Assembly (NCBI RefSeq): GCF_005239225.2 | Contig: NC_133295.1 | Coordinates: 682,001-746,000 of the forward strand | Direction of reading: 5' to 3' | DNA: 64,000 nucleotides | Source: Populus alba | Lineage: Eukaryota > Streptophyta > Magnoliopsida > Malpighiales > Salicaceae | Shown here: positions 1 to 64,000 of the stretch, in pieces | Layout: every line of letters starts with the position of its first letter | Position numbering within the stretch: position 1 is the first letter of the stretch | The notes under the pieces: generated by a model | Seen by the model: only the letters and a program-made list of their open reading frames with translations | Database searches by the model: none | Told to the model about the DNA's origin: nothing | Translations under genes and position numbers: made by a program

Positions 1-2561
1 CAGAAAATGGTTAGAAAACTGGTCAAGGAGTATAAAGATACAAAGATTGGATTTTTGACAGTATTTTCTTGAAGGATGAGAGCCCTATTGAGAAGGAAAT
101 TTTGAATTTTGAGGAGAAGCCCAAATTTGGATGTTTATGGACTTAATTGGATTTTATTTGAATTTGATTGCAAAGAAAAAATTGATTTTTAAGTCAATTT
201 GGGCTTTAATTAGAAGAAATTAAAGTTCTGGGGCCAAATTATGATTTTTAGGAATTTATTAAGTCAAATCAGGGGCTTAATTGCATAAATATTGAAGTTT
301 AAGGGCCAATTAGGGATTTAATTGAGAAAATCCGAAAACCAGGGACCAATTTGGAAAATGTGCCTTAATTTACTGTTCACTTTCTTCCTCAAAAACGCTG
401 CCTGAGTGGCTGCTTTCCAGGCGAGTTTTCCGGCTCGTGTGGCCTCCAAATCCGACAAACCTTACACCAACATGTTCACATGCAACCCTTTATCCCGGAG
501 AATGGTCCGGTCGGTCGAAAAAGTTAGAAACGGCTCCGTTGAGTGGCTCGAAGTGGCCACCTCGGGCAGTTCACAGCCTTGAGCTGCCAAATTTGGCAGC
601 TCGAGGTGCACACTTTGAGCCAACGATTGAGATGCTTCCCAGCTGAATCAAGGGCTGAAATTTTTCCCCAACGTATACAAGATTTCCCTCTTCCACTTCC
701 TATAAATAGAATCTCTTTTGAAGACCTAGGGGGGGAGAAAAGAACACACAAAGTCGGACGAAAATCAGCCATTACTGCCCAGTTTTCCTGCAACCAGCCT
801 CTTTTTCTCTTTCCCCCTCTCCGCCGTTGGCCCTCATCAACCACCACCATCATCACTCGTTTTCTCACCGACATCTCCACCTCAAGAAGCCACTAAAACG
901 TCACACACGGTGGTTGCATCATCTTCTCCCCAGACGTAGCAGCATCATTGAAGAAAAGGCAGCAACCCGCGCCTCTGCTGCGAGAAGAAGAAGAACAAAG
1001 CCATCACGCCAGCTACCACTATCTTCCTAGTCGACAACAACACAGTTGGGAGCAGAAGGAAAAAAGGGAAGCAGAGGAGAAACATAGCTGAAGAGGAACG
1101 CAGAGAAGAAAAGGAAGAAGGGCTGAACACCGCACTCCACAGTCACCGACCACCGTCCAAGTCACTCCCCGCCACCACTACCAGCGCCTCCACAAAGCTG
1201 CCATAGAGAGGGAAGAACATTGCTGACTGAGGGAAACCAAGAGAAGAAGCAACGCCTCTGTAAAGGGGAAGAAGAAGAGAAAACAGCTGCTGTCATCGAG
1301 CTTCCCAACCACTGCCACCGTCAGAACCATCGTGAGCCCCCATTGGCTTCCTGTCCACCGCCACCAGCATCACTGGGAGTGTTCGCCATCGTCTTCAAAC
1401 ATCATTTCTGCCACCAGGTTTGCACCCCCTTCGTCGCTGTGCATGCACCATTTCCTTGCATTTCACTGTTGAAGTGAAATATAATTCACTTGAACAGTGA
1501 AATGTTAATTCACTGTTCACATCACATATAATTCACGTGAACAGTGAAATGCTATTTCACTGTTCACATCATATATATTTCACTGTTCACATAAGGCCTG
1601 CTGGGTTCAGCCCAGCCATGTGGGCCCCGCTGGGTCCAGCCCTAAAAAAAAAAATAAAAAATAAAAATTCTTCAAAAAAAAAATTATTTCAAAGAATTTG
1701 TGATTTTTCCTGTAATTTTATTACTGTATTTTGGGTCAATACCGGTTTGTATTTTTTATATTGTAAAGATACAAATCCGGTATTAAAATACCCGGTTTTC
1801 ATAAAAAAAAATGTTTATTAAAAAATGTTTTGTTTTCATGCATACGGCCAATACACTAACATGTTTTGAATGTTCTTTTTATATATAAAAAAAAATATTG
1901 GAAGTTTTGAAAATGTGTTTTCGCATGGATTTCTTAAACACAAAATCATTTTCTTGCATTTGTGGATTTTACAACCTGTTTGTAAAACTCCAAAGGGTAT
2001 TGGCCAATATTACAAAAACTATAAAAATCTTATTTTGGGAGGAGAAGTTGTGGTTATTGTTCACCGCTAATGTTTGGATGAAGAAATCCTTAAAAGGACG
2101 AACATCCAAAATATTATCGGGAGTAATAAATCAACGCACATGTTTGAAAGAAGCTTTGGTTGCGATCGAGAACATTTCAAAATTTTAATTTTTTTTTTTC
2201 TCCACGGTTTACGAGTCACCGACTTTTGAAATACTAAAGGAAAAAACGAACTTTCATAGCACATGGAATTTCCTTAGGTTTCTATCTAAAATAAATTGAC
2301 GGGTTTAGAAGACACCAACACCATAGACTATGGAGCAAACCAAACACCAAGCAGCTTACCTTAGGTAGGGCGTATTAGGGGTGCTAGTACCTTCCCTTTA
2401 CGCAACCAGTCCCTTGCCTTAGAATCTCTGAAAGACCAGTTAGGGTTCCTAGTGACCAAATACTAGGTGGCGACTCCAAAGAACCAAATCCTTAGAACAC
2501 AACGAAAATCGCCAGCCGATGTCGTGCCTTTATTTTATAATTTTTTGTGGGGGGTGTGACA
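1..2561 (+). repeat. E1 5' LTR (partial, lacks first 87 bases)
   Basis: Direct repeat of 7768-10322 with few substitutions and several small indels, which suggests recent insertion. It contains a TATA box (701-708), a GC-richer stretch (about 530-1460), a cluster of palindromes built on TTCACTGTTCAC and GTGAACAGTGAA (about 1460-1592), AT-rich DNA (1640-2300) and a U5 end conserved with the other two Ogre-like elements of this window (about 2340-2561). Confidence 0.93.
701..708 (+). promoter_or_regulatory. TATA box in E1 5' LTR
   Basis: TATAAATA preceded by CCACTTCC. It is the most promoter-like site in the LTR and is conserved in the 3' LTR at 8467-8474. Transcription would be expected to start about 25-35 bases downstream, which would put the GC-rich block and the palindromes in the 5' leader of the element RNA. 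Confidence 0.6.
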
Positions 2562-2564
2562 GAA

Positions 2565-2583
2565 TGGCGACTCCACTGGGGAC
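2565..2583 (+). other. E1 primer binding site (tRNA-Arg type)
   Basis: TGGCGACTCCACTGGGGAC lies three bases (GAA) after the LTR end. Its complement ends in CCA, as the 3' end of a tRNA should. Ogre elements are known to use tRNA-Arg and I infer the same here. The same site with the same GAA spacer occurs in E2 (38762-38779, minus) and E3 (52695-52712). Confidence 0.85.
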
Positions 2584-3330
2584 CCTTGGACTAAGCTTGA
2601 TTTTTTGTTTGTTTAGGCTATGTGTTTTTGGTTTTTGTTTTCTTACGATGCTTTGTTTAAAAGCTTTAGCATACATCTTTACATTCTATCGTACATGGCA
2701 TGGTCATGCATCACTTTATTATTGTTATTATATTATGAGGGCACACACCTGTAACTTTAAGGTTAAGTGGGGGACTAGCAGCTTGCCTTATGACTTGAGT
2801 CAAGGTTTAAGTTTGTGTAAACCCCAACTCTTTGCTGAGTGTTTAGACTGATTGTGATTGGTACACGTGCCATCCCACTATCTGCTGGACCTCCATATCG
2901 CCTTTACGAGGGTGATCACTGGAACAACAAGAGACCCTTTTTAGAGACCCAGTAGTAAACCTACCCAATGTCTCACATAAAGGAACTAGAGCCTATCCTT
3001 AGGATGTATGCTCCATAATATCTTTTTGCATCCATAAAGGGAGAGATGTTCTAGAATTGGGAGACCCAAGAAGCTCAATTTGGTGATTTAATCAACAATG
3101 CTTGTTTGATCATGATATTGTGTTGTTTTCCTTTTTCAACTTTTTAAATCGAGGTTCCAAATGCCTTTTCAAAAGTTCATCTTGGTGTTTTTACACATCA
3201 TTTTTCTTTTCAAAAACGAATCTTCCATAACTACACCTACACTTTACACTGAGAATGAATGGCCAGACTTAGGGGTAGAAGAGGAAGAATGGTAGGAAAA
3301 TAACATTAGGGGATTCACAAAAACGAACAA
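2584..3330 (+). other. E1 untranslated leader, conserved with E2 and E3
   Basis: No gag reading frame is visible. The stretch around 2755-3010 (gggggactagcagcttgcc, then a part on giving accounts of GATCACTGG and ATGTATGCTCC) recurs in E3 at about 52865-53085 and in E2 on the minus strand near 38400-38600. Conservation of a non-coding leader between three otherwise different elements points to a packaging or translation role, but that is inference. After about 3010 the sequence has no recognisable content until the reverse transcriptase remnant. Confidence 0.6.
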
Positions 3331-3735
3331 CATGAACAAGCTTGGAAACCCGCTACAAGGTCATGCCGTTTGGGTTAAAGAACGTTGGGGGCACCTACCA
3401 AAGTGCTATGGTAACTTTATTTCACAACATGATGCAAAAAGAGATTAAAGTATACGTGGATGACATGACCTAGAGAGGGAGAGAATCATGTCCAAATATT
3501 GAAGGAATTAGTTGAAAGACTAAGAAAGTACAAGTTGAGGCTTAACCATGCAAGGTGTTCATTCGGGGTGAAATCTAGGAAGTTTTTGGAATTTTTGATG
3601 AGTGACAAAGGGATAGAAGTGGACCCTGATTAAGTAAAGGCTATTCAACCTATGCCAACTCCCAAGACTAAGAAGGATGTAAGGAGGTTCTTGGGAAGTT
3701 TGAATTACATTGCTCAATATATATCCAATTAACCA
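3331..3735 (+). pseudogene. E1 reverse transcriptase fragment (Ty3/gypsy)
   Basis: Translation in pieces gives a gypsy reverse transcriptase: a YKVMPFGLKN-like block near 3350-3385, the catalytic YVDD at 3453-3464, then the RLRKYKLRLN, KCxFGV-like, GIEVDPD and FLGSLNYIA motifs up to about 3730. A TAG stop follows the YVDD motif at 3471-3473 and a further TAA interrupts the part after VDPD (about 3630). The N-terminal half of the domain, protease and gag are absent, so a large deletion joined the leader to mid-RT. It cannot give active enzyme. I am sure of the family and only moderately sure of the edges. Confidence 0.88.
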
Positions 3736-3859
3736 CGACTTATGACCTCATCTTCAAATTGTTAAGGAGGAAGAATCTTGGAATTTGGAATAAGAACGTG
3801 GAGAAGCTTTCACGAAAATCAAGCAATACCTACTGAATCCACCCCTATCTATCGAGTTG

Positions 3860-4735
3860 AATTGAAAAATGGCAAGTTCTACTAACTGAGTACAACATAG
3901 TATATATGACAAGAAAAGCCATGAATGTCATCGCCAATCACCTAGCTGACCATGTTGTGAAAGTTTATGGGCTGTTAAGATTTGATTTTTTGGATAAAAA
4001 TATGCTTTCAGTCGAGTAAGGGAAATCAGATTGTTGGATTATGTACTTTGAGGGTGTTGTGGTAATAGAGTGGGGGCAGTGCTAATCTTTCCTAATAAGA
4101 AACAGTATCCGGTTTTAGTTAAATCGCAATTTGGGTACGCTAACAACACAACTGAGTTTGAAGCTTGCATTCTCGATTTTAAAGGTTGCATTAGAGCTAA
4201 ACATCAGAAAGATAGATGTGTATTGGAGACTCGATTTTGATTATTTGTCAAGTGAAAGGAAAAGGGCAAACCAAGGACGAGAAGTTGAGACCTTGCCAAG
4301 AATACTTGTCTAAATGGGCTAGAGAATTTGAGGAAATAAAGTTCACCCATCTAGGAAGGGAAAGAAACCATTTTGATGTTTTGGTCACGCCAGCTTCTAT
4401 GGCTAGAATAGACTTTGGGCACAAGGTACAACCAATACACATTGATATAAGAAATAACTTAGCTCATTATTGCTCAGTTTGAAAGAGAAATTGATGGAAA
4501 CCCTTGGCACTATGATATCAAGAATTTCATCCAAAACTAGACATATCCCATGGGGGCATCCAAAAAGCAACAATAAGACGTTGAGGAGGTTAGCAATGGA
4601 TTTCTATCTTGATGGGGAAACTTTGTATAAATCATCTGACGAAACTTTGTTGAGATGTTTTGATCACGTGAAAAAAGTGGTGAAGAAATTTATGGAAAGA
4701 TATTTGATCTATCGATATGGTCCACTAGAAAAATA
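3860..4735 (+). pseudogene. E1 RNase H and pol linker remnants
   Basis: Broken frames encode the second, Ogre/Tat-type RNase H region: a block with NNTTEFEACI near 4140-4175, then QEYLSKWAREFEEIKFTHL and HFDVLVTPASMA at about 4298-4410. Downstream (4560-4735) comes the linker with MDFYLDGETLYK and a weak trace of the integrase zinc-finger region. There are several stops and frame changes (for example at 4314 and 4482). In functional members the RNase H cleaves the RNA of the RNA-DNA hybrid. Here it is decayed. Confidence 0.75.
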
Positions 4736-5345
4736 ATGCCCAGAATTTCAACGGCAAGATGATAATGGAGCTTTGCACTAAATGGAAAATCAAGCATTCC
4801 AATTCTTCGCCATATAGACCAAAGATGAATGGTGCGGTAGAAGCTGCTAACAAGAATGTCAAAAAGATGGTAGTCACCTATAAGGATTGGCATGAGATGT
4901 TGTCATGTATATCACACTACATTTAGAACCTTAATAGGAGCCACCCCGTACATGTTGGTATATGGAATGGAGGCGTTGATGCCTTTAGAAGTGGAACTCC
5001 CATCATTGAGAGTATTGATAGACTTTGAGCTAGAAGAGTTAGAATGGGAGAAGGTTAAATGTGAACGGTTGAATCTGATAAGTGAAAAGAGGATAGCCGT
5101 AATCTGTCATCATCAACTTTATCAAAGAAGGATGGCCAAATCATACAATAAGAGGATTCGACCTTGAGGGTTCCACGAAGGAGATCTTATATTGAAGAAA
5201 ATGTTGTCTTTTACCAGGAGAAGGTCAGAGTAAATGGACGCCAAACAATGAGGGCCCTTTAGTGGTAAAGAAAGCGTTTTTGGGAGAAGCTTTAATTGTT
5301 ATCTAGAATGGATGGAGAAGATCTATTTAGGCCCGTGAATTCTGA
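4736..5345 (+). pseudogene. E1 integrase remnant
   Basis: The PYRPKMNGAVEAANKN-like motif of gypsy integrases lies near 4808-4860 and carries the third catalytic acid (E) of the DDE triad. After it come ATPYMLVYGMEALMP (about 4940-4985) and a C-terminal stretch ending GFHEGDLILKKML near 5200. Stops are frequent (for example 5165-5167). The two upstream catalytic acids are not found, so the core domain is largely deleted. Confidence 0.8.
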
Positions 5346-6055
5346 CTCTGTAAGGAAATATTACGCTTGATGTATTTCGTAATTTCCCAATCAACAAAAT
5401 TAAAGTCCGACCATGAATTCTCTTTGTAAAGAGCTTTTTTATATATATATATATAAAACATATGATCTCATAGCATTTGAAATCTGTTACTTAAAAGAAC
5501 TTTTTACACATGACTAAAGAGATGACTCCATCAATTGGAGAGCACCAAATCAAATCTTCTTGACATATAGTTGCACTCCACACTGGGGGCAATAAAAGAT
5601 TATTTCCTGAAAGGTTTTACATGTTTTCAAAACGGGATGAGGGCCCGTAGATTTGAAAGATAAAGCATTTAACAAAAGCATGACAAAGAGGCAAGGACAA
5701 CTTGTAAATTTGGAGAAAAAAGGGGTTACTTGTAAAAAAGTCGAAGACTTCATCCCCAAGATATGATAGGATGCAACACGAGAGATGAATCCAGCATACG
5801 ACTTCAAAAGCAAGCTCATGTTGAGAGAATGGAGCCTATGCTTCAAAACCAGGTACGAATGCATGCATTGCATCTAATCATAAATCATTGCATGTATGTT
5901 TTTTTTTTGGATCGTTACAGGAGGAGATCTTAGCGCATTCCAACAAGATTATGGACGAAGAAAGAATCATTGAGTTGATTCTAGAACAACAAGAAGAGAA
6001 GATAAGGATTCTCAAACCCTGCCAGCAAGAAGAACGACATCGATAGCATTCGGTA
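5346..6055 (+). other. E1 non-coding stretch after pol
   Basis: No reading frame of note and no known domain. It has a short (TA)n run near 5441-5456 and, at 5582, one copy of the G-rich motif CTGGGGGCA that recurs in E2 and E3. I see nothing else. Confidence 0.5.
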
Positions 6056-6059
6056 AAAA

Positions 6060-6929
6060 GGAATCGCCAGATGGGATTCCAAGTTGTTTGAGATCGCCAG
6101 AAGTGATCTCATATTTTGATATTCATCAATGGAGGTCGCCAGAAGGGATCTCAAATTTCAGCTTTTGTTAAAAGGAATCGCCAGATGGGATTCCAAGTTG
6201 ATGGAGATCGCCAGAAGGGATCTCGCATTTCACTATTTGGAGGTCGCCAGATGGGACCTCATATTTCATGTTTGATAAAAGGGAATCGCCAGATGGGATT
6301 CCAAGTTGATGGAGATCGCCAGAAGGGATATCGCATTTCACTATTTGGAGGTCGCCAATGGGACCTCATATTTCATGTTTGAATAAAAGGAATTGCCAGA
6401 TGGGATTCCAAGTTGATGGAGATCGCCAGAAGGGATCTCGCATTTCACTATTTGGAGGTCGCCAGATGGGACCTCATATTTCAGCTTTGAATAAAAGGAA
6501 TCGCCAGAGGGGATTCCAAGTTGATGGAGATCGCCAGAAGGGATCTCATATTTCACTATTTTGGGGGTCGCCAGATGGGACCTTATATTCCATGTTTGTT
6601 AAAAGGAATCGCCAGATGGGATTCCAAGATGATTAAAGGAGATCGCCAGAAGGGATCTCATGTTTCACTATTTGGAGGTCGCCAGATGGGACCTCGTATT
6701 TCATGTTGGTTAAAAAAGGAATCACCAGATGGGATTCCAAGTTGGTTAAAGGAGATCGCCAGAAGGGATCTCATATTTCGATATTCATCCAAGGAGGTCG
6801 CCAGAAGGGACCTCATATTTCGGCTTTGAATAAAAGGAATCGCCAGATGGGATTTCAAGTTAAAGGAGATCGCCAGATGGGATCTCATTCTTCGACATTC
6901 ATCAAGGAAGGTCGCCAGAAGGGACCTCA
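6060..6929 (+). repeat. E1 tandem hairpin array, class I
   Basis: About 24 short inverted repeats in a row, each 21 bases: a 6-base arm, the loop GCCAGATGG or GCCAGAAGG, and the complementary arm. Three stems rotate in fixed order: GGAATC/GATTCC, GAGATC/GATCTC, GAGGTC/GACCTC, giving a higher-order unit of about 110-118 bases. Spacers such as aagttgatg, catttcactattt and atttcatgtttgataaaa separate them. Examples: arms 6060-6065 and 6075-6080; 6090-6095 and 6105-6110. Reading frames cross the array in both directions only because the unit has few stops. I do not take them as genes. Confidence 0.92.
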
Positions 6930-6974
6930 TATTGAAACCATTTCTTGGAAAAGCATTGGAGTTTACTAAGAATT

Positions 6975-7306
6975 CTTCCCCCTGGGTAGGTCACCCATAC
7001 AATGAGACCATTATTTTTCTGGGTAGGTCACCCATACAATGAGACCATTATTTTTCTTGGGTCGGTCACCCATACAATGAGACCATCATTTTTCTAGGGT
7101 TCGTCACCCGTACAATGAGACCAGCACTAGGGTTCGTCACCCGTACAATGAGACCAGCACTAGGGTTCGTCACCCATACAATGAGACCAGCATTATTCTT
7201 GGGTCGGTCACCCATACAATGAGACCAGCATTTTTCTTGGGTTTGTCACCCATACAATGAGACCAGCATTTTTTCTGGGTAGGTCACCCATACAATGAGA
7301 CCATTA
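6975..7306 (+). repeat. E1 tandem array, class II (GGTCACCCAT..GAGACC)
   Basis: About eight copies of a 36-50 base unit containing GGGTAGGTCACCCATACAAT then GAGACC. Each copy can fold in two exclusive ways: GGGT with ACCC (5-base loop) or GGTC with GACC (13-base loop). Variants GGGTCGGTCACCC and GGGTTCGTCACCC keep the GGGT/ACCC pairing. The same unit occurs in E2 (minus strand, 33708-33790) and E3 (58177-58712). Confidence 0.9.
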
Positions 7307-7333
7307 CGCATTTTTGTATTTGGTTGAGTAAAG

Positions 7334-7512
7334 GAATCGCCAGATGAGATTCCAAGTTGATTGAGATCGCTAGAAGGGATCTCGCATTTCGATATTGGTC
7401 AAAGGAGGTCGCCAGAAGGGACTTCATATTTTAGCCTTGGTTAAGAAGAATCGCCGGATGGGATTCCAAGTTTTTGGGGTTAAAGGAGATCGCCAGAAGG
7501 GATCTCGAGATG
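7334..7512 (+). repeat. E1 second block of class I hairpins
   Basis: Five more hairpins with the same loop and arms as 6060-6929, some with one changed arm base (for example GAGGTC with GACTTC). They lie after the class II array, so the two classes are interleaved. Confidence 0.85.
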
Positions 7513-7631
7513 ACTAAATTTTGATCATAGTTTTTGGGTTGAGGAGGATTGCTATAAAGACAAAGTTTCAGAGCGATCAAGCTCCAACCAAATCAGTTTC
7601 GGGAGTTCAGTTTTGGTTTATCTTTATAAAT

Positions 7632-7680
7632 CTTACTGCGCAAAACCTATGCTCCGTAAGCTTTATAAAGAGGGGGCATC
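7632..7680 (+). other. E1 polypurine tract with upstream stem-loop
   Basis: AAAGAGGGGGCATC at 7667-7680 directly abuts the 3' LTR and is the plus-strand primer site. Just before it CTTAC (7632-7636) pairs with GTAAG (7656-7660), with a further GCA/TGC pairing inside. The same arrangement is present at the same place in E2 and E3. Confidence 0.85.
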
Positions 7681-10322
7681 TGTTGTAACCCATTTTTGGG
7701 TCCCCACAAAAATAAATAAAATAAATAGCCAAAAGAGGCTAGAAAAATAACGGAAGGCAGAAGCACTCAGAAAATGGTTAGAAAACTGGTCAAGGAGTAT
7801 AAAGATACAAAGATTGGATTTTTGACAGTATTTTCTTGAAGGATGAGAGCCCTACTGAGAAGGAAATTTTGAATTTTGAGGAGAAGCCCAAATTTGGATG
7901 TTTATGGACTTAATTGGATTTTATTTGAATTTGATTGCAAGAAAAAATTGATTTTTAAGTCAATTTGGGCTTTAATTAGAAGAAATTAAAGTTCTGGGGC
8001 CAAATTATGATTTTTAGGAATTTATTAAGTCAAATCAGGGGCTTAATTGCATAAATATTGAAGTTTAAAGGCCAATTAGGGATTTAATTGACAAAATCCG
8101 AAACCAGGGACCAATTTGGAAAATGTGCCTTAATTTACTGTTCACTTTCTTCCTCAAAACGCTGCCTGAGTGGCTGCTTTCCAGGCGAGTTTTCCGGCTC
8201 GTGTGGCCTCCAAATCCGACAAACCTTACACCAACATGTTCACATGCAACCCCTTTATCCCGGAGAATGGTCCGGTCGGGTCGAAAAAGTTAGAAACGGC
8301 TCCGTTGAGTGGCTCGAAGTGGCCACCTCGGGCAGTTCACAGCCTTGAGCTGCCAAATTTGGCAGCTCGAGGTGCACACTTTGAGCCAACGATTGAGATG
8401 CTTCCCAGCTGAATCAAGGGCTGAAATTTTTCCCCAACGTATACAAGATTTCCCTCTTCCACTTCCTATAAATAGAATCTCTTTTGAAGACCTAGGGGGG
8501 GAGAAAAGAACACACAAAGTCGGACGAAAATCAGCCATTACTGCCCAGTTTTCCTGCAACCAGCCTCTTTTTCTCTTTCCCTCTCCGCCGTTGGCCCTCA
8601 TCAACCACCACCATCATCACTCGTTTTCTCACCGACATCTCCACCTCAAGAAGCCACTAAAACGTCACACACGGTGGTTGCATCATCTTCTCCCCAGACG
8701 TAGCAGCATCATTGAAGAAAAGGCAGCAACCCGCGCCTCTGCTGCGAGAAGAAGAAGAACAAAGCCATCACCGCCAGCTACCACTATCTTCCTAGTCGAC
8801 AACAACACAGTTGGGAGCAGAAGGAAAAAAGGGAAGCAGAGGAGAACATAGCTGAAGAGGAACGCAGAGAAGAAAAGGAAGAAGGGCTGAACACCGCACT
8901 CCACAGTCACCGACCACCGTCCAAGTCACTCCCCGGCCACCACTACCAGCGCCTCCACAAAGCTGCCATAGAGAGGGAAGAACATTGCTGACTGAGGGAA
9001 ACCAAGAGAAGAAGCAACGCCTCTGTAAAGGGGAAGAAGAAGAGAAAACAGCTGCTGTCATCGAGCTTCCCAACCACTGCCACCGTCAGAACCATCGTGA
9101 GCCCCCATTGGCTTCCTGTCCACCGCCACCAGCATCACTGGGAGTGTTCGCCATCGTCTTCAACATCATTTCTGCCACCAGGTTTGCACCCCCTTCGTCG
9201 CTGTGCATGCACCATTTCCTTGCATTTCACTGTTGAAGTGAAATATAATTCACTTGAACAGTGAAATGTTAATTCACTGTTCACATCACATATAATTCAC
9301 GTGAACAGTGAAATGCTATTTCACTGTTCACATCATATATATTTCACTGTTCACATAAGGCCTGCTGGGTTCAGCCCAGCCATGTGGGCCCCGCTGGGTC
9401 CAGCCCTAAAAAAAATAAAAAATAAAAATTCTTCAAAAAAAAATTATTTCAAAGAATTTGTGATTTTTCCTGTAATTTTATTACTGTATTTTGGGTCAAT
9501 ACCGGTTTGTATTTTTTATATTGTAAAGATACAAATCCGGTATTAAAATACCCGGTTTTCATAAAAAAAAAATGTTTATTAAAAAAATGTTTTGTTTTCA
9601 TGCATACGGCCAATACACTAACATGTTTTGAATGTTCTTTTTATATATAAAAAAAATATTGGAAGTTTTTGAAAATGTGTTTTCGCATGGATTTCTTAAA
9701 CACAAATCATTTTCTTGCATTTGTGGATTTTACAACCTGTTTGTAAAACTCCAAAGGGTATTGGCCAATATTCCAAAAAACTATAAAAATCTTATTTTGG
9801 GAGGAGAAGTTGTGGTTATTGTTCACCGCTAATGTTTGGATGAAGAAATCCTTAAAAGGACGAACATCCAAAATATTATCGGGAGTAATAAATCAACGCA
9901 CATGTTTGAAAGAAGCTTTGGTTGCGATCGAGAACATTTCAAAATTTTAATTTTTTTTTTCTCCACGGTTTACGAGTCACCGACTTTTGAAATACTAAAG
10001 GAAAAAACGAACTTTCATAGCACATGGAATTTCCTTAGGTTTCTATCTAAAATAAATTGACGGGTTTAGAAGACACCAACACCATAGACTATGGAGCAAA
10101 CCAAACACCAAGCAGCTTACCTTAGGTAGGGCGTATTAGGGGTGCTAGTACCTTCCCTTTACGCAACCAGTCCCTTGCCTTAGAATCTCTGAAAGACCAG
10201 TTAGGGTTCCTAGTGACCAAATACTAGGTGGCGACTCCAAAGAACCAAATCCTTAGAACACAACGAAAATCGCCAGCCGATGTCGTGCCTTTATTTTATA
10301 ATTTTTTGTGGGGGGTGTGACA
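7681..10322 (+). repeat. E1 3' LTR (complete, 2642 bases)
   Basis: Begins TGTTGTAACCC directly after the polypurine tract and ends GTGTGACA. It matches 1-2561. Open frames inside (for example 8309-8851) differ between the two LTR copies because of indels, so they are not conserved as protein. TATA box at 8467-8474. It runs into the CACTA transposase reading frame at 10323. Confidence 0.95.
8467..8474 (+). promoter_or_regulatory. TATA box in E1 3' LTR
   Basis: TATAAATA, identical in context to 701-708. A promoter in the 3' LTR could read out into the CACTA transposase frame that begins right behind it. That is inference. Confidence 0.5.
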
Positions 10323-10328
10323 CGGAGG

Positions 10329-13300
10329 ATGGATTATTGTAACGGGGTTCAGGGTTTTATTAATTTCGCAACATCTATTCCCAGAAATTTTACTGGAGGC
10401 GGTATTAGGTGTCCATGCAGAAAGTGTCAAAATAAAAAGTATATGCATCCAGATGTTGTAATGATGCATCTTCTACACAAAGGGTTTGTGGAGGATTACG
10501 AGTGTTGGTATGCACATGGAGAGGTATTTGTTAGTAATAGGAGAATGGGAGAAACGGTGGTTGGGTCAACTTCTAGTGCTAGCAACGTGTATGAAGCGGC
10601 AAATGACAACACTAATCCTTACAGAAACATGGTTATGGATGCAATGGGAATGAATCAAGATAATGTCAATCAATGTCCAATCGTAGAAGAAGAACTTAAT
10701 GCAGAGGCAGCTAGGTTTTTTGATTTGTTGAAAGATTCTGACGAACCATTATGGGATGGCTGCACAAACCACGGTAAATTATCGGCTGTGGCACAGGTGT
10801 TCACCATCAAGTCAGATCACGGGTTGAGTGAGGCCGGGTATGACAAAATTATTGATTGGGCAAGAAGCATTTTACCAGAAGGGAACAGGCTCAAAGAGAA
10901 CTTCTATGCTGCGAAGTCCATGATGAAACCCCTCGGTTTAGGATACCAGAAAATTGACATATGCCCTAACTTCTGCATGTTATACTACCTTGAAAATGCT
11001 GTGATGACCGAGTGCATGACATGCGGGCATTCCCGTTACAAACCCAGAACTGGCAGGGGGAAGACTCTAGTGGCATATAAAAAACTTAGATATTTCCCGA
11101 TCACACCAAGACTGCAGAGGTTATTTATGTCACCAAGGACTGCTGAGCACATGACATGGCACCAAACACACGATGTCGTTGATGGTGTGATGGTGCATCC
11201 TTTTGACGGCGAAGCGTGGAAACGCTTTAACAGTGTTCATCCGGACTTTTCTGCTGAATCAAGGAATGTTCGACTTGGGTTGTGTACAGACGGGTTCAAC
11301 CCATTTGGGTCATTTGCTGCTCCCTATTCTTGTTGGCCGGTCATTCTCACAGTTTATAACTTGCCACCGGGAATGTGTATGAGGCCAGAGTTCATGTTTC
11401 TATCTACTGTCATACCCGGTCCAAGCAGCCCGGGGCGGAATATAGATGTTTGTCTTCGACCGTTGATAGATGAGCTGGCGCAGTTGTGGTCCTCCAGATC
11501 TCTGACTTATGATATATCGAGGAAACAAAATTTCCTTATGAGGGAGGCTTTGATGTGGACTATCAGTGATTTTCTAGCTTATGGAATGCTTTCTGGTTGG
11601 AGCACGCATGGGAAACTCGCATGTCCATACTGCATGGAAAACAACAAGGCATTCACGCTAGCAAACGGAGGTAAAGCTTCTTTTTTTGACTGTCACCGTC
11701 GCTTCTTGCCACTCAATCACAGGTTCAGAAAAAACAGAAAAGATTTCTTTGTTGGAAGAGTTGAAAAAGATGTTGCATCCCCGCGTCTTTCTGGTGAAGA
11801 ATTGCATCATGTTGTATCAGAGTACGGTGACATTGTGTTTGGCCTTCAATCAGGTAAGCAAAAGTTTCCTGGTTTTGGTTTGACCCATAATTGGGTAAAG
11901 CGAAGTATCTTTTGGGAGCTTCCGTATTGGAAGACTAATCTTCTCCGACATAACCTTGACGTCATGCACATCGAAAAGAACGTGTTTGAGAATATTTTCA
12001 ACACCATCATGGATGTGAAGGGGAAGACAAAGGACAACATGAAGGCTAGATTGGATATAGCTTTATACTGTAACCGTAAAAATATGGAGTTGGTTTATGA
12101 CGAGTCACGGGTTGCAAAACCAAGGGCAAGCTTCGTGTTAGAGAAAAACGCACAACTGCTAGTCTATAAATGGCTTAAGAGTCTGCGTTTCCCGGATGGA
12201 CATGCATCGAACATATCAAAGCTTGTTAACATAGAGGACTGCAGATTGTATGGAATGAAGAGCCATGACTGCCACGTGTTTATGCAAACACTCATCCCAT
12301 TAGCTTTTCGTGATTTGTTGCCAAAGGGAATATGGGATGCACTAACGGAGATCAGTCATTTCTTCAGAGATATATGCTCCAGCAAGATGAATGTTGAGCA
12401 CATTGAGATGCTTCAAACGAATATCATCGAGACACTATGCAAACTTGAGATGATATTCCCTCCTTCATTTTTTGACTCAATGGAGCATCTCCCTATACAT
12501 CTACCGTTCGAGGCAAAAGCTGGAGGACCGGTCCAGTATAGATGGATGTACCCATTCGAACAGTGAGATATTACAGTTGCAATGGGATTCATATCTTAAA
12601 GTATTTTCTATGTTTTTCTTATTTGAAAATACTTCAATTGTACTTCAATGCAGGTACTTGTTTAATCTAAAAAAAAAGGTTAAGAACAAGGCGCATGTTG
12701 AGGCTTCGATATCTGAGGCCTATATTGTTGAAGAGATATCAACATTTATCTCGAACTATTTCGAACCTCATCTGAGAACAAGAATCAATCGCGTTCCACG
12801 GCATGACGATGGCGGTGAAGTGCCTTCTAGTGGGAACTTGTCAATATTCTCCAATACTGGACGACCCACACCTAAAAATGCCGTAAGAGGAAGATATTTG
12901 TCGGAAATAGAATTCAAACAAGCACACAACTATGTTCTATTTAACTGTGATGAGCTGAGACCATTTATTCAGTAAGTCTATATATGTGTAATAGTAATTA
13001 AACTTTGTCAGTAATATACTGTTAATTATATATTGTAATATCATACACTCATTATCACTTGCAGGCAACATCGACAATATTTGCTCTCCAATAACTCGCA
13101 GCTGACCGAATCCCAGATCTTTCAATTACAAGATGAACAATTTGCCACATGGTTCAGAACACATGTAAGCACTATCACAAACTCATTCTAACGTATGCAT
13201 GTCATTACGAGATTCTCGTTCATTTACCGTGTATTGATGTACATTTAATTACACAAGGTTTATCAAATAGGAAGGAGTGCGCCCAAGTCATTGTCTTCAC

Positions 13301-14030
13301 TAAGCCTCGGCCCTGAAAGAAAAGTTAGGTGCTACAACGGGTATTTTGTCAATGGATATGTTTTCCATACTGAAGAATACGGGCAAGGAAGAAAGACATA
13401 CAACTGCGGTGTTTGTGTTAAGGGATCCACAAGTAGCCAGTTAGAAGTTGACTACTATGGTAGATTAGAAGAGGTCGTCAAACTGCAATATCATAGCGAG
13501 CAGAATAAAGTGTTTTTATTCAAATGCTATTGGTATGACACGACGGACAGAGGAATCAGAGTTGATCCGCACCATGGTCTGGTCGAAATCAACTCAAAAG
13601 CTAGACTCCGCAACATAAACGATGTCTTTGTTTTCGCAAAGCAATGTCAACAAGTTTATTACACATACACCCCTTCATTTAGAAAGGATCGTTCAAGAGT
13701 TGATTGGTTGTCCGTTTTAAAAACAAAACCACGGGCCGTGTCGAGGTTGTTCAGGATGAGAACGAAGACACAAGTGTGCGAGATGAAGTCTTTCAAGTTC
13801 GTGAGTTGGTTGAACCATATCGAGTTGCTCCTTCGATTGAATTGGAAGAAAATTCAAATTTTCGAGTTCTCGATTATAGTCTTGTTGATATTGATGGAGC
13901 GGAGTTGAATGTTGTTCTCAGCTCTAGCGGACAAGCAAATGTCGATGAAGAAGATGATATCCATATTGAAGATTGCGATGAAGATGATGACAATTCAATT
14001 GACGAGGAAGAAGAAGAAAATTCCGACTAA
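10329..14030 (+). pseudogene. CACTA TNPD-like transposase (Transposase_21), 5' truncated and frameshifted
   Basis: Catalytic transposase of the CACTA element, which binds and cuts the ends. Visible exons: 10323-12562, 12654-12971, 13065-13164, 13258-14030, with GT-AG introns (donor gaaca|gtgaga, acceptor tgcag|gtac; attca|gtaagt, ttgcag|gcaac; acacat|gtaagc, cacaag|gttta). Domains in order: transposase-associated N domain with the CPC-x2-C motif (residues about 10-75), Transposase_21 (DGFNPFG, NLPPGMCMRPEFMFL, WSTHGKLACPYCM), DUF4218-like (LPLAFRDLLP-like, FFDSMEHLPIHLP) and DUF4216-like (YFVNGYVFHT, GIRVDPHHGLVEI, VYYTYTP). The first codons are lost to the E1 insertion. A one-base loss near 13730 shifts the frame; the acidic tail ending EEEEENSD is only read in the new frame. 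The ATG at 10329 is the first possible start within the CACTA part. Confidence 0.9.
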
Positions 14031-14224
14031 TTATGAAAATGAAGCCCTATGTAAAAACATTTATCTCATGTAATTTAGATTATTGATGATGTATTTTGTA
14101 AAACAAAATATTTACTGTTTAAGCAATGTGGTTATTGTGTTTATGTGATGGATAGTTTATCAGTTAAGTTTCTGCAGGAAGGTAAACAGGCAATACAAAG
14201 ACAACCTTTCCTGCATCATGCAAT

Positions 14225-14850
14225 ATTACCGACGGATAGTGATCTGTCGGTATCTCATAGAGAGTTCGAAATTAATTACGCGAAATGCCACCACCACCGA
14301 TGACATTACCGACAGCTTCACCGACACATACACCGACGGATTCTAGTCCGTCGGTATATCACAGAGAGTTCGAAAATATTTACAACAAAATGCCACAATC
14401 ACCGACGTCCATACCGACGGATTCTAGTCCGTCGGTATCTCACAGAGAGTTCAAAAATATTTACAACAAAATGCCACAATCACCGACGTCCATACCGACG
14501 GATTCTAGTCCGTCGGTATCTCACAGAGAGTTCGAAAATATTTACGCGAAATGCCACCAACACCGAATTACCGACGGAGTAGGTCCGTCGGTAATTTGTC
14601 GGTTACACATATTACCGACAGAATTACCGACGGACCGCGCGTTTTCCAAAGTGCGTTAATTACGCCTCTGAACTTGTCAGATTACCGACGGAATCACCGA
14701 CGGACTGCGAAAAATTTGGAGGGCTTTTAAAAATTCGGAGTGAAATTCAAAAAATACCGACGGAATTTTGACCTTTTGCCGACGGAATTTTGCCCTGTTA
14801 CCGACGGAGGTTAAGTCCGTTGGTGATTCCGTCGGTAAAATTGACCTATA
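14225..14850 (+). repeat. CACTA internal block of CCGTCGGT palindromes
   Basis: A block dense in ACCGACGG and CCGTCGGT. Four tandem units of about 81 bases each carry the palindrome ACCGACGGA..TCCGTCGGT around TTCTAG, followed by TCACAGAGAGTTCGAAAATA and ACAAAATGCCACAATC. Such motifs near the ends of CACTA elements are binding sites for TNPA-type proteins. Here they lie between the two genes, just upstream of the TNPA-like gene, so they may serve as its promoter region. No CACTA terminus is found here. Confidence 0.85.
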
Positions 14851-15109
14851 AGTTCCAGCCCCGTCGCTTCGCCTCATTTTTTCTTCTTCTCTCCGCCGCT
14901 TCGCTTCTCCTTCGTTTTTCACCTTAGATTTTTCATTTTTTTCACCTCAATCCTTAAACACTTTCACCTTTAATCTCTAGCAAGATTTGGTGTTGTAAAT
15001 CTTCATTATATTAAAAGGTATGTGTTTTTTTTCTAATTTATTTTATTTTATTTTATTTTTAGTTGTTTTTATTTTTGTTGTGTTGGTGTTTTTTGTTGCA
15101 ATGTAGATA

Positions 15110-15860
15110 AAGTTTTGAATTTGACACATTATTAAGGTATGTTATATTTCGTTCCTTTTTTTTTTTGAAATTTTTTGAATATTTTTTGAATTTGTTGAAT
15201 ATTTGTGAATTTAATTGTTGAATAATTGAATTTAATTGTTGAATTTATTGAATATTTTTTGTTGTTGTGTTGTTAGAATTGTTATTAGTTAATTTAACTT
15301 AGAATTAGTTAAAGTTGAATATTTGAATATTTTTTTGAAATATTTTTTGAATTTTGTTGAATATTTGTGAATTTAATTGTTGAATTTATTGAATATTTTT
15401 TGTTGTTGTGTTGTTGGAATTGTTATTAGTTAATTTAACTTAGAATTAGTTAAAGTTGAATATTTGAATATTTTTTGAATTTGTTGAATATTTGTGAATT
15501 TAATTGTTGAATAATTGAATTTAATTGTTGAATTTATTGAATATTTTTTGTTGTTGTGTTGTTAGAATTGTTATTAGTTAATTTAACTTAGAATTAGTTA
15601 AAGTTGAATATTTGAATATTTTTTGAAATTTTTTGAATATTTGTTAATTTAATTGTTGAATAATTGAATTTAATTGTTGAATTTATTGAATATTTTTTTT
15701 TTGTTGTGTTGTTTAGAATTGTTATTAGTTATTTAACTTAGAATTAGTTAAAGTTGAATATTTGAATTTTTTTGAATTTGTTGAATTATAATTGTTAATG
15801 TTGAATTGTAATGATTAATTTGTTGAATTATAATTTGTTGAATTTATTGATATATTTTTT
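15110..15860 (+). repeat. AT-rich tandem repeat in CACTA interior, about 145 bp x 4
   Basis: The motif GTTGTTGTGTTGTTAGAATT followed by gttattagttaatttaac returns at about 15261, 15402, 15550 and 15700, separated by TTGAATATTTTTTGAA-rich filler. It lies in what looks like the 5' untranslated or intronic part of the TNPA-like gene. No coding potential. Confidence 0.8.
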
Positions 15861-16153
15861 TGTCATATTTTTTATTGTTTTGAATTTATTGAATTGTAAG
15901 GATTAATAGTTGAATATGTTGGAATAATTAGTATAGATTGGTTCGATTGGTTTGTGGCTATTGTTAATATTTGCAGGTTTGTGGATTTGGGTAGTATCCA
16001 ATATAGGGGAGGTGCTGCCGATTTTTTTTTTAACTTTTGAATTTTATTATACAATTATTAATATAAAATTGTTTAGATACGCAAATGAAAAACCAGAGTT
16101 GGTCGTCTAGTCGAATCAAGTTCGTCTAGCAGCGATGATGATGTTTTCCTTAG

Positions 16154-17803
16154 GTGCCTCTCAAGAAGAGGCACCTACACCACCTGCGCCGTCAACCGAT
16201 GCTGCCTCTTCCAGCGATGTTTCACATCGCAGACGCGGCATGCCTTCGAAGCGGAATCAATTTACCCGCCAGTTCGAGGCACAGTGGAAGGACGATCTTT
16301 TAATGTAAAGTTTGTTAATGTTTTTAGTTTTTTTTATATAAAAAAAAAAATTTAAAACATAATTTATTGAAGTAATCACAAATTAATTTCATTTCTTTTC
16401 AGGTTCACAAACATTGAGGCCACCCGATTAATATCATCGGCGTTTAAAGCATCGATGGAGATTCCATTGTTTCAATGGAGTTAGATATCCAGACATCCTG
16501 AATGGATGCCTCAAATCAATGCATGGTTTCGTAGTTTTGAGGTTCGTGTTAATATATAATTTCCAGCTTATTTCTAATAAATTCAAGTTATAATTGTAAA
16601 TAATTTATTAACATTTTAAAAGATTATTTTTTTATATACAGCATCGATTCTGCTGGGACGATGAACATGACAGTGTTGTGAGGAGGGTGTGGGAAAATCA
16701 CGCGGCAATTAGGTAACATCGAAAACAATACGACTTTTTTTTACATAATTATTTATGTTTTGAAATGTAATTTTTTCGTACGTGAATTAGGTTGCGTGAT
16801 TTTTGGTATGACGCCCAGAAAAAAGCAAAAAAAACAGCGAGGGATAAGGGGTTACAAGGCTGGAACGATATTGCGGTTTGGAGGGATTTCAAACCAATAT
16901 ACATCCCGGAAGATATATGGCCGCACTATCTTCAGCACGTGACGTCTGAGCGGTTCACTCGACGCTCACAGTCCGGTGCCGGCAACCGGAATAGGCAAAT
17001 TCATGGCTCGGTTACAACGCACACCGGCGGCTCTGTTCTGTTTGCTGCACATGCGAAACGGATGGTAAGATTAATTTAAATGAAATATATCGTTCAATTA
17101 ATTTGTTGTTAATACATTTGTTTCATTATATATAGGCTACGTCTCTTGGACGTGAGCCGAGCCCTATGGAGCTGTTTGTGGAGACGCACGTGCGGAGTCA
17201 TGACCGCCAAAAGGGGACGCAACAGTTCGTTGACAACCGTGCTCAACAGTTTGTGGTGTGTTTGTTCAACCATTTTATTTTATAAGTTATTATCATGTTT
17301 ATTGAATTGAATATGATTTTTTTTTTTCAGGAGACCTATAATAATCGGTTGAGGGAGAGATACGGGGATGATCCTTCGACCCATCCGGAATTCGATCCGG
17401 ATTTGTGGATGGAGGCTGGATCGTCAGGTGGACCCGATAAAAATCGGGTTTACGGGCTCTCCAACACTACCGCTGCCAAGTTGCGGTCGACCGGTACTGC
17501 TTCAACCGTGGGAGCTCCCAATCTGTATCGAGCTCCCAATCTAAGGATTTTTTTTGTGGCCTTGTAAGCAAAGGTGCGACCACCTTATCAAGGCGTACAC
17601 ACAACTCAAAGAAGAGCAAAGATTGGCGAACGAACAACACAGGATTGGCGGACGAACAACGCAGAGCAGAGTCTGAACAACAAAGAGCGGCCTATGAAGA
17701 GCTTCGTCAAATGGTCATGAACATGACACAAGGTGGAACATGTGCGCCTAATCCTTTTTGGCCGCCTAACCCCCACCCTCCTCCTCCTCCACCTTTATAT
17801 TAA
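16154..17803 (+). pseudogene. CACTA TNPA-like gene (Transposase_24 family)
   Basis: Second CACTA gene, of the plant Ptta/En/Spm Transposase_24 family, thought to bind the subterminal repeats. Likely exons with GT-AG borders: about 16154-16304, 16403-16541, 16642-16712, 16791-17064, 17136-17255, 17331-17803. Landmarks: QFTRQFEAQW-like, WFRSFE, HRFCWDDEHD, LRDFWYDAQKKA, GGSVLFAAHAKRM, LGREPSPMELFVETHVRS, NRLRERYGDD, DPDLWMEAGSSGGPDKNRVY. The C-terminal part is Gln/Glu-rich (likely coiled coil) and ends in a proline run and LY. Lesions: an in-frame TAG at about 16483 in exon 2, and an early stop near 17565 in one frame while the C-terminal part is open in another. The first exon is uncertain. 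Confidence 0.8.
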
Positions 17804-17959
17804 TTGTTTTTTTTTTTTAAACACATTCATTTTGTAATGAATATTATTTAAAACTTTGAGTTTCTGTTGCTTAATATAAATTTTATTTTGCATAATTGGT
17901 TTGTTATTACTATTAATTTATATTATTTTTTCTAAATAATTAAAAAAAAAAAAATTACA

Positions 17960-18411
17960 CAGGGATTTACCGACGGAAAAAAATCCGTCGGCATTGGACA
18001 GTGTCTGCGGTATTTCATCCCATCACCGACGGAAATAATCCGTCGGTATAAAAAATACCGACGAATTTACAGACGGATTTATTCGGTCGGTATGAAATAT
18101 CACCGACACTTTTGCCGACGGATATAGTCCGTCGGTATTTACATAACACCGACGGAAAATATTTCGTCGATATATTCCAAGGGGGAAACTTTTTTTTTTT
18201 GGCGCGCACGGTCCGTCGGTAAAACCGGTCGTAAATGTTTTTTTTGTATTACCGAAGACCGATATAGCGACGGGAATGTGGAATCACCGACAAAAGGTAT
18301 TCCGACGGGCGTATTCCGTCGGTAATATAGTCGGTAAATACTTTACCGACGAACGTTCTATCACACACCGACGGAATATTTCCGTCGGTAAAACTGTGAA
18401 ATCTTGTAGTG
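17960..18411 (+). repeat. CACTA 3' subterminal repeats and terminal inverted repeat
   Basis: About a dozen copies of ACCGACGGA or TCCGTCGGT in both orientations, ending in CAGTTT-type terminal sequence: the reverse complement starts CACTACAAGATTTCACAG. The last base of the element is taken as 18411. The three bases after it (TAA) would be one half of the expected 3-bp target duplication, the other half being outside the window. Confidence 0.9.
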
Positions 18412-20950
18412 TAAACAGTAATTAGGAAATCAAATACTGTCGTTCCTGTACATATAGTCTCGTCAATGAAGACTTTCGGGTCACAGAGCCTTACTTGCTG
18501 TAAATAGTGATGGGAATACATATTGCAGTTTTTTATTTTTGCTTTTTTAAAAAACAAAATCCTGAAAGAAGTATTATTCTCACTCAATTTATCAGTATAT
18601 CAATGATTTCCACAAATTAATATTGCTGTATTTTCAATGCTCACTCTTATTTATTAGTATATTAGATATTGCAGTCCAACCGTGTTTTTAAAAAATTTTA
18701 AATATTATTTGCTTCAGATTAATTTTTTTTAATATTTTTAAATTGTTTTAAAGTGTTGGTGTTAAAAAAAATTTAAAAATAAAAATACATATTATTTCGG
18801 ATATATTTTTAAATAAAAAATACTTTAAAAATCAATTTCTACGTAAAAAACACCAAATGACCTATGGTCTTATGTCTAAAATGTGTCGGTCAGCATTCAG
18901 CTAAGGTTGTTTCACCCTCCCATGCATAAAGCTTCCTTAGTGCTTCTCCCAGCAGTGAGAAAAATTAAAGAAGTCAGTTTCCTTTAGCTTCCTTAAATAT
19001 AGTTTAGTCTCTGAACTTTAAAAAAAATTATAAATTAATGCCTTGATTCTGAACAGAATTAAAAATAAATTATGAATAAAATTTCAGATTGATCCTTGAA
19101 GCATCATTAGAAATTCTTATTAGTATTAAGATTATAAGCCAACAAGGCATAGAAGGGTGAAAGTCCCCAAGAACATACAGTTTCCATCAGACGAGCTGCG
19201 AAGGAGGAGCACAGACTATATCTATAAACACATAGACTTGCTGCACATCATATTTTGAAAAAATAATTTTGAGCCTGAGTATATATTTTTTAGAAGGTTT
19301 AAAAGTAGGGTGATAATTTAATGTTTAAGTATGAGTGAAGTTTATCTTCATATCCAAATTATTCTAGGCTTTACAAAATATCAATTCCAGATAATATGAG
19401 TTTAGCTCATTTCCAAGCTCAAGGCCCTTTAAAAGCATAGCCTAAATACAGTTCTACTAAGCTATTATTTTACATGTTGTTTACACAAATCATTGTTGTT
19501 GTTGTTTATTTGAGTTTTTTTAATAGTTTTATATTAGATGTGTTGTCTGTGTTACGCCGCAGTGGGCTTGGATTCGTCTCAATAGCTAACCATGCTCTCT
19601 CTTGATGTTAGTTTTAGAGTCTGTTTAATGGTGATTATATTGTAAAGTATTTTATTTTTGAAAATATATTAAAAATAATAATTTTTTATTTTTAAAGATT
19701 TAATTTTTATATCAACACATTAAAATGATTTGAAAAACATTAAAAAAATCAATTTCAAATAAAAAAAAAATATATTTAAAAAAAATGCTTGTCAAGCTAT
19801 TATTTCTAAACAAGTGATTCTGAAAGAGTAGAGATACCATGAAGGAGTATGTCTAAACATTCAAAGTTATAAACATTATTTATTCAAGTTTGGTTTCGAG
19901 CAGAACTTTCGTTCATCGTTTCCACTTTCAAGCACCCCAACACGATTCCTTAGCATCCCAAAAGAGACAGCAACGATCTTTTTATTTTATCCATTTAGCC
20001 CCTAAAGCAAGTTTTTTATTAATATTATTTTGGTTTACTTTTTTTAACTTTTTTTTGTGCGGAGAAAACTTGAAAATACTTGCGTCCTATTACCTTATTG
20101 GCAATGTGCATCACTTCACTTTTTCAATGTCATCCTTTTATCCACTGTGTCAAAAATAATTGATATAATCTTCAATTTTTTTTCAAGTAATGAAGGGAAA
20201 AATCCAACTCTCTAACATCTAAAAAATGGCATATTTGATATTAGAGCTAACTAATTTTAGTGAAACAGATGTATGGCATATGAATTATTTAGACGTATGC
20301 AAATTAACCATTGTGGTTCAACTTATATCTCAATACTCAATTAAGCTCGATACAATATGTTTTATTAATTAGGTCCTAAATATTTCAAAACATTTCTTAA
20401 TTGGATTCTTTTTATCAGGTTCCTTAATATTTTTCTATCTACTATGCCTATTTTAATAAGAAAAAAGGCATAATTTTACAGTAAACTTAATACAAAACTT
20501 GGCAATAAATGGATAAAGGGGTCCGGTTTATAAAACCCTTAGGATCTAATTGATGAAAGTATTGTCCGGTTAATATATATATCCTGCACGTTGTCATTTT
20601 ACTTACTGCTATACAAATTATCGTCCTCAGAAAGTCATTAATTTGTTTATTTTTTATGCTTAAAACTCTGCATGTCCACATGCTGGAAAAAGTAAAGACC
20701 CGATGAAGATTGGTTGATGCTGAGAAAGAAACTCCAATCTTCTTAATTTCTCTGTTTAATTTCTAGTAGTAATTTCATTGCAATATATTCACTGAACGAA
20801 TTTATCGGTTACTTAATCTTGTTTTTTTTATCTAAAAAATATTAAATTAATTTTTTAAAATTGATTTTTTATAAATTATGATGTGTTAATGTAAAAATAA
20901 TAATATTATTTTTAATATATTTATAATAAAAAAATATTTTAAAAAAATAC
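18412..20950. other. Intergenic AT-rich DNA with decayed repeats
   Basis: No gene found. Short open frames such as 19890-20159 have no recognisable domain. Three AT-rich patches (about 18680-18850, 19630-19800, 20820-20950) share a loose pattern of ATATTAAAA, TTTTTAATTTTTAAA and AACACATTAAAA and look like old copies of one short element. Around 18880-18960 a stretch with TCAGCTAAGG and TTAGTGCTTC resembles the region just upstream of the RLP gene (23005-23040). Confidence 0.5.
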
Positions 20951-20959
20951 ACTCATCAT

Positions 20960-21830
20960 TCACATGACCAACCAAGTAGACAGGAAAAGTTGATAGGAAC
21001 TTTTGGATAATTAAAAAAGACTTTTTGGGTCGTGAAAAACAATATATATGTGTGCAAAGTCATTAGTGCTCCATTGATTGGCGTAATTATTACCCTGCCT
21101 TGGTTTCCATCCAAGTTCCGATCGAAGACTTGGAGGTAAAGGACAGACCAAATGAAGAGTGGTTCTCCCTTGTTGATGCTGAAAGAGAAAGACCTTTTAG
21201 GACGACCAATCCCACAGCATCTAATTGAGTGCAAGAACCTTCAAACTCCATTAATAAGAACGTGTTGACTGGAGACTGGATTGAAGTGGACATAAGAAGG
21301 TGAGGATCACTCTTTAACTCTGCATGCCCCCTTGCTTAAGCTGTGAGTAAACTACGATCGTAAATTATTAACAAGTTTTCTTCCGATTTTGTGGCTTGAA
21401 CTTCTTGGAAATTATATTTTAGTGGGCAAAGAAATCTTCGCATAAATTTCTTTGATAAATACAATTTGGAAAAACGTCTCTGAACATTCAAATTAAGCAG
21501 TTACGATTTTTTTATATAAATACAGTTCCATAACAATAAGTACTTTTTCCAATTAGAGCATGAAATGTATCTGTTAGCTCAAGGACTTGCTGCCAAAATG
21601 TCAATTTTGGAAATTAATACTGCCGTGTTTCCAACGCTCACTCTTGTGTGGAATTATTTGCAAGCGAACCTTTAGTTCCATATCTATACATCCAAGTTCC
21701 GAAGACTTGGAGGTCAATGACAGAACAAATGAAGAGTGGTTATCCCTTGTTGATGCTGAAAGAGAAAGACCTTTGAGGACGACCAATCCCATAGCATCTT
21801 GAGGGCAAGAACCTCGTTGGTTCATCGTTG
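20960..21830 (+). repeat. Duplicated RLP upstream region, two degraded copies
   Basis: About 120 bases at 21115-21240 (TTCCGATCGAAGACTTGGAG, then gaagagtggttctcccttg and gaaagagaaagacctttta) recur at 21693-21812 with about one change in ten. Surrounding sequence (TTGTGGCTTGAACTTCTTGG at about 21393, GCAATCTTCGCATAAA-like) recurs at 22565-22645 and 27175-27260. This looks like repeated duplication of the 5' flank of RLP genes whose coding parts were lost. A short frame with EEWxSLVDAERERP in both copies is conserved but I do not recognise it. Confidence 0.6.
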
Positions 21831-22051
21831 TGCTCTGTTTTCCTGTAATGGTTCGTATAATGTTATTCCTAAACATTCACTAAAAATATTCCGGTACGCT
21901 GCTCTGAATTCCTTCAAGTCTAACTTGTAAAATAATAGTTTGAGCGGTTCTACACCACCATTGCATATTTAGGAAACTTCAGCGAAAGACTCTTAGTTTT
22001 GCATTTAAGAATGAACAATCGCATGCAAAACAATTCTAGGCAAAATTCACC

Positions 22052-22170
22052 ATATACATGCATGAGGACTGATGAGTCAGCCTGTCCTATATACATACAT
22101 GCATGAGGACTGATGAGTCAGCCTGTCCTATATACATACATGCATGAGGACTGATGAGTCAGCCTGTCCC
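22052..22170 (+). repeat. 41-bp tandem repeat x 3 with RY and GCN4-like motifs
   Basis: Unit with ATACATGCATGAGGACTGATGAGTCAGCC-type sequence; GAGGACTGATGAGTC starts at 22064, 22105 and 22146. Each unit holds CATGCATG (RY/Sph-like), TGAGTCA (GCN4/bZIP-like) and the small palindrome GACT..AGTC. It lies about 0.9 kb upstream of the RLP. A regulatory role is possible but not shown. Confidence 0.75.
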
Positions 22171-23052
22171 ATGCAAAGGGGATTATTATTCCCACACCAA
22201 CTGCATGACAGGCCGGGAGCCTAAAAGGAAGCGAAAGGGCACAGCTGATTTCAGCTGAAAATAATTATCCTTTTTCTTCCCACAACTTTCTATCCCCCAC
22301 AAGATTTTTAATAGTAAATGGATTAATTAATTTTAAGCAAATTAACAACCCCTCAAAAGATATTTAATCCATTTAGAAAATCAATATTGTCATGTTCCTC
22401 TTCTTATTCTCATTAATAAAATATCTGTTTGACATTCTCATTAATAAATCAATATTTTAGCCATTTTTATTTTATTTATTTATTGACTAACCTACCTAGT
22501 TTCTTATAATAGCCTTTAAAGCTGATGTGCAACTAGAAATGTAGACTAAATTGTAAATTATTAAGAAGTTTTCTTCCGATTTTTGTGGCTTGAATTTCTT
22601 GGAAATTATATTTTAGTGAGCATAGCAATCTTCGCATAAATCTTTTTATTATTATTTTATAAATATTTCATAATTAACAATTTTATTTTTTTTAATTAAC
22701 ATAATGTCCAGCACCTCAATTTATGAACACTTGTATTAGGGAATTAAGGGACTTTGATTATCATTTTAATTCCATAGTTTAAATTATTTTTTATATTATT
22801 GCGAAGTCATTGGTGCCAAGAAATAACAATTCAGTTTGAAGTCAACAGGGAATCAAGTTGATAGGAACCTTACATATTGCATATTTCCATCGATTTTTAT
22901 TCTAACTTTATTTTTTTAATTATTACATCCTGAAAAAGGTTTTTTAATACTAACAATTATGTGCTCATGAACAAATTAGTCTTTCTTTGCTCCGATTCTC
23001 TTTCAGCTAAGGAAACTTGTTTAGTGCTTCAACCAGTGACTTTGATTTCGTC

Positions 23053-23060
23053 TATAAATA
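23053..23060 (+). promoter_or_regulatory. TATA box of the RLP gene
   Basis: TATAAATA in the context CGTCTATAAATACTACTAATAATGCC. The paralogous fragment has the same box at 27440-27447 (GTCTATAAATATACTACTAA). Transcription should start near 23080-23090, that is, after the ATG at 23070 and before the ATG at 23138. Confidence 0.65.
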
Positions 23061-23069
23061 CTACTAATA

Positions 23070-26000
23070 ATGCCTTTCTTTCTTCTCATCTTTAAGTCCC
23101 AGTTAATTATACTTTTGAATCCTGTAAGGCCAGCCACATGGGATTTTTCACCACCGTGCCTCTCTCAATATCTCTCTTTCTTTCTGTTTCTCTTCCATTT
23201 CCACCCAACAATTTCATCTCCACTCTCCTCAAATTACTCTTCTTCTTCTTCTCATTTGTGTGCTCATCACCAATCTCTTTCTCTCCTTCAATTCAAACAA
23301 TCCTTCTCCATTCAGAGTTCTCCTTTTTGGTTTGCTATAAACTATAAATATGATCAATATCCCAAGACAGAGTCATGGAAAGAGGGTACAGACTGCTGCT
23401 TGTGGGATGGGGTCACTTGTGACCTGAAAACCGGGCATGTCACTGGACTGGACCTTTCGTGCAGCATGCTTTACGGCGCCCTCCTTCCCAATAATTCTCT
23501 CTTCTCTCTCCATCATCTTCAACAACTCGACCTATCCTTCAATGATTTCAACTCCTCCCATATTTCTTCTCGATTTGGCCAGTTCTCCAATCTAACACAT
23601 CTTAACCTGAGTGGTTCAGATCTTGCAGGCCAAGTCCCGTCAGAAATCTCTCACCTCTCCAAAATGGTTTCTCTTGATCTCTCTTGGAACTACGATCTTG
23701 TGAGTCTAGAAGCAATTTCTTTTGACAAGCTTTCTTTTGACGAGCTTGTTCGAAACCTAACCAAGCTTAGAGAACTCCATCTGAGCTGGGTGAACATGTC
23801 ACTAGTTGTTCCCGATTCCTTGATGAATCTGTCTTCTTCTCTGTCATCGCTCAAACTCGATGACTGTGGATTGCAAGGAAAACTCCCATCCTCAATGGGG
23901 AACTTTAAGCACCTGCAGTACTTGGATCTTGGATGGAACGATTTTACTGAACCAATTTCATTTGACAAGCTTGTTCGAAACCTAACCAAGCTTAGAGAGC
24001 TCGATTTGAGTTGGGTAAACATGTCACTAGTTGCTCCCGATTCCTTGATGAATCTGTCTTCTTCTCTGTCATCGCTCAAACTCTATTCCTGTGGATTGCA
24101 AGGAAAACTCCCATCCTCAATGGGGAAATTTAAGCACCTGCAGTACTTGGATCTTGGATGGAATAATATTACTGATTCAATTCCATATGGTTTTGAGCAA
24201 CTCAGTGAGTTGGTTTCCCTTTATCTCTCTGCAAACTTCTATCTAAGTCTAGAACCAATTTCTTTTGACAAGCTTGTTCAAAACCTAACCAAGCTAAGAT
24301 ATCTCGCTTTGGATTCTGTAAATATGTCTCTGGTTGCACCTAATTCCTTGACGAATCTGTCCTCTTCTTTGTCATCTCTTTCCCTTTGGGGTTGTGGATT
24401 GCAGGGGAAATTCCCGGGTAACATCTTTCTCCTCCCAAACCTTGAATCACTAGATCTGTCATACAACGAAGGCCTCACTAGCTCTCTTCCTTCGTCCAAT
24501 TTTAGTAATGTCCTCTATCTGTTGGATCTTTCTAATACAAGAATTTCAGTTTATTTAGAAAACAACTCAATTAGTAATCTAAAGTCATTAGAATATATGT
24601 CTCTCCGTAATTGTAATATTATAGGGTCAGATCTAGCCCTCCTCAGTAATTTCACACAACTCATCTCTTTAGACCTCTCAGATAATAATTTTAGCGGCCA
24701 GATCCCATCATCACTTGGTAATCTCACACAGCTCATCTTTTTAGATCTTTCAAATAATAATTTTAGCAGTCATATCCCATCATCACTTGGAAACCTTGTA
24801 CAACTTCATTCCTTGTTTCTCTCTTCCAATAAATTGATGGGTCAAGTTCCACATTCTTTAGGTAGACTAGTCAATCTTTCATATTTAAATTTATCAAATA
24901 ATCAACTAGTAGGCCCTATCCATTCTCAATTAAATACCCTTTCAAATCTACAATATCTATTTTTATATGGTAACTTGTTCAATGGAACAATACCATCCTT
25001 TTTGTTTGCTCTTCCTTCTTTACAATATCTTGACCTTCATAACAATAATTTCATAGGTAATATAAGTGAACTCCAACATGTTTCTTTGAGATTCCTTGAT
25101 TTGAGCAATAACCACTTGCGTGGTCCAATCCCAAGTTCGATTTTCAAACAAGAGAGCTTGACAACCCTTATTCTTGCATCCAATAGTAATTTGACAGGTG
25201 AGATTTCTTCTTCTATTTGCAAGCTAAGATTCCTTCAGGTCCTGGACTTGTCCACCAACAGCTTGAGTGGTTTTGTGCCACAATGTTTGGGGAACTTCAG
25301 CAGCATGCTCTCAGTATTGCATCTAGGCATGAACAATCTTCAAGGCAATATCCCTTCAACATTTTCAAAGCATAATAGCTTGGAATATCTCAACCTCAAT
25401 GGAAATGAATTAGAAGGGAAAATACCACCGTCTATCATCAACTGCACAATGTTGCAAGTTATTGATCTTGGTAACAATAAGATTGAGGATACATTTCCCT
25501 ACTTTCTAGAAACGCTTCTAGAGCTCCAAATTCTTGTTCTAAAATCCAATAAACTCCAAGGTTTTGTGAAGGGTCCGACTGCATATAATTCCTTCTCTAA
25601 ATTACGGATTTTTGACATCTCTCACAACAATTTTAGTGGGCCATTGCCAACTAGGTATTTCAATAGTCTTGAAGCAATGATGGCCTCGGATCAGAACATG
25701 ATTTACATGGGTTACACTAGCTATGTCTATTCCATAGAAATGACATGGAAAGGTGTAGAAATTGAGTTTACGAAGATCCAAAGTACTATCAGAGTACTTG
25801 ATTTGTCAAATAACAATTTCACCGGAGAGATTCCAAAAGTGATAGGAAAGCTTAAAGCACTCCAACAGCTCAACCTTTCTCATAATTACCTTGCAGGTCA
25901 TATCCAATCATCACTAGGAAATTTAACCAATTTGGAATCATTAGATCTATCTTCAAATTTGCTTACCGGAAGAATTCCAACGGAGCTGGGGGGTCTAACA

Positions 26001-26393
26001 TTTCTTGCAATCCTAAACCTTTCACATAACCATCTCGAGGGGCCTATACCAAGTGGAAAGCAATTCAACACCTTTGATGCAAGCTCATTTGAAGGAAACA
26101 TTGGTTTATGTGGATCTCAAGTACTAAAAAAATGTTACGGTGATGAGGCACCATCATTACCGCCATCAAGCTTTGATGAAGGAGATGATTTAACATTGTT
26201 TGGAGAAGGATTTGGATGGAAAGCTGTGACAATGGGGTATGGATGCGGGTTTGTGTTTGGAGTTGCAACGGGATACGTTGTGTTAAGAACAAAAAAGCCT
26301 TCGTGGTTTTTTAGGATGGTTGAAGATAAATGGAATCTCCCGAGCAAAAAAACAAAGAAGAATGCTGGCAGATATGGTGCTAGAAAAAACTAA
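23070..26393 (+). CDS. Receptor-like protein with LRR ectodomain (Cf/RLP class), start codon doubtful
   Basis: Cell-surface receptor without kinase, the class that senses pathogens or developmental peptides at the plasma membrane and signals through partner kinases such as SOBIR1 (family knowledge). The 1107-residue frame shows: hydrophobic segment about 32-54; LRRNT with CAHHQSLSLLQFKQSF and the DCCLWDGVTC motif; some 30 LRRs of the LxxLxLSxNxxxGxIPxxLG type; an island region before the last LRRs (MTWKGVEIEFTK); LRRCT with GNIGLCG; acidic stretch DEGDD; transmembrane helix about 1052-1072 with GxxxG; and a short basic tail. No kinase. An intronless gene is usual for the class. The frame can only start at the ATG at 23070, ten bases after the TATA box. 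The usual start (23138, MGF, as in the paralog at 27527) is shifted by one extra base in GGGATTTTTCACC. It may be a pseudogene, or the base may be a sequence error. Confidence 0.9.
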   Translation: MPFFLLIFKSQLIILLNPVRPATWDFSPPCLSQYLSFFLFLFHFHPTISSPLSSNYSSSSSHLCAHHQSLSLLQFKQSFSIQSSPFWFAINYKYDQYPKTESWKEGTDCCLWDGVTCDLKTGHVTGLDLSCSMLYGALLPNNSLFSLHHLQQLDLSFNDFNSSHISSRFGQFSNLTHLNLSGSDLAGQVPSEISHLSKMVSLDLSWNYDLVSLEAISFDKLSFDELVRNLTKLRELHLSWVNMSLVVPDSLMNLSSSLSSLKLDDCGLQGKLPSSMGNFKHLQYLDLGWNDFTEPISFDKLVRNLTKLRELDLSWVNMSLVAPDSLMNLSSSLSSLKLYSCGLQGKLPSSMGKFKHLQYLDLGWNNITDSIPYGFEQLSELVSLYLSANFYLSLEPISFDKLVQNLTKLRYLALDSVNMSLVAPNSLTNLSSSLSSLSLWGCGLQGKFPGNIFLLPNLESLDLSYNEGLTSSLPSSNFSNVLYLLDLSNTRISVYLENNSISNLKSLEYMSLRNCNIIGSDLALLSNFTQLISLDLSDNNFSGQIPSSLGNLTQLIFLDLSNNNFSSHIPSSLGNLVQLHSLFLSSNKLMGQVPHSLGRLVNLSYLNLSNNQLVGPIHSQLNTLSNLQYLFLYGNLFNGTIPSFLFALPSLQYLDLHNNNFIGNISELQHVSLRFLDLSNNHLRGPIPSSIFKQESLTTLILASNSNLTGEISSSICKLRFLQVLDLSTNSLSGFVPQCLGNFSSMLSVLHLGMNNLQGNIPSTFSKHNSLEYLNLNGNELEGKIPPSIINCTMLQVIDLGNNKIEDTFPYFLETLLELQILVLKSNKLQGFVKGPTAYNSFSKLRIFDISHNNFSGPLPTRYFNSLEAMMASDQNMIYMGYTSYVYSIEMTWKGVEIEFTKIQSTIRVLDLSNNNFTGEIPKVIGKLKALQQLNLSHNYLAGHIQSSLGNLTNLESLDLSSNLLTGRIPTELGGLTFLAILNLSHNHLEGPIPSGKQFNTFDASSFEGNIGLCGSQVLKKCYGDEAPSLPPSSFDEGDDLTLFGEGFGWKAVTMGYGCGFVFGVATGYVVLRTKKPSWFFRMVEDKWNLPSKKTKKNAGRYGARKN
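23731..24180 (+). repeat. 225-bp internal duplication within RLP LRRs
   Basis: Sequence from CGAAACCTAACCAAGCTTAG at 23751 repeats at 23976, exactly 75 codons on, with few differences up to about 24165. A more diverged third copy begins near 24279. Whole-codon length keeps the frame. This is the usual way LRR number changes in RLP genes. Confidence 0.85.
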
Positions 26394-27430
26394 ATAATGC
26401 AATTGATATTTTCAAGTAAGTTTTGCAAGCATTTGAGTTTTCAAATTTTATGTTCATAATTTATGTTAGGCTATGTTTTCTGTACTATTTCATTTGATCA
26501 GTCTTACCTGTCTAATTTTGCAGTACAATCAAGATATCAAGTGGATCAACAATTGGGTGGCAAATTCATAGTATTGGATTTTTTTTTTTTTTTTTTTTTT
26601 TGTAGTTTACATAATTCAAGGTTAAATGTACATTACTTCTATGAAAAAAAATTCATGCATGTAACAAGTTTGTGTTAACTATAAAATCATTATGTTTTGG
26701 ATCCTTTTTTTATGTCTCCGTTTCCTTATTCGTGATCACTTAAATCAATCTCTGTTTCTGAGTATTTTGAAAGTAGAGTTATGAACAGATTGAAGCAACT
26801 CTTGTAGATTTAAAAGAACACTTGACTGACAGATTCTGCTATCACAACAGTAGCAATATTTGCAAGTAAAACATAGTAATTCTGGTAACTTGTAAGACAT
26901 GAATAACTATTAAAAAGTGTGATAAAACCATCTCAACAAGTACAAACAATGTTCTAAAGCAATTTGGACCCACTCCAAATACTTTTGACTAGGGTGTTCG
27001 TATAATTAGAAATTTTAGTTTCCAAGAAACGAAAAGCTTCAATATCATTGGAACTAACATACTTTTGCGCAGCCCCCCTTCTACGGAGACTGCCTAAATC
27101 TCTATAATTCTATGGTAGCATCTGCTTAAGATTAGAACAAAACTCATAAACTGGGTACCAGAGCAAACCTTAATTATAGCAATCTTCGCATAAACCTCAT
27201 TGCTAAATACAATTTGGAAAAACATATCTGAACATTCAAATTAAGCTGTCACGATTTTTAAACTGTTATACATTACCGAGCGCACACAAAGAGTACTTTT
27301 GGGTCACGAGAAACGATATATAAGTGCAAAGTCTTTAGTGCCCCCATTGCTTTGCGCACGTAGTGCTCACTCTTGTACTTGAGATTTGGTCGGTCAATGA
27401 CTTCGATTTCGTCAGTATACAATCTAAGAT
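26394..27430. other. Intergenic DNA after the RLP gene
   Basis: No gene recognised. A poly-T run at about 26579-26600. From 27175 on, the sequence (GCAATCTTCGCATAAACC, AATTTGGAAAAACATATCTG) is a further copy of the RLP upstream region also seen at 21440-21510. Confidence 0.5.
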
Positions 27431-27526
27431 TGCTTTGTCTATAAATATACTACTAAATAGACAAACAATGCCTTTCTTTATTCCTCATCTCTCCCAAATA
27501 TACTACTAAATCCTGTAAGGCCAAAC

Positions 27527-27778
27527 ATGGGGTTTTCACCACCGTCCCTCTCTTTCATTCTGTTTCTCTTCCATTTCCTTTCAACAATTTCTTCATCTCA
27601 TTTTTGTGCTCATGACCAAAGTCTTTCTTTGCTCCAATTCAAAGAATCCTTTTCCATTGATAGCTCTGCTTCATGGAATTGTCAGCATCCCAAGACACAG
27701 TCGTGGAATGAGGGTACAGATTGCTGCTTGTGGGATGGGGTGACCTGTGGAATGAAAACCGGTCATGTAACAGTTTAA
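27527..27778 (+). pseudogene. 5' fragment of a second RLP gene
   Basis: Encodes a signal peptide (MGFSPPSLSFILFLFHFL), the LRRNT with CAHDQSLSLLQFKESF and DCCLWDGVTC, and stops at GHVTV where the complete gene reads GHVTGLDLS. After 27778 no LRR sequence follows. A TATA box lies at 27440-27447. It is a truncated duplicate of 23070-26393. Its start shows where translation of the complete gene ought to begin. Confidence 0.88.
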
Positions 27779-28386
27779 CCTTGCTTGGTTTCAGGTGCAG
27801 AAAAGAATGTAATGAGGGATGGTTTCAACACAAAGATGTAGTTGCAAAATACAGTAATGACCGCTTTCACAATTGCAGGATATACACAAAGATGTATGCC
27901 ATTCAGTTACTTCTGTTATATCCCTGATGCAGGATATATAAAAATACCACACAGCAACAAAAATACCAATATTTTGATCATTTCACAAGCTCATTCATCG
28001 GAGTAAGATCCATTAGATAAGCAAGCTACAGTGCCCAGTTTATTAAAGCTAATAAAGCATTCAAAATAATGTTGCTGCTAATAAAGATCTTCAAAAAGGA
28101 CAAGTTAGGAATGTTCAATTTTAGTTAAGAATGTTCACAAAGTACTACCTTGCTTCCATTATCAAAGTGAAACTAAATTTCACCCAACATAGTCGGTGGG
28201 TTTTTTTTTTTTTTTTTTTTTTTTTTTCTGATAGTAATCGAGAATATTATAAATAATATGCCCCCATTAAGGAGATGAGGGCTGATAAGGAAGATTACAA
28301 GGCAATAATTTTAAAGCATCATTGTTTTGCTAAATGCAAGACAAAGCTCAAGCACATGAGGCAATTCAAATGCGATCTATACTCAC
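27779..28386. other. Intergenic DNA with poly-T run
   Basis: No LRR sequence and no gene found. A T run of about 27 bases lies at 28201-28227. The downstream exons expected for the ATPase pseudogene on the minus strand are not seen here. Confidence 0.5.
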
Positions 28387-28640
28387 CGAGCTTTTGTGCA
28401 TCGCCGAACCACTTGCTCATCAGATTAGAGATCCTCATATTTATAAAAACAGCTCCAAACTCTCTGATAATAGCTTTTGCAAGCATGGTCTTCCTGGTGC
28501 CTGGAGGTCCATATAACAATACCCCCCTTTGTGGACCAAGAAGTTTCTCATGTGAGAAGAGCTCAGGTTTCCGCAGAGGAAGAATCACCAGTTCATACAA
28601 AGCTTGCTTGACAGATTCCAATCGTCCAATTGAAAAATAA
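28387..28640 (-). pseudogene. MSP1/ATAD1-like AAA-ATPase, central exon
   Basis: Minus-strand exon similar to the plant homologue of the outer mitochondrial membrane ATPase MSP1/ATAD1, which pulls misplaced tail-anchored proteins from the membrane. Visible: SIGRLESVKQALYELVILPL, then ELFSHEKLLGPQRGVLLYG, the Walker A motif as GPPGTRKT instead of GPPGTGKT, and VFINMRISNLMSKWFGDAQKL followed by a GTGAGT donor at 28386-28381. The changed Walker A glycine, the missing exons with Walker B (no IIFIDE anywhere in the window) and the missing exon after TNPYE show a dead partial copy. Its first exon is at 44123-44299, with two nested retroelements in the intron between. Confidence 0.85.
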
Positions 28641-29189
28641 AAATATACAATTACAGCATATTGATAAACCATTAAACCGGCCACAAATTTTAAAGCCTCA
28701 ATTCCAATCAATTATATTTTCAACATGAGAACATGACCATATTGGATAGTGTTTAGAGGATAGGCATGATTGTTACGAAGCAGTTTAAATCTTCCACAAA
28801 GCAATTGCCATCAGAAGGCTTCATAATTGAAAATTTGGTTTTCCATCCAAATTTCATTAGGCATAGAAAGAACTAATACCTATGTTTCCCAGTTATAGCA
28901 ATCATATTGGTTCAACGCCAAGTCTTCAAATTTAATTTCTTCCAACTATGAACCTGTCAAGTCAGTCACGCAGGAGGCTATTACTGAACATAGCAGCCAT
29001 CGGCGTTCACATAGTATCATTTTCAAAAAAGGTGGACTCATATAAATGTAACTAATAATCATGTGCCATTAGTTTATGATATAGAAGAGACTCAAATATA
29101 CTCCATTTGATGGATATTTTCATGTATTCAGTTGACGTTAGAAACTTTGAGTATTTGTTGCATGGTAGCAGCCAACATAGTATAGACAG

Positions 29190-30164
29190 CCTAGAAAACA
29201 AATGGCACGTTTGGAGACACCAGGAAATATTATAACGGTTTATGATTGTATAAACAATGACAACAGTACTATAGCACCAACCCAAGGTCAACACAATAGT
29301 ACAAAAGTTCCAATATATCAGAAACGAACTTGGTCTCCAGTTTCCACCAACCAAAAATAACTCCATCCAACAAAACTTGAAATTTAATCATATCCCATTC
29401 AGCATGAGCAATCACTCCCCAACATCCCCAAAACTGTTGGAAGCAACTATCTTCACCAAAACACCCTAATTCTCCAATCACTGTTCCCTACAATAACCCA
29501 CCAAACCACACACATCCCTTATTGAAGTCTTACCCTTATGGTCCTCATCCTATTATCACACAAAATTCAAAATTCTAGCAAATAAATGAGTCAGAGGCCT
29601 ACACTCCAGCGCTCCAGTACAAAAGCTCAATATACAACTCAATCAGAATTGAACTTAGTTTCTACTAACACAAAACAACTTCAAGCATCCCAGCAGAACT
29701 GGAAACTTAAACACACCCTATTCAGCACAAGGAGTCACTCCCCGCCGTTCCAAAAACTGATTAAATTACCTATCTTCACTAAAACACCCAAATCCCCTAA
29801 TCCCTATTCCCTACAATAACCCACTAAACCACCAAGATCCCTCATCGCAATCTTAATCTCATGGCTCCCATCTCCATTGTCACACAAGAATTTGAACTTT
29901 TCATCAACCCAGAGGCCTAAGCTCCAACCCATCAGTTCAAAAGTTCAACAAATAACTCAATCTGAAATGAACTTAGTTTCAACACCAAAAAGCAACTTCA
30001 TTCATCACAGCAAAACTGGAAACTTAATCCCATCCCATTTGGCACAAGCATTCACTCCCTCATATCCCAAACAACAGTTAAAGCACCTATCTACATCAAA
30101 ACACCCAGACCCCCCCAATCCCTATTCCCTACAATAAACCACCCACATCCCTTATTGCAATATC
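29190..30164 (-). repeat. About 310-bp tandem repeat, three copies, in pseudogene intron
   Basis: The landmark CATCCCTTATTG (or GATCCCTCATCG) comes at 29513, 29836 and 30146, and each unit has CTATTCCCTACAATAACCCA, a GAACTTAGTTTC-like part and CTGGAAACTTAA. The third landmark is cut by the copia element and resumes at 43766. Units are about 70-80 percent alike by eye. I see no coding function. Confidence 0.75.
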
Positions 30165-30400
30165 TGATAAAATGTTGAAATATTCCAGCTTGTTCCTAAG
30201 TCTTAGGATTGTTTTTAGTCATGTTGAATAATTCCTCCTCTGTTTGAGGGACACGTAATTTGCTTTGTTTGACCACGTTTGGTTTCCTGTAAAATCGTGG
30301 GTTTTGTTATTCATTCTTTATCATGGTGTAAGGCTATTAATAGCCAAGGCTACAGCTTAATAAAGACATCTTCTTTGTCAGTCTCTTACTATCTGCAACA
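30165..30400 (+). repeat. copia 5' LTR (236 bp)
   Basis: Starts TGATAAAATG and ends TCTGCAACA; direct repeat of 43530-43765. Confidence 0.96.
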
Positions 30401-30402
30401 TA

Positions 30403-30414
30403 TGGTATCAGAGC
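30403..30414 (+). other. copia primer binding site (initiator tRNA-Met)
   Basis: TGGTATCAGAGC, the standard plant copia primer site complementary to initiator tRNA-Met, two bases after the LTR. Confidence 0.95.
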
Positions 30415-30631
30415 ACACGTGAGGGGCTAGAGAAGAAGACTAAACACTGAGAGGAGTGAAAACTAAGAGAGTGAGGAAACACGCAATCAGTTAAGGAAAA
30501 TAGAGAGGAGAGAAACACTGTAAGGAGAGGAGAGAAACACTGTGAGGATCGAGTGAAACACATAGAGTAGGAACACTGTGAGGAACCCATCATTCCCAGA
30601 TTTTTTTTTTCAGCAAGAAGAAACAATAATT

Positions 30632-31867
30632 ATGGCATCCGAGAATAGCTTTGTGCAACCTGCTATTCCACGATTTGATGGTCATTACGACCATTGGAGT
30701 ATGCTCATGGAGAATTTTCTCCGCTCCAAAGAATATTGGAGCTTGATAGAAACGGGAATTACTGTTGCAGCAGAAGACAAAGACCTACGGGAGAAGACCA
30801 TTGATGAGCTCACATTGAAGGACCTCAAAGCAAAAAACTACCTCTTCCAGGCTATTGATCGATCAATACTGGAGACTATTTTGAAGAAGGATACTGCAAA
30901 GGACATATGGGATTCTTTGAAGAGAAAGTATCAAGGCACATCTCGGGTGAAAAGAGCTCAATTGCAGGCACTTCGCAAAGAATTTGAAGTGCTGCACATG
31001 AAGATTGGAGAATCAGTGGATGATTATTTCTCCCGAACTCTCATTATAGCCAACAAAATGAGAATTCATGGGGGAAAAATGGAAGATGTAATTATCATTG
31101 AAAAAATTCTATGATCTATGACTCCTAAGTATGATTATGTAGTATGCTCCATTGAGGAGTCTAATGATCTAGATGCTTTGTCAATTGATGAACTTCAAAG
31201 CTCTCTTCTGGTGCACGAACAGAGGATCAGTTGAAGCATTGTGGAGGAACAAGCCCTGCAAGTGAGTCACGGGCTACATCAAGGAGGAAGAAATGGTGGA
31301 CGAAACAGTTACCGTGGGAGAGGAAGAGGCAGAGGATGATTTGAAGGAGGAAGAATTGAAGGCAGATTTGACAAATCTGCCATAGAATGCTACCACTGTC
31401 ATGACCTTGGTCATTTTCAGTGGGAGTGTCCTAAGAGAACTCACGATCACATGGCTAAATATGCAGAAACAAAGGAAGAGATGCTATTGATGGCACTTGT
31501 AGATCATGAAGAGATCAACACTGAGCACACTTGGTATCTTGACAATGGGTGTAGCAATCATATATGTGGAGACAAAACATTGTTTTCTGAGCTAGACAAT
31601 AGCTTCACAGAATCAGTAAAACTGGGAAACAACTCCAAGCTTGGAGTACAGGGCAAGGGAAGGATTCGGTTTGAGGTAAGAGGCATTGTTTTTGTGATTC
31701 CAGAAGTCTTTTATGTGCCAGATTTAAAGAACAATTTTCTGAGTCTTGGTCAATTGCAAGAAAAGGGCATGACAGTGTTGATTAAGCATGTCAAATGTAA
31801 AATCTTTCATGCTTCCAAAGGCTTAATCATCGAAAGCAAGATAACACAAAACATGATGTTTTGTGTC
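30632..31867 (+). pseudogene. copia gag-protease part of the polyprotein (left of E2)
   Basis: Gag starts at MASENSFVQPAIPRFDGHYD (ATG 30632; the in-frame ATG at 30578 is in the leader). UBN2-like gag with KNYLFQAIDRSIL and IWDSLKRKYQG, a zinc knuckle CYHCHDLGHFQWEC (CX2CX4HX4C) near 31388-31430, then a protease with WYLDNGCSNHICG where D-S-G is usual, so the active-site serine is changed to asparagine. In-frame TGA stops stand at 31112-31114, 31232-31234 and 31337-31339. All three fall where related elements have arginine, as CGA to TGA changes would give. The frame runs to 31867, the exact edge of the E2 insertion. Confidence 0.93.
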
Positions 31868-33494
31868 TGTCGCACGTGTGCGGCGGCGCGGCGATCGTCC
31901 ACCCCAACCCTTCGTGAGGGTGTGGTATGTTGTCTATTTGGCATGGAAAATATGGTGAGACAAGGAGTTCTTTGTCTCTAAGCTAAAAATGGACTGGGAG
32001 TCGCCACCTAGTATTCTGGTTACTAGGAACCCTAACTGGTCTCAGAGATGGGGTACGGAGACTGGTTGCGTAAAGGGAAGGTATTAGCACCCCAACTACG
32101 CCCTACCTAAGGTAAGCTGCATTGTTTTGTCTGATAAAATCTAAGATCGTGTTGTGGTTTCTTATTGTTTGGAATATGCATTACATGTAATGTCATACCC
32201 CAGGTTCTATTGTCCAAAAAAACAAAAAAAGAATTAAATATCCAGAATATGCATTACGTGTAATGTCATACCCCGAATACTAAGAGACAAACAAAATAAA
32301 ATTTTTGTTGTTTTTGAAATTTTGGCCAATATTCTCTTGACTTTAATAAACTGGTTATTAAAGCCAAAATATATGCTAAAACATGGTTTTTTTTGGTGTA
32401 TGAAAAATACAATATGATTTTTTAGCTTTGAGACACTTGGCCGTATGCACAAAAACATTTTTTTTCTTTTTCCAATTTTTTTGTATTTTTGGAAGTTTTT
32501 TTTTTTGACAAAAACCGGGTATTTTAATATCAGATTTTTGTATTTTTAATAACATAAAATACCACCCAATATTAATCAAAATGACATAAAAATTACACGG
32601 AAAAATTATAAAATGCTGAAAAAAAATGTTTTTATTTTTTTTTTTTTTTTTTTGAAATGGGTCGGGTCAGGCCCAAATACATGGGTTGGGCCGAACCTGG
32701 CCCAAATGCATGGGCTGGTTACTGTGCACATAGTAACCGGGTTACTGTGTGCACAGTAACCAGAGAATTAATTAGCATGTATAGTAACCGATTAGCTAGT
32801 TACTGTGCACAGCACAGTAACTAGCTAATTAATCTTCATCTGCTGCAGAACGTAAACGTTCTGCATGCAGATGAAGCCGAAGCCGAAGCAAAAAAAATGA
32901 CAGTGGAGAAAGTTACCTGGAACGGTGTTGATGCTGGCAGCAGCTGATGCGGCAGGGGTGGCGGTGGCAGTGCTGGTGGTTCGCGGTGGCCGGCGGTTTT
33001 CCTTCTCTCTCTCTCCTCTGTTTTTTCTGTTTTCTTCTCTGCTTCTTCCTTTCTCTTCTCTGCCTTCTCTCCTCTCTTCTCTCGGTCTTCCCCCTCTCTT
33101 CTCCCTTATGTTCCCTCTTCTGTTCCCTCTCTCTCCGTCTTCTCCTCTTTTCCCTCTCTCGGGTCTCCTCTCCTCTATTTATAGAGCCCGTGAGCATGTT
33201 TTTTTCATTGTGGAGCCAAGGAACGGGTCATGCGGCGGCTGGTCGGGCGCGGCTGTCCAGGCGTGCCTACCTCAGTTTCGGCGGTGCGGTAGGTGGTTGG
33301 CCAATGTCTTCGGTCGGTGGGCTTGAGGGACCGGCGTCATTAAATATGCATTCTTTTTCCTTCTTTGCTGCTGTGTGTTCGGCGGGGAAGAAAGGGGAAC
33401 AGTGCCGTTCAAAACGGCACTGTTTTGAGCTTTCTTTGATTTTTTTTTTTGTATTTATTATTTTTTTATGGGGACCCAAAAATGGGTTACAACA
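31868..33494 (-). repeat. E2 3' LTR (1627 bp)
   Basis: Near-identical to 38783-40463 but about 54 bases shorter because that copy has extra duplicated segments (near 39700-39740 and 40255-40300). On the minus strand it starts TGTTGTAACCC and ends GTGCGACA. It has a TATA box at 33176-33183 and a palindrome cluster (GTTACTGTGTGCACAGTAAC) at about 32720-32835. The arginine-rich minus-strand frame at 32913-33197 is low-complexity GA-rich DNA, not a gene. Confidence 0.95.
33176..33183 (-). promoter_or_regulatory. TATA box in E2 3' LTR
   Basis: TATAAATA on the minus strand; same site in the other LTR at 40120-40127. Confidence 0.5.
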
Positions 33495-33545
33495 GTTGCC
33501 CCCCTCTTTACAATGCTTACGGAGCAAAGATTTGTGCATAGTAAG
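33495..33545 (-). other. E2 polypurine tract and conserved stem-loop
   Basis: Minus strand reads TAAAGAGGGGGGCAAC next to the 3' LTR (33495-33510). Before it lies a stem CTTAC/GTAAG (33541-33545 with 33516-33520) with inner GCA/TGC pairing, as in E1 and E3. Confidence 0.85.
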
Positions 33546-33707
33546 TGTTGTAAAGAAAAAATAACATTGGTCTTCCGAAACTGGTCGTCTCAAAATTTGA
33601 TTGACCTAAAACTTCAACCGGACCCAAAGTCCTGTGTATGGTTGGGCTAAACTGAGATTCCTTTCACCAATCCCCTTTAACCCGAAAAAAAAGGAAACAA
33701 TGTGAAG

Positions 33708-33790
33708 TGTGGTCTCATTGTAATGGGTGACCTACCCAGATATAAAACATGGAGAATTGGTCGCATTGTAATGGGTGACCTACCTAGAAA
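33708..33790 (-). repeat. E2 class II hairpin units, two copies
   Basis: On the minus strand: TAGGTCACCCATTACAATG followed by GAGACC or GCGACC, twice. The same unit as in E1 6975-7306 and E3 58177-58712. Confidence 0.85.
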
Positions 33791-33796
33791 AATGTT

Positions 33797-34727
33797 GGTG
33801 AGGGCTCAAAGGCGCACTCAAAAGGAGGTAGGGTTACAAAACGCTCTACCTGACTGGTGGTGGCTCAAAGGCACACTTGGAATGAGTTGAGGGCTCAAAG
33901 GCACACTTAAAAGGAGGTAGGGTTAGAAAATGCACTACCAAAGGGATGAGGGCTCAAAGGCGCACTCAAAAGGAGGTAGGGTTAGAAAACGCACTACCAA
34001 AGGGATGAGGGCTCAAAGGCGCACTCAAAATGGAGGTGAGGGCTCGCAGACGCACTCAAAAGGAGGTAGGGTTAGAAAACGCACTACCTAAGGGATGAGG
34101 GCTCAAAGGCGCACTCAATAATAGAGGTAAGGGCTCAAAGGCGCACTCAAAAGGAGGTAGGGTTAGAAAACGCACTACCAAAGGGATGAGGGCTCAAAGG
34201 CGCACTCAAAATGGAGGTGAGGGCTCAAAGGCGCACTCAAAAGGAGGTAGGGTTAGAAAACGCACTACCTAAGGGATGAGGGCTCAAAGGCGCACTTAAT
34301 AATGGAGGTGAGGGCTCAAAGGCGCACTCAAACGGAGGTAGGGTTAGAAAACGCACTACCAAAGGGATGAGGGCTCAAAGGCGCACTCAAACGGAGGTGA
34401 GGGCTCAAAGGCGCACTCAAACGGAGGTAGGGTTAGAAAACGCACTACCAAAGGGATGAGGGCTCAAAGGCGCACTCAAAATGGAGGTGAGGGCTCAAAG
34501 GCGCACTCAAAAGGAGGTAGGGTTAGAAAACGCACTACCGGGATGAGGGCTCAAAGGCGCACTCAAAATGGAGGTGAGGGCTCAAAGGCGCACTCAAAAG
34601 GAGGTAGGGTTAGAAAACGCACTACCGAAGGGATGAGGGCTCAAAGGCGCACTCAAAATGGAGGTGAGGGCTCAAAGGCGCACTCAAAAGGAGGTAGGGT
34701 TAGAAAACGCATTACCGAAGAGATGAT
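33797..34727 (-). repeat. E2 tandem hairpin array, about 90-bp unit
   Basis: About ten units. Each has one or two copies of an arm pair TGAG/CTCA around GGCTCAAAGGCGCA and one copy of GGTAG/CTACC around GGTTAGAAAACGCA (given on +). Both loops have 14 bases and share GG at the start and CGCA at the end, while the arms differ but still pair. The array sits at the same place as the E1 and E3 arrays, between the coding part and the polypurine tract. Frames that cross it (for example 34456-34740) are by-products. Confidence 0.9.
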
Positions 34728-34740
34728 GTTGAAACAATGA

Positions 34741-36680
34741 TTTGTCAATGTTGAAAAGCAAATGCATTATGATTGATATGCATGTATACTTACCTGAGAA
34801 ATATAGGCCCCCATTTCTTCATGGTGTCTTTTTCTCTCTTAAAAGTTGTAGTGTTGGTAGTAACTTTAATGGCTTTTCCAGTTCTGCTTACTCATATTAC
34901 ATCTTGTGATCTTGACCTCTGAGAAGGGTTTGATGTCATCATACATCTTTGTCCTTCACCCTTTATCTTAAAAGTTACCAATTTTACCCGACATTTTCCT
35001 TAGAAAAGGAATCATGGAGCCAGCCCTACCATGTGTTTTTGATTGCCCCCCAGCTTGATCATGCCCCCCAAGTGTTCAACTTGGGTTTAGTGTGGGGTGA
35101 GGATATGTGAAAGTAAGTTTGGGTTTTTTGGTACAATGAAATGTTTTCATGCAAAATTTTTGGAACTTTCCAAGTTATTCCAATCACAAAAATTATTTTG
35201 ACATTGGTTCAAAATAAACTTGTTCTCAAAAATTCAAGTGATTCCTATGGATAGGTTTCTTGAAGTGATGAAAGATTTTTGCTTTTGGTTAAAGATGAAG
35301 GTGACATCTGGTTGGTCACAAAAGGTTTAAATGTCAATTTGAGGGTTATTGAGAACCGATTGATTCAAAGCATTTATTTTATTTGTATGAATAATGATTT
35401 GACTCGCACGAGAAAGCACTGCATACCAATCTAGATTGCTTGCCTTTGATCAGAAAGGGCTTTATCAGGTATATAATGTAGGCTTTGGCTATTGGTTACG
35501 AAGAAAATGGATATGTTGCAGGCTCAAAAGGTGTTTAAGGGACTTTAAGACTAAGAATCACAAGTGCTTATATCCCAAACTCTTTTGTTCATACATTTTT
35601 GGACCTTAGAATTGATTTGTAAAATGGTCCACGGTGCCCCCCCCAGTGTTGGGCTTGGGCTCTTTCTCTTTGTTTTTGTTTTCTTCATTTGATTTTGAGC
35701 ATCATTGCATTGGCCTTGTAATTTTTGCTCAAACTTTTTGGATCCTTTGGATTTTTCTTCATGCCCCCTAGCTTTGTATGGGCACCTTTGATGATTGAGA
35801 ATTTTCTTTTATGCCCCCCAGTATTGTTTGGGCACTTTCATTGTTTGAAGACTTTTTCATGCCCCCAAGAGTTATTTGGGCACTTTCAATCATTATGTAT
35901 TTTTTTGCACTTGCCCCCCAGTGTAGGGGTGTGATCCTAGCCAGGGTTATTTCCAAAAAACACTACTAGGCTCAATATGGGACTGCAAATGATATATTTC
36001 AGTCTTGTGAAAGGATTATCAAAGATGGCCTTTCCTCATCTCAAATGCACTGCAGTGAGGATCGATAGGTCTTGCTTTCATGCGCATATGCAAAGTGATT
36101 TATTCAGTCAAATAAAACTCAGCTTTTGAGTCACCTCATAGTGTTTATTGTCTTTTTTTTTTCTTTCAAGTTTTCTAGGTATATGTGTACCTATTTAAGG
36201 AATCACTTGAATTTTCAAAATGCATTTGTTTTGGACAAATATCAACACGATTTTTGTTTTTGTACTCACTTTGGAGGTCCCAAAAAAATATCCTTGAAAA
36301 CATATGAGATTAATGTATGGGTTTGGAAGAAAGGAACACCAAAGGATTCTTCATGTTGTAGTGTTGTGAGCAAAGTTACGCTCAAAATGTTATTTACATG
36401 TAATAACAACAAAGAAGAGTGATGTGAACACAAGAAAACACATGATCTTATTTCACAAGAGAAGCTCATTAACAAAGAAAGTCTTATTCAAAAGCATTAA
36501 TAAAAGGAAATAACAAGGCAGGCTTCATTCCTCTATTTTGGCGAATTTGTTCATAGGCTAAACTCCTCTTAAAAGCTCTGCGTAGAGGACTCAAAGACAA
36601 TGCGGAACAACACCACAGTAGAAAATTCAAGCTATCATGCTGGACCATTTGATGCTTTCCAATTCCCCAAACATTCCGTC
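34741..36680 (-). other. E2 non-coding interior
   Basis: No pol domain found in any frame. It repeats a G-rich motif of the CTGGGGGGCA type (minus strand) near 35045, 35062, 35635, 35762, 35812, 35862 and 35914; the last is in a context (ggatcacacccctacactg) shared with E3 near 55495-55520. Confidence 0.6.
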
Positions 36681-38085
36681 CTAATATGCTTCAAGCATGA
36701 TTAGGCAGCGGGTTCGTATTCACATTGGGGGTGTCTTCCAACTCTATCCAACCAGCCTTGATTAATTGCAAAAGCTTTCTCTTGAAGGCGTTGCAGGTAT
36801 AGATGCTATGCCCAGTAATACCGGCATGGTATTTCACAATTGAGTTCTGGCTTGTACCAATTAGGATAAGGTGGCTGCAGAGGTGTTAGAGGTTCTGGTG
36901 CTATTTGTCCGATGCTCAATAGCTTTTGATACATCTCATTCAGGGGTAACGGTAGTGGAGGTAGTTGTTCTTGAACCCTTTGGAAATTTTCCAATTTGGC
37001 TTTTGGCTTGAAAGTTTTGGGGTTCAGGTTTTTTTGATGTTGGCAATTTGGGATCGAGTACGGTAATTTTTGGGATGTATTTTTTTCTACTCACGTAGCC
37101 ATCTTCAACATGGTGAACCTCTTTTCTTTCGAAGCCTCTTTTCTCGGTTGGTGCAGCAATTCTACCACTCTTGACACCCTTGCTCTATACGTTCACACAC
37201 TATCACAGCATCAGTGAATTGTTGGGCTGAACTACCCATCATATGTTCGTAATATGGTGCTTTAAGTGTGTTGGCAAATAAAGAGACCATCTCTTTGTCC
37301 AGAAGTGGGGGATGTACTTGAGCAGCTAATTCTCGCCATCTTTGAGCATATTCCCTTATGCTTTCTTTATCCTTTTTCTCTATATTGGACAAACTGGTTC
37401 TGTCGGGCGCAATGTCCATGTTGTACTTGTATTGCTTGACGAAAGCATCCACAAGATCTTTCCAGTTGCGAATTTTTGTATTATCCAATCTCATGTACCA
37501 ACTCAAAGTTGCCCCACTTAAACTGTCTTGGAAAAAGTGCATTAGTAGTTTTTCATCATGTACTACCTCAGCCATTTTATTGCAGTAGGACCTGAGATGG
37601 GTCATGGGGCATTGTGTTCCACTGTATTTGATGAATTCAGGAACACGAAATTTCTTTGGGATAACCACATTTGGGACCAAACACATCTCTGCTGCCCGTA
37701 CCGGGTCATATAAGTCTAATCCTTCAATGGCTTTGAGTCTGGCTTCCAACGCCTCTATCTTAGCTTGATCAATGCTATCAGATGACTTAGCCTTGTGGGA
37801 CTCATTAGCAGATGCCTTCACGACTGTTGGGGATGGTGCCGGTCTTGTTGACTGCACAAATGTTGGATTTTGCTGAGGTTCTTGACCATGTTCGCTCATT
37901 CTTTCCTCAGGCTGAACTGTAGTAGGAGTCGGATCAAAGGTGATCGGTCGATTAGAAGGACCTTCATCAGAGGTATTTCTTAATGTTTGCTTGAGTAAGC
38001 TAGTGAGGTGAGCCACACTTATTTTCAGAGACTCCAACTCTTCGTGCAAATAGGCCTCACGTTGAGCACGCTCTTCATCTTCCAT
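36680..38085 (-). pseudogene. E2 gag (Retrotrans_gag, Ogre/Tat type), frameshifted
   Basis: Capsid gene of the element. From ATG at 38085 it is open for 307 codons: coiled-coil-like N-terminus (EELESLKISVAHLTSLL), Pro/Ser-rich linker, then the gag core with KFRVPEFIKYSGTQCPMTHL, LLMHFFQDSLSGATLSWYMR, KDLVDAFVKQYKYNMDIAPD, ESIREYAQRWRELAAQV and YEHMMGSSAQQFTDAV. One extra G near 37186 then ends the frame early. Later gag parts are readable in other frames: KKYIPKITVLDPKLP (about 37050-37100) and LQPPYPNWYKPELNCE (about 36840-36900), after which another shift hides the HAGITGH-like zinc motif. No protease follows. Confidence 0.92.
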
Positions 38086-38399
38086 GTTTCTCGCTCGAAG
38101 TCGGGTGTTGTAGACTTTTTGGGGACCTATATTTCAATCTGTCATGTATGCATGTTAAATGTATGAACATGTAATATATATGATGAACTTGCCCTTCGAG
38201 GGGTGACAAATGATTGTAATTGTTGCATAACGAAACAAGAAGCTTGATTCTTGCCCAAACTCTACAATGAAAATTTTTGGAGTGACGATCATGAGTTCAA
38301 AATGCTTCAGGAAGGGTTTTCTCGTATGCAAATAACGACAACACTACAAACAAGGACAGGTTTTATTATGTGAACATGGGTAGGTTGGCTATTCAGTCT

Positions 38400-38600
38400 C
38401 TAAAAAAAGGGTCTCTTGCTGTCCCAGTGATCACCCTCGTGGAGGCAATATGGGGGCTTGTAGGTAATGAGATGGCACGTGTACCAACTGTTACCAGTCT
38501 AAGCACTCAGTGAAGAGTTGGGGTTTACACAAACTTAAACCTTGACTAAAAGTCGTAAGGTAAGCTGCTAGTCCCCCACTTAACTTAAAGTGTTTCAGTA
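38400..38600 (-). other. E2 leader block conserved with E1 and E3
   Basis: Minus-strand sequence with GGGGGACTAGCAGCTTACC and the GAGGGTGATCACTGGGACAG-type part, also present in the leaders of E1 (2755-2960) and E3 (52870-53000). Confidence 0.75.
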
Positions 38601-38761
38601 CAAACTATCATATGAATGATGCATGACACAATCTATAATGCATGAACAAATATGTACAAATTTAAAGCATATGAGCAAATAACTAAGGGAAATTCATCTT
38701 AAAAATAAAACACAATAAATCCAAAGAAAAAACTAAACAAAACAATGCTTAGTCCACAAGG

Positions 38762-38779
38762 TCCCCAGTGGAGTCGCCA
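38762..38779 (-). other. E2 primer binding site (tRNA-Arg type)
   Basis: Minus strand TGGCGACTCCACTGGGGA, three bases (GAA) from the LTR end, as in E1 and E3. Confidence 0.88.
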
Positions 38780-38782
38780 TTC

Positions 38783-40463
38783 TGTCGCACGTGTGCGGCG
38801 GCGCGGCGATCGTCCACCCCAACCCTTCGTGAGGGTGTGGTATGTTGTCTATTTGGCATGGAAAATATGGTGAGACAAGGAGTTCTTTGTCTCTAAGCTA
38901 AAAATGGACTGGGAGTCGCCACCTAGTATTCTGGTTACTAGGAACCCTAACTGGTCTCAGAGATGGGGTACGGAGACTGGTTGCGTAAAGGGAAGGTATT
39001 AGCACCCCAACTACGCCCTACCTAAGGTAAGCTGCATTGTTTTGTCTGATAAAATCTAAGATCGTGTTGTGGTTTCTTATTGTTTGGAATACGCATTACA
39101 TGTAATGTCATACCCCAGGTTCTATTGTCCAAAAAAACAAAAAAAGAATTAAATATCCAGAATATGCATTAAGTGTAATGTCATACCCCGAATACTAAGA
39201 GACAAACAAAATAAAATTTTTGTTGTTTTTGAAATTTTGGCCAATATTCTCTTGACTTTAATAAACTGGTTATTAAAGCCAAAATATATGCTAAAACATG
39301 GTTTTTTTTTGGTGTATGAAAAATACAATATGATTTTTTAGCTTTGAGACACTTGGCCGTATGCACAAAAACATTTTTTTTCTTTTTCCAATTTTTTTGT
39401 ATTTTTGGAAGTTTTTTTTTTTTGACGAAAACCGGGTATTTTAATATCAGATTTTTGTATTTTTAATAACATAAAATACCACCCAATATTAATCAAAATG
39501 ACATAAAAATTACACGGAAATATTATAAAATGCTGAAAAAAAATGTTTTTTTTATTTTTTATTTTTTTTTTGAAATGGGTCGGGTCAGGCCCAAATACAT
39601 GGGTTGGGCCGAACCTGGCCCAAATGCATGGGCTGGTTACTGTGCACATAGTAACCGGGTTACTGTGTGCACAGTAACCAGAGAATTAATTAGCATGTAT
39701 AGTAACCGGGTTACTGTGCACACAGTAACCCGTGAATTAATTAGCCAGTTGCTGAGCACAGGAACTAGCTAATTAATCTTCATCTGCTGCAGAACGTAAA
39801 CGTTCTGCATGCAGATGAAGCCGAAGCCGAAGCAAAAAAAATGACAGTGGAGAAAGTTACCTGGAACGGTGTTGATGCTGGCAGCAGCTGATGCGGCAGG
39901 GGTGGTGGTGGCAGTGCTGGCGGTTCGCGGTGGCCGGCGGTTTTCCTTCTCTCTCTCTCCTCTGTTTTTTCTGTTTTCTTCTCTGCTTCTTCCTTTCTCT
40001 TCTCTGCCTTCTCTCCTCTCTTCTCTCGGTCTTCCCCCTCTCTTCTCCCTTATGTTCCCTCTTCTGTTCCCTCTCTCTCCGTCTTCTCCTCTTTTCCCTC
40101 TCTCGGGTCTCCTCTCCTCTATTTATAGAGCCCGTGAGCATGTTTTTTTCATTGTGGAGCCAAGGAACGGGTCATGCGGCGGCTGGTCGGGCGCGGCTGT
40201 CCAGGCGTGCCTACCTCAGTTTCGGCGGTGCGGTAGGTGGTTGGCCAATGTCTTCGGTCGGTGGGCTAGAGGGACCGGCGGTCGGTGGGCTTGAGGGACC
40301 GGCGTCATTAAATATGCATTCTTTTTCCTTCTTTGCTGCTGTGTGTTCGGCGGGGAAGAAAGGGGAACAGTGCCGTTCAAAACGGCACTGTTTTGAGCTT
40401 TCTTTGATTTTTTTTTTTTGTATTTATTATTTTTTTATGGGGACCCAAAAATGGGTTACAACA
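38783..40463 (-). repeat. E2 5' LTR (1681 bp)
   Basis: Direct repeat of 31868-33494. It has an extra copy of a 25-base segment around GGTCGGTGGGC..GAGGGACCGG (near 40255-40300) and a longer palindrome cluster (39640-39770). TATA box at 40120-40127 (minus). Confidence 0.95.
40120..40127 (-). promoter_or_regulatory. TATA box in E2 5' LTR
   Basis: TATAAATA on the minus strand, the likely promoter of the E2 transcript that would contain gag and the hairpin array. Confidence 0.55.
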
Positions 40464-40468
40464 GTGTC

Positions 40469-43400
40469 CATGCTCGGTGCACATCAGAAGGACAACAACG
40501 ACTTGGTGCATACATGACATCTTCACAGAAATGCCTTCAATCAGCCACCATTGATCAATCAAAACTTTGGCACTGCCGTTATGGGCACCTTAGCTGGAAT
40601 GGGCTGCAACTTCTTCAACAAAAGGGAATGGTGAAGGGGTTATCAAAATTTGTTTGCTCTCAAACCGTATGTGAATACTGCTTGAAAGGAAGACAACATC
40701 GCGACCCATTTCCCACGGAATGCAGTTGGAGAGCTTCTAAACTCCTACAACTAATCCATTCAGACATATGCGGCCCAATCAATCCATGCTCCAATAGTAA
40801 GAAGAGGTATCTACTTACGTTCATTGATGATTTTAGCAGAAAAGTGTGGATTTATTTTTTGGCTGAAAAATCAGAGGCTTTCGAAATTTTTAAGTGTTAT
40901 AAAGCAAGGGTTGAGAAGGAATCAGGTGCTTATATCTGTTCTGTCAGGACAGACCGTGGGGGGGAATTTACATCCCAAGAATTCACACATTTCTGTGAAA
41001 TTCATGGGATTCATAGACAATTAACTGCTACATATACTCCCCAACAAAACGGAGTTGCGGAAAGGAAAAATCGCACAATTATGAATATGGTGCGAAGCAT
41101 GTTGTTCGCAAAATCAATTCCTAGCAATTTCTGGGCTGAGGCTGCAAATTGGAGTGTGCATGTGTTAAATCGGTGTCCAACTCTTGCTGTCAAAAATAGA
41201 ACACCCGAAGAAGCATGGAGTGGGCTTAAACCTTCGGTTGATCACTTTCGAATTTTTGGTTGTATTTCCCATGTGCATGTGCCAGACAGCAGACGTGTGA
41301 AGCTTGATGCAAAAAGTTTCAAATGCATTTTGCTTGGGGTAAGTGAAGAATCTAAAGCTTATAGATTGTTTAATCCTGCCACTAACAAAATCATTGTTAG
41401 TCGCGATGTGGTGTTTGAGGAAGATCAACAATGGTGCTGGGATAACAGTTCCAACACTGATTTGGGAACTGCTCTAGAATGGGACACACACGAAGCCACT
41501 GTTACTGGTGATGTGGAACTTGCAGCTGCTCAGCCCGTACATGCAGAAGGTCACGCTGATGGGGAAATTGTTGTTGATGATAATGTGGAAATTGCTGACA
41601 GTGGGGACATTGAATTTGAAATTGACGCTGAAGAGGAAATTGGAGTTGCAATTGACACAGCTCCGCGTCAATCAGCCCAGATGCAAAGGCTGGATTTTTC
41701 AAATGACACGGGCTCATCTTCGCGAACAGGTGCAGTACTGGGAGAAATTGTAGACGGGCAGGGGCTGGATTTTTCAAAAGCAGGGGAGATGGACTTGTGT
41801 GCTTTGCAAAATGATGACGAGCAACATATTTCTGGCAGCGTTAATTTGGAGAAACAGGGACGAATCAGAAAACCACCAGCTTGGTTACAAGATTACTCTA
41901 CGGGACAAGAATTTTTTGACGAGGAGCCTGGAAACACAATGTTTTTGGCCATGCTTGGTGACAGTGATCCTATGACCTATGAGGAAGCAGTGAAGTCAGA
42001 AAAATGGAGGAGTGCCATGGATCAAGAAATGCAGGCCATAGAAAGGAATGACACATGGGAGCTCACGGAATTACCAATCGGAGGAAAGAGTATAGGCGTC
42101 AAATGGATCTTTAAGACTAAAGTCAATGAGAGTGGGGAAGTGGACAAATACAAGGCAAGGCTAGTTGCAAAAGGTTACTGTCAGCAATATGGGATTGATT
42201 ATGCTGAAGTTTTTGCACCGGTTGCCCGTATGGATACTATCCGAATTGTAATTGCACTTGCCGCGCAGAATAATTGGGTGATCTACCAACTTGACGTCAA
42301 GTCCGCCTTCTTGCATGGGGAAATTAATGAGGAAGTTTTTGTTAATCAGCCCCCTGGCTATGAACAAAAGGGACACGAATCCAAAGTCTATCGACTCAAG
42401 AAAGCGTTATATGGACTCAAACAAGCACCGCGAGCCTGGTACAGTCGGATTGAGACTTATTTCATGGAAGAAGGGTTCACAAAGTGCCCATACGAGCACA
42501 CCTTGTTTATTAAGACTACTGGTGGAGGTAAAATTCTTATTGTGTGCCTTTACGTTGACGATCTCATTTTTATCGGTAACGATCACATGTTGTTTGCACA
42601 ATTTAAGAATTCTATGATGACTGCTTTCGACATGACTGATCTTGGTAGAATGAGATTTTTTCTTGGTATTGAAGTACTACAGCGAACGGGTGGCATATTT
42701 ATTAGTCAACGTAAATATGCACAAGAAATTCTGGAGAGATTTAAAATGGATCAGTGCAACTCCGTACACAATCCTGCAGTTCCTGGTTTTAAGCTTACAA
42801 ATGATGAGGGTGGCGTTAAAGTTGACAGTACTCTCTATAAACAAATAGTAGGGAGCCTCATGTATTTAACTGCTACGCGTCCAGATTTGATATTTATTGT
42901 CAGCTTGATCAGTTGATATATGGAAAGTCCTACTGAAAGCCACTTGTTAGCAGCCAAACGGATCTTGAGATATATCAAAGGTACAACCAATTTTGGGATA
43001 TTCTACAAAAAGGGAGGAAATACAGAGTTTTTTGGATACACGGACAGCGACTATGCCGGTGACCAAGATGATAGAAGAAGCACTTCGGGTTATGTTTTCT
43101 TTATGGGCTCAGGAGCTATTTCTTGGTCATCAAAGAAACAACCAGTTGTCTCCTTATCCACCACCGAAGCAGAATTCATAGCAGCAGCCTCAAGTGCATG
43201 TCAAGTCGTATGGATAAACAGAATTTTGAAGAGCCTAAATCAGACACAACACACTCCAACAAAAGTTTACTGTGACAATATTTCAGCAATCAAACTTTCA
43301 AAGAATCCTGTAATGCATGGCCGCAGCAAACATATAGATATCAGGTTTCATTTTCTTCGCGAACTGGTTAAGGATGGTTCAGTAGAACTAATTACATGTT

Positions 43401-43507
43401 CTACAACAGAACAAGTCGCTGATATCTTAACAAAGCCATTGAAGCTTGATGTTTTTCTGAAGATGCGAAAGTTACTGGGCGTGTGTGAATCTCCAAGTAT
43501 AAACTGA
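40469..43507 (+). pseudogene. copia integrase-RT-RNase H part of the polyprotein (right of E2)
   Basis: Continues the copia frame exactly where 31867 left it. Integrase: HHCC finger (HCRYGHLSWNGL, CEYCLKGRQH) and the DDE acids in LIHSDICGP, VRTDRGGEF and NGVAERKNR. Then the RT with WRSAMDQEMQAIERNDTWEL, GIDYAEVFAPVARMDTIR, QLDVKSAFLHGE, LKKALYGLKQAPRAWY and the YVDDLIF active site; RNase H with GYTDSDYAGD, LSTTEAEF and YCDNISAI, and the end ADILTKPL. An acidic spacer (about 41500-41850) lies between integrase and RT. One in-frame TGA (42914-42916), again where arginine is usual. Otherwise well preserved. The ATG at 40418 lies in the E2 LTR and is not a real start. Confidence 0.95.
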
Positions 43508-43520
43508 TAGAATTCAGTTT

Positions 43521-43765
43521 AAGGGAGGATGATAAAATGTTGAAATATTCCAGCTTGTTCCTAAGTCTTAGGATTGTTTTTAGTCATGTTGAATAATTCC
43601 TCCTCTGTTTGAGGGACACGTAATTTGCTTTGTTTGACCACGTTTGGTTTCCTGTAAAATCATGGGTTTTGTTATTCATTCTTTATCACGGTGTAAGGCT
43701 ATTAATAGTCAAGGCTACAGCTTAATAAAGACATCTTCTTTGTCAGTCTCTTACTATCTGCAACA
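43521..43765 (+). repeat. copia polypurine tract and 3' LTR
   Basis: AAGGGAGGA at 43521-43529 abuts the LTR (43530-43765, 236 bp), which ends TCTGCAACA and is followed by the ATATC target duplication. Confidence 0.95.
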
Positions 43766-44122
43766 ATATCAACCTCAACCCCACTATCACAAACAAAAAT
43801 CAAACTTTTGCAGATAAATGACAATTCAAGCATATAATAAAACCAATAGCACATAATAAAAACAAAGCCTATATGCCATTAACTAACCCTATAATCCAAA
43901 TTCACAAAATTTCTTCGTTTCATTATCTGACCATATAACCAAAATTCACAGAATCCTCCAGAAAACAATAAACCAAAACGAACCTAAATTCCATTAATTA
44001 CCCCTAGAACCAAGATTCACATAATCCTCTAAAACCCAAAAAAAAAAAAAAAACCCAAATCAAAAAATGCAAAAAAATTCAATCTTTTCAACAAAAATAG
44101 AACCTTTGACACACACACACAC

Positions 44123-44299
44123 CTCATAAGGGTTTGTTTGGATAAAGGGACGACCCAAATGCTTAATGATTTCTTTCTTATGTTCAAGGGCTTTCTTTGA
44201 TGCTTCACGATTCGGATCAGGTTTCCGGAGCTCAGCAAACAATACCAAACACCTTAAAGCTGCACTTGCTACATATAACACTGGTTCTTGCAAAAACAT
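44123..44299 (-). pseudogene. MSP1/ATAD1-like AAA-ATPase, first exon
   Basis: Minus-strand exon with the N-terminal membrane anchor (VLYVASAALRCLVLFAELRK) and the conserved DPNREASKKALEHKKEI and LGRPFIQTNPYE, then a GT donor at 44122. In family members the start Met precedes an SSETK-like stretch. Here the codon before GVSSET reads GAG, and the only ATG is inside (MFLQEP), so the native start appears lost. The next exon seen is at 28387-28640, about 15.5 kb away, because copia and E2 lie in the intron. Confidence 0.82.
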
Positions 44300-47051
44300 G
44301 GTCTCTGACGAAACTCCCTCTGATTTTGTGTTAGTGTTTAAAGTACAGTAATCTCCTTGGGATGGAGTTCTTTTTGGGTGGTTTGTTAGGGTTGTGTCGT
44401 AAATTTTTGTGCTAGTAGACCTGGTGGTGGCGGTTAGGGTTTGAGCTATGTTGGGTGGTTAGGGTTGGGCTGGGAAAGGACAAGCTGAATTTCTGGGGAG
44501 AAGCCTCATTAAAGCCAAGCTCTCTTTCTACTTCTAGGACGAGGCTGTTTGTTTTTTAAAAAGTAATTTTTGAAAAATTATGTTTTAAATTTTTTTATGT
44601 TTTTTTTTTGTTATTAGTAATGTTGGTTAACAAAAAAATATTTTTTTAGTTAAAAAAAATAGCTTAGTTTTCAGGAAAGTATTTTTCAAGAAAATTTGGG
44701 CGGAAAACACTTACTAGAAGTTGTGAAAAATTTAGAAATATCATATTATTTGCTGATTATATCAAATTTGGTTCTCAAGCTTTTGATAGCTATATAAATT
44801 TTGTTTTGAATATTTATTTTTTAATTTTATCTCTTAAAATTTAATTTTTATATTAACTTTAATTCTTATTTTTATAATTGTTATTTACTTTTCCGTTATC
44901 ATTTTTTTATTAAAATTTTTTATTTATCAAATTTAATCCTTATTCTTTCTATTGTTAATTATTTTATTTGAAATAATTTATGAAATGTTAATTAATATTA
45001 TTTTAATTTCTTTATATTTTATTTTTTTTATTTTTTAAATTTGATCTTTATTATTTTGATTATTTATTTATTTTATTTGAGATAATTTATGAAATTATAT
45101 ATTTTTTCAATTTCATTCTCATTCAACTTTTTAATTTGTAAGATTTGTTTCTCATTATTTTAATAAACTTAAAAAAAATAAAACATTAATAAGTTATTTT
45201 CCAACTCATTTTTCATGACATAACCAAACGCTGGAAAGTGTTTTCCAACTTATTTTTTATTATACTACCAAATATTAGAAAATAATTCACTTTTCGTGAA
45301 TTTACTTTCCAAAACAAAACTACTTTCTAGCAAACAAACGAGATCTTAATGAAGTTTCCTTAAAAGCCTTGAGATGAAATAGTAATGGTAATAATAATAA
45401 TAATAATAATACTTTTATAAAAAGAAATGATATAAGGCCAAATTTAATTTTAATCAACGAGGCTATAGTTTCCGAACCCATTGTATATCATTTATGGTAT
45501 GGAAATTTTCTAGAATTCCATAGAAATCATATTATAAATAATAAAAATTATAATTGACTTTCCATGTGGTTCTGGTAATCAATTTTCTTTAAACAACTTG
45601 ATCTCAAGAGAAAAAACAAATATGTACCCATTTATTATTTATTTAACATTTTTTTTATAATTTTGGTTACAATTTTCTTACAGTCTGCCAATAGTGATGA
45701 AAGCGGGACAAAAAGAAATTAATCTCTAGAATAATTTGATAATGAATTTGTGTAGTTTTAAAATAAAAAAGTATATGGAAACATATCTCATTTGTCCCAC
45801 TATCTCTATTTTTTTATATATAGATATAATATACATACTTTAATATTTATTCAATTATCCAAAATACTCCCGAGACATAAATTATTATTCATTACAATAA
45901 TGTAATTATTATATTGTCCCTTGATTATTTTATTCTTTGTCTTTACTTCAAGGGTAAGGTAGTATTTTTACCCTGATATAAATATCATTTAAGAATTGTG
46001 CAGGGTTATTTTGATAATTGTGTTTTTTAATGCACATAAAAATTACTAATTTAACCCTTGAATAAAATAATTCAATGCTTTCTGCATAAGGGTGTTTTTG
46101 TATTTTTTTTTATATAAAACAATTGAATTACTGCATTGTCCATACAATTTTTATTTTTTAACCTTGGCTTTAAAGGCTTAGTTGTAATTTCACCATGGTT
46201 TATTTGTTAATATTATTTAGTCCAAAGGACATTTTCAATATTTTCAACTTCTAGTAGTGCATGTGGTTGACTCGAGTGGTTGTAGCTGTGATTCTGCATC
46301 ATCATTTGATTTATCTTGACATCCTCTTTTTCTTTGGATGGCGCGTATATCGTGGTTCGGCATGATTTGACTGAAATTACTTTTCTTTCTTTTCTTTTCT
46401 TTTCTTTTCCTTTTCTTTTCTTTCTTGGATTGCGTGCTGGCAATGAAAAAATTCATTCCAGTCCTTCAATTTATTTCTTCTTTTGATTCAGTCCCTCTTC
46501 TCTTATTTATAATTGTTTTATCTACATTGATTATTTCTAATTGGGTTTTATTTTTTATTTTATCTCTAGTCATTTGAGTTTTTTAATTTTGTTGTCAAAT
46601 TCGATCCTTATTATTTTAATTTCTATTTGTTTTTTTAATCATTTTCTTGATTGATTTACTCTTTTACAATTTCACCCCTATGCATTTATTTTCATTTAAT
46701 TTTTATGTCAAATTTGGTTTAATTATTTTAATTGCTATTTTTTTAATTATTTTCTTTGAGGATTTTTTTTTTTTTACAATTTCATCCCTAAACATTTGAT
46801 TTGATTTGATTTTTACCAAAACATTTTATTTCATTTAATTTTTATGTCAAATTCAGTCATAATTCTTTTAATTGCTTTTTTTTTTGCATTTTTTTTTGAT
46901 TGATTTTTTTTCTTTCATTTTCATCATTCAAAGTTTGTTTGATTAAGAATCTTGGTTCTTTGTTTTTTCAAGATTTTTTATTAATAGTTTTTTCAACAAT
47001 TGCAACTTTCAAAATTAAATTGGATGACATTTAACTTTTTTAATTGAACTC
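44300..47051. other. AT-rich intergenic DNA
   Basis: No gene found. About 44545-45345 may be an old TIR element: it starts GGCTGTTTGTTTTTTAAAAA and ends with an imperfect inverse (CTAGCAAACAAACGAG). (TAA)n at about 45395-45412, a TTTTC-rich pyrimidine run at about 46380-46425, and T-rich diffuse repeats at 46500-46930 with the phrase TTTTTATGTCAAATT. Confidence 0.45.
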
Positions 47052-47065
47052 GGGTTCATGATTTA

Positions 47066-47251
47066 TGTCCTCAAGAGGCGTGGCGTGGTGACAAAGGGTT
47101 GGAGATCTGCATAGCAGGTCTCGAGTTCGAGTCAGGGCATGCATCTTTTGTAAGAGCCTGAAACAACCAGGGTTTTACTCGCTTACTTGAGCCCACAAAG
47201 TGCGCTTTCTGGGGGGTAGGGTTTCCTCGAATCCAAAAAGAAAAAGAAAAA
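47066..47251 (+). mobile_element. tRNA-related SINE, complete, 14-bp target duplication
   Basis: About 186 bases with a box-A-like GGCGTGGTGAC, a box-B-like GAGTTCGAGTC some 33 bases on, and an A-rich end (AAAAAGAAAAAGAAAAA). It is flanked by the perfect 14-bp direct repeat GGGTTCATGATTTA (47052-47065 and 47252-47265). Boxes A and B are the internal promoter for RNA polymerase III. SINEs are copied by LINE enzymes. It is short, non-coding and appears young, since the duplication is perfect. Confidence 0.88.
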
Positions 47252-47265
47252 GGGTTCATGATTTA

Positions 47266-49399
47266 AAAAATTATAACTTTTTTAGATAAGACTAGATTTA
47301 GGAGGTTTGTTTAGGTTTGCTTAGTTTTTATCTTTCTTTTTTAAGCCAATTTTTTTGTTTTTTTTTGTTTGACTTTTTTTTTTCTTGGATTTTCCTTCAA
47401 TTAGATTAGCATTAGGTTATTTGATAATTTAAATAGGCTCATGTATGGTTAATTTTTTTTATCAGTTTATTTGTTATTGTTGTTTTATTTTTATAAATAT
47501 TTAAATTATCAATTTAATCAATGACTTGGGATTTGGATTTTTTTTAACCTATCACTTTTTTTACATTAAAAAAATTATTTAATCTTGCAGTAGCAACACG
47601 CGGGAAACATATCTAGTTATAGACAAAATGAGATATATTCCACACTTTTTATTTAACATATTGATACGAGATACATAGGTTTGAACCTATAGTTATATTA
47701 TTTTTTCACGCATGCAATGCATGATTAACTCTATTTTTTTTGTTTGTTAAAACAAGTATGCTATAGCAAATTAATCATGATTTGTTTTTTAGACCAGGAC
47801 ATGTAATTAATGCTTTTAACATGAAAGAAATTAAAACAAGAATGCTCCTTCTTTTAAATTTTATCACTAATCCATAATATAATTGATTCTCGAATTTTGA
47901 AGTTGGAAACCACAATAAATTAATAGCTAACTCACCATATGCAGTAACCTAATTTTAAATGCAAAGGGCTTCTGCTTCAAGTGGCATATATATCAATTCA
48001 TATCAAGTTAAACTTTTTACATTACATGTAACCATATAATTGAAGAATTAGGGTTCTCCATTACCTCCACAACTCCAACTCCACTCAACCATTCTTTGTT
48101 TTAAAATAAGCTTATAATATTTTTTTTTAAAAATAAGCTGCTAAGTAAAACATGAAATCATGCTCTTAACATGAAACTAATTATGAGTTGGAATCCACAT
48201 AATTAGCTTATAATGCGTTAATTTCATTTAAAACGACATGATCTTCAACCTCAAGTGGCAAATAATTTGTTAACATAGATATATATTCGTATAAAGTGAA
48301 CTTTCACAGGCTTAGTTTAATTTGTTGGTAAATATTAAGTATTCTCCATATTTTTATATTTTAATGCTCGAATTGTTCCGATAAAATAATTAATTTCTTG
48401 AAAAATATATAAGTCAGAACATGGATGTAATTTTTTTTTTAGTGCAATCAAAAGCTTATCCAAACATCCTATTGTACAAAAAAATGTTATATTGAATATC
48501 ACTAAAGTTGATTTGAAGATATTGATCATGTTATTAATTTTTTTAACAAAGACATCCAATCGAGCCCACCTAGAATTAAAACTAAAACTCACCGTCCCTT
48601 TCAATATTGAGTTCCAATAAAAGGTAAAAAGAAAGTGCAATGGATGAAAAGAAAGTGCAAAATTGAAACTCACCGTCCCTTTAAAAATAGAGTTCTTACT
48701 TCTTACTTCCAAAAAAATAAGCAAATGTAAAATGACGTAATTTATTTGTAACAAGCTACTAAACTCGATTAGTTCATGTTGGTTTTCTTTAAAATTAAGT
48801 GAAAGTAGAAACCAAATATAATATAAATGACCTGATAAATTAATTCATGATCTAGTTGATATAGTTAAAATCTGAAATAATTTTAAAAAAATATTTAAAG
48901 TACTATTATTTTAATTAATAGAGCTTAACTCGTAATCTAGGTTTTTATAGAGTTTTAATAATCAAGGAGTTGAATTTTACTGTCTAGATGTAATTTCAAC
49001 ATCTTCTCTGCTTCGTATTCACAAAACTTGGGTTAGAGAAAAACAAATATCATCAACATTTTTGACCCATAACAAGGTAACTTTTTTCTCTCTCTAAAAA
49101 ATGTAAAAGAACTCTCTTCATTTATTTATGTCAAGTAGTTAATCAAATCAAATTAACCACACTTTGATGCATGCTCATAGCTTAATGTTCAAATAATGCG
49201 CACATAATTTTCCACTGAATTAAGGTGATTTAAACGGAGATATTTATTGCCTATTCCTTTCAGCAAAATTGTTTGCTTCTTGGAGGGTGGGTGGGTGTCT
49301 GTGGTGTTTGTTTTGGAATAATTTTTTGAAGATTTTATTGGTGCAAAAGAACGAAAGGACGATTGTGATTCCCTTTTTAGAACGAAAGGACGATTGTGC
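47266..49399. other. AT-rich intergenic DNA left of E3
   Basis: No gene found. A diverged tandem pair of about 81 bases (ACTCACCGTCCCTTT at 48586 and 48667) and a small duplication of GAACGAAAGGACGATTGTG (about 49348 and 49379) just before E3. Confidence 0.5.
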
Positions 49400-49717
49400 T
49401 GTTGTTATCCAATTTTTAACCCACCTTTTTTGATAAAATTTTTGAAAAATACAAAAATAGTGAAAAACAACAAAAAATAAAAAAAATATATGTTTTTAAT
49501 ATATTTGCAGTGTTTTTAGCATTTTCAACATCGTCTAACCAAGAATTTTAATTTTCAAAGGTTTTTCGAACGCGTTCGACTTTTCACGCGTCATTTTTAA
49601 AATCATTGATTTTTTTTCATAGAATCGACGTTGATATTGCTCATTTTTAAAAATACAAGAAAACAACAAGAAAAATAAATTGAGGGACTAATTTGGAGGC
49701 TTGAACAAACTTTTACC

Positions 49718-49725
49718 TATAAATA
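49718..49725 (+). promoter_or_regulatory. TATA box in E3 5' LTR
   Basis: TATAAATA, same site in the 3' LTR at 60877-60884. The hAT-like insertion at 49802 lies about 80 bases downstream and so would fall in the start of the element RNA. Confidence 0.55.
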
Positions 49726-49801
49726 TGGGTTGAAAACTCAAAGGGAGGTGAGGAGGAGCAATTTTGACAACATCAGAAAAAAATACAAAAGAACCTAAAT
49801 C

Positions 49802-50906
49802 CATAGTTATTAAACCCGGCCCGGGGGTTGACCCGGCCAAGGGGTCGAGTTTCGGGTTTCATGGGTCAACCCGGGTTGACCCGGATTAACCCGTAATAAT
49901 TAAAAAAAAATTAATATTTCATATGAAAAAAATCATGTAAATATAGATTATACATATTATAAATAATGAAGTTTAAAATAATATTTTAAAAAGTTTTTTA
50001 TCCCACATTAAAAAGATATTATGTTAAGCTTTTTAAGTTGAAGTATTTAAATTAAAAAAGTTTTTTTATCTTACATTGAAAAAACATAACTTTTTCCATG
50101 GGAACATAGAGTATATATATGAAAGGCTTCAAATCCACATTGAAAAGATATTATGTTATCCCTTTAAGTTGAAGTATTTAAATCAAAAGGTTTTTTATCC
50201 CACATTGAAAAAACATAACTTTTTTCATGGGAACATAGAGTATATATATGAAAGGGCTTCAAATCCCACATTGAAAAATACTATGTTATCCCTTTAAGTG
50301 AAGTATTTAAACCAAAAGGTTTTTTTTATCCAATATTGAAAAAACATGATTTTTTCCTTGGGAACATAGAGTATATATACTAATGGGTTTCAAATCCCAC
50401 ATTGAAAAAACATAACTTTTTTTCATGGGAACATAGAGTATATATATGAAAGGGCTTCAAATCCCACAATGAAAAGATATCATGTTATCCCTTTAAGTTG
50501 AAGTATTTTTAAACCAAAAGGTTTTTTATCCCACATTGAAAAAACATGATTTTTTTCCTTGGAACATAGAGTATATATACTAATGGGTTTCAAATCCCAC
50601 ATTGAAAAAATATAATTTTTTTCATGTGAACATAGAGTATATATATGAAAGGGCTTCAAACCCCACATTGAAAAGATACTATGTTATCATTTTAAGTTGA
50701 AATATTTAAATCAAATTTTTTTTTATCCCACATTTAAAAAAAAAAAACCCGGGTCTCGTCCGGGTCACCCGGGTCCCGGGTCGACCCGCCGGGTCGCCCG
50801 GGTTTGGCCGGGCTGTTGCCACAACCGGTCTTTTATTAAACCCGAACCGGTACAGCCACCGGGTCCCGGGTCTACCCGCCGGGCTGGGCCGGGTTTAATA
50901 ACTATG
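49802..50906. mobile_element. hAT-like non-autonomous DNA element in E3 5' LTR
   Basis: 1105 bases ending in inverted repeats of about 20 bases (CATAGTTATTAAACCCGGCC and its inverse GGGTTTAATAACTATG) and flanked by the 8-bp direct repeat CCTAAATC (49794-49801, 50907-50914). The other LTR has the empty site with one CCTAAATC (about 60953-60960), which proves the insertion. An 8-bp duplication is typical of hAT elements. The terminal bases are not the usual CAGGG, so the superfamily is inferred. GC-rich ends surround an AT-rich repeat array; no transposase. Confidence 0.9.
49985..50745 (+). repeat. Tandem A/B repeats inside the hAT-like element
   Basis: Two related monomers of about 65 bases both containing TCCCACATTGAAAA: type A goes on with CATGGGAACATAGAGTATAT, type B with GTTATCCCTTTAAGTTGAAG. 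Starts of GAACATAGAGTATATATA at about 50103, 50231, 50361, 50433, 50564 and 50630 show alternating A-B and A-A steps. Confidence 0.85.
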
Positions 50907-52694
50907 CCTAAATCTATCTCTTTCATTCCAAGCCGCCGGCCAAGACTGGTCTTCTCCATTTTTTTTCAACGCTGCAGCCCCCTTTCCCTTGCTCAAACTT
51001 CAGCCCTACAACCCTCACACACGGCCTCATCTCCCTTTTGGCCGAAACCCCCACAAACCCATCACCCTCTCCAGCCACCGGCCAAACAGCAGGACCTCCC
51101 CGGTTGAATTTTTTTTTTCTTTCATCTTCTCTACCCGGCGAAGTAAAGAGAGAAGCGGCGCCTCCTGGGATTTGGGTTTTCTTCCTCCTTCAGCCGACCT
51201 TCCCTTTGGATACCGACAGACCAGCCACCGCCAACAGTACCCTTTCTTCCCCGGACAACCGATCCCAACAGCGCCTCCCTCTCTCGGCCAACCACCATCA
51301 ACCGGCCAACAGCAGCCATCACCGTTTTCCCACGGAGAACCAGCCACAGCTCTTCTTCCCCCGCTGCTTTCCCCTCCACCGATCTTCCTTCGACGGCGTC
51401 TCCTCCAAAATCACAGACCCGGCGACTCCTAGCTTCTCTTCAATCGGCCACAAAACCCACGGTCGCCTTCACTGCCACCGTGAACAACCGCAGCAACTCC
51501 TTTCCCCAACGGCGCCACCCGCTGCTCCAGCCTCCAGCAGTCGTCGCCGGTACATGGAATAGAGAAGAAGAAAAGAACCAAAAGCAGATCCGAAACGGGC
51601 AGAAGAAAGAAAAAACTTAAAAACAGATCTGAAACAAAAAAAAAAAAAACTAAAATCAACTACTTTGTTTGCGTTTTTTGTGTGTTTGCAGGTGATCGGA
51701 CGCTCAATGCCGGCAGAAAATTGAAGAGGGGAGGAAGCCGTTCCACTCACCCCTGTTTGTCAGGTTTTCCAGCGGCGGTGCGTGAACCCACGCGCCGCTA
51801 GTAGCGGGGGCGCGTGGGAAGACGCATCGCCACTATTCCAGTATTGTTCATGCTGTGTCAGAAGGTCTTCAATGCAATTTCTAGAGTTTCAGGGAATTAT
51901 TTTGTAATTTTTTAAATTAATTAATGTAATTTTTATTTATTTGTTTTGAATTTGTATTTGTATTTGTATTTGTATTTGTATTACGGATGTAAAAGAAAAG
52001 AAAAGAAAAGAAAAGAAGGAGAAAGTAATAAATAATAATAATAAAAAAAATGTTTGTGTGTGTTTGTAATTTTTTTTATGTATGTTATTGAATAAAAAAA
52101 TGAATTTAATTTATATGCACAAATATCTAAAGGACAAATAAAAATCATGTTGTATTTTCCATAAAAATGTAGAACATGTATCTACATATATTCCGGGAAC
52201 TAATAACTGATTTATCAAAGCCTTAGAATTGAGCTAAAATTTTATTTTTAAAATAACATCAAGTCCACGAAGCTTGAAAGTGAATGTGGTGTGTATTTTG
52301 TTTATGAATGATATATTCTTTTTTATGATAAAATTGCAAGAATAAAGAAGAATTTAATATTCTGATTTGTTCACGGATAAAGAATTATGAACTTACATGT
52401 AAGTTGTATTTTCTAAAATTCAATGAATGAACCAATTATTAAAACTTCTTTAACACGTCAAAAATCACGAAGCAGCTTACCGTAGGTAGGGTGTGTTAGG
52501 GGTGCTAATACCTTCCCTAATCACAATCAGTCCCTTACCCGCGAGTCTCTGACAAGACCAGTATATCCGGTTTCCTAGTAGCCCGCAATCAATTACTAGG
52601 TGGCGACTCCAACGAACCAAGAAAATACAGCATTAACAACGAGACAAAAATCGCCAGCCGATGTCGTGCGCGGATTTTTCGACGTGCGACAGAA

Positions 52695-52712
52695 TGGCGA
52701 CTCCACTGGGGA
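52695..52712 (+). other. E3 primer binding site (tRNA-Arg type)
   Basis: TGGCGACTCCACTGGGGA three bases (GAA) after the LTR. Confidence 0.9.
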
Positions 52713-52859
52713 AGGTATTGTTTTCAACATTATTGGACTAAGCTTTGTGTATTTGATTTGTTTATGTTTTTTCATTTTTGTCTTATTTTATTTTTGTTTT
52801 ATCCATGCATTTTGTAGAATTATGTCATGCATCACATAGTTAATTTTTTTTAAAGCACA

Positions 52860-53090
52860 CACAAGCTTCAGGTTAGGAGGGGGACTAGCAGCTTACCTTA
52901 CGACTTTTAGTCAAGGTTTAAGTTTGTGTAAACCCCAACTCTTGCCTACAAGCCCCTATATTGCCTCCACGAGGGCGATCACTGGGACAATGAGAGCCCT
53001 TTTTTTTGGAGACCAAATAATAAACTTACCTTTTGTCTCACTTAAAAAGATTGGAACCTGCCTTTAGGATGTATGCTCCGTATATATTGT
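52860..53090 (+). other. E3 conserved leader block
   Basis: GGGGGACTAGCAGCTTACC, TCAAGGTTTAAGTTTGTG and GGCGATCACTGGGAC parts shared with E1 and E2 leaders. Ends near ATGTATGCTCCGTA. Confidence 0.78.
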
Positions 53091-53339
53091 TTTGCATTCG
53101 AGCAAGCTCTTCTTGAAGCATCTTGAACTCCAGACTTATGGGTGACACAATGACCGTTGCTCAGAAAATTTTCATTGTAGAGTTTGTGCAAGAATCAAGA
53201 TTCTTGTTTCATCATACAAGAGTTGCGACCATATGTCACCCCTCGAAGGGCGAGTTCGTCATATAGATTACATATTCATACATTTATCATGCATGTACCG
53301 GGTTGAAAGGTAGGTCCCCCGCACAAGCTGTGCTGCACG

Positions 53340-54950
53340 TGATTGAAGAAAAATGATAGAGGTAAAGAAATGTGTCAGATAGATGCTCATTATCAGATTG
53401 AGGTTGAGAGCATCAAAGGTGAAGTAGCTAGACTCAGATCTGCTCGAACAAGTGTTGAGCATCAAATGGAAAGAGAATGTCTGCACAGTCTTCTGTGGGA
53501 ACACTGCTTGTCCACGTCCAATTGAAGCTGCCTCTCCTTTTCAGTCATGAACAACAACAACAATGCCTTCAGTCATCAACTAATGACAACTCTAGTTCTT
53601 GTCCAGTTGCACTGTTAAGTGTTCATCGCCTCCACATCATCTAATGGAATCGAACAACTACTAGCCTCATGTACATGGTGCATTAGTCTGCTTTGAAGTT
53701 ACCCCAATTATGAGCTCAATTCCAGTTCAGCAGCACAAGATGTTGGTCTGAAAAACCATGATCAGACACTGAACTTCTACGTGGTAGAGCTCTCTCTGTA
53801 GAGATTTATTTGTGGATTTGCCAATGGGAAATGCAAAAGGGGATGTATTAATTTCATATGCTTTGAAACTTTTTCCCATCAGTGGCACGAGCAAAACATT
53901 GTAATAGGCAGAGGAGTCAGGCTTGGTCTGAAAATATGAGTAGTCGTCGAACTTCAACGTGGCAGAGCTCTCTCTACAAAAATCTGTTTATGATGCTGCA
54001 AGTTGAGAGTGCAAGAGAGGATTTACTAATTGCATATGCTAAAAATATTTCTCTCGTCAGTTTCAGCACGAAGAAATTGTAGCATGTTGAAGAGCCAGAT
54101 TTGGTTTGAAAAACATGAAGCAGACATCAAACTTCAACATTGCAGAGATCTCTCGGTAGGAATCTATTTGTGGATCTGTAAATGGGAAATCCAGTGGTTT
54201 CAGATTGTCCACAATTTTCTCCTACCAGTATTGGCATTAAAACGCAAAAGTGGTTGTTTGCTGCACCGTCAGTGAGGAATCAAAGAGGAAATAGAGGAGT
54301 TGTGGATTCATTAGTTTCTCTTCCAATTTTGACAATATATGATTCCATACATTTTTGTTTTTGCGCACTGCCAGGATTACCTAGATATTGAGAGGTTTCC
54401 AACAGTCCTAAAACAACAACAACAACATTGGAAGATTGACATGAAGTTGTGTGGATTGCCAAAAATTGAACAAGCTATCAAGATGGGAAAGATTGAAGGT
54501 TCTGCCAAGGATTCCAGAGAAACGATGAGAGATGAATCAAAAGAAGAATCTGACGATGGAAAACCTTAATTATGTTGGTCCAACCAAGTCTTGTTGTATC
54601 ATCGACTACTCCAATGTCTTTGCCAAAGATAGACATTCTTTGCTATGCGGGTTTATTTACCAGAATCTGCCAGATTCTAGACTTTTACCAAACTCCGACA
54701 TATCCCATGCAACCACCATTTTCTGGGTGGTTTAATCCAGACAAGAGATGTGATGTCATGATGGGGTCCTCAACCATTTCAATTGAGCAATTGCAAGAAT
54801 TTCAAGAAGCGATTCTGAAAGTTGGTGAGCAAGGGACAAGTGGAGCTTGCAAAGGAGGGTGTCATTGGCTATATTGTCCCCCGAACATCATCAAAATGAC
54901 ATGTGATCGAAAGTGCTTGGCAAAACACAGATATTGCCAGAAAAGCTAAT
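53340..54950 (+). pseudogene. E3 gag-like remnants
   Basis: Only scraps. A short frame at 53353-53524 (YQIEVESIKGEVARLRS, possibly coiled coil) and 54360-54950 with QTPTYPMQPPFSGWFNPDKRCD (about 54690-54740), which resembles the PPFPxWYxPxxxCxYH region of Ogre/Tat gag. Between them is a motif repeated three times (GAAxATGA..CATCAAACTTCAACGTGGCAGAGCTCTC-like at about 53760, 53945 and 54125), period about 180. Many stops. Weak assignment. Confidence 0.45.
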
Positions 54951-57900
54951 TTAAGAATGGTGATGAACTGTCAATCATATTGTTATGGAATTCTGCATTT
55001 TGTTTTAGGATCACATCTCATCCTTCAACGAAACATGCCTTGCTTTTGTCTTTTTGTTGTTTTGAAATCAACAGATGTGTAGCATTTTATTCTGACAATT
55101 TTTTTTTTCAAACTCCAACATGCGATAAAGGTTAATCAATCCGGAAGATTACAAGTGTTTTGATTACAGAAATGACTCGATGCTTGAAAATGACATGAGG
55201 TGACTAAACAATTTTGAACTCATACCTCCTGAAACTGAACCACACATCATATAGCTAAGTTTTAGTAGTATGCATAATGACATGTAGTGGATTTGGTAGT
55301 TATGGACTCATGAATCATGATTCTTACAAGTCCAAATCATTACACTGGATGAGGTCAAAATTTATCGGTTTTAACTGACCTTGCTTGAAATGAGAAAAGG
55401 CCATCTTTGATATCCTTTCACTTTCTAAAGATTATGTCCCTTGTAGTCCTATTTTGAGCTGAATAGAATATTTTTTTCATGAAAATCCTGACTAGGATCA
55501 CACCCCACACTAGGGGCAGATGAGAGATATGTTGGAAACATTGATAAAGGGGAAGGCTTAGAACAAAGGTACAATGATTGAGAGAGAGCTAAAAGAAAAC
55601 ACATAGACTGGGGGCATATGGGAAATTTTTAAGGAAGGCTATGATGAAAAAAAAAAACAATGAAAAAAAAGAAGAAGAAGATGAAATTGCCTTCACTTAA
55701 AGACAAGTCAAAGATAAAGGAAGGAGAACGCCTATCAAGTCTATGAAGAGCAAAAGAAATTTCAATCAAGGAAAGGCACAACAAAAGTCAATACCAGAAA
55801 AAAGACTAAGTTATAAATGTGACTTTTGGTGTCCATTATAAAGCCTCTGATGTTATCAGATGATTAAGATTGATTATTCATCAAGGAAAGGTGGATTTGC
55901 ATTATAACTTATGTTAAGAAAAGTCTGAACTTTGAGGTTAACAAGGTTAAATATCGTTTCCTCTACAAAGACAACAATAGAAAATAGTTGATGAATAGTT
56001 GATGTTGATCCTAGGTCTTTGAAACCCTCAAAAACCTTTTGAGCCTTGAAATTCCTTTCTTTCATAGCCATGAACCATAGCCTGCATTACGTGCTTTTAA
56101 AAGCCCTTTTTAATCAAGCATGCAATTTGAACCGATAAATGACGCTCTCAAAACTTGAAGAGCATTTCCATAAGGGTCGTGACTTCATGAATTAAGCTAT
56201 TGGTTATTATGCATGCTGATAAAACAAGTGCTAAGAAAAGAAATAACCTTTCTTGATAAAGCCTAAGTGTTGACTTGGGTGCCTTGCTTTTGAAATTCAC
56301 GCAAAGGTCACCTCATCATAGACTATCAAATGATATACCTAATATCAAGGATTCAAATTGATACAAAGAACCATGGAAAAAGCCATTTTAATCCTACATT
56401 GGGTCAATTTCTGTTTTCAAAATGCATGACAATCAAAGGACTATATATTTCGAATAACGTGTGTTGGGTCTTTGATCAAAAAGCTTGATTTTCAAAAGCT
56501 CTTTTAAAAAAAAAGGCATCTCTGATTTCATTTCAACAAATTAGATTTTGAACAGACATGATCGTTGAAATATGAGAGTTGATTCCAAAACAAGGAAGAT
56601 TATCGGACATAAAAGAACATCGATTGAGTCTCCGAAATCCTTGATAGAAATGACATTGAAGTCCTCAACAATCCTTGAAAAGTTGAGCAGCTGGGGACAA
56701 TACAGTGGACCTTAAGAAGGAAAACAAATAGTATCCAGATCAGTTGGGGGCAAAGAAAGAATCACATGATGAGTCATCAAAGTCCATCAAAGTCATTCCT
56801 GGCATTCACAAAAGCCATTTGGTTGTAAACAGAAGAATGAGCATGTTCAGATCAACTAGGGGCAATGTTGTTCAAAGACAATCCATGATTTAGTGAACTT
56901 CAGCAGCAATTGATGAGCAACGCTGCACTTCAAGGATATTTTCATATCTTCATCTTGGGTCACCCTCTGAAACATGGCTATGACTTCTGACAGATGTTAT
57001 CGGGTGAGTGCATTTGAATGAACATCGAACATATGCACACCACCAAGACTGACTGTGGAACAATGCTGCACTTGAAGGACAATCTCATATTGTCATCCTT
57101 TGAAACATGGTTATCGACAGACGTTACCACGCAACTGCATTGAATGAATGTCATAAAGGCACTCACCCCGAAAACTGATTGTGTGGGACAATTTGTTTTG
57201 AAGCCAGATGAGCACTTCACCGCATGAGTATGGATGATAAAAGCAGCATCATTGATAAGGCCGAGACATTTCTTTTCACAAACTGATTAAAAGAGTTGAC
57301 GTGAATCTATTAAGAAGAACACTGAGCATACAATCATGAGCCTTTGTACTGCAAGCTATGAGATGCATGTCTGTACGACTGCATGATTTCCAAGAAGGCT
57401 GATGATAACATGTACTTGAAGAGTACTGTTTCAACTAGAGGCAAGATCATGACTGATTGACAATTTTAATGGGCGTTGGCACGCACAACCAATCAAAGGA
57501 CAATTCTTGAGAGAATATGGGAGATGAATTATTTGTTCCATTCCTTCAGGATGAATCGAGCAACACCACACTTGCAAGCAGGGTCAAACTTGATGAACGA
57601 TGCGAGTAGTAATTGTCGAAGACAGCCCAGGATGGGCACTGCATTTACAGCTGAGTGGATGGTTAGCACATGAATGAGCCAATACATCGAAAGAACAAGG
57701 AAAGCTTTGGAATGCAAACAAAGGCACCCTATGACGATGGAGCATCAAAGAGGGGGGGGACCTATATTTCAAATCAGGTAAGGATGTATGCATGTCATCT
57801 AACCTCAAAAAAAAAAAAAACATTTGCACATATTTTTGAATTGTTATAGGAAAATCCTTAATGAGGTCCAACAAGATGGTGGAAAAAGAAAGAAGCATTG

Positions 57901-58170
57901 TGGTGATGATAATAAAGAATCAGTTTTGATCATGGAATAAAAGGGAAGATGGGATGAACCCTACCATTAGGGAAATCCCAAAGAAATGAAAAGATCAACC
58001 TTGCAATCGGGAAGCCTCGAGTTTTCAACCCTTGTAGTCAGGAAACACTGAGTTTTCAAAACCTATGATCGGGGATTATCAAGAAGCACCAAGTTTTCCA
58101 GCTCGTCTTCTGTCATCCCCTCAGGACTTCGCCAGGTAAGTCCTAATTTTCACACTTGTCATATCACATT
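54951..58170 (+). other. E3 non-coding interior
   Basis: No domain recognised in any frame. It repeats the G-rich motif CTAGGGGCA or CTGGGGGCA near 55511, 55608, 56743 and 56856, as E2 does. One A-rich run at 55648-55685. Confidence 0.55.
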
Positions 58171-58176
58171 CTTTCC

Positions 58177-58712
58177 ATCTGGGTAGGTCGCCCATCATAA
58201 TAAGACCGTTTTTCATATTTTTTCCATCTGGGTAGGTCACCCATTACAATAAGACCGCACTTCATGATATTTTTTCCATCTGGGTAGGTCACCCATTACA
58301 ATGAGACCACACCTCATATTTTTTCTATTTTGGGTAGGTCACTCATTACAATAAGACCGCACTTCATATTTTTTCCATCCGGGTAGGTCACCCATCACAA
58401 CGAGACCGCTTTTTCATATTCTTTCCACATGGGTAGGTCACCCATTATAATAAGACCACTCTTCACATTTTTTCCATCTGGGTAGGTCACCCATTACAAT
58501 GAGACCACACCTTATATTTTTTCCATTCGGGTAGGTCACCCATCACAACGAGACCGCTTTTTCATATTCTTTCCACATGGGTAGGTCACCCATTATAATA
58601 AGACCGCACTTCACATTCTTTCCATCTGGGTAGGTCACCCATGACAATGAGATCGCACTTCATCATATTTTTTCCACCTGGTTAAGTCACCCATTGAGAC
58701 CGTTTTTTTTTT
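58177..58712 (+). repeat. E3 class II hairpin array
   Basis: About eleven units of roughly 50 bases: TTTTTTCCATCTGGGTAGGT then CACCCATTACAATGAGACC. Each keeps GGGT/ACCC or GGTC/GACC pairing; some have GCCC or ACTC in the arm and ACGAGACC. Confidence 0.9.
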
Positions 58713-58737
58713 CCACATTCTTTTGTTTGGTTGGATG

Positions 58738-59975
58738 AGGTTGCCAGATGGGATCTCATATAGCTTTGGTTAAAGGGAATCACCAGATGGGATTTCAGGT
58801 TGACCGAGCTACACACAGGATTTTGGTTCTGGTTAGAGGGGATTGCCGAAAGGAATCTCAGTCTATCCTAACCACACACAGATCTTGGTTCTTGTTGAAG
58901 GGGATCGGCGAAGTGATCTCAGTTCAGCCCAACCACACAGATCTTGGTTCTGGTTGAAGGGGATCGGCGAAGTGATCTCAGTTCAGCCCCAACCACACAG
59001 ATCTTGGTTCTGGTTGAAGGGGATCGACGAAGGGATCTCATTTTAGTCTAACCACACATTCCTTGGTTATGGTTAAAGGGGATCGGCGAAGGGATCTCAG
59101 TTTAACCTAATTGGAAAGGATTTTGGTTCTGGTTGAAGGGGATCGACGAAGGGATCTCAGTTCAGTCTAACCACACATTCCTTGGTTATGGTTAAAGGGG
59201 ATCGGCGAAGGGATCTCAGTTTAACCTAACTGGAAAGGATTTTTGGTTCTGGTTGAAGGGGATCGGCGAAGGGATCTCAGTTCAGTCTAACCACACAGAC
59301 CTTGGTTATGGTTAAAGGGGATCGGCGAAGGGATCTCAGTTTAACCTAATTGGAAAGGATTTTGGTTCTGGTTGAAGGGGATCGGCGAAGGGATCTCAGT
59401 TCAGTCTAACCACACAGACCTTGGTTATGGTTAAAGGGGATCGGCGAAGTGATCTCAGTTTAACCTAATTGGAAAGGATTTTGGTTCTGGTTGAAGGGGA
59501 TCGGCGAAGGGATCTCAGTTCAGTCTAACCACACAGACCTTGGTTATGGTTAAAGGGGATCGACGAAGTGATCTCAGTTTAACCTAATTGGAAAGGATTT
59601 TGGTTCTGGTTGAAGGGGATCGACGAAGGGATCTCAGTTCAGTCTAACCACACAGACCTTGGTTATGGTTAAAGGGGATCGACGAAGTGATCTCAGTTTA
59701 ACCTAATTGGAAAGGATTTTGGTTCTGGTTGAAGGGGATCGACGAAGGGATCTCAATTCAGTCTAACCACACAGACCTTGGTTATGGTTAAAGGGGATCG
59801 GTGAAGGGATCTTAGTTTAACCTAATTGGAAAGGATTTTGGTTCTGGTTGAAGGGGATCGGCGAAGGGATCTCAGTTCAGTCTAACCACACAGACCTTGG
59901 CTCTGGTTAAAGGGAATCACTAGATGGGATTTCAGGTTAACGGAGCTACACATTGATTTTTGTTCTTGTTAGATC
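58738..59975 (+). repeat. E3 class I hairpin array, 119-bp higher-order unit
   Basis: Begins with E1-like hairpins (58738-58800) and then has about 18 copies of the arm pair GGGATC/GATCTC around GGCGAAGG or GACGAAGG (6 pairs, one of them G-T). Two flanks alternate (CAGTCTAACCACACAGACC and TTAACCTAATTGGAAAGGAT), so TCAGTCTAACCACACAGACC recurs every 119 bases near 59282, 59401, 59520, 59639 and 59758. One unit near 58840 has GGGATT/AATCTC, a double change that keeps pairing. Confidence 0.92.
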
Positions 59976-60004
59976 GCCGGATGGGATCTCAGGTAAACCC
60001 AATA

Positions 60005-60465
60005 AAAAGGGCAGGTCGCCCGTGAAAATAGACCAGTGTGAGTGTGTGGGCAGATCACCCCTGAAAATAGACCACTTTGAGTATGTGTGGGCAGGTCGCC
60101 CTTGAAAACAGACCAGCGTGAGAGTGTGGGTTGGTCGCCCCTGAAAATAGACTAGAGTGAGTATATGTGGGCAGGTCGCCCGTGAAAATAGACAAGTGTG
60201 AGTGTGTGGGGCGGTCGCCCCTAAAAATAGACCACTTTGAGTATGTGTGGGCAGGTCGCCCCTGAAAACAGACCAGTGTGAGAGTGTGGGTTGGTCGCCC
60301 CTGAAAATAGACTAGAGTGAGTATATGTGGGCAGGTCGCCCGTGAAAATAGACAAGTGTGAGTGTGTGAGCCGGTCGCCCCTGAAAATAGACCACTTTGA
60401 GTATGTGTGGGCAGGTCGCCCATAAAAATAGATCAGTGTGAGTGTATGGGCAAGTCGCCCAAGTT
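60005..60465 (+). repeat. E3 class II-like array (GGTCGCCC..GACC)
   Basis: About eight units of 55-61 bases: GTGTGGGCAGGTCGCCCGTG then AAAATAGACCAGTGTGAG. GGGC pairs with GCCC and GGTC with GACC. It is the same design as the GGGT/ACCC units but with both arms changed. Confidence 0.9.
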
Positions 60466-60498
60466 AATGAAATCATTTTCCTTTTTTTTCTTTACAAA

Positions 60499-60557
60499 GC
60501 TTACTATGCAAAATTTTGAGAAGTTTTGCTTCGTAAGCATTGTAAAGAGGGGGCATC
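60499..60557 (+). other. E3 stem-loop and polypurine tract
   Basis: GCTTAC (60499-60504) pairs with GTAAGC (60533-60538), with inner GCAAAA/TTTTGC pairing. Then AAAGAGGGGGCATC at 60544-60557 next to the LTR. Confidence 0.88.
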
Positions 60558-62719
60558 TGTTGTTACCCAATTTTTGACCCACCTTTTTTGATAAAATTTT
60601 AGGAAAATCCAAAAATAGTGAAAAACAACAAAAATAAAAAAAAATATATGTTTTTAATATATTTGCAGTGTTTTTAGCATTTTCAACATCGTCTAACCAA
60701 GAATTTTAATTTTCAAAGGTTTTTCGAACGCGTTCGACTTTTCACGCGTCATTTTTAAAATCATTGATTTTTTTTTCATAGAATCGACGTTGATATTGCT
60801 CGTTTTTAAAAATACAAGAAAACAACAAGAAAAATAAATTGAGGGACCAATTTGGAGGCTTGAACAAACTTTTACCTATAAATATGGGTTGAAAACTCAA
60901 AGGAGGGGGAGGAGGGGCAATTTTGACAACATCGGAAAAAAATACAAAAAAACCTAAATCTATCTCTTTCATTCCAAGCCGCCGGCCAAGACTGGTCTTC
61001 TCCATTTTTTTTCAACGCTGCAGCCCCCTTTCCCTTGCTCAAACTTCAGCCCTACAACCCTCACACACGGCCTCATCTCCCTTTTGGCCGAAACCCCCAC
61101 AAACCCATCACCCTCTCCAGCCACCGGCCAAACAGCAGGACCTCCCCGGTTGAATTTTTTTTCTCTCTCATCTTCTCTACCCGGCGAAGTAAAGAGAGAA
61201 GCGGCGCCTCCTGGGATTTGGGTTTTCATCCTCCTTCAGCCGACCTTCCCTTCGGATACCGACAGACCAGCCACCGCCAACAGTACCCTTTCTTCCCCGG
61301 ACAACCGATCCCAACAGCGCCTCCCTCTCTCGGCCAACCACCATCAACCGGCCAACAACAGCCATCACCGTTTTCCCACGGAGAACTAGCCACAACTCTT
61401 CTTCCCCCGCTGCTTTCCCCTCCACCGATCTTCCTTCGACGGCGTCTCCTCCAAAATCACAGACCCGGAGACTCCTAGCTTCTCTTCAATCGGCCACAAA
61501 ACCCACGGTCGCCTTTACTGCCACCGTGAACAACCGCAGCAGCTCCTTTCCCCAGTGGCACCACCCGCTGCTCCGGCCTCCAGCAGTCGTCGCTGGTACA
61601 TGGAATAGAGAAGAAGAAAAGAACCAAAAGCAGATCCGAAACGGGCAGAAGAAAGAAAAAACTTAAAAACAGATCTGAAACAAAAAAAAAAAACTAAAAT
61701 CAACTGCTTTGTTTGCATTTTTTGTGTGTTTGCAGGTGACCGGACGCTCACCGCCGGTAGAAAATTGAAGAGGGGAGGAAGCCGTTCCACTCACCCCTGT
61801 TTGTCAGGTTTTCCAGCGGCGGCGCGTGAATCCATGCGCCGCTAGTAGCGGGGCGCGTGGGAAGACGCACCGCCACTGTTCCAGTATTGTTCATGCTGCG
61901 TCAGAAGGTCTTCAATGCAATTTCTAGAGTTTCAGGGATTTTTTTGTAATTTTTAAATTAATTAATGTAATTTTTATTTATTTGTTTTGAATTTGTATTT
62001 GTATTTGTATTTGTATTACGGATGTAAAAGAAAAGAAAAGAAGGAGAAAGTAATAAATAATAATAATAATAATAAAAATGTTTGTGTGTGTTTGTAATTT
62101 TTTTTATGTATGTTATTGAATAAAAAAATGAATTTAATTTATATGCACAAATATCTAAAGGACAGATAAAAATCATGTTGTATTTTCCATAAAAATGTAG
62201 AACATGTATCTACATATATTCCGGGAACTAATAATTGATTTATCAAAGCCTTAGAATTGAGCTAAAATTTTATTTTTAAAATCACATCAAGTCCACGAAG
62301 CTTGAAAGTGAATGTGATGTGTATTTTGTTTATGAATGATATATTCTTTTTTATGATAAAATTGCAAGAATAAAGAAGAATTTAATATTCTGATTTGTTC
62401 ACGGATAAAGAATTATGAATTTACATGTAAGTTGTATTTTCTAAAATTCGATGAATGAACCAATTATTAAAACTTCTTTAGCACGTCAAAAATCACGAAG
62501 CAGCTTACCTTAGGTAGGGTGCGTTAGGGGTGCTAATACTTTCCCTAACCATTATCAGTCCCTTACCCGCGAGTCTCTGACAAGATCAGTATATCCGGTT
62601 TTCTAGTAGCCCGCAATCAATTATTAGGTGGTGACTCCAACGAACCAAGAAAATACAGCATTAACAACGAGACAAAAATCACCAGCCGATGTCATGCGCG
62701 GATTTTTCGACGTGCGACA
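60558..62719 (+). repeat. E3 3' LTR (2162 bp)
   Basis: Starts TGTTGTTACCC, ends GTGCGACA, matches 49400-52691 without the hAT-like insertion. TATA box at 60877-60884. Confidence 0.95.
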
Positions 62720-62724
62720 TGTGC

Positions 62725-64000
62725 TATGACGAAAGGGTTCCCCTTTTGCACGTAACATTCAATCTAGAGTTCTTGACTCGATCGACTCCCATTAAGAGAT
62801 AGATATACTCACGCTAAGTGATTGCCTTTTTAGCATGCTTCTTCTAGATTAATTCGATGATAATTTTCAAAATTAATTCGATGAAAATCTACACTTTGAA
62901 ATAAATGTTTTATTTTTTTTGTAAACTAAGAGCTAAATAATAGTGATTTTGTTTTTCATTTTCATAGGAATAATAAATTATTGCATCCGGTTAAAGAAAT
63001 TCGGTGAGGAATTATTACATTCCAAGTTTGAAAATAGGAATAATAAAATCACTTGAAAATTCAATAATTCGTTTGTATTTTTGTTTTCATTTATTTTTAG
63101 GCATAGGAAATGTGTGTTTTTTTCCTTTAATTTAAATTACATGAAGTAAATCAATCATATTATAAATTCTTGTGTAGTTTATTCCATCTACCCATCAACT
63201 ATTTTTTTGTGACCTACTCTAATTTACTAAAAGAATTTCCTATATTATTAGAATATGTGATACTAAACTCAGTCCGGATATACTTAAGGGCGGAGTCTCA
63301 AACAAAATAGAGAAGTTGATAACGTTTCAACTTTTTTCTATAAAAAAGTCTAGAAACAATATCATTTTAGATTTAAAAAATCAATGTCAATATTTATTTA
63401 ATATTGTAATAATAATTACATTTAAAAAATATATTTTACTTAAAATAAATTTAAATGATTTTTTTATTATTTTCTATGATAGCAAGCTGCATAAATTCCA
63501 AATGGCATGAAAATAACCAAATTTAACATACAATGTCATTGCTGTCTATTATTATTTTTAATAATTATTTTTTAAAATATTTTTTATTTAAAAATATATT
63601 AAAATATAATATTTTTAATTTTTTAAAACTTAATTTTATATTAGTACATTAAAAAAATCTAAAAACATAAAAAACAATTATTATAAAATAAAATAAAAAT
63701 CAATTTTTTTGAATTTTTTTTAAAATAATGATTCTTATCACATCTTCCTATAAACCGGAAATTAATGGTAAGGAACAGTGGTCCCATCTTAAGTATGATA
63801 AGATCAGCATTCGATGAATATCATCCCCACCATTTCTTGGCCCCACCCCACCATCCACATGATCTCTCTCTCTCTCTCTCTTACATCAATGATTCATTTG
63901 GGACATCAAAACTTGCCTTTCTTCTCAGGTTAATTGACTTTGACATTTTTGGCCACACGTTTTTTGCTAATGTTGTCTTTTTTTATCCTTCCACTATACA
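62725..64000. other. AT-rich flank right of E3
   Basis: No gene found. 63540-63730 resembles the AT-rich short repeat also seen at 18680-18850, 19630-19800 and 20820-20950. A (CT)n run of about 20 bases at 63863-63882. Confidence 0.5.

Follow-up and report, generated by a model that had tools for sequence, protein, structure and literature searches.

The window, i.e., the whole 64,000-nucleotide stretch of Populus alba contig NC_133295.1 analysed here (positions 682,001–746,000, forward strand), harbours three LTR elements, E1 (plus strand), E2 (minus strand) and E3 (plus strand), which have a common primer binding site core and a similar polypurine tract. The LTRs of E2 (31866–33496 and 38781–40465) and of E3 (49399–52691, interrupted, and 60557–62719) are 96% identical within each element, and a Retrotrans_gag frame is present in E2. 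The coding pieces of E1 are degenerate although its LTRs are 99% identical, and no sense frame of at least 200 aa was found in this element. Integrase-like frames of E1 at 4458–5167 were recognised by eye and gave no Pfam match. The arrays consist of hairpins, designated H1, H2 and H3, and of pseudoknot-like (PK) units.

1–2561, plus strand: 5′ LTR of E1, beginning before the window and 99% identical to 7768–10322
2565–2583, plus strand: primer binding site of E1, TGGCGACTCCACTGGGGAC; its first 17 letters are also found in E2 and E3
4216–4482, plus strand: RNase H-like piece of E1 (Pfam RVT_3, E 1.7e-5, above the curated cut-off), upstream of the arrays
6060–6928, plus strand: H1 array of E1, part 1; 24 hairpins in eight A-B-C rounds, loop GCCAGAWGG
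6983–7303, plus strand: PK array of E1; 9 units with S1 GGGT/ACCC, 1-nt L1, S2 GGTC/GACC and L3 of about 9 nt
7333–7506, plus strand: H1 array of E1, part 2; 5 hairpins, A B C A B
H1 arm types of E1, plus strand: A, GGAATC/GATTCC; B, GAGATC/GATCTC; C, GAGGTC/GACCTC
7666–7685, plus strand: polypurine tract and 3′ LTR start of E1 (TAAAGAGGGGGCATCTGTTG)
7681–10322, plus strand: 3′ LTR of E1, its left end deduced from the TGTTG that follows the polypurine tract
33700–33790, minus strand: two PK units of E2, found by eye, one fully Watson-Crick
33799–34726, minus strand: H3 array of E2, GGTAG-TGCGTTTTCTAACC-CTACC and TGAG-TGCGCCTTTGAGCC-CTCA
58180–58695, plus strand: PK array of E3, S1 TGGGT/ACCCA, S2 GGTC/GACC
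58735–59990, plus strand: H1/H2 hairpin array of E3, GGGATC-GGCGAAGG-GATCTC and relatives
60009–60460, plus strand: second PK array of E3, S1 altered on both sides (GGGC/GCCC)

The primer binding site TGGCGACTCCACTGGGGAC presumably matches tRNA-Arg, and we take the RVT_3 piece to be the aRH kind of RNase H. Two LTRs, a primer binding site, a polypurine tract and tandem repeats between pol and the 3′ LTR are the Tat traits found. A second RNase H (aRH, between RH and INT) is unique to Tat according to passages of PMC6317226; since an RVT_3 RNase H piece is present in E1, this element appears to be Tat-like. E2 and E3 would follow it in this assignment via their common ends and repeats, not via domains of their own.

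The E1 interval 6060–7512 contains 29 hairpins, with a 9-nt loop in 28 of them and an 8-nt loop in one (at 6348). The constant loop and the three arm types in fixed A-B-C rotation, claimed in the original prediction, are borne out by this count. The rotation runs through eight A-B-C rounds (starts at 6060–6908) and then A-B-C-A-B at 7333–7486. The interval had been described as a single array; hairpins do occupy both of its ends, but the nine PK units at 6983–7303 split them. In a single H1 unit, the fold comprises a stem of 6 bp, then a bulged G and two C-G pairs (CC/GG), closed by an AGAA or AGAU tetraloop. Changes of one arm alone are often G-T in the sense strand, as had been noticed: G-U pairs were found in E1 at 6132, 6389, 6564 (two), 6836 and 7405. 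Single-arm A-C changes in E1 are confined to the outermost pair (6908 and 7447), and the only plain mismatch is at 6312.

Six-bp hairpins number 22 in 6056–6933, against 5.7 ± 2.1 in dinucleotide shuffles, and 4 in 7330–7512, against 1.2; in neither case did any of 100 shuffles reach the observed count. The E3 H1/H2 array is enriched as well (27 against 8.7, 0/100). The H3 and PK arrays, with their shorter stems or longer loops, fall outside this six-bp definition and accordingly show no enrichment. The shuffle test likewise revealed no hairpin enrichment in pol, in the LTR or in three other minisatellites of the window, the last being weak controls with only 0.0–1.7 hairpins expected. Folding energy in sliding windows was rejected as support, being weak and not sense-specific in E1: the z-scores in 100-nt windows are modest, −1.7 for the sense and a lower −2.6 for the antisense strand. 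Of 195 distinct units compared one by one, 121 have the more stable fold in the sense strand and 56 in the antisense strand. A search of Rfam gave no match above the gathering score; the array produced only a chance-level snoRNA match (E 0.66).

When at most 2 mismatches are allowed, the 416-Mb genome contains the polypurine-tract motif GTAAGCNTTRTAAAGAGGGGG 1434 times and its control 0 times. The first 40 of 100 listed tract sites were sampled with 3.3 kb around each. All 40 of these 3′ regions contain at least three modules (H1, H2, H3 or PK) in the sense orientation, with PK units in 37 and some hairpin kind in 38; the same rules applied to the antisense strand and to the reversed letters gave 0/40 each. 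Module order, unit mix and array length vary between elements. The full survey comprised 66 stretches (40 + 4 tract sites, 17 array sites chosen by H1 match, two further loci and the three window elements), all except the window elements from a single contig, C1. Some of them are near-copies (L072/L074, 97% identical; L073/L076, 97% over 1151 bases), so the loci are not fully independent. In total, 788 H1 units with a constant loop and varying arms were collected from 62 of the 66 stretches, 405 remaining after the register filter and 788 after loci were added; 281 loop matches with no near-known arm, 44 out of register and 6 at an edge were excluded before the count. Related arrays are also present in E2 and E3.

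The PK units combine two overlapping helices in H-type order, as in TGGGT-A-GGTC-ACCCA-TACAATGA-GACC. In E1, 5/9 units are fully Watson-Crick in both 4-bp helices. An exact compact-pseudoknot scan of the whole window, whose shape (4 + 4 Watson-Crick pairs) was derived from the PK units themselves, gave 16 matches on the plus strand and 1 on the minus strand, and 16 of the 17 lie in sense orientation within the arrays; shuffled arrays gave 0.00–0.03 matches. Among 485 units, the inner S1 pair is T-A in 307, C-G in 77, C-A in 43 and T-G in 41. S2 reads GGTC/GACC in 303 of 539 units and is changed on both sides in three locus groups, GGTT/AACC (L062; L072/L074/L075) and GGTA/TACC (L077). Uncompensated S2 changes comprise one family with CGTC opposite GACC (90/539 units) and several other cases. 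Arm sequence (S1 GGG and a GTC[AG]CC core) was among the criteria by which the units were selected, which biases these pairing rates upward. The PK units are likely to fold as H-type pseudoknots. The unit had 0 matches in IMG/VR. In L041, L042, L055 and L077, a further hairpin lies between PK units (TGCGAG/CTCGCA and TGCGAT/ATCGCA; in L077, CGCGAAA/TTTCGCG); both arms seem to change, and mismatched forms such as TGCGAG/ATCGCA occur too. An 11-bp inverted repeat, TTCTTAGAAAA...TTTTCTAAGAA, adjoins the PK motif in L072 (1522–2253), L074 (1518–2256) and L075 (1816–2481).

Covariation was assessed on the first 43 stretches with our own R-scape-like script, which combines a FastTree tree, Fitch reconstruction, re-placement of the substitutions along the branches and an APC-corrected G-test. 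Of 595 column pairs in H1, two from the stem come out 1st and 3rd (E 0.83 and 5.2). With the shared origin of the units corrected for in this way, no pair is significant (best H1 E = 0.83), and in its strict form this is the outcome that the original prediction had named as counting against covarying stems. The wider claim of covarying stems that tolerate G-U stands in part: the 788 units, the kept pairing and the H1 G-U bias described below agree with it, but the strict covariation test does not. Under a tree-preserving null, pairing in H1 is 0.950 against 0.644 ± 0.122 (0/400) and in H3 0.930 against 0.635 (0/400); the upward-biased PK values are 0.888 against 0.646 for S1 (0/400) and 0.890 against 0.667 for S2 (1/400). 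The G-U share is unexceptional under this null, being reached by 69/400 replicates for H1 and 41/400 for its inner five pairs, and so is the number of pair types changed on both sides (86 of 400 for H1, 44 for H3, 136 for PK S1 and 341 for PK S2). In this null, changes are distributed according to branch length, starting from an inferred root, and its exact P values should not be relied on.

When a Watson-Crick pair undergoes one transition, the result is either G-U or A-C, and G-U is preferred only under a constraint on the sense RNA. In a tree of 422 distinct H1 units, with the CpG pair excluded, the inner branches carry 18.7 G-U, 3.6 A-C, 5.4 other breaks and 3.0 paired doubles, and the terminal branches 17, 12, 18 and 0, respectively. 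Changes on terminal branches mostly represent decay after insertion. The unpaired flanks show 47 G-U-type against 59 A-C-type transitions on inner branches, from which the inner H1 stems differ with a one-sided Fisher P = 0.0007, computed with 19 and 4 as the rounded counts. Kept and broken pairs stand at 22 to 9 on inner and 17 to 32 on terminal branches (one-sided P = 0.0015). By haplotype, the shared changes are 7 G-U, 1 A-C and 1 other and the private ones 7, 6 and 7 (one-sided P = 0.04; requiring three loci for a shared change gives 0.05). The excess at H1 pair 1 (shared 9 G-U, 0 A-C) was set aside post hoc, its C being in CpG. The outermost H1 pair, counted apart, has 4 G-U, 2 A-C and 2 other shared changes; its shared A-C changes include AAGGTC/GACCTC, found in 30 units in 19 loci.

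In 14 matched comparisons across arm types A, B, C and D, G-U was found in 113 units and A-C in 6, with 7/14 and 1/14 kinds, respectively, present in at least two loci; 78 of the 113 G-U units belong to two haplotypes and perhaps go back to few events. The 11 comparisons of arms A, B and C account for all 113 G-U units (7/11 kinds in at least two loci), against 3 A-C units, none in two loci; the three comparisons of type D gave 0 G-U and 3 A-C units in 3 loci. Over the whole genome, type A pair 3 is G-U 76 times on 14 contigs and A-C 0 times. For pair 4 of type B, the genome contains 8 A-C cases; among the 788 units, G-U was seen once and A-C not at all. The H3 and PK units show no G-U bias, and the terminal branches of PK S1 favour A-C, 22 to 11. 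A strand bias of mutation is not supported as the cause of the G-U excess: the flanks have 14 + 20 C>T and 31 + 33 G>A changes (inner + terminal), and three LTR pairs have 28 C/T and 22 A/G differences. As single changes in H1 give G-U rather than A-C, the bias points to selection at the level of the sense RNA.

Hypervariable tandem repeats in the 3′ regions of Tat/Ogre elements were reportedly described by Macas in 2009. Such repeats, termed hypervariable, seed satellite DNA. Their presence between pol and the 3′ LTR of Tat/Ogre/Retand elements is well known, as passages of PMC11963269 (Vicient 2025), PMC7004042 (Vondrak 2019) and PMC3305785 attest; in passages of the first and the last of these, the function is called unknown. 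The present arrays are alike in clade, place, mixture of repeat families and similar unit lengths, and the soybean Gmr9/GmOgre minisatellites, for example, have units of 26–105 bp (PMC3305785). The terms ‘hairpin’ and ‘secondary structure’ have 0 occurrences in the main texts of these three papers. No description of a conserved RNA fold in Tat arrays was found in the titles and abstract openings of the top-ranked matches in the open-licence literature. The nearest repeated hairpins in plant LTR elements encountered here are the palindromes of Sireviruses, which are alike in their many copies, constant core and occurrence in a plant LTR element (extracts of PMC2829016; Bousios 2016 as cited). 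According to the same extracts, they differ in belonging to Ty1/copia, in their position, which is within the LTR close to the TATA box and for some at the ENV gene, in the DNA-level role proposed for them and in a CGG-CCG core conserved in most, whereas the present arrays have another core and lie outside the LTR. The original prediction missed both the pseudoknot-like array within its own interval of E1 and the families of modules carried by other elements.

In the MS2 coat-protein operator, a 5′ single-base bulge lies two bp below a tetraloop, the loop is constant and the stem is flexible. H1 has the same layout of bulge, two pairs and tetraloop; the operator differs in its phage origin, bulged A and other loop, and no homology is implied. 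The RNA transport elements known from simple retroviruses and from IAP/MusD (CTE, RTE, MTE) are likewise structured RNA; to our knowledge, they do not form tandem arrays of tens of units. Passages of PMC11379458 place the CTE region of SERV-K/MER11 between env and the polypurine tract, and passages of PMC12786077 report a pseudoknot in the MusD transport element (MTE). The upstream pseudoknot domain of tobamoviruses resembles the probable pseudoknots of the PK arrays in that several such folds lie within a 3′ untranslated region; it differs in being viral, with few units and a different sequence.

From the modules, their location, the kept pairing and the G-U bias in H1, we infer with a probability of about 0.5 that the region from pol to the polypurine tract is a mosaic of cis-acting RNA modules (H1–H3 hairpins and probably PK units), the pairing of which is selected and which are bound by protein for packaging or export. 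The arms would drift while selection on the RNA keeps them paired, and the loop would stay constant. A loop-reading protein is proposed because the constant loop sits on interchangeable stems, and the shape of H1 would suit a putative repeated protein-binding site. Gag or a host factor might bind the many copies and thereby help the full-length RNA to be packaged or to leave the nucleus. The arrays adjoin the tract and persist in E1, where coding is degenerate and the LTRs are 99% identical, which suggests a cis role in the transcript. If the modules are selected, they would provide a testable cis-acting signal in plant LTR elements, explain why copies with degenerate coding retain the arrays and offer a way to compare 3′ regions with little common sequence. 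A tentative generalisation, for which we would claim less, is that Tat elements replicate by means of an expandable modular RNA code. Tens of hairpin and pseudoknot cassettes, exchangeable for one another, would precede the polypurine tract, their arms free to vary and their loops read by Gag or a host protein, and the 3′ regions would be conserved in fold and not in sequence.

The arrays could instead be a by-product, with no function, of slippage or template switching in reverse transcription, strand switching in imperfect palindromes repairing one arm from its partner and so producing double changes that are complementary. The differences in unit mix and array length between elements, the lack of a G-U bias in H3 and PK and the non-significant strict covariation test all fit this account. 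Repair of one arm from the other, however, predicts Watson-Crick pairs, not lasting G-U, and H1 inherits G-U more than A-C; in addition, three other minisatellites of the window show no hairpin excess, albeit as a weak control. On balance, an origin as mere by-product seems rather unlikely.

Still less probable is a role as DNA-level palindromes to which a transcription factor or a chromatin protein would bind. Such a role has been put forward for Sirevirus LTRs, whose palindromic repeats have a suggested cis-regulatory function (passages of PMC2829016 and PMC10760457). Half-sites should then be conserved, yet it is the arms that vary and the non-palindromic loop that is constant; selection on DNA gives no ground for G-U over A-C, and the arrays are found outside the LTR, in the segment from pol to the polypurine tract. 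The same RNA modules might also raise RNA stability or translation, in the manner of the TMV upstream pseudoknot domain, which acts in replication and translation (PMC4683447), and the PK units do repeat a compact H-type layout within a 3′ region. This is improbable given that 3/40 3′ regions have no PK unit by pattern and that E1 has no sense frame of at least 200 aa to benefit. The mosaic of protein-bound RNA modules remains our preferred reading.

Several other features of the window and the surveyed loci were observed. A 41-bp unit at 22054–22169, present in 2.8 identical copies, contains CTGATGAG, presumably a hammerhead-core-like string; Rfam gave no matching family for this repeat. The LTRs of E2 (32717–32761 and 39635–39745) and E1 (1460–1592 and 9224–9356) bear short tandem palindromes, GGTTACTGTGCACACAGTAACC and TTCACTGTTCA with TGAACAGTGAA, reminiscent of those in Sirevirus LTRs. 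Beside the 3′ LTR of E1, transposon frames which we take to be TNP2-like CACTA occupy 10302–13908 and 14332–18153, with repeats ACCGACGGA...TCCGTCGGT further on. L076 (1–2564) and L073 (2138–2565) share 83–87% identity with the CACTA-like segment of the window at 11258–13848, and this similarity reaches the PK array of a Tat 3′ region; the layout is as if the internal part had been replaced and the arrays and polypurine tract retained, and a truncated insertion would look alike. At 31340–42916, E2 apparently sits as an insertion, oppositely oriented, within a Ty1/copia-like element with frames on both sides, recognised as copia by eye.
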